Of a DNA stretch of 33,304 nucleotides, positions 1-33,304 are shown one piece after another (positions within the stretch are counted from its first letter, which is position 1; the number at the start of each line of letters is the position of its first letter). Source of the stretch: Anaerolineales bacterium. GTDB lineage: Bacteria > Chloroflexota > Anaerolineae > Anaerolineales > Villigracilaceae. The stretch spans positions 1 through 33,304 of the forward strand of contig JAHDWC010000010.1 of NCBI GenBank assembly GCA_023382575.1, written 5' to 3'. The notes under the pieces are model-generated. The model did no database searches. It saw only the letters and a list, made by a program, of their open reading frames with translations, and was not told the DNA's origin. A program made the translations under genes and the position numbers.

Positions 1-992
1 TCAATCAGGGCGAAAACACGTTCGGCGGCGGAGAGTCCGCTTTGGATCTGCGCCCAGAATGAGGTGAGGTTCAAGACCGGAAAGAAAAATTGGTCGAGGC
101 TCATGATGAAGAGATACCATGCACCAATGCTGACCAAACCTTGCGCCGCGCTGAATCCGCCGACATAAACCAGCACACCGACAAAGATGCCGCCCAAGGC
201 ATTGAGCGTTGGGAAGACCAGTGACAGCACAAAGCCGCGCTGCACGTTCACGCCATATGATTGTTGGTTCGATTCATCGAACGATTTGAAGATGCTTTCT
301 TCCTGGCGGAAATTCTTCGCGATGGAAATGCCGCTGATAGTTTCCTTGATAGCGGCGTTGACATCCGCCATTGCCTTCATGCCTTTCCTGGTAACGAGGC
401 GCGCCCAGGCGCGGAATCCCGCTGCAATCCCGAAGATGACCGGCAGGAAACCGATCAGCAAAAGCGCCATCCGCCATTCGGTTTGGAAGAGCACAATGGC
501 GATCAAAAAGGCTTGGATGAATTGCGCCACCACATCGGTGACGATGACCACGAGTTGCCCGAAATCATTCGTGTCGGACGTGATGCGCGAGACGATGCGA
601 CCAGAGGAGAACTGGTCATAGAAGGAAAGGTCATGTTCAGCGGCCGCACGGAAGGCGCGGGAGCGCATGTCCAATACCACATCGCCGACGGAGCGCACGA
701 TCAGACCGCGCCGGAGCCAGTTCAGTCCCCACAAGCCAAATGCCACGCCGACAAGTGCCAGCCCTACCCAAAAAATGGAGTTTAAGCTTGGCTGATCCTG
801 GATCAAGTCCACGATGCGACTGACGATGACGGGCAATGCCGCGCCAATGACAGCCAACAGGATGATGGTGAAGGAAGCAAGCGCCAGGCGTGCCTTCTGT
901 GAGCCAAAGTAATTGACCATGCGCCGGACAAGTTCGTTATCCTTGTATTGGCGGTCGTATTTTTCGTCGTTTAAACCTGCAAAGAAGCCCAT
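1..992 (-). CDS. ABC exporter half-transporter, membrane domain (partial, C-terminus outside window)
   Basis: Open from the start codon at 990-992 to the window edge, giving about 330 residues. The protein has a hydrophilic N-terminus, then alternating hydrophobic helices typical of the type-1 ABC exporter membrane domain, including a run of the form RIVSRITSDTNDF that matches the conserved segment after the second helix pair of MsbA/LmrA-like exporters. The nucleotide-binding domain is not in the window. It is the second gene after the complete half-transporter at 1059-2822 (66 bases apart, same strand), and the two probably form one heterodimeric exporter. No clear Shine-Dalgarno precedes this start. 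Substrate unknown: lipids, drugs and peptides are all exported by this family. Confidence 0.9.
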   Translation of the reverse strand, partial: MGFFAGLNDEKYDRQYKDNELVRRMVNYFGSQKARLALASFTIILLAVIGAALPVIVSRIVDLIQDQPSLNSIFWVGLALVGVAFGLWGLNWLRRGLIVRSVGDVVLDMRSRAFRAAAEHDLSFYDQFSSGRIVSRITSDTNDFGQLVVIVTDVVAQFIQAFLIAIVLFQTEWRMALLLIGFLPVIFGIAAGFRAWARLVTRKGMKAMADVNAAIKETISGISIAKNFRQEESIFKSFDESNQQSYGVNVQRGFVLSLVFPTLNALGGIFVGVLVYVGGFSAAQGLVSIGAWYLFIMSLDQFFFPVLNLTSFWAQIQSGLSAAERVFALI

Positions 993-1004
993 AATTTGTT
1001 ATTG

Positions 1005-1067
1005 GGGAATAGTGGATAGAGAATAGTTGAACCATTTCCTATCCCTATTCCCTCCTCTCTATTCTCT
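1005..1067. repeat. AATAG-rich nested inverted repeats between the two ABC genes
   Basis: GGGAATAG at 1005-1012 is the reverse complement of CTATTCCC at 1045-1052, and AGAGAATAG at 1018-1026 is the reverse complement of CTATTCTCT at 1059-1067. The second arm overlaps the stop codon of the upstream ABC gene. There is no T-run, so it does not look like a terminator. It could be a low-complexity expansion or a processing hairpin in the bicistronic message. Confidence 0.5.
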
Positions 1068-2822
1068 AAATATTCTCGAATATGCCTCGGATGTTTCCAT
1101 CAACTCATCATGTGAGCCGATGGCGGCGATACGTCCCTTGCGGAGCACGATGATCAGATCTGCCCAGCGGATCTGTGAGAGGCGATGGGTGATGATAAAG
1201 GTCGTACGTCCCTTGGCGGCGTTGGAGATGGCACGTTGAATTTTGTCTTCTGTGGCCGAGTCAATTGCGGAGGTGGAGTCATCAAGGACGAGGACATGCG
1301 GGTCGGTGAGAAAGGCCCGAGCGAGCGCGATGCGTTGACGTTGTCCGCCGGAGAGAGTCACACCGCGTTCCCCGACGACTGTTCCATAGGTCTGGTCAAA
1401 ATCGAGGATGAAGTCATGTGCCTGTGCCGCCATCGAAGCTGAAATGATCTCTTCCTTGGAGGCGCCGGGTTTGCCGAAGGCGATGTTGTCGCTGAGGGTG
1501 CGTGAGAAGAGAAAGATATCCTGCTCGATGATGGAAATTTGTGAGCGCAACGAGGCGAGATTCCAGTCGCGGACGTCGATGCCATCAACCAGCACCTGAC
1601 CGGATGTGACGTCGTAGATGCGGTTGATAAGTTTGACGAGTGTGGTTTTGCCTGCGCCGGTCTGACCGACAAGAGCCACGGTTTGCCCCGGCTTGACTTT
1701 GAAGGAAATATCAGTCAGGACGTTGTCGCCGCCGGGATAATGGAATGAGACATTGCGAAACTCGATTTCGCCGCGAATCTCAGAGGTCATGCCGGCTGCG
1801 TTTTGGTCAAGTTTTGTTTCACGCTGAATGAGTTCCAAAATTCGGCGTGCGGACGAAATTCCCAATGAGATTTGGGAGTAGGCGAAAGTGGAGGTGAAGG
1901 TGGGGAAGCCAAGCAGTTGCAGCATGCCGAAATAGGCAACAACCGCGCCCACATCGATCAGCCCGGCGCGAAAAAGTAGCAACGAGTGGACGAGTCCGCC
2001 CGCGTAGGCAAGCCCCAGCAACAGCATGGCGATGTAACGCGCTTCAAGATCGCCCTGTTGCACGAAAGCATCGCGCACCTTGCGGGCATTGGTCACGAAG
2101 CGATCCACTTCGGCTTCTTCCTGTGCGGCGCCTTTCATGATCTCCACACCATCCAATGATTCGGAAAGATGCGTGTTCATTGTCCCAAATGTGGCGCGGA
2201 CTTCATCGGTGACTGGCGACAATGTTTTGATATAACGCACCAGCGCGATGAAGTAAATGATCGTAAAGATCAATGGTGTGAGTATCAGCGATGGGTGATA
2301 ACGCGGACCGAAAAAGAGCGGCATCAAAATGAACATGAACGAACCGACGACGAGATTCACGCCGGGGCTGAACATGTAGTTTACTTCGCGCACGTCATTG
2401 GTTGAACGCGCCATTGTATCGCCGACAGGCTGCAAATTGTGGAAGGTCATGCTCTTGCCAAGCAGTGAGAGATACAACTCATCGCGGATGTCACGTTCCA
2501 TTTTTTGCGCCATCAACTCGGCGCCAAAGTTACGTCCCAGTTGAAGCACGCCGCGAATGACCTGCGAAACGCCGATGGTCAACGCCAGCGGTAACAACAC
2601 GCTCGTATCCGGCGGCGACTTCAACATGGCATTGAACGCATCACCAGTTAGGACAGGCACGACCACCGCCAGGATGGCATTGCCGATGGCACCGATAAAG
2701 ATCATCGCCACGATCCACCAATACGGCTTCGCGTGGGAAAGAATCCATCGCACAGGCGAGGATTGGTCAAATTTATGTTTACGATGCAGAGTGAACTCTG
2801 CCGGGGTACTTAATACGCTCAT
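1059..2822 (-). CDS. ABC exporter half-transporter with degenerate ATPase site
   Basis: 587 residues, the normal length for a fused membrane plus ATPase half-exporter. The membrane domain covers about residues 25-325 and the nucleotide-binding domain 350-587. Visible motifs are the Walker A loop GQTGAGKTT (386-394), Q-loop Q434, signature LSGGQ (490-494), Walker B ending at D514 and switch H546. The residue after Walker B, normally the catalytic glutamate, is aspartate (D515 in VLVLDDSTSAID). That substitution is characteristic of the degenerate subunit of heterodimeric exporters such as TM287/288 and BmrC/D. The partner is the adjacent gene at 1-992. The start is preceded by a promoter-like element rather than a Shine-Dalgarno sequence. 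Substrate cannot be told from sequence. Confidence 0.95.
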   Translation of the reverse strand: MSVLSTPAEFTLHRKHKFDQSSPVRWILSHAKPYWWIVAMIFIGAIGNAILAVVVPVLTGDAFNAMLKSPPDTSVLLPLALTIGVSQVIRGVLQLGRNFGAELMAQKMERDIRDELYLSLLGKSMTFHNLQPVGDTMARSTNDVREVNYMFSPGVNLVVGSFMFILMPLFFGPRYHPSLILTPLIFTIIYFIALVRYIKTLSPVTDEVRATFGTMNTHLSESLDGVEIMKGAAQEEAEVDRFVTNARKVRDAFVQQGDLEARYIAMLLLGLAYAGGLVHSLLLFRAGLIDVGAVVAYFGMLQLLGFPTFTSTFAYSQISLGISSARRILELIQRETKLDQNAAGMTSEIRGEIEFRNVSFHYPGGDNVLTDISFKVKPGQTVALVGQTGAGKTTLVKLINRIYDVTSGQVLVDGIDVRDWNLASLRSQISIIEQDIFLFSRTLSDNIAFGKPGASKEEIISASMAAQAHDFILDFDQTYGTVVGERGVTLSGGQRQRIALARAFLTDPHVLVLDDSTSAIDSATEDKIQRAISNAAKGRTTFIITHRLSQIRWADLIIVLRKGRIAAIGSHDELMETSEAYSRIFRE

Positions 2823-2828
2823 AGAACA

Positions 2829-2858
2829 ATTGTACCATTTTCAATTCGTAACCCTCAA
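2829..2858 (-). promoter_or_regulatory. Putative promoter of the ABC exporter pair, leaderless arrangement
   Basis: On the minus strand TTGAGG (2853-2858) lies 18 bases upstream of TACAAT (2829-2834), which is only 6 bases before the ATG at 2822. Transcription starting at the usual distance would begin at or next to the start codon, and no Shine-Dalgarno is present. Confidence 0.5.
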
Positions 2859-2925
2859 ATCGGATAGGGGTTATCTCTTTTAGACTGGCATCCCCAGTCG
2901 CATCAAACTCAAAGGAGAGTGTGAC

Positions 2926-3075
2926 ATGTCTTTACCCAAAACGATTTCCGGTTGGTGTTTGTGGTTGTTCTTCCTCTGGTATGGTATCGGCTCGTTTGTG
3001 ACACTGCCTCTGTTTGCGACCATCGCAGGAATTCTTGCTCTTGGCTACGCCATCTTTGCCTTGATCGGCAGATAA
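2926..3075 (+). CDS. Small hydrophobic membrane protein, 49 residues, unknown function
   Basis: ATG at 2926 follows a good ribosome-binding site (AGGAG at 2913-2917) and the frame runs to TAA at 3073-3075. After a short basic start (MSLPKTISGW) there are two hydrophobic stretches, about residues 10-22 and 27-47, compatible with two membrane helices, rich in Trp and Phe. It is the only plus-strand gene between minus-strand neighbours and is followed at once by a hairpin terminator, so it is probably a monocistronic unit. I do not recognise a characterised family. The strong ribosome-binding site and membrane-like composition argue that it is real. Confidence 0.65.
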   Translation: MSLPKTISGWCLWLFFLWYGIGSFVTLPLFATIAGILALGYAIFALIGR

Positions 3076-3084
3076 GGTATGCAG

Positions 3085-3115
3085 AAAAAACAGCCTCCCA
3101 TTTGGGAGGCTGTTT
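3085..3115 (-). terminator. Intrinsic terminator of the GH1 gene, possibly bidirectional
   Basis: AAACAGCCTCCC (3088-3099) pairs perfectly with GGGAGGCTGTTT (3104-3115) around a 4-base loop. Read on the minus strand it ends in a run of six T (3085-3090), fitting the beta-glycosidase message. On the plus strand it sits just after the small membrane protein and has a weaker T-rich tail. Confidence 0.8.
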
Positions 3116-3162
3116 ACATTTAATCTTCGGGGAGGCTTGTGCGTTATGTCCCGACGGGAGAT

Positions 3163-4488
3163 TTACGCTGGAAATATCTTCTCGAATACTTCGGGACAAT
3201 ACTTCTGTACCATCTCACTGGAGATTCCGTTCTCTTTGCAGATCTCCGCATACAGGTCCACAGAGGGGCGGCGGATGCGCTTCTGGGTGTCGATGTCCAA
3301 CCCCCAAAGTCCGAAGCGTTGTGTCCAGCCGCGCTCCCACTCGAAGTTATCCACCAATGACCAATGGAAGTAGCCCTTGATGGGCCAGTTGAAATTGACC
3401 GCGCGCCAAACCTGATGTAAGTGTTGGACGAGATAACGCGGACGCAAATGATCGTCGAAATCTTCCACGCCGTTCTCGCTGATGATAATAGGTAGGTTCG
3501 GGTACGTGTGGACGATCCATTTGAGCGAGTCGAAGATACCTTCGGGAATGTTGGCGATCATACCCGTGTGACTCATATCCGCATTTTTTGGGTAGCCGCT
3601 GTTCGTGAACATTTCCGCCAGTTTGGTGATGTCGAACCAGACGGTATCCACGGAGTAGTAATTCAGACCGAGATAATCCTGCGTGCCTTTGGCTTCGGGG
3701 ATGTTTTGATTGCCAATTGGCGACTTCATCACGCCGGTGGAAATGGCAGACGGAAACGCCATGTTGACGCCTTCATAGCGGATGTTGCGCATCAACCTAT
3801 CCAAAGGCGACCAGCTCACGCGCGGAACCATTGGTCGGTAATGCAGGGCATAGCCCACGCGCGCCTCAGGTTGTAACTCGTGGATGGCGCGATAGGCGGC
3901 GGCATGTCCCTTGAGCATGACACCCAACACGCGCATGGCTTGCTTCAAGTCTTTTTTACCGGGCGGAAATTCACCCGTGACGTATCCGCTCAACGCGTAG
4001 ACGTTCGGTTCGTTGATGGTGACCCACAGGTTGGTGTATTCCTTCAACGCATCCACCACCTTACGGACGTATTTCTCGAAGAGTGGCACGATCTCTTCCG
4101 TCTCCCATGCGCCACGCTCAGTGACCCAAAGCGGGTCGCTGAAATGATGCAGAGTGACCAACGCTGTCATATTGCGGTCACGCAATCCGCGCAGCATGGA
4201 GCGATACTTCTCTATCGCTTCTTCATCCCAACTGTCGGGTGTGGGTTGGATGCGGCTCCATTCCAGCGAGAGACGATGTGCGTTCTGTCCGGTTTCGGCG
4301 GCGCGGTCGAAATCCTCGCGCCAGCGTCCGCCCCACCAATCGGCGGCAAGACCCGACTTGTGAACCGTGTGCCCTTCCTCTTCCCACTTGTGCCAATTGT
4401 TGTTCGTGTTGCCGCCTTCCACTTGGTGTGAGGCGGTGGCCGTCCCCCATAAGAAGCCTTTCGGAAAATGATAGGTTGCTTGTGGCAT
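3163..4488 (-). CDS. Glycoside hydrolase family 1 beta-glycosidase (beta-glucosidase-like)
   Basis: 441 residues from the ATG at 4488, which has GGAG 6-7 bases upstream; a longer in-frame start at 4524 has no such site. GH1 hallmarks: N-terminal FPKGFLWGTATASHQVEG, acid/base glutamate E160 in TINEPN, nucleophile E338 in IISENG, and the C-terminal WSLVDNFEWERGW segment followed by RFGLWGLD that lines the sugar site. The family retains the anomeric configuration and hydrolyses beta-glucosides, galactosides or fucosides. There is no signal peptide, so it is cytoplasmic and would act on imported disaccharides. It lies 69 bases downstream of rlmB and ends in a terminator. Exact sugar preference cannot be assigned; no sugar transporter is nearby. 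Confidence 0.95.
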   Translation of the reverse strand: MPQATYHFPKGFLWGTATASHQVEGGNTNNNWHKWEEEGHTVHKSGLAADWWGGRWREDFDRAAETGQNAHRLSLEWSRIQPTPDSWDEEAIEKYRSMLRGLRDRNMTALVTLHHFSDPLWVTERGAWETEEIVPLFEKYVRKVVDALKEYTNLWVTINEPNVYALSGYVTGEFPPGKKDLKQAMRVLGVMLKGHAAAYRAIHELQPEARVGYALHYRPMVPRVSWSPLDRLMRNIRYEGVNMAFPSAISTGVMKSPIGNQNIPEAKGTQDYLGLNYYSVDTVWFDITKLAEMFTNSGYPKNADMSHTGMIANIPEGIFDSLKWIVHTYPNLPIIISENGVEDFDDHLRPRYLVQHLHQVWRAVNFNWPIKGYFHWSLVDNFEWERGWTQRFGLWGLDIDTQKRIRRPSVDLYAEICKENGISSEMVQKYCPEVFEKIFPA

Positions 4489-4557
4489 GGTTTCTCCATT
4501 GAGGCACAGCGGAACGATGATCAAATCAATGTCGATACACCCCGCCGCGCCTTACAT

Positions 4558-5283
4558 TTATTTTCGATTTAGATATGCCAGATACAACGCCACCGATCCT
4601 GCGACTGCGGCGTTGAGCGATTCGATTTGTCCCTTCATCGGCAACTTCAAAACGATGTCGCATTTCTTGCGCGTTAGTTCATGCAGACCTTCGCCCTCCG
4701 AGCCGACGACCAATCCCAACGCGCCTTTGAGATGACGGGAATTCGCCTCCACCTCCGCCCCGGCTTGGTCCAAGCCTACAAGCCAGAGGTCTGCATCTCG
4801 GAGCGCATCCATCGCCTGCGACAGATTGGAGCGGGCAATGAGCATGTGTTCGCTTGCACCCGAAGATGCATTGACTGTTGCGGGCGTCACTTCTACAGCG
4901 CGCGCCAACGGGATGATGATGCCATGCACGCCAACGGCTTCGGCCGTGCGGATGAGCGTGCCAAAGTTCTGCGGGTCTTGCAGCGCATCGAGGATGAGGA
5001 TAAAGGGTGGTTCGTCTCCAACGCTGTCCAAAATATCGACCACGTCCGAATACGGATAAGCGCTGACTTCGGCGATCACGCCCTGATGGTTTTGGTGGAC
5101 CTTGTCTAATTTGCCGCGTGGGACGCGGTTGACTTTGATCTTTTGCTGCCCGGCAAGTTTGACGATTTCTGCCAGCTTGCCTTTTTCCTGCGCCCCTTCG
5201 GCAATTTCAATGGAAAATATCTGCCTGCGTTTGGCGCGCAAGGCTTCATGGACTGCGTTGCGAGAGTAGATGAATTCCTTCAT
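4558..5283 (-). CDS. rlmB: 23S rRNA (guanosine-2'-O)-methyltransferase, TrmH/SpoU family
   Basis: 241 residues, normal for RlmB. An N-terminal substrate-binding domain (about 1-75) begins FIYSRNAVHEAL as in RlmB/TrmH proteins. The SPOUT catalytic domain carries motif 1 DPQNFGTLIRTAEA with N106 and R112, motif 2 VVGSEGEGL (192-200) and motif 3 LPMKGQIESLNAAVAGSVAL, which forms the knotted S-adenosylmethionine site. RlmB methylates the ribose of G2251 in the peptidyl-transferase P loop; some relatives modify other positions, so specificity is inferred. It follows cysS by 49 bases containing a palindromic element. The start has TACAAT 8 bases upstream and only a weak G-rich ribosome-binding site. 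Confidence 0.9.
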   Translation of the reverse strand: MKEFIYSRNAVHEALRAKRRQIFSIEIAEGAQEKGKLAEIVKLAGQQKIKVNRVPRGKLDKVHQNHQGVIAEVSAYPYSDVVDILDSVGDEPPFILILDALQDPQNFGTLIRTAEAVGVHGIIIPLARAVEVTPATVNASSGASEHMLIARSNLSQAMDALRDADLWLVGLDQAGAEVEANSRHLKGALGLVVGSEGEGLHELTRKKCDIVLKLPMKGQIESLNAAVAGSVALYLAYLNRK

Positions 5284-5300
5284 ATTCCCCGATTGTACCG

Positions 5301-5327
5301 TAGGGGCGACCCATTGGGTCGCCCCTA
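5301..5327. repeat. 27-bp perfect palindromic intergenic element
   Basis: TAGGGGCGACCC (5301-5312), loop ATT, then GGGTCGCCCCTA (5316-5327): a perfect 12-bp stem with a 3-base loop, 5 bases beyond the cysS stop and 17 bases before rlmB's -10-like TACAAT ends. No T-run follows on either strand. It resembles dispersed REP-like palindromes that yield spurious peptides containing strings such as GDPLGRPYK. Its copy number cannot be judged from this window. Confidence 0.7.
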
Positions 5328-5332
5328 TAAAA

Positions 5333-6730
5333 TCATGCCCATTTCCAAGTAGTGCCGTCTTTGCTGTCTTCGATGGTGACGCCCATCGCTTTCAATTGGT
5401 CGCGGATTTCGTCGGAGCGCTTCCAGTTTTTGTCTTTACGCGCCTGCGTGCGTTCTTCAATAAGGGCGTTGATCTTGGCTTCGTCTTCGCTGGAACCCTT
5501 CTTCTCTTCCAGCGTGAGTCCCAGCACGCCAGCCAGTTGTTTGAAGGTTTCTTGCGCCGGTTTGAGTTGGTCGGCTGTGGCGCTATTATCACGCGCGGTG
5601 TTGATGGACTTGGAGAGTTCGAATAATGAAGCGACGGCTCCGGCAGTGTTGAAGTCGTTGTCCATCGCGTCGGTGAAGTTGCTGCCCGCGGATTCGATGG
5701 AGGCAGAGAGGGCGGAAGCGGCTTCAGCGGAGAGTCCGCTGGCGGAGGATGAAGCAGGTTTGAGCGCGGACTTGAGGCGTTCGACGTTGCGTTCGGCGGC
5801 GTCGAGCGTTTCGTCATTGAACATCAATGGCGCGCGATACGTTCCATTCAAAACCAACATGCGCATGACATCGGAGGATCGCTTGGAAAGAAATTCCTTG
5901 ATGCTGACGATGTTGCCGAGGCTCTTGGACATTTTTTCGCCGCCAAGTTGCAGCATGCCATTGTGGATCCAATAGCGCGAGAATTCTTTGCCGGTGTAGC
6001 TTTCACTTTGGGCGATCTCGTTTTCGTGGTGCGGGAAGATCAGGTCGTTGCCGCCGCCGTGAATGTCAATCTGTTCGCCAAGTTCGGCAAGGTTCATGGC
6101 GGAGCATTCGATGTGCCAGCCGGGGCGACCCTTGCCCCACGGACTCTCCCAGAAGATTTCGCCGGGCTTGGCGGATTTCCAGAGCGCGAAATCCATGGGG
6201 TGTTCTTTTTGTTCGCCGACTTCGATGCGCGCACCAGCTTGCATGTCTTCAAGTTTGCGACCCGAGAGGCGGCCGTAATCATCGTCGCTGGTGACGCGGA
6301 AGTAGACATCGCCATTTTCAGCCGCATAGGCGTGACCTTTTTGAATCAGCCCTTCGATGAATTGGATGATGAGCGGCATGGTAGTGCTGACCTGCGGATT
6401 GGATGTAGCCGGAAGCACATTCAGGCTTTTGAGGTCGGCGGCATAATCGGCGATGTAACGCGCCGAAAGTTTGAGCGGATCCTCGCCGAGTGCGTTGGCG
6501 CGGTTGATGATCTTGTCGTCCACGTCAGTGTAGTTCATCACGTGTTTCACGTCATAACCGCGATATTGGAGATAACGGCGGATGATGTCGAACACGATGG
6601 CAGACATGGCATGACCAACGTGCGCGTCGTTATAGACCGTGACTCCGCAGACGTACATTTTAACTTTGCCGGGTTCGAGGGTCTGGAATTCTTCAGTTTT
6701 GCGAGTGAGAGTATTGTAAATTTTTAGCAT
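5333..6730 (-). CDS. cysS: Cysteinyl-tRNA synthetase
   Basis: 465 residues from the ATG at 6730. A GTG ten codons upstream is possible but would add residues not seen in the family, whose members begin like MLKIYNTLTR. Class I synthetase signatures are HVGH (37-40) and KMSKS (266-270). The zinc ligands that select cysteine are C28, C209, H234 and E238, at the same numbers as in the Escherichia coli enzyme. The enzyme charges tRNA-Cys in the cytoplasm. The C-terminal anticodon-binding region ends in DGTTWKW, also typical. It heads the unit cysS-rlmB-GH1; the first two are often near each other in many bacteria. Confidence 0.97.
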   Translation of the reverse strand: MLKIYNTLTRKTEEFQTLEPGKVKMYVCGVTVYNDAHVGHAMSAIVFDIIRRYLQYRGYDVKHVMNYTDVDDKIINRANALGEDPLKLSARYIADYAADLKSLNVLPATSNPQVSTTMPLIIQFIEGLIQKGHAYAAENGDVYFRVTSDDDYGRLSGRKLEDMQAGARIEVGEQKEHPMDFALWKSAKPGEIFWESPWGKGRPGWHIECSAMNLAELGEQIDIHGGGNDLIFPHHENEIAQSESYTGKEFSRYWIHNGMLQLGGEKMSKSLGNIVSIKEFLSKRSSDVMRMLVLNGTYRAPLMFNDETLDAAERNVERLKSALKPASSSASGLSAEAASALSASIESAGSNFTDAMDNDFNTAGAVASLFELSKSINTARDNSATADQLKPAQETFKQLAGVLGLTLEEKKGSSEDEAKINALIEERTQARKDKNWKRSDEIRDQLKAMGVTIEDSKDGTTWKWA

Positions 6731-6789
6731 TTTTCTACCACGACGGGGATTAAGAATCACAAAGTCTTTATGGATGTATTTTACCGCAT

Positions 6790-6820
6790 AAAAAAACAGG
6801 ACGCCTCGCGCGCCCTGTTT
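6790..6820 (-). terminator. Intrinsic terminator of the PIN/TRAM gene
   Basis: AAACAGG (6794-6800) pairs with CCTGTTT (6814-6820), with an inner CGC/GCG pairing after one mismatch. On the minus strand the hairpin runs into seven T (6790-6796). It lies 20 bases after the stop codon at 6841. Confidence 0.75.
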
Positions 6821-6840
6821 TCTGGTTACTATATTATTGT

Positions 6841-7917
6841 TTACTTACTCTTGTTCTTTCTGCCATTCTCTTCATCCACGCGTCCGAAGATCATGCGTCC
6901 CGCGGCCGTTTGCAGGACTTTGGTGATGTTGACTTCCATGTATTCGCCGATGTACTCGCGTCCGTTTTCGACCACGACCATCGTGCCATCATCCATGTAG
7001 CCCACACCCTGACCATGTTCCTTGCCTTCCTGCATGATGTTGATGCGTAGCGCTTCGCCTGGCAAGACAACCGACTTGACCGCATTCGCCAGTTCGTTGA
7101 TGTTAAGAACGGTCACACCTTGCAGTTCAGCCACACGATTAAGGTTGTAGTCATTGGTCAACACGGGACTCTTGAGCTGCTTGCCGAGCACGACCAGTTT
7201 GTCGTCCACTTCGCGCACGCCTTCCACATTGATGTCCGAGATGCGGACGAGGACATTGGGCAGCTTCTGCAATTCGGCGAGGACTTCCATACCGCGTCGT
7301 CCGCGCTGACGGCGGATTCCATCCGGTGAGTCGGCAATGTATTGGAGTTCGTTCAACACGAAGCGCGGAATCAGCAACGTGCCGGGCAAAAAGCCGGTCT
7401 TGGCAATATCCGCCACACGCCCATCGATGATGACACTGGTATCGAGCAAAATGGTGCGATTGAGATTCGTCCACGAGGTGGAACTGCCACCTTCGGTTCG
7501 CCCGCTCATGGCGCTGACCAATCCCATAATGTCACCTTGACGCATGACGAAGAGCGCCACGCCAAAGTAGGAAAAGATTAACACACCGATGAACGGCAAG
7601 ATCTGACTGAATGGAGCCGGGAGCATGGAAAGCGGAAACGCCAACAAGGCAGCGATCAACAAGCCAACGACCAAGCCGACCAAGCCAGCGAAGAGGCTTT
7701 CAGCGGCGAGGCGTCCAAGCAGGGCGCGGACGTAACGGGCAGGGCGGGTGGTAAAGTAAGGAGTGAGGATCAACCCCGTTAACGCGCCGACCAGGCTAAG
7801 GGTCATTGTGGTGCGGAAGGCGTCATCCGCAAATTCTGAGAGTTGAAACCCCCAAATTCCCCCGACAACCCCCAACGCGATCATGCCGATAATCCGCAAA
7901 ATAAATTCAAAACTCAT
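6841..7917 (-). CDS. YacL-like membrane protein with PIN nuclease and TRAM domains
   Basis: 358 residues. Four hydrophobic segments occupy about residues 5-125. A PIN-domain follows with the acidic residues expected for a metal-dependent RNase fold: D159 in ILLDTSVIIDGR, E190 in VLNELQ, D238/D239 and D256 in LTNDYN. A TRAM RNA-binding domain is at about 285-348. This arrangement matches Bacillus YacL and relatives in Gram-positives, Cyanobacteria and Chloroflexota. Molecular function of the family is poorly known; RNA cleavage at the membrane is an inference. The start has a strong AAGGAGAG site and a clear sigma-70-like promoter, and the gene is divergent from moaA. Confidence 0.93.
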   Translation of the reverse strand: MSFEFILRIIGMIALGVVGGIWGFQLSEFADDAFRTTMTLSLVGALTGLILTPYFTTRPARYVRALLGRLAAESLFAGLVGLVVGLLIAALLAFPLSMLPAPFSQILPFIGVLIFSYFGVALFVMRQGDIMGLVSAMSGRTEGGSSTSWTNLNRTILLDTSVIIDGRVADIAKTGFLPGTLLIPRFVLNELQYIADSPDGIRRQRGRRGMEVLAELQKLPNVLVRISDINVEGVREVDDKLVVLGKQLKSPVLTNDYNLNRVAELQGVTVLNINELANAVKSVVLPGEALRINIMQEGKEHGQGVGYMDDGTMVVVENGREYIGEYMEVNITKVLQTAAGRMIFGRVDEENGRKNKSK

Positions 7918-7959
7918 AAAATCTCTCCTTCCAGAGAAAATAAATACAAATGAACGGTC

Positions 7960-7988
7960 ATCATAGCACGCCTAATAACGCTCGTCAA
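7960..7988 (-). promoter_or_regulatory. Sigma-70-type promoter of the PIN/TRAM gene
   Basis: On the minus strand TTGACG (7983-7988), a 17-base spacer and TATGAT (7960-7965), the latter preceded by TGC as an extended -10. It lies about 43 bases upstream of the ATG at 7917. Confidence 0.75.
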
Positions 7989-8015
7989 TTCAAATAAGCG
8001 CTAAACTTATAAAGT

Positions 8016-8024
8016 TGTTATAAT
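8016..8024 (+). promoter_or_regulatory. Extended -10 promoter of moaA
   Basis: TGTTATAAT matches the extended -10 consensus TGNTATAAT. No convincing -35 is visible at the usual distance, as expected for an extended -10 promoter. It lies 58 bases upstream of the moaA ATG. Confidence 0.6.
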
Positions 8025-8082
8025 CCGCCTCTACCGGATCGAATTTGACGCGTTTTGTGCTTTATTGGATACGGAGAATCCC

Positions 8083-9087
8083 ATGACCCTCTTAGATACT
8101 CTTGATCGTCCCTTGCGTGATTTGCGGATTTCTGTCACGGACCGCTGCAACTTCCGCTGTGTGTACTGCATGCCCAAGGAAACCTTTGGGTCCGACTTTA
8201 AATTCCTGCGCCACGAACAAATCTTAAGCTATGAAGAAATCACCCGCCTCGCGCGGATTTTCGCTTCGTTTGGCGTGAAGAAGATTCGCCTCACGGGTGG
8301 GGAACCGTTGGTGCGCAAAGACCTGCCTGATCTGGTGCGGATGCTTTCAGAGATTCCAAACCTCGATTTGACGATGACCACCAACGGGTCCCTGCTGCCG
8401 CGCTTCGCCCAGGAACTCAAAGATGCCGGTTTGAATCGCATCACCGTAAGTCTCGACTCGCTTGACAACAATATCTTTAAAGCGATGAACGATGTGGACT
8501 TCCCCGTCGAAAAAGTTTTGGAAGGCATGGATGCCGCCGCATCCGCTGGGCTTGCGCCGATCAAGGTCAACATGGTTGTCAAACGCGGACTCAACGAAGA
8601 CAGCATTTTGCCGATGGCGCGTTTCTTTCGCGAAAAGGGATATATTTTGCGCTTCATCGAATTCATGGATGTGGGCAGCACCAATGGCTGGCGCATGGAT
8701 GATGTGGTTTCTGCAAAGGAGATCGTTCAGATCATCAGCCGTGAAATGCCGCTCGAACCTGCCGACCCGAACTATCGCGGCGAGGTGGCGGAGCGCTGGC
8801 GCTACAAGGATGGCGGCGGTGAAATCGGTGTGATCGCATCGGTCACGCAGGCGTTCTGCCGTGATTGCAACCGCGCGCGCCTGTCTGCGGAAGGAAAACT
8901 TTATACCTGCTTGTTCGCCATCAAGGGGCACGATTTCAAGTCTATGCTGCGTGGCGGCGCAACAGATGAAGAACTCGCCGCTGAGATCGAAAAAGTTTGG
9001 GGTAAACGCGCCGATCGTTACTCCGAGATTCGTTCCGAGAACACCACCCAACTTCCCAAAGTGGAAATGTCGCACATTGGCGGATAA
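8083..9087 (+). CDS. moaA: GTP 3',8-cyclase, molybdenum cofactor biosynthesis
   Basis: 334 residues from the ATG at 8083, which has GGAG at 8073-8076; a TTG in frame at 8065 is less likely. The radical SAM cluster motif is C22-x3-C26-x2-C29 (CNFRCVYC). The second iron-sulphur cluster is bound by the C-terminal [18 protein letters not shown] pattern, and the chain ends in the essential Gly-Gly tail (SHIGG). MoaA rearranges GTP to 3',8-cyclo-GTP, the first step of molybdopterin synthesis, together with MoaC. No other moa or mob gene is in the window, so the pathway must be completed elsewhere. The next gene begins at the base after the stop codon. Confidence 0.97.
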
Positions 9088-9804
9088 ATGACGCGGACAA
9101 AAATCAAAGCCATTCTATTCGATCTGGACGGCACGCTTCGTCACCATATCCCAACCGGTGATGAAGTTTTCATGGAATACCTCAAAAGCATTGGCGTGAA
9201 ATACTCGGAGGAGGACAAGATCCGCGCCGTGCATTGGGAACATTATTATTTTGCGAGTTCTCCCGAAATCAAAGAAGATGGCAAAATCTTCAAAGACGAC
9301 TCCAAAGGTTTTTGGGTCAACTACTCCAAACGGCGCATGGTGGCAGTCGGGTTGCCCGAAGCGCGCGCTGTTGAGTTGGCGTCGGCCGTCTCTGACCACA
9401 TGGGCAAAAATTACAAACCCGAAGTCTACATCCCTGAAGAGGTGCCCTTCGTCCTCGCGGGACTCAAAGAGGCAGGTTATGTCCTCGGCGTGGTCACCAA
9501 TCGCGAAGACCCCGTCCATGACGAATTAAAGAATCTCAATCTCGATTCTTTTTTCAACTTTTCACTGGCGGGCGGTGAAGTGGGTTCGTTCAAACCGGAA
9601 CTGCGTATTTTTGAACAAGCCTTGGAACGGGCGGGAACATCCGCCGCGGAGACGATGTACATTGGGGATAATTACTTTGCCGACATCATCGGCTCGCTTC
9701 GCGCTGGACTGAGACCTGTCCTCTACGACCCAAGCCATCTCTTTCCTGATGTTGAGTGTACGGTCATCCGTTCCTTTGACGAATTACCCGACCTGTTGAA
9801 TTAG
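9088..9804 (+). CDS. HAD-superfamily hydrolase (phosphatase-like)
   Basis: 238 residues, starting at the base after the moaA stop codon, so translation is probably coupled. HAD motifs are all present: motif I FDLDGTL with nucleophile D12 and acid D14, motif II VVTNR, the motif III lysine in SFKPELRIFEQAL, and motif IV IGDNYFAD. A helical cap at about residues 20-110 fits subfamily I, as in phosphoglycolate phosphatase and related enzymes. The substrate is not predictable. Co-transcription with moaA could mean a link to cofactor metabolism but may be chance. Confidence 0.9.
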   Translation: MTRTKIKAILFDLDGTLRHHIPTGDEVFMEYLKSIGVKYSEEDKIRAVHWEHYYFASSPEIKEDGKIFKDDSKGFWVNYSKRRMVAVGLPEARAVELASAVSDHMGKNYKPEVYIPEEVPFVLAGLKEAGYVLGVVTNREDPVHDELKNLNLDSFFNFSLAGGEVGSFKPELRIFEQALERAGTSAAETMYIGDNYFADIIGSLRAGLRPVLYDPSHLFPDVECTVIRSFDELPDLLN

Positions 9805-9835
9805 CTCTTCCCGCTTTCAAAGACTCTCATGCTGA

Positions 9836-9866
9836 CCGATACCGCGAATCGCATTCGCGGTATCGG
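9836..9866. repeat. Perfect 14-bp inverted repeat upstream of the malic enzyme gene
   Basis: CCGATACCGCGAAT (9836-9849), loop CGC, ATTCGCGGTATCGG (9853-9866). It lies 34 bases before the ATG at 9901 and 31 bases after the HAD stop. It lacks a T-run, so it may be an operator, an mRNA-stability or processing hairpin, or a dispersed palindrome. Confidence 0.65.
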
Positions 9867-9900
9867 CGTTAAAATGGATATGACCGAAAAGGAGACTTTC

Positions 9901-11250
9901 ATGTCGTGGAATCAAAAGATCATTCGCATTGTGCGTGTCCGAAATTCCCAGAAGACGGGTGTGCTGGCAAAACTATTGACCATCATCGCAGAGGCGGGCG
10001 GAAACATTGGCAGCATTGTCCTGCTGACCGAGACCTCGCGTCATACCGTGCGCGACATTACCGTCACGGTTGAAAGCGAAGAGGCACTGGAAGCCGTCCT
10101 CAAAGGCTTGCAATCGAACGAAGATACCAAAGTCATTGAAGTGCGTGACCAGGTTTTGGAACTGCATCAAAAGGGGAAGATCGCCATCCGTTCGCGTTAT
10201 CCCATTGAGTCTCTGGCTACGCTGCGACGAGTCTATACGCCCGGCGTGGCGGAAGTCTGCATGCGCATCGCCAAAGACCCGTCGCAGGCGCGGCTGTACA
10301 CGAGCATCAGCCATATGGTTGCCATCGTCACAGATGGGACAGCTGTGTTGGGACTTGGTGACATCGGTCCGCTGGCGGGGATGCCCGTGATGGAAGGCAA
10401 AGCCATGTTGATGGAAACGTTGGTTGGGCTTTCGGGTATTCCCATTTTACTAAACACAAAAGACCCCGAGGAGATCATCCGCACGGTGGCGGCGATTGCT
10501 CCCACTTTTGCTGCGATCCAGTTGGAAGATATTTCTGCGCCGCGCTGTTTTGAGATCGAGGAACGTTTGCAAGCCATGCTGGATATTCCCGTTCTGCACG
10601 ATGACCAGCATGGAACCGCTGTCGTTTCGACGGCGGCGCTGATGGTTGCCTCGCGCGAGACAGGCAGGGATTTGAACAAAGCCGTCATCGGGCAGATCGG
10701 GCTTGGGGCGGCCGGTCATTCCATCGGTCAGATGTTGATGCGTTTGACGGGAAATCCCGTTTATGGCGCAGACTTGAGTCTCGCAGCGTTGGATCGATTC
10801 GAAAAGGTGGGCGGCATCAAATCCAATTTGAACGAGATCATGACGAAATGCGATATTGTGATCGCGACTACTGGCGCGCCGAATCTCATCAAGCCGGAGA
10901 TGGTGCGCAAGGGGCAGATCATTTTGGCGCTTTCCAACCCGAATGCGGAGATTGACCCGAATGTGGCGATGGAGCATGGCGCGGCATTTGCAGCGGATGG
11001 AAAGTCGGTGAATAACGTGCTGGGATTCCCCGGCATTTTCCGTGGCGCCGTGGATGCCAATGCGCCGCGCATCACACACGAGATGTTGCTGGCGGCAGCG
11101 ACGACCATTGCCGGGCTGACGCCTTCAGGTGAGTTAGTGCCGAATCCGCTGGATAAAAAGGTGCATCATGCAGTAGCGCGCGCGGTGGCAGAGATGGCGA
11201 TTAAACAGGGTTTGGCTCGTGCTGATTATGTGCCCTATGTGGAGGAATAG
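9901..11250 (+). CDS. NAD(P)-dependent malic enzyme with N-terminal ACT domain
   Basis: 449 residues from the ATG at 9901, which has AAAGGAG upstream; an in-frame ATG at 9829 would place the hairpin inside the coding region. An ACT domain (about 8-80) suggests allosteric control by a small ligand, often an amino acid. The malic enzyme core carries Y112 in VYTPGVAE and K167 in MEGKAML, 55 residues apart as in bacterial MaeB-type enzymes, the metal ligands E209-D210 and the HDDQHGTAVV segment, then the nucleotide-binding loop GQIGLGAAG. It converts malate to pyruvate and CO2, making NADH or NADPH. It is followed by a terminator shared with the convergent aminotransferase. Confidence 0.95.
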   Translation: MSWNQKIIRIVRVRNSQKTGVLAKLLTIIAEAGGNIGSIVLLTETSRHTVRDITVTVESEEALEAVLKGLQSNEDTKVIEVRDQVLELHQKGKIAIRSRYPIESLATLRRVYTPGVAEVCMRIAKDPSQARLYTSISHMVAIVTDGTAVLGLGDIGPLAGMPVMEGKAMLMETLVGLSGIPILLNTKDPEEIIRTVAAIAPTFAAIQLEDISAPRCFEIEERLQAMLDIPVLHDDQHGTAVVSTAALMVASRETGRDLNKAVIGQIGLGAAGHSIGQMLMRLTGNPVYGADLSLAALDRFEKVGGIKSNLNEIMTKCDIVIATTGAPNLIKPEMVRKGQIILALSNPNAEIDPNVAMEHGAAFAADGKSVNNVLGFPGIFRGAVDANAPRITHEMLLAAATTIAGLTPSGELVPNPLDKKVHHAVARAVAEMAIKQGLARADYVPYVEE

Positions 11251-11256
11251 ACAAAC

Positions 11257-11288
11257 AAAAAGACTTGCCCGCCAAGGCAAGTCTTTTT
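11257..11288. terminator. Bidirectional intrinsic terminator
   Basis: AAAAAGACTTGCC (11257-11269) pairs with GGCAAGTCTTTTT (11276-11288) around a 6-base loop. T-runs are present on both strands. It serves the malic enzyme (stop at 11250, plus) and the aminotransferase (stop at 11305, minus). Confidence 0.88.
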
Positions 11289-11304
11289 GTTTTACAGAGT
11301 GTGT

Positions 11305-12546
11305 TTAAGAGGTATGAAACCCATTCTTTTTGAACACTTCTTTCAAGGTGTTTCCAAGCCGTGTGATACCTTCGCGGATGGTATCTGGCGAGGAATATGA
11401 AAAGTTGAGGCGCATGGTGTTCGTGCCGCCGCCGTTCGGGTGGAAGGCTGCGCCGGGTACGAATGCCACCTTGCGTTCAATGGCAATCTTCAACACTTCT
11501 GCTGCGTCGACTCCTTCGGGCATCATGCCCCACAGGAACATACCGCCGGAGGGATGAGTCCAGCGCATTTCGGGCGGGAACATCTCATCCATCATCTCGA
11601 GCATGACATCGCGGCGTTCCTTATACGTGGCGCGGATAACCTTGACGTGCTCGTCGAGGAACCCGCCTTTGCCTACTTCATATGCCACCTGCTGGTTGAA
11701 CGAGGAGGTGTGCAGGTCGGCGGCTTGTTTGGTCATCACCAGTTTTTGGATCACATTGGGCGGAGCGATAACCCACGCCAGGCGCAGACCCGGCGCAAGC
11801 AACTTCGAGAATGTGCTCAGATAAATGACATTGCCGGTGTATTCGCCGTCGTCGTCGTTACGATATTGACTGTCCAATGTCACAACACTGGGGATGTGAT
11901 CGCCGTCATAGCGCAGTTGACCATAGGGGTCGTCTTCGATGATGGGCACGCCATATTGGTCAGCGAGTGCCACCAGTCGTTTGCGGCGCTCAAGGCTGAG
12001 GGTCGACCCTGACGGGTTTTGAAAGTTCGGGAGGATGTAGATAAACTTCGGTCCGATGCGAAGCGCAGCTTCCAACTCATCCACGATCATGCCATGCTCA
12101 TCCGCTCGGACGGAAATGTACTGTGCCCCATACGCATTCCACGCCTGCAATGCACCCAGATAAGTGGGTGATTCCACGACGATGTAATCTCCACGGTTGA
12201 TGAACAACCGCCCAAGAAAATCCAATGCCTGCTGTGAGCCGGATGTGATGAGGATATTCTCCGGCGAAACATGTACGCTGTATCGCTCGGTGTGACGGGC
12301 GATCATCTCCCGCAGCGGACGATACCCCTCGGTGGTGCTGTATTGCAGCGCCTGTGCGCCTTGTTCTGTCAATACTCGGTTGCATGCCTCCTGAAATTCC
12401 TTCACCGGAAAAACCTCCGGCGCAGGGAGCCCGCCCGCAAAAGAAATGATGTCCGGCTGTTCGGTCAACTTGAGCAGCTCGCGGATCACCGAACTTCCCA
12501 TCTTCTGTGTGCGGTGCGCATACCGATATTCCCAGGGTGTTTGCAT
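11305..12546 (-). CDS. PLP-dependent aminotransferase, class I/II (aminoadipate/aromatic or branched-chain type)
   Basis: 413 residues. Fold-type I motifs: D205-x2-Y208 in IIEDDPYGQL (pyridoxal ring and phosphate contacts), the PLP lysine K248 in STFSKLLAPGLRLAW, NFQNPSG, and a C-terminal arginine in NTMRLNFSY that should bind the substrate carboxylate. The N-terminal ISFAGGLPAPEVFP is shared with LysN-like 2-aminoadipate aminotransferases and the catalytic half of MocR regulators, but there is no DNA-binding domain. Substrate is therefore uncertain: alpha-aminoadipate, aromatic or branched amino acids are all possible. AAGGAG precedes the start, and an attenuator-like hairpin sits just upstream. 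Confidence 0.9.
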   Translation of the reverse strand: MQTPWEYRYAHRTQKMGSSVIRELLKLTEQPDIISFAGGLPAPEVFPVKEFQEACNRVLTEQGAQALQYSTTEGYRPLREMIARHTERYSVHVSPENILITSGSQQALDFLGRLFINRGDYIVVESPTYLGALQAWNAYGAQYISVRADEHGMIVDELEAALRIGPKFIYILPNFQNPSGSTLSLERRKRLVALADQYGVPIIEDDPYGQLRYDGDHIPSVVTLDSQYRNDDDGEYTGNVIYLSTFSKLLAPGLRLAWVIAPPNVIQKLVMTKQAADLHTSSFNQQVAYEVGKGGFLDEHVKVIRATYKERRDVMLEMMDEMFPPEMRWTHPSGGMFLWGMMPEGVDAAEVLKIAIERKVAFVPGAAFHPNGGGTNTMRLNFSYSSPDTIREGITRLGNTLKEVFKKNGFHTS

Positions 12547-12567
12547 TTTTACTCCTTGAAATGAAAT

Positions 12568-12604
12568 AAAAAAGCCTGACAGGTACGCACGTACCCATCA
12601 GGCT
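12568..12604 (-). terminator. Leader terminator hairpin (candidate attenuator) of the aminotransferase gene
   Basis: AGCCTGA (12573-12579) pairs with TCAGGCT (12598-12604), with an inner GGTAC/GTACC stem. On the minus strand the hairpin runs straight into six T. The T-run ends 22 bases before the ATG at 12546, immediately upstream of the ribosome-binding site, which is where attenuators sit. Confidence 0.7.
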
Positions 12605-12663
12605 GGCTGACGAAGGGCATTTGAATGCCGAAGAGATGTAGTGCCAGAATCCGTATCATGGCA
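12605..12663 (-). promoter_or_regulatory. Structured 5' leader, possible cis-regulatory RNA
   Basis: Between the predicted promoter and the leader terminator two short hairpins can form: TGCCA (12642-12646) with TGGCA (12659-12663), and GGCAT (12616-12620) with ATGCC (12625-12629). Together with the terminator they give a leader of about 115 bases. It matches no riboswitch class I recognise. Confidence 0.4.
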
Positions 12664-12668
12664 ACCCA

Positions 12669-12697
12669 ATCTTACCCACTTTTAGAGAGCGATGCAA
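12669..12697 (-). promoter_or_regulatory. Putative promoter of the aminotransferase leader
   Basis: Minus strand TTGCAT (12692-12697), 17-base spacer, TAAGAT (12669-12674). The start site would be near 12662. Confidence 0.45.
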
Positions 12698-12728
12698 CTG
12701 TTTTTTGTAACTGTAAGCTTATTGAAAA

Positions 12729-13148
12729 TTATGACAAATTTCCCGAAATAATCCGCTCGATGGAATTCCGCGTGTACGTATCCAAAGGCAAATGAAGAGC
12801 CGCCTCCGGCTGGACCCAGAGATAGTCCTGCGCCTCATCATTAAGCGTCACTGCGAGCGAATCCGTCCTGCAGACGTAATCGAAGAAGATGAAATGCTTC
12901 CGCTTCCAAAACGCCGGATCGTGGATGAATTCCTGAAACATGATGAATTTCAAGTCGTAAATATCCAGCCCAGTCTCCTCCTTCGCCTCGCGGATGGCCG
13001 CGTCCTCAATGCGCTCGCCTAATTCCACGTGCCCGCCAGGGATGACGAACTTCCCCGGCCATTTATGGCTCTTCAGGAGCAGGATCTCACCTACCGGGTT
13101 GAGGATGAACACGCCCACAGTGGGCTCAGGGAAAAGTTGTTCTGGCAT
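12729..13148 (-). CDS. Nudix hydrolase
   Basis: 139 residues from the ATG at 13148, chosen because AAGGTGA lies upstream at normal spacing; an in-frame ATG at 13187 has none. The Nudix box is complete: G39-x5-E45-x7-R53-E54-x2-E57-E58-x-G60-L61 (core REAKEETGL), which binds the metal and hydrolyses nucleoside diphosphates linked to another group. The sequence after the box (FIHDPAFWKRKHFIFFDYVCR) suggests a GDP-mannose hydrolase or 8-oxo-dGTPase-like pocket, but substrate cannot be settled. It stands alone, about 120 bases downstream of the EamA stop and 182 bases upstream of the aminotransferase. Confidence 0.92.
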   Translation of the reverse strand: MPEQLFPEPTVGVFILNPVGEILLLKSHKWPGKFVIPGGHVELGERIEDAAIREAKEETGLDIYDLKFIMFQEFIHDPAFWKRKHFIFFDYVCRTDSLAVTLNDEAQDYLWVQPEAALHLPLDTYTRNSIERIISGNLS

Positions 13149-13181
13149 GGAAGTCACCTTGTAGGAAAAGGAAATAAGGTC

Positions 13182-13209
13182 TTGCATTTAAATGCAATTC
13201 TGGTAGAAT
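13182..13209 (+). promoter_or_regulatory. Putative plus-strand promoter with palindromic -35
   Basis: TTGCAT (13182-13187), 16-base spacer, TAGAAT (13204-13209) preceded by TGG as an extended -10. The -35 lies in the perfect palindrome TTGCATTTAAATGCAA (13182-13197). No plus-strand gene follows; the predicted start falls at the foot of the hairpin at 13217-13255. Confidence 0.4.
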
Positions 13210-13216
13210 GGTGGTT

Positions 13217-13255
13217 AGCAATCCCCAGGGTGCCCCCCTCACCTTGGGGATTGCT
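13217..13255. repeat. Long GC-rich hairpin (16-bp stem)
   Basis: AGCAATCCCCAGGGTG (13217-13232) pairs with CACCTTGGGGATTGCT (13240-13255), with one G-T pair, around a 7-base C-rich loop. It lies 16 bases beyond the EamA stop on the minus strand but has no T-run. It could be a 3'-end stabiliser of the EamA message or the body of a small plus-strand RNA. Confidence 0.6.
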
Positions 13256-13271
13256 ACTTAAGTTAACGGGG

Positions 13272-14129
13272 TCATCCAAATATTGCGATCACCATCACAC
13301 CAACAAACACGATCACAGAACCGACCACCCGCACCCCGCCCATTTGTTCTTTAAGGAAGCGCCAGCCGAGGAATGCTCCGATCACCGCGCTGACCTCACG
13401 AATCGCGCCTGAGTAACTGAGCGGCGCAGACGTATACGCAAATAGGGCCAGCATATAGGCAACCACTCCCAGTCCACCACCGATCAACAGATAGTTCCAA
13501 TTCTTCTTCCACACCCGCGGAAAAGAATCCAGCCCATATTGATAGGCGATATAGGGCGTGGTCACCAGTGGAATCATCACGAACATGAACAATCCATATG
13601 GCAAGGCAGGTCCACTCTTGACGGCTTTCCCATCGACAAATGTATACAGCGAAATGACCAACGCCACCGTCAGCGCAGTGAAGATGCCCTTGAGGTGAAT
13701 CTTCTCACCCTTGCTTTGCAGCAGTGCTGTCGCGCCAATGACCATCATCCCAATAGTGATCAATGCCAGACCAATATACCCGCCAACTGTTAATTGTTCG
13801 TGCAAAAAGATTGCCGTCCAGATGACCAACAGGGCAGGAGCCGCTCCACGTGCGATAGGATAGATCAACGAAAAGTCGTGATCGCTGTAAGCGATGCAAA
13901 GCAAAATGAAATAGATCGCCTCCAACAACATGCTGATGACGGCGAACAGCCACATTTCACGCGGCGGAAGCCCAGAGTAAAAGATGATCACGATCAGTGC
14001 CAGGGCTCCGCTCAGGATCGACTGCCAGCCCATCGCCACAAATTTTTCTTCCGCGCTTTTAAGTAGAAAATTCCATAATGCATGCATTGAAGCGGATAAA
14101 AACAACAGCACAAGCGCAGGGACAGGCAT
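13272..14129 (-). CDS. EamA/DMT-family transporter, ten membrane helices
   Basis: 285 residues, almost entirely hydrophobic, with about ten helices in two EamA repeats (roughly 1-140 and 145-285). The first repeat shows HALWNFLLKSAEEKF and the conserved YPIARGAAP motif of the drug/metabolite transporter superfamily. Substrates vary from amino acids to cofactors. It is the last gene of a run containing ribA and a RibD-type reductase; since some EamA/DMT proteins (RibN) carry riboflavin, flavin transport is a possible but unproven role. Its ribosome-binding site (GGAGC) lies in the last codons of the hydrolase remnant just upstream. Confidence 0.9.
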   Translation of the reverse strand: MPVPALVLLFLSASMHALWNFLLKSAEEKFVAMGWQSILSGALALIVIIFYSGLPPREMWLFAVISMLLEAIYFILLCIAYSDHDFSLIYPIARGAAPALLVIWTAIFLHEQLTVGGYIGLALITIGMMVIGATALLQSKGEKIHLKGIFTALTVALVISLYTFVDGKAVKSGPALPYGLFMFVMIPLVTTPYIAYQYGLDSFPRVWKKNWNYLLIGGGLGVVAYMLALFAYTSAPLSYSGAIREVSAVIGAFLGWRFLKEQMGGVRVVGSVIVFVGVMVIAIFG

Positions 14130-14132
14130 GAC

Positions 14133-14255
14133 TTAGCTCCGGACGTAATGAAATTCGGGAAGTCCATGTAACAAAATGACCGGCGTTCCGTCTGCGGGTC
14201 CGTCGGTCATGACATGAAATTTGATGCCGTTGATTTGGATGGATTGGCTGTGCAT
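14133..14255 (-). pseudogene. Truncated alpha/beta hydrolase remnant (40 codons)
   Basis: Frame from ATG at 14255 to TAA at 14133-14135. The peptide begins MHSQSIQINGIKFHVMTDGP and continues to PVILLHGLPEFHYVRS. This is the N-terminal strand and oxyanion-hole signature (LLHGxPEF) of epoxide-hydrolase-like alpha/beta hydrolases, which normally run to about 290 residues and include a catalytic triad. Everything after the HG motif is missing, and the EamA start follows the stop by 3 bases. The likely history is a deletion that removed the body of the gene and left a leader whose end now supplies the EamA ribosome-binding site. A TATACT hexamer lies 7 bases before the ATG. Confidence 0.7.
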
Positions 14256-14260
14256 TCCGC

Positions 14261-14929
14261 CTAGTATAACGGAATTCGCGCTCCACTTACCTTGTCTGCG
14301 CCATCTGAAAAAAGATACTGCATGGTGGCGACAATCACATCGGGTGTGGTGCCTGTGCCTTTGTTCTCCACGTCAATGGCTTTGACCTGAATGATGTTTG
14401 CCGTCACCTTGGATTCTTTCAACTCGGCGGCAAACGAAAGCACCATGTTCTCTTGAGCAGATTTGGTGGCAGTATAAGCCGCTGATTTGCCGGGCGGGTT
14501 GGCAACTGTTGAAGCGGAGACGACGAGCACACGTCCCCAACCGTTTTGGGAAAGTGGCGCTTCGAAGGCTTTGAACAGATTGAACGTGGTGCGGATGTGT
14601 TGATTGATCATGAACTCCAGGTCATCTGATGGGGTGTCGGTGAAGGTCTTGCCACCGACCCATCCACCGACGAGATGGAACAAGGCGTGCACAGAGCCAA
14701 ATTTTGAAAGAACCGCTTCCGCCGAGTTTTGAAGCGCCTGCCCATCGAGCAGATTCACGCTTTGAGCGAAGAGTCGCTCCGAGGGCAGGTTCAAATCGCG
14801 GACGAGGGAATCCAATTTCTTTTGATCGATATCAAGCAATGCCAGGTTGTGACCCATGTCTGCAAAGGTCTTTGCGGCCAGGCTGCCCAATGCGCCTGTG
14901 GCACCCGTGATGACGATGGTCTTGTTCAT
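14261..14929 (-). CDS. Short-chain dehydrogenase/reductase
   Basis: 222 residues. N-terminal cofactor loop TGATGALG (8-15) and the acidic D33 after the second strand (LALLDID) favour NAD. The catalytic Tyr and Lys are Y152 and K156 in AAYTATKSA, with the serine at S138 or S140 (VVSAST). The protein is shorter than most classical members (about 250), with a reduced C-terminal substrate loop. It starts 19 bases after ribA's stop, so it is part of the same transcript. Substrate unknown; it need not be involved in flavin synthesis. Confidence 0.92.
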   Translation of the reverse strand: MNKTIVITGATGALGSLAAKTFADMGHNLALLDIDQKKLDSLVRDLNLPSERLFAQSVNLLDGQALQNSAEAVLSKFGSVHALFHLVGGWVGGKTFTDTPSDDLEFMINQHIRTTFNLFKAFEAPLSQNGWGRVLVVSASTVANPPGKSAAYTATKSAQENMVLSFAAELKESKVTANIIQVKAIDVENKGTGTTPDVIVATMQYLFSDGADKVSGARIPLY

Positions 14930-14948
14930 CCTTCATCCTTTCTTTTGA

Positions 14949-15707
14949 TTATTCGTACATGGCTTTGATCTGATCTTCGCTCATGCCTTCCACGATGGGG
15001 GCGTCGCTTTGTTCGGGCAGATGTTCCTTGCCGTGGAAGTCGAGCATGTGACCGGATTTTGCCGCTTTGGTTTGCAGGTAAAACAGGTTGTGTTCGTTGG
15101 TTGGCAGGATGTGCGGCAAGCGTTCGTTGATCTTCACGCCGTGCTGTTCGAGCTGTGCGATCTTCTTCGGGTTGTTAGTCATCAGCTTGATGGAGTTGAC
15201 CTTGAGCGAATGGATCATGTGCGCAGCGACGGCATAATCGCGTTCATCGTCGCGGAAGCCAAGCGCAAGATTCGCCTCGACCGTGTCGAGACCCTGGTCT
15301 TGCAGCGCATATGCGCGGACTTTGTTGGTCAGCCCGATACCGCGTCCTTCCTGACGCAGATACAAGACCATGCCGCGTTCCATCTCACCGATCTTCTTCA
15401 GCGCCGCTTCGAGTTGATCGCGGCAGTCACAACGCAGCGAACCGATGGCGTCGCCTGTGAGACATTCCGAATGCAAGCGCACAGGCACATCGTCCGCGCC
15501 GATCACATCGCCCTTGATAATGGCGACGTGTTCCTTGTTATCTTTGTTGTTTGAAAAAGCCACGATGTGAAAATCGCCAAAACGCGTCGGTAACTCGGCG
15601 ATGGCTTCAATGTGAACACAGATATGATCCTCGCCGTAGCCTTCACATTCGTGACAGCAATCTTCTTCCAACAAAACTTGAATTTTTTCATGCATCAATG
15701 TAGACAT
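14949..15707 (-). CDS. ribA: GTP cyclohydrolase II with a Cys-rich N-terminal extension
   Basis: 252 residues. The zinc site C82, C93 and C95 (ECLTGDAIGSLRCDC) and the RQEGRGIGL segment with the catalytic arginine are typical of RibA, which opens GTP to the first committed riboflavin precursor, releasing formate and pyrophosphate. The core matches stand-alone GTP cyclohydrolase II of about 200 residues. There is no fused dihydroxybutanone-phosphate synthase domain, so RibB must be elsewhere. The first 35 residues are extra and hold C17, C18, H19, C21, H28, C30 and H32, a possible second metal site. A GGAGAG site precedes the start. It follows the RibD-type reductase by 27 bases. Confidence 0.95.
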   Translation of the reverse strand: MSTLMHEKIQVLLEEDCCHECEGYGEDHICVHIEAIAELPTRFGDFHIVAFSNNKDNKEHVAIIKGDVIGADDVPVRLHSECLTGDAIGSLRCDCRDQLEAALKKIGEMERGMVLYLRQEGRGIGLTNKVRAYALQDQGLDTVEANLALGFRDDERDYAVAAHMIHSLKVNSIKLMTNNPKKIAQLEQHGVKINERLPHILPTNEHNLFYLQTKAAKSGHMLDFHGKEHLPEQSDAPIVEGMSEDQIKAMYE

Positions 15708-15734
15708 AACTCTCTCCAGATTTACAAAACCATT

Positions 15735-16415
15735 TTATAGAAATTGATATTTCAATACAACCCCGCCGTCGTCCCAGCGCTCAATGTCCGCAAGTTTCAT
15801 TTCCAGCGCACGGTCACGCGGCAATCCAAGACCGTCGGCAAGGGTCGGAGAGTTTGCACCGCCGAAGATCATCGGCGCCATGTAGACCAAAAGTTCATCC
15901 ACAAGACCCAACCGCATGAGTTCAAAATTGATCGTCCCGCCGCCTTCCACCATCAAGTGGTTCACGCCGATCTCTTTCAACGTCCGCATCATGTTAGCCA
16001 GGTCAACGCGCGGCGTTTCATCCACGAACACATCCACGCCGAGCGCACGCAAACTCTCAAGCTGGCTTATAGATGTTTGTGACGTGGTAAATATTACTTT
16101 CCGCGAATCGCCCACCTTAATAAAATCTGAATCCATCCGGATGTCTGCGATGGTAGCGACGCCTACTTTAATGGGATTGGGCGAACGTCCCTGCTGGATT
16201 CTTCTTTCTCGCAGCGCCTCACTCTTGACGGTGAGCTTGGGCTGTTCCTCCAAAAGGGTCTTTCCCCCAACAAGGACCGCATCCGCGGCGGCGCGCAATT
16301 CATCCACGCGCACTTTATCACGTTTGGACGAGATCGCCGCCCCCTTGCGTTCAAAGGTATCGATCTTCCCATCCGCCGTCATGGCAACATTGATGAAGGT
16401 ATAGGGTCTGTTCAT
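15735..16415 (-). CDS. RibD C-terminal-type pyrimidine reductase (stand-alone)
   Basis: 226 residues forming one dihydrofolate-reductase-like domain. Family features are the NVAMTADGKID start, AADAVLVGGKTLLEE, and the cofactor-site segment LMVEGGGTINFELMRLGLVDELLVY. It reduces the ribosyl side chain of the riboflavin precursor with NADPH. In most bacteria this domain is fused to a deaminase (RibD); here the deaminase is absent, as in archaeal and fungal reductases (ArfC/Rib7), which act before deamination. Whether this enzyme uses the aminated or deaminated substrate cannot be decided from sequence. GGGAG lies upstream of the start. It sits between the M1 peptidases and ribA. Confidence 0.9.
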   Translation of the reverse strand: MNRPYTFINVAMTADGKIDTFERKGAAISSKRDKVRVDELRAAADAVLVGGKTLLEEQPKLTVKSEALRERRIQQGRSPNPIKVGVATIADIRMDSDFIKVGDSRKVIFTTSQTSISQLESLRALGVDVFVDETPRVDLANMMRTLKEIGVNHLMVEGGGTINFELMRLGLVDELLVYMAPMIFGGANSPTLADGLGLPRDRALEMKLADIERWDDGGVVLKYQFL

Positions 16416-16441
16416 TCATACTCCCGACGGCGAGCTCTTGA

Positions 16442-18034
16442 CTAATACGAACCCGAAAAATAATTTCCGATGAGATCATCGTAGCTGACATTGACGATTT
16501 CGCGTGCCAGAGCAAAAAAGTCCGCGCCAGTGGTGTGACCGTTGGCATAGCGTGTGGCGTAGGTTTGAATGAATTTCGAGAAATTGCCATAGCCCATCCG
16601 CTCGCGCATTTCATCGAGGAAAAGCGCCCCGCGGAAATAAACCGCGTTGGTATAGGCACGGAAGGAGCCATAGTCGTAGATGCTGCCATCTACATAGCCG
16701 GTCGGCTTGAAGTAATTGACACGGAACTGCCACCACCAACTGATATTGGAAGGATAGTTGTTTTCGTAAAAGATCCGTTCGCTGTATGTGGAAAGTGCTT
16801 CATCGAGCCAGGGCTCAAGCGCATGGTCACTGCCCACAAGGCTGTACCACCATTGATGCGCGATTTCATGCACGCCAATGGTCGTCAGATTGCTGCGCGA
16901 GGAACCGGTATATTGACTGTAAAAATCGGTGGCGAGGAAGACCAAGCCGTCATATTCCATGCCGTCGTCCATGTCTGTTTGCACGATGGCCAGAGTTTGA
17001 TGCGGATACGGGGAGAACTGTGCTGAAAATGTTTCAACGGCTTCGATGGCGTAGATCAGCATATCGTCCCCCGCAGTTTGATATCCGTTGAAATAATACG
17101 AGCGGATGGTAACATTGCCAACCGCAGTCTCTTTGACGACAAATTCATTGCTGGCAGAGATCGCCAGCGTGCGTGTGCCATACATGCGGTAGCGCGTCCA
17201 TTCGCCATTCGATTCGGGCGAAGCGCCCACAGCCAGGGTTACACTGGAATCAGTTTTGATGTTCAACTCGATATCGGATGCGTCGTACATCAGATGCTCG
17301 CCCCATGGCATGGGGTCATGCAATATCCACCCGCCGCGGTTCGGGACGATGAATGGATACCAGTCTGTGAGATTGATCTGGTTGAAGTCATAACCGAAGA
17401 CATCGTTCGCGCCTTTGGCTGGGATATTGAGATTGAAGTTGAGCGTGATCGTCGTCGCCGCATTTGAGGCGATGGGCTGATTCAAATTGACCGTCAGTCG
17501 TTGCCCGCTGAGAGTATAAGACGTCAACGCCGTTCCATCTTGTGAAATGGAATTAAGTGTAAAAGCATTGTTGTATAGATTCGGCTGAACCGATAAAACC
17601 AGATCCGACAGGTTTGAACCAGTCTTGTTGTAATAGCGGATGGTCTGATCTGCGCTGACGGTTTTGTTTGCAAAATCAAGCGTGGCGTGTAGGATGTAAC
17701 TCGTCAGCGGAGACGAGGTTGGGGCTGGCGAATTCGTTGTCGGCGAAGCAGGAGGCGCAGTCAGTGTGGCGGTAGGTGAGAGTGTCGGGGTGAATGTCGC
17801 ACTGGGAATTGGGGAGGCAGTAAATGTCGGGATGGGCGTAGCCACTTCTCCAGAAGGTTGGAAGGGTGTTGGTGTGGCGGCGTTTGGGTCACGCGTGGGA
17901 AGGACGAAGGGCGCAAACGGCAGCGGCGTAGGCGTGGGGGCTGGCGCCGTGCAAGCGATCAGGATGCTGGAAAGAATCACGAAATAGAAAATGCGTGAAA
18001 CATGGTGGGTGAAACGAAATGGAGAACGGTTCAT
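16442..18034 (-). CDS. M1-family zinc metallopeptidase, lipoprotein (first of two)
   Basis: 530 residues. The signal peptide ends in lipobox LIAC (25-28), so C28 would be lipidated and the enzyme exposed outside the membrane. A Pro/Thr/Ser-rich linker covers about 29-108. The gluzincin motif is H389-E390-x2-H393 (HEIAHQWWY) and E412 is 18 residues further, as in M1 aminopeptidases. The exopeptidase motif GxMEN is altered: DGMEYDG at 357-363 has Tyr for Asn. The start overlaps the upstream paralogue by ATGA, so translation is coupled. It probably cleaves peptides at the cell surface; aminopeptidase activity is uncertain given the changed motif. Confidence 0.92.
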   Translation of the reverse strand: MNRSPFRFTHHVSRIFYFVILSSILIACTAPAPTPTPLPFAPFVLPTRDPNAATPTPFQPSGEVATPIPTFTASPIPSATFTPTLSPTATLTAPPASPTTNSPAPTSSPLTSYILHATLDFANKTVSADQTIRYYNKTGSNLSDLVLSVQPNLYNNAFTLNSISQDGTALTSYTLSGQRLTVNLNQPIASNAATTITLNFNLNIPAKGANDVFGYDFNQINLTDWYPFIVPNRGGWILHDPMPWGEHLMYDASDIELNIKTDSSVTLAVGASPESNGEWTRYRMYGTRTLAISASNEFVVKETAVGNVTIRSYYFNGYQTAGDDMLIYAIEAVETFSAQFSPYPHQTLAIVQTDMDDGMEYDGLVFLATDFYSQYTGSSRSNLTTIGVHEIAHQWWYSLVGSDHALEPWLDEALSTYSERIFYENNYPSNISWWWQFRVNYFKPTGYVDGSIYDYGSFRAYTNAVYFRGALFLDEMRERMGYGNFSKFIQTYATRYANGHTTGADFFALAREIVNVSYDDLIGNYFSGSY

Positions 18035-19524
18035 TGATAGACGTTGCGGAAATATTGGTTGATCAGGTCGGAAAGGTCTATGGTGGTGTGCGAGCGCAAA
18101 ATGCGGAAGAAGTCGTTGGCGGTGACGATCTTGCCGCGTCCCTGATTGAGATAATCTTGAACGAAGGCGAAGAAGGCTTCGTCGCCGATGCGCTGGCGGA
18201 TTTTTTCAAGGAAATGCGCGCCTTGGAAATAAGCCGCGTTGGTGTAAGGACGGAAGCCCTGTCCCTCATAGATGGGAATATCGACAAAGCCTTCAGGTTT
18301 GTAAAAGTCGATGCGATATGACCACCACCAGCTGACGATGTCGGGATAGGTGTTTTCGTAGTAAAGCCGCTCGGAGTAAGTGGCGAGAGTCTCGTCAAGC
18401 CAGGGCTGAAGCGCCTGGTCACTGGCGACTTGCTCAAACCACCATTGATGCGCAGTTTCGTGCGCGGCGACAAAGGTCAGGTAATTGCCGGGCGTGCCAT
18501 CGTACAAGTTGTAAAAATCCTTGCTGAGATAGAAGAACGCGGAATATTCCATGCCGTCGTTGAAGTCGCCCATCACAATGGCAAGGCTCTTGTGCGGATA
18601 GGGTCCATACTTTGAACCGAAGACTTGCAACGCTTGTGCCGATGCCTGCAAGGCACCTTGTCCGCCGCGCTCATTGAAAGGGAAGTAGTAACTGGTGAGC
18701 GTCACATCGCCGACCTGCGTGCTGGAGGTTTGGAACTCGCGGCTGGCGGCAAGGGCGAAGGTGCGGGCAGAGGTCAACGTGTAGCGTGTGCCATCAGGCA
18801 GCGCCTCAGGGACTCCGCTCGAAGCGACGATGGGCGCGGTAGCGGAATCACTGAATTTGAGATTCACTTCGTAATCCGCTGAGTTGTAGACGAGATGTTC
18901 ACCGTAATACCACGGGTCATGCAGAATCCATTCACCGTTGATGTTTGGCACGACGAATGGATACCAGTTGACGAGATTGATCTGTCGGGTGGTGTAGCCG
19001 TAAATGCGCGGACGGGAAATGCCGGGGTCTTCCTGCTCGGCGAAAGGCAAGCTCAGGGTGAAGCCAAGCTTGATTTCGGTCACACCGCCTGCGGGTAGGA
19101 ACGAAGCGAGGGAAATATCAAGGCGTTGTCCGTTGAGGGTGTACGTCGTGACGGGTTCTCCGTCAATGGCGATGCTGGTGAGAGAGAAGCTCCCGTCCCA
19201 AAGATTGGGCGTGACGGCCAAGACCAGTGTGTTGAGTTGGTTGCCGGTTTGATTCGGATAGAGGATGGTTTCATCGACGGTTACGATGTGGGCGTCATAG
19301 TCAATGGTGGTGTTGAGCGTGTACTTGGCGCGCTCCAGGGCGGGGAGTGGCGTGTTGGTGGGCTGGGGAGTTTCTGTCGGTGCGGCAGGCGTGTCGGTCA
19401 CAGGCAAAGTCAGAAAGACCGATTCGGTGGGAGTGGGCGCGTCTACGGGTTGATCCGCTGAACAGGCAGAGGCGAAAAGGATGATAACAAGAATTGAAAT
19501 GATGGTCTTCTTATGGTTTTGCAT
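18031..19524 (-). CDS. M1-family zinc metallopeptidase, lipoprotein (second of two)
   Basis: 497 residues from the ATG at 19524. A GTG at 19569 lies inside the terminator hairpin of the preceding gene and is rejected. Lipobox ASAC puts the lipidated cysteine at C21, followed by a Pro/Thr-rich linker to about residue 63. Zinc ligands are H355, H359 and E378 (HETAHQWWF with the 18-residue spacing), and the GxMEN position reads DGMEYSA. It is clearly a paralogue of the next gene: both share WYPF-VPN, GEHL-Y and a C-terminal YTNA-YF-GA-FL segment. It heads a run that ends with EamA. TAGAAT lies 7 bases before the ATG and no Shine-Dalgarno is present. Confidence 0.92.
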   Translation of the reverse strand: MQNHKKTIISILVIILFASACSADQPVDAPTPTESVFLTLPVTDTPAAPTETPQPTNTPLPALERAKYTLNTTIDYDAHIVTVDETILYPNQTGNQLNTLVLAVTPNLWDGSFSLTSIAIDGEPVTTYTLNGQRLDISLASFLPAGGVTEIKLGFTLSLPFAEQEDPGISRPRIYGYTTRQINLVNWYPFVVPNINGEWILHDPWYYGEHLVYNSADYEVNLKFSDSATAPIVASSGVPEALPDGTRYTLTSARTFALAASREFQTSSTQVGDVTLTSYYFPFNERGGQGALQASAQALQVFGSKYGPYPHKSLAIVMGDFNDGMEYSAFFYLSKDFYNLYDGTPGNYLTFVAAHETAHQWWFEQVASDQALQPWLDETLATYSERLYYENTYPDIVSWWWSYRIDFYKPEGFVDIPIYEGQGFRPYTNAAYFQGAHFLEKIRQRIGDEAFFAFVQDYLNQGRGKIVTANDFFRILRSHTTIDLSDLINQYFRNVYQ

Positions 19525-19553
19525 GGAGGCAATTCTACCGTAAAGATTCTTAA

Positions 19554-19581
19554 CAAAAACCTCCTGCACGAGGCAGGAGGT
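19554..19581 (-). terminator. Intrinsic terminator of the SRPBCC gene
   Basis: ACCTCCTGC (19559-19567) pairs with GCAGGAGGT (19573-19581) around 5 bases. The minus strand continues into a T-run (19554-19558). It is 24 bases after the stop at 19605. Confidence 0.8.
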
Positions 19582-19604
19582 AGGTGGAGGAGAAAACTTA
19601 ACGA

Positions 19605-20048
19605 TTAGCCTTCGACGTTCTTTTTCAATCCTGCGAGCGAGTCATTCAAAAGCCCCATCATTTGCCCCTTCATCATGTCTTCCATACCGGGCATGCTGGG
19701 CATGCCGGCGGGCACCAAATTGACATCCATCTGCATGGTGACTTTGGTGCCGTCGCCGTCCGCTTCGAGGAAGGTGGTGTTGACCATGTCTGATGCGGGA
19801 GGCGGGGCAAACGTCTTGACGCTGAACAGACGATCTTGTTCAAAGCCGACGACTTCATTAGCGGTTTCGATGGTATGTCCGGCTGTGCTGGTGACAACAG
19901 TATAGCGGCTGCCAACTTTGAGTGGGCCGTCCACTTTGATGGCAGTGACGTACTGACTCATCTTTTTCTGGTTTTCGAGATTGGTGATGTATGCAAAGAT
20001 CTCAGCGGCGGGTTTGTTGATTTTGAGGGATGCTTCTAAAACGGTCAT
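19605..20048 (-). CDS. SRPBCC-family lipid/ligand-binding fold protein
   Basis: 147 residues. The chain begins with a strand and the FAYITNLENQKKMSQYV helix, then alternating strands (VKVGS-type SRYTVV, ETANEVVGFEQDRLFSVKTF) and a long C-terminal amphipathic helix, typical of polyketide-cyclase/CoxG-like START-fold proteins. These bind hydrophobic ligands; the specific one is unknown. A Met/Pro-rich loop (PAGMPSMPGMEDMMKGQMMG, about 113-132) is unusual. The start has GAAGGAG upstream, a TTGTGG/TATAAT promoter, and a terminator after it, so it is its own transcription unit. Confidence 0.88.
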   Translation of the reverse strand: MTVLEASLKINKPAAEIFAYITNLENQKKMSQYVTAIKVDGPLKVGSRYTVVTSTAGHTIETANEVVGFEQDRLFSVKTFAPPPASDMVNTTFLEADGDGTKVTMQMDVNLVPAGMPSMPGMEDMMKGQMMGLLNDSLAGLKKNVEG

Positions 20049-20093
20049 GGACTCTATATCTCCTTCAGATTTTTATCAAATAAGATTGATTTC

Positions 20094-20121
20094 ATTATAT
20101 GGACTTCACTTGATTCCACAA
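20094..20121 (-). promoter_or_regulatory. Promoter of the SRPBCC gene
   Basis: Minus strand TTGTGG (20116-20121), 16-base spacer, TATAAT (20094-20099), about 45 bases upstream of the ATG at 20048. Confidence 0.6.
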
Positions 20122-20163
20122 TAACCTTAAGGGGGATATGAGCGTTGACCATTGGTACTAGAT

Positions 20164-20188
20164 AAAAAAGAGCCGACAGATCGTCGGC
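20164..20188 (-). terminator. Intrinsic terminator of the zur-znu operon
   Basis: GCCGAC (20172-20177) pairs with GTCGGC (20183-20188). The minus strand continues into six T (20164-20169). It lies 20 bases after the znuB stop. Confidence 0.75.
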
Positions 20189-20208
20189 CCTTGTACTGAA
20201 AAATCCAA

Positions 20209-21024
20209 TTATGCTTTTCGCAGACGCTTCCAACCGAATGCGACGAGGAAGAACAGGGTCGCGGTCAATACGATGGCGGAGCCTGAAACCACATTGAAGT
20301 AATAGCTGATATACAAGCCAACCACCGACGAGATGGCGCCGATCACTGCGGAGACCAACATCATCGGTAGGAGGCGGCGGGTGAGCAGGTAGGCCGTCGC
20401 AGCAGGTGTGACCAGCATCGCGGCGGCGAGACTGACTCCCACGGTTTGCAGTGAGACAACGACGGTCAATGCCAGAAGGACAAGCATCAGGTTGCGGAGC
20501 AGTTCAGTAGGTAGGCGCAGCGTTGCAGCGAGGACGGGGTCAAATGAAATGACGAGGAAAGGTTTGTACAACAACGCCACAATAACCAAAATAGCAAGGC
20601 TCAAACCGCCGATCAGCCACAGGTCGGCTATGCTGACTCCCAAGACATTCCCGAATAGGATATGGCTCAAGTCCACGGCATAGGTTTGCATGGTGCTGAT
20701 GAGCGCCACGCCCAATGACAAAGCCGCCGCAAACAGGATGCCAATGGCTGTGTCCTCTTTGACGGCGCCTTCCCTGGTGAACAAACCTATGGTCAATGCA
20801 ATGGCAATGGCCGCGGCTCCCGCGCCGATGAGAAGGTCCCCTTTGAGGATGTACGCGATAGCTACACCGGGAAGGATGGCATGCGCCATCGCATCACCGA
20901 GGAACGCCATGCCGCGCAAGACAACATAGGTTCCCATCACGGCGCACAACACACCGACAATGACCGATGCCAGCAGTCCGCGCTGCATGAATTCGTAGGC
21001 GAGCGGTTCAAGCAACCAGTTCAT
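20209..21024 (-). CDS. znuB: Zinc (or manganese) ABC transporter permease
   Basis: 271 residues from the ATG at 21024, which overlaps the ATPase stop by ATGA; an upstream in-frame start would run far into that gene. It is an ABC-3 family membrane protein with about eight helices and the conserved RGMAFLGDAMAHAILPGVA segment that contacts the ATPase. It works with the ATPase and binding protein of the same operon to import zinc. The upstream Fur-family regulator and the His/Glu-rich loop of the binding protein favour zinc over manganese, but manganese cannot be excluded from this subunit alone. Confidence 0.92.
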   Translation of the reverse strand: MNWLLEPLAYEFMQRGLLASVIVGVLCAVMGTYVVLRGMAFLGDAMAHAILPGVAIAYILKGDLLIGAGAAAIAIALTIGLFTREGAVKEDTAIGILFAAALSLGVALISTMQTYAVDLSHILFGNVLGVSIADLWLIGGLSLAILVIVALLYKPFLVISFDPVLAATLRLPTELLRNLMLVLLALTVVVSLQTVGVSLAAAMLVTPAATAYLLTRRLLPMMLVSAVIGAISSVVGLYISYYFNVVSGSAIVLTATLFFLVAFGWKRLRKA

Positions 21025-21827
21025 TTCGCCTCTGTGTGATGATGGTGGTGTTCTTCGTCTGGCGGACAACATTCATCGACGAGCATCACGCCATTTTCCA
21101 TTACCAATAAAGAGTTGCCGAATGCCTGTGCAAGATTCTCTTTGACAAATACCTCCTGCGGCGTACCAAACGCTATCAGTCGATGATTCAGCAAAAGCAC
21201 GAGGTCGAAGCGCGAACCGGCGAGATTCAGATCATGAGTCGAAACGATGGCCGTCACTTGTTGTTCCTGTAAATGATCGAGCAGACGCAGCGTCGCTTCC
21301 TGTGTGGTGATATCAACGCCTGTGAACGGTTCGTCCATCAAGAGAATGTGCGGCTCCTGCGCGATGGCGCGTGCCAAAAATGCGCGTTGCTGCTGCCCAC
21401 CCGAAAGCTGACCGATGGAATGTTCCGCAAGGTCGGCGATGCCCATGCGTGTCAGGCTCTCTTGAACGGCATCTTTGTCATGTACAGTAGTACGCTTCAG
21501 CCAGCCCATCTGCGCGAAGCGTCCCATCATCACCACATCGCTGACCGTGACCGGAAAACGCCAATCCACTTCTTCACGCTGTGGGACGTATGCCACGCAA
21601 TCCCGATGTGCCCCCAACGATTCACCGTGGATGAGAATTTCGCCTTTTTGCAGAGGCAGCAACCCGACCAATGCTTTAAACAGCGTGGACTTGCCAGCGC
21701 CATTGGGTCCCACCACTGCCACACGCGCACCATGCGGGACCTGAAAGCTCAGATCCCGCAAGATGATTTTTTCGCCGTAGCCGATATTGATGTTCTTTAC
21801 TTCGAGCCGATGAGGAGTATGTGACAT
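21021..21827 (-). CDS. znuC: Zinc (or manganese) ABC transporter ATP-binding protein
   Basis: 268 residues. Walker A GPNGAGKST (40-48), signature LSGGQ (141-145), Walker B ending LLMDE with D165 and catalytic E166, so the site is intact. The C-terminus ends EEHHHHHHTEAK, a histidine run that could bind zinc and is longer than in many ZnuC proteins. It energises import through the permease whose gene overlaps this stop by 4 bases. It follows the binding-protein gene by 48 bases, and the start has only a weak ribosome-binding site. Confidence 0.92.
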   Translation of the reverse strand: MSHTPHRLEVKNINIGYGEKIILRDLSFQVPHGARVAVVGPNGAGKSTLFKALVGLLPLQKGEILIHGESLGAHRDCVAYVPQREEVDWRFPVTVSDVVMMGRFAQMGWLKRTTVHDKDAVQESLTRMGIADLAEHSIGQLSGGQQQRAFLARAIAQEPHILLMDEPFTGVDITTQEATLRLLDHLQEQQVTAIVSTHDLNLAGSRFDLVLLLNHRLIAFGTPQEVFVKENLAQAFGNSLLVMENGVMLVDECCPPDEEHHHHHTEAK

Positions 21828-21875
21828 TTCGTTTTGTGATTTCCAATGGAAAGACGTTATCGCTTTATATCTATC

Positions 21876-22823
21876 TTACTTCAAAGCATTCACGATTTGT
21901 GTCACATTATGTTTCATCATGTCAAGGTATGTTGCTGCAGGTTCGCCATGGGTCAACGACTCGAAATATAAATTGTCAACCACCACAATCCCGGTCTCAG
22001 CGGCGATCTGATTCGCCAGATCGGCATTCTCCACTTCGCCAAGGAAGATGGCCGGCGCGCCCGAATCTTTCACGGCATCCACGGCAGAGGCGATCTCCTG
22101 CGCCGAAGCGCCCGCTTCTGAGCTAAAGCTTGGCAGGATGGTATCCACGATCTCGAACCCATACCGTTCGGCAAAATATCCCAATGCTTCGTGATTGGTG
22201 ACCAATAGACGATGCTCCGCTGGAATGCTTTCCAACTGTTCACGGATGAAAGCATCCAGGTCTTGCAACTGCGCTATGTACGCCTCAGCATTAGACTGGT
22301 AGCTTTCCGCCCCATCGGGATCCGCCTCGCTCAAGCCATCGCGGATATTTTCCACGTAGGTAATGACCAGGTTCGGGTCAAGCCACATGTGCGGATCGCC
22401 TGCCTCATGTCCATGCTCTTCGTCTTCTTCGGTATGTTCTTCACTTTCTTCATGTTCTTCCACCTCATGCGGAGTTAAGCCTGTTGTTGCTTCAATCACC
22501 AGACGTTCGCCGCCAGCATTTTCCAGTAGCGGCTCAATGAAATGTTCGTATTCGATGCCGTTTAAGATCAACACGTCGCTTTCTGCGATTTTGGAGACAT
22601 CCGCCGGAGCGGCTTGATAAGCGTGTGGGTCTGCGCCAATGGGCAGCAGGGATTCCACGGTCAGGCGGTCGCCTGCCACGTTCTGGGCAATGTCTGCGAG
22701 GAAGGAGGTGGAGGCGATGACCTTCAAGCCTTCGTCTGCGCTTTGAGGGGCAGACCCACAACCCGTTAGGACAAGAGCCGCAAAGGTCAGAATTACAAAA
22801 ATGGTATTGATAATCTTTTTCAT
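21876..22823 (-). CDS. znuA: Zinc ABC transporter substrate-binding lipoprotein
   Basis: 315 residues. The signal sequence ends in lipobox LTGC with C22 lipidated, so it is tethered outside the membrane. Metal ligands expected of cluster A-I proteins are H67 (GADPHAY), H145 (GDPHMWLDP), H211 (TNHEAL) and D283 (VVVDNLY). A Glu/His-rich loop at about 119-140 precedes the second histidine, as in zinc-specific ZnuA, where it is thought to scavenge Zn. AGGAG lies 7-8 bases upstream of the start. An 8-bp hairpin (TCCCTCAC/GTGGGGGA on the minus strand) separates it from the regulator gene. Confidence 0.95.
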   Translation of the reverse strand: MKKIINTIFVILTFAALVLTGCGSAPQSADEGLKVIASTSFLADIAQNVAGDRLTVESLLPIGADPHAYQAAPADVSKIAESDVLILNGIEYEHFIEPLLENAGGERLVIEATTGLTPHEVEEHEESEEHTEEDEEHGHEAGDPHMWLDPNLVITYVENIRDGLSEADPDGAESYQSNAEAYIAQLQDLDAFIREQLESIPAEHRLLVTNHEALGYFAERYGFEIVDTILPSFSSEAGASAQEIASAVDAVKDSGAPAIFLGEVENADLANQIAAETGIVVVDNLYFESLTHGEPAATYLDMMKHNVTQIVNALK

Positions 22824-22877
22824 TTAAAACTCCTAATTTTTATCCCCCACAAAGTGAGGGATTGGATTAATTTGATA

Positions 22878-23297
22878 TTACGCGCGGCAGTTCGCGCACA
22901 GACCAAACAATTGTAGCCAATGTTCCTTGATCTGATAGCCGGTCTTCTTGGCAATGGACTTGGTCAACGCCTCGAGGTCGTCACCTTCGAAGAATTCCAC
23001 CTGCCCGCATTGCTGACAGAGCAACAGGTGCTGATGTCCAACGCCTGCTGCGATGAATGCCTGACAACCCATTGGCTGATGCACACGCTGGATGAGGTGC
23101 AACTCTTCCAGTTTTTCAAGTGTGCGATAGACCGTGACCAGCCCCAGCGCACGATATTTTTTGCGCGCCGCATCATAGACTTGAATGGGCGTGAGTGCAT
23201 GCGTGGCGCCGAAGATGGTATCCACCACTGCGCGCCGCGCCGCTGTGATGCGATAGCCATGATCGTGAAGTTGTTCCAGCCAATGCTCAGCCGTCAT
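22878..23297 (-). CDS. zur: Fur-family metal-responsive repressor, probably Zur
   Basis: 139 residues, normal for Fur/Zur. A winged-helix DNA-binding domain covers about 1-80, with LGLVTVYRTLEKLEE as the recognition region. The structural zinc is bound by two CxxC pairs, C94-x2-C97 (CQQC) and C134-x2-C137 (CANC). Metal-sensing histidines include H88 and H90 (GVGHQHLLLC). Family membership is certain; Zur rather than Fur or Mur is inferred from co-transcription with ZnuACB and from the operator-like palindrome at 23314-23332. It is the first gene of the operon, and a repressor that controls its own promoter is expected. Confidence 0.9.
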   Translation of the reverse strand: MTAEHWLEQLHDHGYRITAARRAVVDTIFGATHALTPIQVYDAARKKYRALGLVTVYRTLEKLEELHLIQRVHQPMGCQAFIAAGVGHQHLLLCQQCGQVEFFEGDDLEALTKSIAKKTGYQIKEHWLQLFGLCANCRA

Positions 23298-23313
23298 GAA
23301 GTACTCTTTTCTT

Positions 23314-23332
23314 ATTGAAAAACGTTTTCAAT
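23314..23332 (-). promoter_or_regulatory. Zur-box-like operator at the zur-znu transcription start
   Basis: ATTGAAAA-ACG-TTTTCAAT, a perfect 8-3-8 inverted repeat. Its core TGAAAAACGTTTTCA differs at two positions from the actinobacterial Zur/FurB site TGAAAATCATTTTCA that I recall. It lies directly after the -10 hexamer and ends 17 bases before the zur ATG, so it should cover the start site and repress the operon. Confidence 0.72.
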
Positions 23333-23333
23333 A

Positions 23334-23361
23334 ATTATAAAGGAAATTTTTATATCGTCAA
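23334..23361 (-). promoter_or_regulatory. Promoter of the zur-znuACB operon
   Basis: Minus strand TTGACG (23356-23361), 16-base spacer, TATAAT (23334-23339). The -35 hexamer is the outermost part of the hairpin arm at 23391-23396/23356-23361. Confidence 0.68.
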
Positions 23362-23396
23362 GAGGCAGACACGGGTGAGGTGTCTGCCTCTTGACG
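23356..23396 (-). terminator. 16-bp hairpin after the NicO-propeller gene, overlapping the zur -35
   Basis: CGTCAAGAGGCAGACA (23356-23371) pairs perfectly with TGTCTGCCTCTTGACG (23381-23396) around 9 bases. It begins 3 bases after the stop codon at 23399. No strong T-run follows, so termination may be partial. One arm supplies the -35 of the next promoter. Confidence 0.65.
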
Positions 23397-23398
23397 AG

Positions 23399-25912
23399 TT
23401 ACCATGCCCACTTGGGATTGAAGCCGTCGATCTGCAAGTCGTTCACTTCCCCGGCTTCGATGTTCAATACTTGTAAACGAGACTCGAAAGGGAATGCTGC
23501 CAAAGAATACAACTCATACAGCAAATACTCTCCATCAGGTGACCAGTTCAAACTGCCATGCAAAGAGTCGATGTCATCTGTTAGGACATGGGCATTGCCG
23601 CCATCCACGTTCATGATCCAAATTTGGTCGCCGCGCGTCATGGACAGGTCACGCCGTATGACGGCGATTTGCGTTCCATCTGGCGACCAGGCTGCCAGCG
23701 TATTCTCAAACCCCTCACCCGGGCTGACGTTGATGAGGGTCTTCAATTCCATGTCGTACAAAAATAACTGCGTTACGAATTGATCGTGTTTGATGACCAC
23801 GTCTCGCAGCAGGATCATTTTGCTGTTGGGTGACCACATAGCCGCCGCGCCGAGAATGTTCTCGATGACGCGCGTTTCGCCGTTCTCAAGGTGATACAAA
23901 CGGATTCCTTCCGGTGTAGCATAGCTCAGCCATTCGCCGTTCGGTGACCAGCGTGGATTCCCACCGGGGATTTGCGCATCTTGAAATACAGGCTGCGCTT
24001 CACCTGTCGCCACAGCCACCCACCACAAGGTGGGCAAGCCGCTGCCAGTGCTGTCCAAGCTCAAATGTTCGTAGACGATGCGGCTGCCATCTGGCGACCA
24101 GACCATGCCCGAGCAAATTGCATCTACACAAGCGGATAATTTTTTACGGGTGAGCGTTTCCAAATCTGCGAGCCAGATCTCGTTCGAGGCGCTGTCATTT
24201 TGGATGATGTATGCCGCCAGTTTTTTGTCAGGCGAGACGATGAAATCTGCCACACTTTGGCTGCCGTCCGAAAGTATTTGCGAATTGTCTTTTGAATAAT
24301 CTGTGATGAACAAATGCTTGATGCGATTCTCGTCCTCGCGGAGATACAGGATTCGCGCATCGTTTATCGACGTTTGAGTTGGCAGCGTGACCGTGAGATT
24401 TTCCTGCGCTCGAACCACTGCGCCCCACGTCAGCCCGGCGCCGAGGATGAGGACGATGACGGCGGAGACCACTGGCAGGACGGGTGCGAAGCGATCCAAA
24501 AAGCCCATGCGGTCGAAGAGGCGGCGGCTATTGACCATCAGCAAACCGATGATGATCAAAATCACAGCGAGCCCCAGGCTGAAGGATAAGATCAAAGCCA
24601 AACCAAGCATGAGGCGGTTGATCGCAATCGCGACCAACAAGATGGCGATGGCATCCGGGCAGGGGACAAGTCCGCCGCTGATGCCGAGAGCGATGAGCGA
24701 ACGCCAGGTGATGGTTTCAGGTACATCGTGCGAGTGCATTTTTCCGTCGCCATGGTGATGCATGCCAGGTATGGCGGTTTGAATTTTGACCGCGCTGACA
24801 GGTTTTTTATTTGCCGTGATTGGCGTTAGCGATACACGCTTGGGCTGCGGTTGGGTGGGCTTTCTGGATTTCTGCCAAAATAAAAATCGCTGCCAGAGGA
24901 GATAGGCGCCGAGTCCCAGAATCAGTGCGCCAGAGAGGATTTCGAGAAATGGAAAGATAGTCGTCGGCAGAATGTATTGCGAGGCTGCCAATGTGATGAT
25001 GCCAAGCAAAAAGACCGAGCCGGTATGCGTCAGCGTGACGACTGTGCCGAGGACAATGGCGTGCCAGGAAGTGCCGCGCGAGCCGACGAGGTAGGCTGCG
25101 ACAACCGTCTTCCCGTGACCGGGAGTCAGCGCGTGGAGTGCGCCCAACGCCAACGCGATGACAAGGGCGATGACGTAAAACGTAAGGGAAAGCTCTTCGT
25201 TGCGGACAAGGTCGAGCAGAATTTCCTGTGGCGAACGCTCTGATAGTTCGGGGACAACTTGCTCGGCGGTTTCAGTGACGACATCCTTTTCCTGACCGAA
25301 TGGCAGGGCGGGCGCGCCACTATCCCATGTGGTGAGCAGACGGCTCTGGTCTTCAATGGAGGCGGGATTGCGGATGTGGTCGATGATGAGGATATGACTC
25401 TTTTGAGATGGAAAGAGGAAAGCAGTCCCGTTCATGGCGTTGAGATAAAACCAATTGATGGATTTCGCCGTTTCCAATGTGTTTTCGATGATGATACGTT
25501 CGGCGTTGTCTGCGCTTTGATTCAACGCGGCGGAATATTGAAAGGTGATGAACTCCTCGCCGGACTGAAACATGTTCAATGTGGAAGGCAATTGGGTCGA
25601 GACAACTGTCAACAGGAGAGGTTTGTCGTCGAGGCTGACGGTCAACTGGTCGAGGCGCGAGGCGCTCCAGGCTTGGGCTTCGTCGTCGCTGACGGTACCA
25701 TCTTGATTCGCATCCATTTCATTCCAGATGAAGTTGACCAGAAGCGGGCCGGGCTTGATCTGCCATTCGACCTGCATCTCTGTTTGTGAAAGGGTCACTG
25801 TGATGGTGTGTGCGTACAAGTCCGCGGGGTGGGCGTGGACGGTTTGCATGGGCAGGCTAAGAGACACTAGCAAAAGTAGTGTCAGGAGGGCGATATGATG
25901 TTGTCTTTTCAT
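23399..25912 (-). CDS. NicO-family metal permease fused to EF-hand-like ectodomain and C-terminal beta-propeller
   Basis: 837 residues from the ATG at 25912 (ATGA overlap with the previous stop). Order of parts: signal peptide ending VHA (25-27); extracytoplasmic domain about 28-240 with a canonical EF-hand loop at 67-78 (ligands D67, N69, D71, T73, S75, E78); membrane part about 243-500 with the NicO/RcnA motif GALHALTPGHGKT (257-269), a His-rich loop MHHHGDGKMHSHD (384-396) and GGLVPCPDA (413-421); then a TolB-like propeller from about 515, with repeated WSPDG/WSPNG motifs. NicO proteins move Ni, Co or other divalent metals. A propeller on such a permease is unusual. A longer upstream start is rejected because it reads through the neighbouring gene. 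Confidence 0.88.
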   Translation of the reverse strand: MKRQHHIALLTLLLLVSLSLPMQTVHAHPADLYAHTITVTLSQTEMQVEWQIKPGPLLVNFIWNEMDANQDGTVSDDEAQAWSASRLDQLTVSLDDKPLLLTVVSTQLPSTLNMFQSGEEFITFQYSAALNQSADNAERIIIENTLETAKSINWFYLNAMNGTAFLFPSQKSHILIIDHIRNPASIEDQSRLLTTWDSGAPALPFGQEKDVVTETAEQVVPELSERSPQEILLDLVRNEELSLTFYVIALVIALALGALHALTPGHGKTVVAAYLVGSRGTSWHAIVLGTVVTLTHTGSVFLLGIITLAASQYILPTTIFPFLEILSGALILGLGAYLLWQRFLFWQKSRKPTQPQPKRVSLTPITANKKPVSAVKIQTAIPGMHHHGDGKMHSHDVPETITWRSLIALGISGGLVPCPDAIAILLVAIAINRLMLGLALILSFSLGLAVILIIIGLLMVNSRRLFDRMGFLDRFAPVLPVVSAVIVLILGAGLTWGAVVRAQENLTVTLPTQTSINDARILYLREDENRIKHLFITDYSKDNSQILSDGSQSVADFIVSPDKKLAAYIIQNDSASNEIWLADLETLTRKKLSACVDAICSGMVWSPDGSRIVYEHLSLDSTGSGLPTLWWVAVATGEAQPVFQDAQIPGGNPRWSPNGEWLSYATPEGIRLYHLENGETRVIENILGAAAMWSPNSKMILLRDVVIKHDQFVTQLFLYDMELKTLINVSPGEGFENTLAAWSPDGTQIAVIRRDLSMTRGDQIWIMNVDGGNAHVLTDDIDSLHGSLNWSPDGEYLLYELYSLAAFPFESRLQVLNIEAGEVNDLQIDGFNPKWAW

Positions 25913-27273
25913 GGCAGCCATTGTGGCATGAAACCTTCGATCAGGAATTTGGATTCTCCCATACCACTTTGCCAAATGCCGATCTCGGGTTTGTATTCTC
26001 CGCGTAGTTTGAATTGTTGAAAGAGCAGGGCTTCTCCCCATGGGTCCCATTGAGGTGAATTGTAATAGGTGTAATCGGGGTCGTCCGCGATGACGATGCC
26101 ATCCAACAGTCCGGGATTGAAGACCCACAATACCTGGGTGGGTTGGTCTTCGCTGGCGCGAAAACTTAAGACGGCGCGATCTTCGCGCGAAGACCACGAC
26201 AATGCATAGTAAAAATAATCGCGCGTATCCTTTTCGCCGACGAGGGTGATGGTTTCGTTGATGGACAGGTCAGCCAGACGAACCTGCGTGCGAATCCCCG
26301 CTTCCTTTTGCTCGACCGTAGTGTATACCATTTTAGTGGAATCGGGCGACCAGGCGATGGGTCCGCCGGTGTTCGAGGAGAAGAGATATTGCTCTCCGGT
26401 TTGGAAATCAATCAGGTTGATGGTATCTGCCAACCCGTCGAATGAAGCGAGTTTATTCGAATCAGGTGACCAGACAGGGTTGTATCCCAAAACTTGCTGA
26501 TCTTCGTACACGGGTCCATCCTGACCGTTGACCATGTCCACGACCCAGATGCGTGGTGACCCGAATGGAAAATCTGGCGTGGGTCCGGCTGCTTCGCGCG
26601 AATAGGCGATGCGCGTTCCATCTGGTGAGACAGAGGGCGTAGTGCAGCGGTCAACTCCGCAATCGAGCAGCACAGAAGCATCACCGCCATTGCGGCTGAC
26701 ACGCCACAGGTCGACGCCGCCCTGATCGTTTCTGGATGTGAAAATAACGAACTCGCCATCTTGCGACGCATCAAATGAAATGACCGAGAGGGTTTCGTCG
26801 GTGATGGGTTGCGGATCATTGCCATCTGCCGCCGCCGACCAAAGGATGTAGCGATCTTCCTGCAAACGCAAATAAACGATGCGCGGCTCACGGACGGTGA
26901 AATTCCACGTCTGCGCCTGTTTGACTTCACGTCCGCCGCTGGCGGTTTCGCCTGCTTCCACCAACAGACGATAGGTCACATTTCGTTGATAGGGCTGGAC
27001 TGGCGTAAAACGCAGGGTGTAGGTATCTGTCCATTCGAGATAGCCATCGTGGACAGGGTCAATGGAGATGAGCGAGGATGCCATTTCTGAATCGAAGGCT
27101 TCAGAAAACGTGAAGGTGATGGTTTGATAGGGACCGACAATACCATCTTCGGGCAAATCCACGCGCACGCGGACGCCTGCCTGTTCTCCGATAAAGATGA
27201 CAACTCCAATGAGTGTGGCAATGACAAGCAGGAGACCGACAGCAGCAGTATCGAAAGAGAGGCGTAATTTCAT
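25909..27273 (-). CDS. Membrane-anchored Ig-like plus TolB-like beta-propeller protein
   Basis: 454 residues from the ATG at 27273, which overlaps the previous stop by ATGA. One N-terminal helix (about 10-30) anchors an exported chain. An Ig-like domain follows (about 35-135; FTFSEAFDSEMASS, then a WTDTYTLRFTP strand pair) like the Big_5/SbsA-type domain. The rest is a six-bladed TolB-like propeller with motifs VSPDGTRIAY, WSPDSNKLASF and WSPDSTKMVY. Its end (EGFMPQWLP) resembles the end of the next protein (DGFNPKWAW), so the two propellers are probably paralogous. No enzyme residues seen. By context it is the partner of the metal permease; binding or sensing outside the cell is an inference. 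Confidence 0.85.
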   Translation of the reverse strand: MKLRLSFDTAAVGLLLVIATLIGVVIFIGEQAGVRVRVDLPEDGIVGPYQTITFTFSEAFDSEMASSLISIDPVHDGYLEWTDTYTLRFTPVQPYQRNVTYRLLVEAGETASGGREVKQAQTWNFTVREPRIVYLRLQEDRYILWSAAADGNDPQPITDETLSVISFDASQDGEFVIFTSRNDQGGVDLWRVSRNGGDASVLLDCGVDRCTTPSVSPDGTRIAYSREAAGPTPDFPFGSPRIWVVDMVNGQDGPVYEDQQVLGYNPVWSPDSNKLASFDGLADTINLIDFQTGEQYLFSSNTGGPIAWSPDSTKMVYTTVEQKEAGIRTQVRLADLSINETITLVGEKDTRDYFYYALSWSSREDRAVLSFRASEDQPTQVLWVFNPGLLDGIVIADDPDYTYYNSPQWDPWGEALLFQQFKLRGEYKPEIGIWQSGMGESKFLIEGFMPQWLP

Positions 27274-28025
27274 GGGAATAAATATGGTTGATCTGGCGCG
27301 GGGACGCTTTGCACCGATTCCGCGACGATCATCGGCACACGGTTTCCATCCAAAGTAATGGACTCGATGCTGCCTTTCACCAAGACCCATGAGTCTTGTT
27401 CAAGTGTCAGCGCTTCACCCCATTGTACGGGCATGGCAATGGCGAAACCGTCTGCGGCGCAGCATGAGACGACAAAACGGCTGACATAGAATTGATCCGC
27501 TTCGAGGTCGTCGTTGAAGTAGACGAAGCCCACCACAGAGGCGCTCTGCCCGACAAATTGAGTGACATCCTCTTCAAAGTTGAAGAGTTTCAACCAGTCC
27601 AGAATGTTGCGTTCTTCTGATTCAGTTTCGAAGATGCGCGCGGACGAATCCGAACTGATGAGCGGGGCGCTGGTGCTGAATCCCTTGGTGGAGAATGCCG
27701 CCGAGTCGAGTGGACGTGCAGGGATCAAAATGCCAATTGCCAGCGGCACTAGCATGACCCATAGATTTCCAGAAGCGGGCGCATGTTCATGCTCATGATG
27801 ATGGTCATGATCGTGGTCTTCCTGTTCCTGTTTGCGAGATCGGCGAATGTCTGTGAAAACCGTTTGCGCGAGCACGGCGAGAAAGACAATGCCAAAGATC
27901 GTCAACGGAACGAAGCGCGCGTTGATGTACCAGGTCAACTGACCATTGGCGGCTTTGGCGGCAAAGAAGATGCTCAGTCCGAGCAATAACAATCCTTGAA
28001 AAGAACGAATCATTCGTGTGGGCAT
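27270..28025 (-). CDS. YcgQ-family (TIGR03943) protein, partner of a YcgR permease
   Basis: 251 residues. Two N-terminal helices (about 10-28 and 38-56), a cytoplasmic or loop His/Asp/Glu-rich stretch at 66-81 (alternating HDHDHHHEHEH), a third helix (about 87-103), then a soluble domain with the conserved SCCAADGFAIAMPV motif. The twin cysteines and histidines suggest metal binding. The family is known mainly as a constant neighbour of YcgR/YraQ permeases and is usually annotated as a putative permease subunit of unknown role. The start has AGGTGA inside the end of the permease gene, 4 bases away, and the stop overlaps the next start. Confidence 0.88.
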   Translation of the reverse strand: MPTRMIRSFQGLLLLGLSIFFAAKAANGQLTWYINARFVPLTIFGIVFLAVLAQTVFTDIRRSRKQEQEDHDHDHHHEHEHAPASGNLWVMLVPLAIGILIPARPLDSAAFSTKGFSTSAPLISSDSSARIFETESEERNILDWLKLFNFEEDVTQFVGQSASVVGFVYFNDDLEADQFYVSRFVVSCCAADGFAIAMPVQWGEALTLEQDSWVLVKGSIESITLDGNRVPMIVAESVQSVPAPDQPYLFP

Positions 28026-28029
28026 GGCG

Positions 28030-29037
28030 TCACCTAACCAGATAGTTAAAAATCAAACCGGTCAACAAACTCATCATGAATGGAATGACGACGATGTAAA
28101 ACACTGCGCGTCGTTTGAAGACCTGCAAATACATCATCACGCTTTTGATGTCCACCATGGGCCCGAAGACGAGGAAGGAAAGGATCGAACCGAAACTAAA
28201 AGTGTTGACGAATCCCAGCGCGACGAACGAATCAACGGTTGAGCAAATGGAAAGCAGGATCGCAAGCAGCAGCATCACCAACACCGAGAGGATCGGTCCG
28301 CTGCCAACAGCCAGCAACGCCGATTGTGGGATGAACGTCTGCAAGCCGGCGGAGAGCATCGAGCCAAGGATGAGATAACGTCCCATATCGAAAAACTCGT
28401 CGACAGTGATGAGCAATGCCTTGCGAACTTTTTCGGTGGCGGAATCGCCAGCGACAGCATGGATGTGGTCATGCTCATGGTCTGATAGCACAGGTCGCAA
28501 GATGTTGCCCGCATCTTGCTCGACCGAGAAAATGAGTCCCACCACGACGGCGATCACCAAACTGACGGCGAAACGCCAGAAGAGCATCTGTCCCCACCCA
28601 AAGGCGGAAGCCGTGCTAAAAATGACGATGGGATTCAAAACCGGCGCCGCCAGCAAAAACGAAATACCTGCAGAAAGCGGCAATCCTTTTCTAAAGAGAC
28701 GGCGGGTGAGCGGCACGACACCGCATTCACAGACTGGGAAGAGCATGCCCATGAAAGCGCCGCTGACTGCCGCGGCAGCGGGTCGGTTTGAGACCCACTT
28801 ACTCATCTGGTCGCGGTCCACGAACACTTCCACGAGTCCCGATGCGAACGTGCCAAGGAGGAGATAGGGCACAGCTTCTACAAAGATGCCGAGGAAGACC
28901 GTCGCGAAGACGTTCAAACGATCCCATAACCAGGTGAAGAACCCGGCAGGGATCATGCTGGAGGCGACAAGGACGAGAACGCCCAGGGCGATGACGATGA
29001 TCAAATTGCGCGGAAGACGATTGACAGTAGTTTGCAC
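28030..29037 (-). CDS. YcgR/YraQ-type (ArsP-like) permease
   Basis: 335 residues with about eight helices in two repeats and a central loop near residue 200 rich in His and Asp (DHEHDHIHA). The family signature FPVCECGVVPLTRRL has paired cysteines in a membrane segment; relatives include ArsP, which exports organoarsenicals, and the uncharacterised YraQ/YcgR proteins. The start codon is GTG, with TATAAT 6 bases upstream and no Shine-Dalgarno. It is the first gene of the four-gene metal operon. Substrate uncertain: the position beside zur-znu and the histidines favour a divalent metal. Confidence 0.9.
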   Translation of the reverse strand: MQTTVNRLPRNLIIVIALGVLVLVASSMIPAGFFTWLWDRLNVFATVFLGIFVEAVPYLLLGTFASGLVEVFVDRDQMSKWVSNRPAAAAVSGAFMGMLFPVCECGVVPLTRRLFRKGLPLSAGISFLLAAPVLNPIVIFSTASAFGWGQMLFWRFAVSLVIAVVVGLIFSVEQDAGNILRPVLSDHEHDHIHAVAGDSATEKVRKALLITVDEFFDMGRYLILGSMLSAGLQTFIPQSALLAVGSGPILSVLVMLLLAILLSICSTVDSFVALGFVNTFSFGSILSFLVFGPMVDIKSVMMYLQVFKRRAVFYIVVIPFMMSLLTGLIFNYLVR

Positions 29038-29043
29038 GCGATG

Positions 29044-29049
29044 ATTATA
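29044..29049 (-). promoter_or_regulatory. -10-like hexamer of the permease operon
   Basis: Minus strand TATAAT, 6 bases upstream of the GTG start at 29037. No -35 of good quality is visible. It suggests a leaderless message. Confidence 0.45.
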
Positions 29050-29075
29050 ACCACGAAAGATTTCCCCGTTTCCAA

Positions 29076-29110
29076 AATAAAAAGACTCTAAAGTTGGCTT
29101 TAGAGTCTTT
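29076..29110 (-). terminator. Intrinsic terminator of the rhodanese gene
   Basis: AAAGACTCTAAA (29081-29092) pairs with TTTAGAGTCTTT (29099-29110) around 6 bases. The minus strand continues TTTTTATTTTGG. It is 5 bases after the stop codon. Confidence 0.85.
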
Positions 29111-29115
29111 GCCTG

Positions 29116-29589
29116 TTATTGCGGCGCGCCTTCGATTGGATATCCTTTGGCATACCATTCGCTTAATCCGCCTGCCATGCTGGTGGCGGTGAAGCCTGCA
29201 TTGAGGAGGATGTCGCGTCCTTGCTGGCTGCGGTTGCCGGAACGACAAACGACCAGAATTTCGCGGTCTTTGGGGAGTTCGCTCAAACGCGCGGGAAGTT
29301 GATCCAACGGAATGAGCGTGGTGTTCGGTGCATGATACTCGTCCCATTCTTCCTGTGTGCGGACATCCAAAACGAAGACGCCATCCTGATACATTTGATA
29401 GGCTTCGTCCACGTTGACCTCACGCGCTAGTGCGGAAGTTGTTCCACCACCGCTGCCGCTGGCGATCAAGTAAACGAGCAAGGCGACAAATGCCAGTATC
29501 GCCAACTGGACGGCGGGGCGCCTCAGAAACGCGGAGAGTCCGCTGCGGGTGTTGAGATTGTTCTTTCTACTGCTTTTTCTTCGAGACAT
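29116..29589 (-). CDS. Membrane-anchored rhodanese-like protein
   Basis: 157 residues. A basic start (MSRRKSSRKNN) is followed by one hydrophobic helix (about 26-44), then a single rhodanese domain (about 57-155) outside the membrane. The active loop is C115-R-S-G-N-R, with the catalytic cysteine that carries persulfide, and FVLDVRTQEEWDEYHAPN is the usual N-terminal motif. It could transfer sulfur or act in redox signalling. It lies 64 bases after the STAS gene and ends in a terminator, so it closes the ferric-reductase-STAS unit. AGAGGA precedes the start. Confidence 0.92.
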   Translation of the reverse strand: MSRRKSSRKNNLNTRSGLSAFLRRPAVQLAILAFVALLVYLIASGSGGGTTSALAREVNVDEAYQMYQDGVFVLDVRTQEEWDEYHAPNTTLIPLDQLPARLSELPKDREILVVCRSGNRSQQGRDILLNAGFTATSMAGGLSEWYAKGYPIEGAPQ

Positions 29590-29653
29590 GCTATCCTCTG
29601 ATTGATATGATGAGTTGCATCATTAGATGCGCAACACAGATGAAAGTTGCAGG

Positions 29654-30064
29654 TCAGGGAGCAGGAAATGAGTTCAACGCGCTTTCCAAGTTTGGAAATA
29701 CTTCGAGGAATTGGGTCAACCCGACCACATCCAACACTTGGGCAACAGCAGCTTGCGGATTAAGCAATTTGACATGGTCGCGAGCGGGAGCATCCTGTTT
29801 GGGGTTGATGGCACGAAAGCTTGGACGGCTGCCATCTTTGAGGTTGACGGATTGTCCGGTAAAGATGCGAACCACCGTGTGAAGCGCCATCAGCCCGGCA
29901 CTGCTCACGTAGGGGACCTTTTCCAAATCCAGCAGGAGGCTGCGCGCGCCATCATCGTATGCCTGCTGTGCTTTGTCGATGACGGTGGTGTAGGTGGATG
30001 AGTCGATATCTCCCAAAAGGTGCATGACCATGACGCTTCCATGTTGCGAAAAAGAAATTTGCAT
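29654..30064 (-). CDS. STAS-domain protein (anti-sigma-factor-antagonist-like), copy A
   Basis: 136 residues from the ATG at 30064 with AGGAGC upstream; the longer in-frame start lies within the reductase gene. The STAS core shows DLEKVPYVSSAGLMALH, where the second serine (SSAGL) is the site phosphorylated in SpoIIAA-like antagonists. An insertion of about 25 residues follows the second helix before the HVKLLNP strand. It is similar to copy B at 31422-31835, including that insertion. It follows the ferric-reductase-like gene by 13 bases. No partner kinase or sigma factor is nearby. Confidence 0.88.
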   Translation of the reverse strand: MQISFSQHGSVMVMHLLGDIDSSTYTTVIDKAQQAYDDGARSLLLDLEKVPYVSSAGLMALHTVVRIFTGQSVNLKDGSRPSFRAINPKQDAPARDHVKLLNPQAAVAQVLDVVGLTQFLEVFPNLESALNSFPAP

Positions 30065-30077
30065 TCTATGCTCCTGA

Positions 30078-31355
30078 TTATCTGAAGTTGAACTCTTCGT
30101 AGTGGATGTTATCTTGGGGGATCCCCGCTTCCACGAATTTCTTTTCAAATGCCTGCACCATCGGCAGGGGTCCACACATGTAGACGTGATGCCCACTGAC
30201 ATCCCCGCCCGCGTTCTTGACGATCTCGTCCACAGTTAATGATCCATGCACAGACGAGAAACGGATATTTGCCTTCAGTTTTGGATTCTGTTTGGCGATC
30301 TCGCGGATCTCGTCCGCGAAGACAGCTTCGTCTTCATGCCTCACCGTGTAATAGAAATCTACATGATGAGACAAGTCAGCTTTCAGGTCCCGCAGGAACG
30401 AGAGGAAAGGCGTGATGCCAATTCCACCTGCCACCCAGATTTGCTTCTGTCCGCCCGTTTTGTAATTGAACATCCCATATGCGCCTTCCACAAGCGCCTC
30501 AGTACCAGACTTCAAGTTTTGGAAAAGATGACGAGTGAAATCACCGCAGGCTTTGATGGTGATGCGCAGCACATCTTCATGCGGGGCACTGGCGATGGTG
30601 AAGGGATGCGACTCGTTCAGTGACTTGTCGCCCAGGAACTTGACGAACAGGAATTGCCCAGCGTGGGTGTGTTGGATGGGTTTGCCCTTGGGACGCAGCG
30701 CCACCTCGGTGGTGGAGTTGTTGGGATGTTTGATGGCTTCCACAACATAAGGCGAATGCTTTCCGAAAAACCCGCCAAGGAATTCGGTGTACACGTAGGA
30801 AACCACGCCGATGATAAAGAAGATTTGCGTCCAGTTGATGGCGATGAAAGCGCTGAGCGCGTCAATGTTCAGCGCGTGCAGGTAACCGGCGATGAAGAAA
30901 ATCCCGATATAGCGATGGAGTTTCTTCCAACCTTCGTAGGTGCTGTTTGTTAATTTGTTCAAGAAAGGGATGCGCGGCGCAAGCGTCGGCAGGACGATGG
31001 CGACAATTCCCAAAAAGGCGATCATGGCGAGGTAATTCCCAAGCCGTAAATTGACCGTGGTGATGGGAACGACCAGCAAATGAACGAACATCAAAAGAAA
31101 AGCACTGGTGGATGTGCTGCGATGCGTCATGTACATTTTGTCCAACCCGCCGAAATAGGGCTCCGCCCATTTGGGGCGCGTGGACAAAAACAGGGAGAAC
31201 GACATCAACACCACCAGCAGCGAGCCGAGTACTTCGCCTGCATATGTGCGCAGGAAATCCTCCCGCCCGTCATTGATGGGTGGAAAAACCAGCCAGACGA
31301 CAACGGTCAAAATAACAAGAACAATAAAAACGATGTTTCCCAATTTATGCTTCAT
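30078..31355 (-). CDS. Ferric-reductase-like flavohaem transmembrane oxidoreductase
   Basis: 425 residues from the ATG at 31355 (AAGGTAG upstream); an earlier in-frame start is rejected because it falls in the terminator hairpin. Six or so helices fill about residues 5-195. Histidine pairs H78/H92 and H147/H160 are spaced 13-14 apart, as expected for two bis-His haems. The FAD motif is HPFTIASAP (250-258), the NAD(P) loop GGIGITPF (310-317), and CGPLPMV (395-401) closes the FNR-like domain. It should pass electrons from NAD(P)H across the membrane; the acceptor (ferric iron, other metals, oxygen) is unknown. STAS genes flank it on both sides. Confidence 0.92.
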   Translation of the reverse strand: MKHKLGNIVFIVLVILTVVVWLVFPPINDGREDFLRTYAGEVLGSLLVVLMSFSLFLSTRPKWAEPYFGGLDKMYMTHRSTSTSAFLLMFVHLLVVPITTVNLRLGNYLAMIAFLGIVAIVLPTLAPRIPFLNKLTNSTYEGWKKLHRYIGIFFIAGYLHALNIDALSAFIAINWTQIFFIIGVVSYVYTEFLGGFFGKHSPYVVEAIKHPNNSTTEVALRPKGKPIQHTHAGQFLFVKFLGDKSLNESHPFTIASAPHEDVLRITIKACGDFTRHLFQNLKSGTEALVEGAYGMFNYKTGGQKQIWVAGGIGITPFLSFLRDLKADLSHHVDFYYTVRHEDEAVFADEIREIAKQNPKLKANIRFSSVHGSLTVDEIVKNAGGDVSGHHVYMCGPLPMVQAFEKKFVEAGIPQDNIHYEEFNFR

Positions 31356-31370
31356 ATCTGCTACCTTGTA

Positions 31371-31409
31371 AAAAATAAACAGACAGCGATGCATGCTTGC
31401 ATCGCTGTC
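31371..31409 (-). terminator. Intrinsic terminator between STAS copy B and the reductase
   Basis: GACAGCGATGCA (31382-31393) pairs perfectly with TGCATCGCTGTC (31398-31409) around TGCT. The minus strand continues TGTTTATTTTTT. It is 12 bases after the stop codon of STAS copy B. Confidence 0.78.
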
Positions 31410-31421
31410 CATTCGTGGTCA

Positions 31422-31835
31422 TTAAAAAGATTCGACGGCTTTTTGTTTGTCGGTCAGGACTTCGAAGATCGACGTGTAGCCGACCATATCCAGCACGTTG
31501 AGCACTTGCGGCGTGGGGTTCAACAGTTTGACGTGCTTCTGCAATCCGCTCGTGCGTGAGCGATCCACCGATTTGAGCGCGTTCCAACCTTGCTCAGGGT
31601 CGGGGAGTTCCTCGCCGCGCATCAACAACGCAATGGAATGCAGCGCCACCAAACCCGCACTGGAGATATAAGTCAGTTCAGACAAATCCAGCAAAAGGTT
31701 CGTCGCGCCGCCCTTCTTAACATCCCGGGCAAAATCGATCAACTGCTGATACGTTTGCCCGTCCAATTGACCAGCCACACTGATGACGGAGACAGGGACA
31801 TTTCCCTGTTCCTGAGACACATTGATTTGCATCAT
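31422..31835 (-). CDS. STAS-domain protein (anti-sigma-factor-antagonist-like), copy B
   Basis: 137 residues from the ATG at 31835, with AAGGAGG upstream; the next ATG at 31832 is equally usable. The core motif DLSELTYISSAGLVALH holds the phosphorylatable serine region, and the C-terminus HVKLLNPTPQVLNVLDMVGY is nearly the same as in copy A. Both have an extra loop (here RGEELPDPEQGWNALKSVD) that standard SpoIIAA lacks. It lies 27 bases after the exonuclease stop and before a terminator, so it belongs with that gene in transcription. Its regulatory target is not visible in the window. Confidence 0.88.
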   Translation of the reverse strand: MMQINVSQEQGNVPVSVISVAGQLDGQTYQQLIDFARDVKKGGATNLLLDLSELTYISSAGLVALHSIALLMRGEELPDPEQGWNALKSVDRSRTSGLQKHVKLLNPTPQVLNVLDMVGYTSIFEVLTDKQKAVESF

Positions 31836-31862
31836 CTGCTCCTCCTTGAGAGTAATGTCCAA

Positions 31863-33083
31863 TTATAAACCCGCTTTTCTTTGCAGCCGTTCCAGCCGAT
31901 GATCGATCTCATGCAGCCAATGTTTGCGGACATAGGCCGGCAGATCGGCTTTCTCCACTTCCCGGCGCGCCGAAGCTGCCCACTGAATGGATGCGGTCAC
32001 ATCGCGGAGTTTATGTTCGTAATATTTCGCCAGCTCGATATGAGCATAGATATGACCCTTCGCCGCCGCCTCTTCCCACAACCTCACAGCTTGATTCAAA
32101 TCTCCGCGCTTTTTCTGCAAAGCAGAGATGCGCTTCACAGCCACGCCGAAATCTGTCTCCTCCAACCCAATTTCGAGTCCACGCTCGAAGAGGCGTGCCG
32201 CCTCATCCCAGTGACCAAGGTCTTCATATAATTTTCCCAACGCAATGAAATCAAGACCATGTTCCACACGCCCATTATACGGATCTGCCAGCAATTCACT
32301 GACATGTCCCAACAGCGCCGCCATCGCAACCACATCCATGGCGTTGTGATAGAACACACCACCCAATGGACGGGCATCTCCCGTTCGCAAATAATCAAAA
32401 TACAGCCAGGGGACTTCGTATCCGGGCACTTCTTCGGACGAACGCGTAAAACCGAGCACATGCTCTTCGAGATATTTCAACGCGCGCGAAGGCAGTCGGT
32501 CGCGCCATAAGCGCCTCGCCAGCGGAAGCAGATCGATGTGAGCATAATCTTTGAAAGGCAGGGGAATGCGATGCATTTTGTAACGCGTCACCAGCAAAGG
32601 CGCATCGAAGGATTTGCCATTGAACGTCACCAAACCTTCGCATGGCGCCAGAAAATGGATCAGCGCTTCGAGCATGGCGGGCTCTTCAGATGGGTCGCGC
32701 AAAAAGAATTGTTTGAGGACGAATTTGTCGTCTATGAAACGCGCCACCCCAACGAGAAACGCCAGTGTTCCAGTTCCGCCGGAAACACCGGAGGTTTCTG
32801 TATCGAGAAACGCAAATTTGTGGACGGGCATGTCCGCAATGCGCGGGTCATTTGCCCATTGCGAAATAAATGAAAGTGGAAATGAGGAATAGGGAGAAAC
32901 ACCCCCATGCAGATAGTCCTCGCCGAAGACTTGCTCGGAGACAAACGCATCGCCGCGCGGCGTGGAGTGGATATTTCCAGCGACGACTGATTCTATGGTG
33001 TGGCTGTCAACTTTCGGCGGAGTTTGAAGCGAGTTTGCCGTCTTGACGCCGAGAGATTTCAGTTTATCTGCAAGCGAGGGCAT
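31863..33083 (-). CDS. YprB-like DEDD 3'-5' exonuclease with C-terminal helical repeats
   Basis: 406 residues. The RNase-H-like exonuclease domain (about 85-260) has acidic residues D94 and E96 (FLDTETSG), D160 (FNGKSFDAPLL) and the H246/D250 pair (YHNAMDVVAM), forming a complete catalytic set. The tail (about 270-395) is helical with TPR/Sel1-like units (ALGKLYEDLGHWDEAARLFE; LWEEAAAKGHIYAHIELAKYY). It resembles Bacillus YprB, whose substrate is not known. TAAAAT lies 7 bases before the ATG and no Shine-Dalgarno is seen, although the sortase gene ends only 17 bases upstream. Confidence 0.9.
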   Translation of the reverse strand: MPSLADKLKSLGVKTANSLQTPPKVDSHTIESVVAGNIHSTPRGDAFVSEQVFGEDYLHGGVSPYSSFPLSFISQWANDPRIADMPVHKFAFLDTETSGVSGGTGTLAFLVGVARFIDDKFVLKQFFLRDPSEEPAMLEALIHFLAPCEGLVTFNGKSFDAPLLVTRYKMHRIPLPFKDYAHIDLLPLARRLWRDRLPSRALKYLEEHVLGFTRSSEEVPGYEVPWLYFDYLRTGDARPLGGVFYHNAMDVVAMAALLGHVSELLADPYNGRVEHGLDFIALGKLYEDLGHWDEAARLFERGLEIGLEETDFGVAVKRISALQKKRGDLNQAVRLWEEAAAKGHIYAHIELAKYYEHKLRDVTASIQWAASARREVEKADLPAYVRKHWLHEIDHRLERLQRKAGL

Positions 33084-33100
33084 GCAGATAATTTTAATCG

Positions 33101-33304
33101 TTAAACGTCTATGTAGGCGAAATTGACGGGGTCGATGGATTTTTCAATGACCGGTTTGGCGATGATGAAAAGCCTGCCCCAACTTGAATTGCCTTCGTTC
33201 TCGATACAGGTTTGCAGAGTGAGATGGAATTCGCCACGATAAACCTGATTGAAAAGTTGCTCGGCGGTGAGAATGGATTCGGTCTCAAGGTCACGAAAAT
33301 CGCT
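33101..33304 (-). CDS. Sortase, C-terminal fragment (partial, N-terminus outside window)
   Basis: 67 residues to TAA at 33101-33103, entering from the window edge in frame. The end of the sortase fold is visible: TLQTC (fragment residues 29-33) with the catalytic cysteine, and the arginine of SWGRLFIIAKP (R44) at the usual distance on the next strand. Sortases join surface proteins to the cell envelope or to each other. The class and the target signal cannot be given from this piece. Finding a sortase supports an envelope with surface-anchored proteins. Confidence 0.75.
   Translation of the reverse strand, partial: SDFRDLETESILTAEQLFNQVYRGEFHLTLQTCIENEGNSSWGRLFIIAKPVIEKSIDPVNFAYIDV

Follow-up and report, generated by a model that had tools for sequence, protein, structure and literature searches.

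The window, that is, the whole 33,304-nucleotide stretch of DNA analysed, carries four minus-strand genes at 23399-29037, here called A, B, C and D in 5' to 3' order; every feature given coordinates below lies on the same strand. The presence and spacing of the genes were confirmed: the stop codon of A is followed by four bases (28026-28029) and the ATG of B, the stop of B and the start of C overlap as ATGA (27273-27270), and so do the stop of C and the start of D (25912-25909). These coordinates agree with the sequence-only reading, which had described a 4-base gap followed by two ATGA overlaps, and profile matches also bear out the families that it had named (a YcgR-like A, a His-rich YcgQ-like B, an Ig/propeller protein C and a NicO-propeller protein D). 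In the open reading frame list C starts at 27390 and D at 26197, positions that were set mechanically; we adopted the starts in the ATGA overlaps, which give proteins of 454 and 837 aa. Taken together, A-D encode two different membrane transporters, probably for metals, combined with a shared kind of propeller that has a conserved cysteine pair and presumably faces outward. Upstream lies a rhodanese gene with a hydrophobic N-terminal stretch (29116..29589, profile search), a frequent neighbour: in 16 of 60 loci with a fused D it lies no more than 4.5 kb upstream of that gene. By eye, a terminator-like hairpin with a T run (29074..29110) separates the rhodanese gene from A, a TATAAT element (29044..29049) stands 6 nt before the GTG of A, and a second hairpin, without a clear T run, follows D (23357..23395). 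Of 17 regions upstream of A genes, 16 (all but L257) likewise show, by eye, a TATAAT a few bases 5' of the start, and judging from this sequence arrangement the A transcript is possibly leaderless.

Gene A (28030..29037) starts with GTG and encodes a 335-aa ArsP_1/YcgR-type permease, as profile searches showed (PF03773: E 5e-73, 246.2 bits, gathering cut-off 32.3). It stayed below the cut-offs of the SO_0444 Cu/Zn efflux model NF033936 (119.6 bits, cut-off 300) and of SaoE (88.4 bits, cut-off 325). Its conserved residues include C103-E-C105-G and C265, with C103 and C105 present in 46 of 47 sequences and C265 in 47 of 47. Gene B (27270..28025) encodes a 251-aa DUF1980/YcgQ-type protein that matched PF09323, PF21537 and TIGR03943 (183.2 bits, curated cut-off 88.8); it has a His-rich loop (QEDHDHDHHHEHEHA) and a C188-C189 pair that is invariant in 63 of 63 sequences. 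YcgR/YcgQ pairs, also named ScfAB, occur in several phyla, and group A streptococcus needs the pair in mouse infection, its function being reported as not known in the parts of that paper covered here (PMC5584981). DUF1980 is named in a table of PMC5020093, and a term search of PMC6103462 and PMC4324032 found no 'ycg'. Neither TIGR03943 nor COG0701 together with Zur was found in the literature searched, with most subscription journals outside its coverage.

Gene C (25909..27273) encodes a protein of an N-terminal TM-type helix, an Ig-like domain and a PD40 propeller, according to profile matches (PD40 and Big_5 above cut-off), an AlphaFold2 model and a fold search. The model (mean pLDDT 92.4) has a helix at residues 7-31 and strands throughout thereafter, and residues ~127-454 form the part that aligns to solved propellers. 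Among the matches listed, TolB and S9 peptidases are the closest solved propellers by both sequence and fold, and C scored 52.6 bits against the TolB equivalog, far below its cut-off of 343. A C-X4-C motif (26644..26661; C205, C210) is at least 90% conserved among 35 aligned C proteins, in which no column conserved at 90% or more holds a histidine.

Gene D (23399..25912) encodes a NicO permease flanked by an N-terminal domain and a C-terminal propeller, as delimited by profile search, alignment and AlphaFold2. The N-terminal domain (25208..25912, residues 1-235) and the permease region (24383..25207, residues 236-510) were bounded by eye, and the propeller occupies 23402..24382 (residues 511-837). 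The protein matched NicO PF03824 (E 2e-11, 44 bits, gathering cut-off 27.7), the sole such match in its own genome, and also PD40; the motifs HALTPGHGK and VPCPDAI of the NicO region are kept in 10 aligned D proteins, in all of which the propeller carries a C-X4-C motif (24113..24130; C595, C600). Against the Ni/Co efflux model RcnA PRK10019 it scored 108.5 bits, below the cut-off of 195. In the AlphaFold2 model (mean pLDDT 72.5) the propeller is well modelled and the permease part is of low confidence, and the fold-search matches listed are propellers. Among 20 listed of 64 matching papers, from a literature search with most subscription journals outside its coverage, no title or abstract opening showed a propeller-fused permease.

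The C and D propellers are homologous (E 2e-27), as sequence comparison, alignment and tree agree, and a propeller search of the window's own genome returned C at E 6e-157 and D at E 1e-89, with all other proteins at E 2.7e-24 or weaker. A FastTree phylogeny nests the D propellers within the C family as a single clade (support 99); the deeper branches are weak (7, 32), long branches were flagged, and L234 and L259, which bear the label C in the tree, are truncated D genes. Duplication of C into D within the operon is not favoured by this tree, in which D propellers have their own clade and the C of the window groups with other C genes. The cysteine pair, sought as a loose pattern in residues 61-180 of each propeller piece, was found in 152 of 155 propellers (it is missing in L111, L195 and the contig-end D of L240) and in 1 of 8 distinct generic propellers of the window genome. 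Outside the class, three of four C-type genes lack it (L297, L299, L305) and L294 has it. In one genome (L177), an ArsP_1 permease without the CEC motif is fused directly to such a propeller, and at L176 a C-type gene stands directly upstream of fur-znuACB. One explanation, somewhat less probable than the metal unit that we favour below and still a serious one, is that the propeller serves the envelope as a scaffold or docking part without metal chemistry, the pair being only a stabilising disulfide and the permeases handling metal alone. Its closest solved relatives among the matches listed point that way, TolB being a protein that docks other proteins, as do the absence of conserved histidines in C, the loss of the pair in those three homologues outside the class and the conserved structural disulfide reported for the zinc propeller AztD. 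The coupling to two unrelated permease families by fusion or operon, and to fur-znu at L176, is however more specific than general scaffolding would call for.

That the four-gene order should recur beyond the source genome was a check that the sequence-only reading had suggested, and among same-class genomes it did. Fused D genes occur in at least 10 of 298 such genomes, and intact A-B-C-D was found in 13 of 60 named loci with a fused D, a recurrence that exceeds chance, 11 of the 13 being followed downstream by fur/znu genes; across all 60, fur/znu was not seen downstream in 38, where some stretches end at contig ends. A-B-C is a more widespread unit than A-B-C-D: the 298 genomes hold 63 B loci, 47 of them with A, and C lies close downstream on the same strand in 39 of these 47 (with another open frame between in L043), besides L157, where an 820-aa gene separates B from C. 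The 16 B loci without A comprise 15 of one family (f6) and L128 at a contig end, and C homologues away from both A and B were found at 36 loci besides the L177 fusion, some of them at contig ends. Conserved gene order might also have kept these genes together although they share no function, since the rhodanese gene travels along and the pieces also occur apart (rhodanese-D-fur-znu lacking A-B-C and, in L112, A-B-C-fur-znu lacking D). We consider this improbable, because A-B-C is kept together in families with otherwise different surroundings and also outside the class (L294, L305), and permease-propeller fusions exist.

Downstream of D lie genes for a Fur-family regulator, named zur by context (22878..23297), a znuA-type substrate-binding protein with a His-rich loop (21876..22823), a znuC-type ATPase (21021..21827) and a znuB-type permease (20209..21072), all assigned by profile searches. 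The sequence-only reading had called them an adjacent zur-znuACB operon; the adjacency stands, and the names rest on context, with zinc and manganese models scoring about equally and all below cut-off. The best NCBIfam match of the znuA-type protein was AztC (256 bits, cut-off 350), with manganese MntC at 253.5; that of the znuC-type protein was the manganese MntA model (246 bits, cut-off 400), with AztA at 202 (cut-off 220); and that of the znuB-type protein was AztB (257 bits, cut-off 280). The regulator scored 39 bits against Zur PRK11639 (cut-off 167) and best against a Fur model (87, cut-off 220).

The suggested company of the operon with fur-znuACB was also borne out, by the intact loci and by a comparison with controls. 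Genes of the fur/znu type were found near 11 of 47 A-B loci, in several families of the class, versus 1 of 53 control loci (0 of 16 B-only loci, and 1 of the 37 loci where C lies apart from B, left from 40 stretches after three without a full C gene were set aside); they were not seen in the stretch at the other 36 A-B loci. The one-sided Fisher value is 0.0009, and 0.004 once two loci from the same genus are removed; both values are overstated because the loci are related by descent and the stretches differ in size (~4 to 20 kb).

Co-regulation did not follow from this company. A genome box search located a Zur/Fur-type box, TGAAAACGTTTTTCA, upstream of fur (23316..23330) and a second match that overlaps the znuA start and may be only signal-peptide codons (22808..22822); its seven matches in the window's own genome include none at A. 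Of 17 named fur loci, 16 have a perfect box before the gene, the single fur without one (L215) having a mechanical start, probably too early, at a contig end. Of 14 A genes compared with the box, all from this lineage, nine have three mismatches and five have four, so that none comes within two. None of the 59 D genes of the same loci has a perfect box; three have a match with one mismatch, which in L245 lies at -52 and in the other two falls across the start codon. Whether the operon tracks Zur sites was a check that the sequence-only reading had proposed, and in this lineage it does not (16 of 17 at fur, 0 of 14 near A); with its own TATAAT and no genome match at A, we reject Zur control of the operon for this lineage; the link to a zinc neighbourhood is supported and co-regulation is not. 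Outside this lineage the same consensus was absent even before the fur/znu genes tested, so that the rejection may not extend there. At L070 a dyad, TGACAAACTGCTGTTTGTCA, lies between divergent fur and A.

This neighbourhood bears on two further explanations. The operon might serve, together with ZnuACB, in high-affinity zinc uptake, which the fur/znu genes nearby would fit, as would the NicO-type ZevB of Haemophilus, linked to zinc uptake. That A has no box makes this unlikely, and so do the nearest characterised relatives, which are exporters. Alternatively, A-B(-C) and D may handle copper, nickel/cobalt, cadmium, manganese or an organo-metalloid, with zinc-type genes as neighbours only in some lineages. 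The scores of A against SO_0444 and SaoE and of D against RcnA, all below cut-off, agree with this, as do the near-equal manganese scores of the znu-type proteins. So do YcgR-YcgQ pairs on plasmids of other phyla, which neighbour copper, P-type ATPase, Ni/Co ABC and CobW genes. Metal transport, chaperone or resistance genes, recognised by annotation or by our own matches, lie within ~6 kb in 8 of 13 annotated plasmid stretches and not in 5 (a fourteenth, from Nonomuraea, is unannotated), which is not a controlled count because some Priestia plasmids are near-identical and plasmids are rich in metal genes. The C profile had no match in these 13 stretches; one Streptomyces pair has a YVTN propeller upstream, which matched neither the C profile nor, at E 1, AztD. 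With fur/znu adjoining A-B in several families of the class, we regard a metal other than zinc as a minority possibility, though a substantial one.

The reading that we favour, with somewhat less than even confidence, is that A-B-C forms a three-part envelope metal unit, D does the same in one polypeptide, and both are made constitutively. A would be the permease and B its His-rich, Cys-Cys partner; C would be a propeller outside the cytoplasm, tethered to the membrane and docked on the permease, that hands on or retains metal, its cysteine pair serving as a structural disulfide or as part of a thiol metal site. D would do this work in one chain, its NicO permease being joined to a propeller of the same type. 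The Zur-type regulator would tune import through ZnuACB, and the module would keep zinc, or some other thiophilic divalent metal, in balance in the envelope or the cytoplasm. The sequence-only reading had suggested surface metal capture, export or sensing, each of which is a candidate role, and its idea of propellers that recognise a metal-binding ligand is a guess. Constitutive expression is most likely because A has an apparent promoter of its own and no box of the neighbouring regulator, and since RcnA and SO_0444, the nearest relatives that have been characterised, are exporters, we lean slightly to export or balancing. The zinc neighbourhood and the shared Cys-pair propeller suggest a metal-handling part not described before. 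The conserved third gene, the fusions and the zinc-type neighbourhood together give YcgR/YcgQ a testable metal hypothesis, and a propeller common to two permease families would widen the roles of propellers in metal handling. A bolder and doubtful extension is that Chloroflexota use the Cys-pair propeller as a plug-in metal relay, which serves YcgR/ArsP_1 permeases (by way of gene C or a direct fusion), NicO permeases (by fusion) and a ZnuACB-type importer and moves zinc or a similar metal among them outside the membrane; in this phylum it would then be a third YcgR/YcgQ subunit, and it would join AztD as a second and independent propeller metallochaperone.

Compared with known systems, A and B belong to the same two families as ScfA/ScfB (ArsP_1 and DUF1980) in the same order, whereas the Chloroflexota loci carry propeller C as a third gene. 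D shares the NicO core of the RcnA/NicO nickel-cobalt transporters, of which RcnA is an exporter, but falls below the RcnA cut-off and adds an N-terminal domain and a propeller. TolB is among the closest solved propellers to C by Foldseek E-value in the matches listed, yet C is far below its cut-off and has a TM-type helix, an Ig domain and the Cys pair. A matches part of the profile of the SO_0444 transporter, a family reported as needed under Zn or Cu stress in the part of the source covered (PMC3219624), but remains below its cut-off of 300 and has B and C as neighbours. In the text covered of PMC10957091, on the zinc acquisition protein ZepA, the terms permease and propeller were absent. 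A precedent is AztABCD, in which the propeller AztD hands zinc to AztC; AztD is described, in the portions covered, as 8-bladed, with pore histidines and a conserved structural disulfide C214/C231, and under Zur (PMC6689063, PMC7463823). As there, a Cys-pair propeller is encoded near a zinc-type ABC operon, and the ZnuA- and ZnuB-type proteins of the window have AztC and AztB as their best models, with scores below cut-off. The Cys pair of the C/D propellers has 4 or 6 residues between its members. C differs from AztD in its TM-type helix and Ig-like domain, and it goes with other permeases and has no box. Membership of C in AztD was rejected, as the zinc-ligand histidines are not conserved among the 35 C proteins. 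AztD was neither among the 60 of 212 matches listed nor among the fold-search matches listed for C. The C propeller is, on the reading that we favour, an analogue of AztD rather than a member of its family.

Four genes, A to D, lie on the minus strand at 23399-29037 of the window, and the spacings claimed in the sequence-only reading were borne out at each junction (4 bases at A/B, ATGA at B/C and ATGA at C/D). A (28030-29037) encodes an ArsP_1 permease of the YcgR type, B (27270-28025) a DUF1980/TIGR03943 protein (YcgQ), C (25909-27273) a protein that combines a TM-type helix with a Big_5 Ig-like domain and a PD40 propeller, and D (23399-25912) a NicO permease with a C-terminal PD40 propeller. 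D holds the sole NicO match of this genome (98% complete). Downstream of D come a Fur-family gene (fur) and znuA, znuC and znuB types, while a rhodanese gene (29116-29589) lies upstream of A. Read by eye from translations, STAS-like genes (29654-30202 and 31422-31862) flank a ferric-reductase/oxidoreductase-like membrane protein (30078-31412). Two adjacent, similar M1-like metallopeptidase genes (16442-18034 and 18031-19569, by eye) carry HEIAHQWW and HETAHQWW motifs.

Among 298 genomes of the same class, 63 gave a TIGR03943 match over the cut-off, and the neighbours of all 63 B loci were mapped. An ArsP_1 gene adjoined B at 47 loci, 39 of which had C a short way downstream in the same orientation; at one of the 39 (L043) another open frame separated C from A-B, and at L157 an 820-aa gene preceded C. 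B stood without A at 16 of the 63 loci, 15 of them from one family; at the one locus of that family checked (L126, 7336-8268), an alpha/beta hydrolase lay alongside. A-B-C was also seen outside the class (L294, L305). At least 10 of the 298 genomes carried D with its fused propeller, and a scan of named Anaerolineae relatives with D as query, from which the best 80 of 346 matches were taken, yielded 77 loci, 60 with fused D. Within this best-80 set, 13 of the 60 kept A, B, C and D in order, so the order, on whose recurrence the sequence-only reading depended, is not unique to this genome; the proposed adjacency to zur-znuACB-type genes likewise recurs, with fur or znu downstream at 11 of the 13, and 11 further fused-D loci had fur or znu and no C. 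Rhodanese was a frequent neighbour in the same set, upstream of A-B-C-D or of D at 16 of 60 loci. In three genomes a glutamine cyclotransferase gene lay directly 5' of fused D (L056 390-1514, L064 11780-12772, L013 223-1215). Parts varied in presence even within the window's genus, as in rhodanese-A-B-C-D, a 188-aa gene and fur-znuACB (genome G027), rhodanese-D-fur-znuACB (G061) and rhodanese-A-B-C-fur-znuACB (G179).

Within the fetched stretches, fur or znu was present at 11 of 47 A-B loci, at none of the 16 loci with B alone, and at 1 of 37 where C stood apart from B, after exclusion of three stretches that lacked a complete C gene. The one-sided Fisher p value was 0.0009, or 0.004 once two same-genus loci had been dropped, both weakened by shared descent and unequal stretch sizes. 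The regulator's name as Zur and the importer's as zinc-specific rest on context, and the NCBIfam models for zinc and for manganese both scored these genes below their cut-offs.

The gene order did not track Zur sites in this lineage, a check suggested in the sequence-only reading. A perfect TGAWAANNNTTWTCA box lay 5' of fur at 16 of 17 named loci, and the best match at 14 A genes had 3 mismatches (9 genes) or 4 (5 genes), which equals background, given that 376 other ORFs had 0 mismatches in none, 1 in 5 and 3 in 122. Matches at znuA (11 of 19 perfect) overlapped the opening codons of the gene and may reflect coding sequence. The whole genome held 7 sites (reversed control: 3), none of them at A. 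Five further Zur/Fur-box matches in the window's genome lie at C19:16410, C36:14326, C113:6133, C132:11227 and C209:3062. TATAAT occurred a few bases before the A start in 16 of 17 upstream regions (by eye). Since A lacks the box and has this element, the module is probably transcribed independently and would not share the repression of znuACB. At L070 (G200), fur (8320-8742) and A (7126-8193) are divergent, and a near-perfect dyad in the interval separating them, TGACAAACTGCTGTTTGTCA, may serve as a shared operator.

The propellers of C and D are homologous and set apart by sequence from the genome's others: the C alignment matched C at E 6e-157, D at 1e-89 and everything else at 2.7e-24 or weaker. 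Of 155 C-type propellers from fetched loci (96 C, 58 D, 1 A-fusion), 152 had a Cys pair with 4 or 6 residues between. Of eight distinct generic propeller proteins encoded in this genome, one showed the pattern at any position, and three of four C-type genes outside the class lacked it. Conserved cysteines also marked A (C103 and C105 in 46/47, C265 in 47/47) and B (C188-C189 in 63/63). The AlphaFold2 model of C (mean pLDDT 92.4) had TolB and S9-peptidase propellers as nearest solved folds among the matches listed. In a FastTree tree with 164 rows, the 58 D rows grouped with two truncated D genes in a single clade (support 99) within the C family, which would fit a single NicO fusion with a propeller not taken from C of the same operon. 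One open frame in G232 (L177, 6361-8250) joins an ArsP_1 permease to a C-type propeller, its permease part reading PVGEYG versus PVCECG in A, and at L176 a C-type gene lies directly 5' of fur-znuACB. The most economical account is that A-D form a metal-handling unit with a tethered propeller serving a permease, an arrangement that would have been built twice, as A-B plus C and as D; the strongest rival gives the propeller a purely structural role. For a metal-handling unit, the gene neighbourhood makes zinc the probable metal, and we lean slightly towards export or balancing.

The YcgR-YcgQ pair is of unknown function according to PMC5584981. The C profile found no C-type gene near such pairs on Bacillota, Actinomycetota and Pseudomonadota plasmids; in an uncontrolled count, 8 of 13 annotated stretches had metal genes within ~6 kb, among them genes for a CobW GTPase and a Ni/Co ABC cluster. 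On Streptomyces mirabilis plasmid pI (L326, 3350-6477), the pair is closely preceded by the gene of a YVTN-type propeller that carries a hydrophobic segment at its N-terminus and does not match the C profile; an ArsR/SmtB regulator and a P-type ATPase are nearby. A also resembles the family of SO_0444, with a score below the cut-off; PMC3219624 describes SO_0444 as required under zinc or copper stress. AztD is a propeller that passes zinc on to the binding protein AztC (PMC6689063, PMC7463823). C was rejected as an AztD because it lacks AztD's histidines, and the analogy we draw between the two propellers is functional and unproven.
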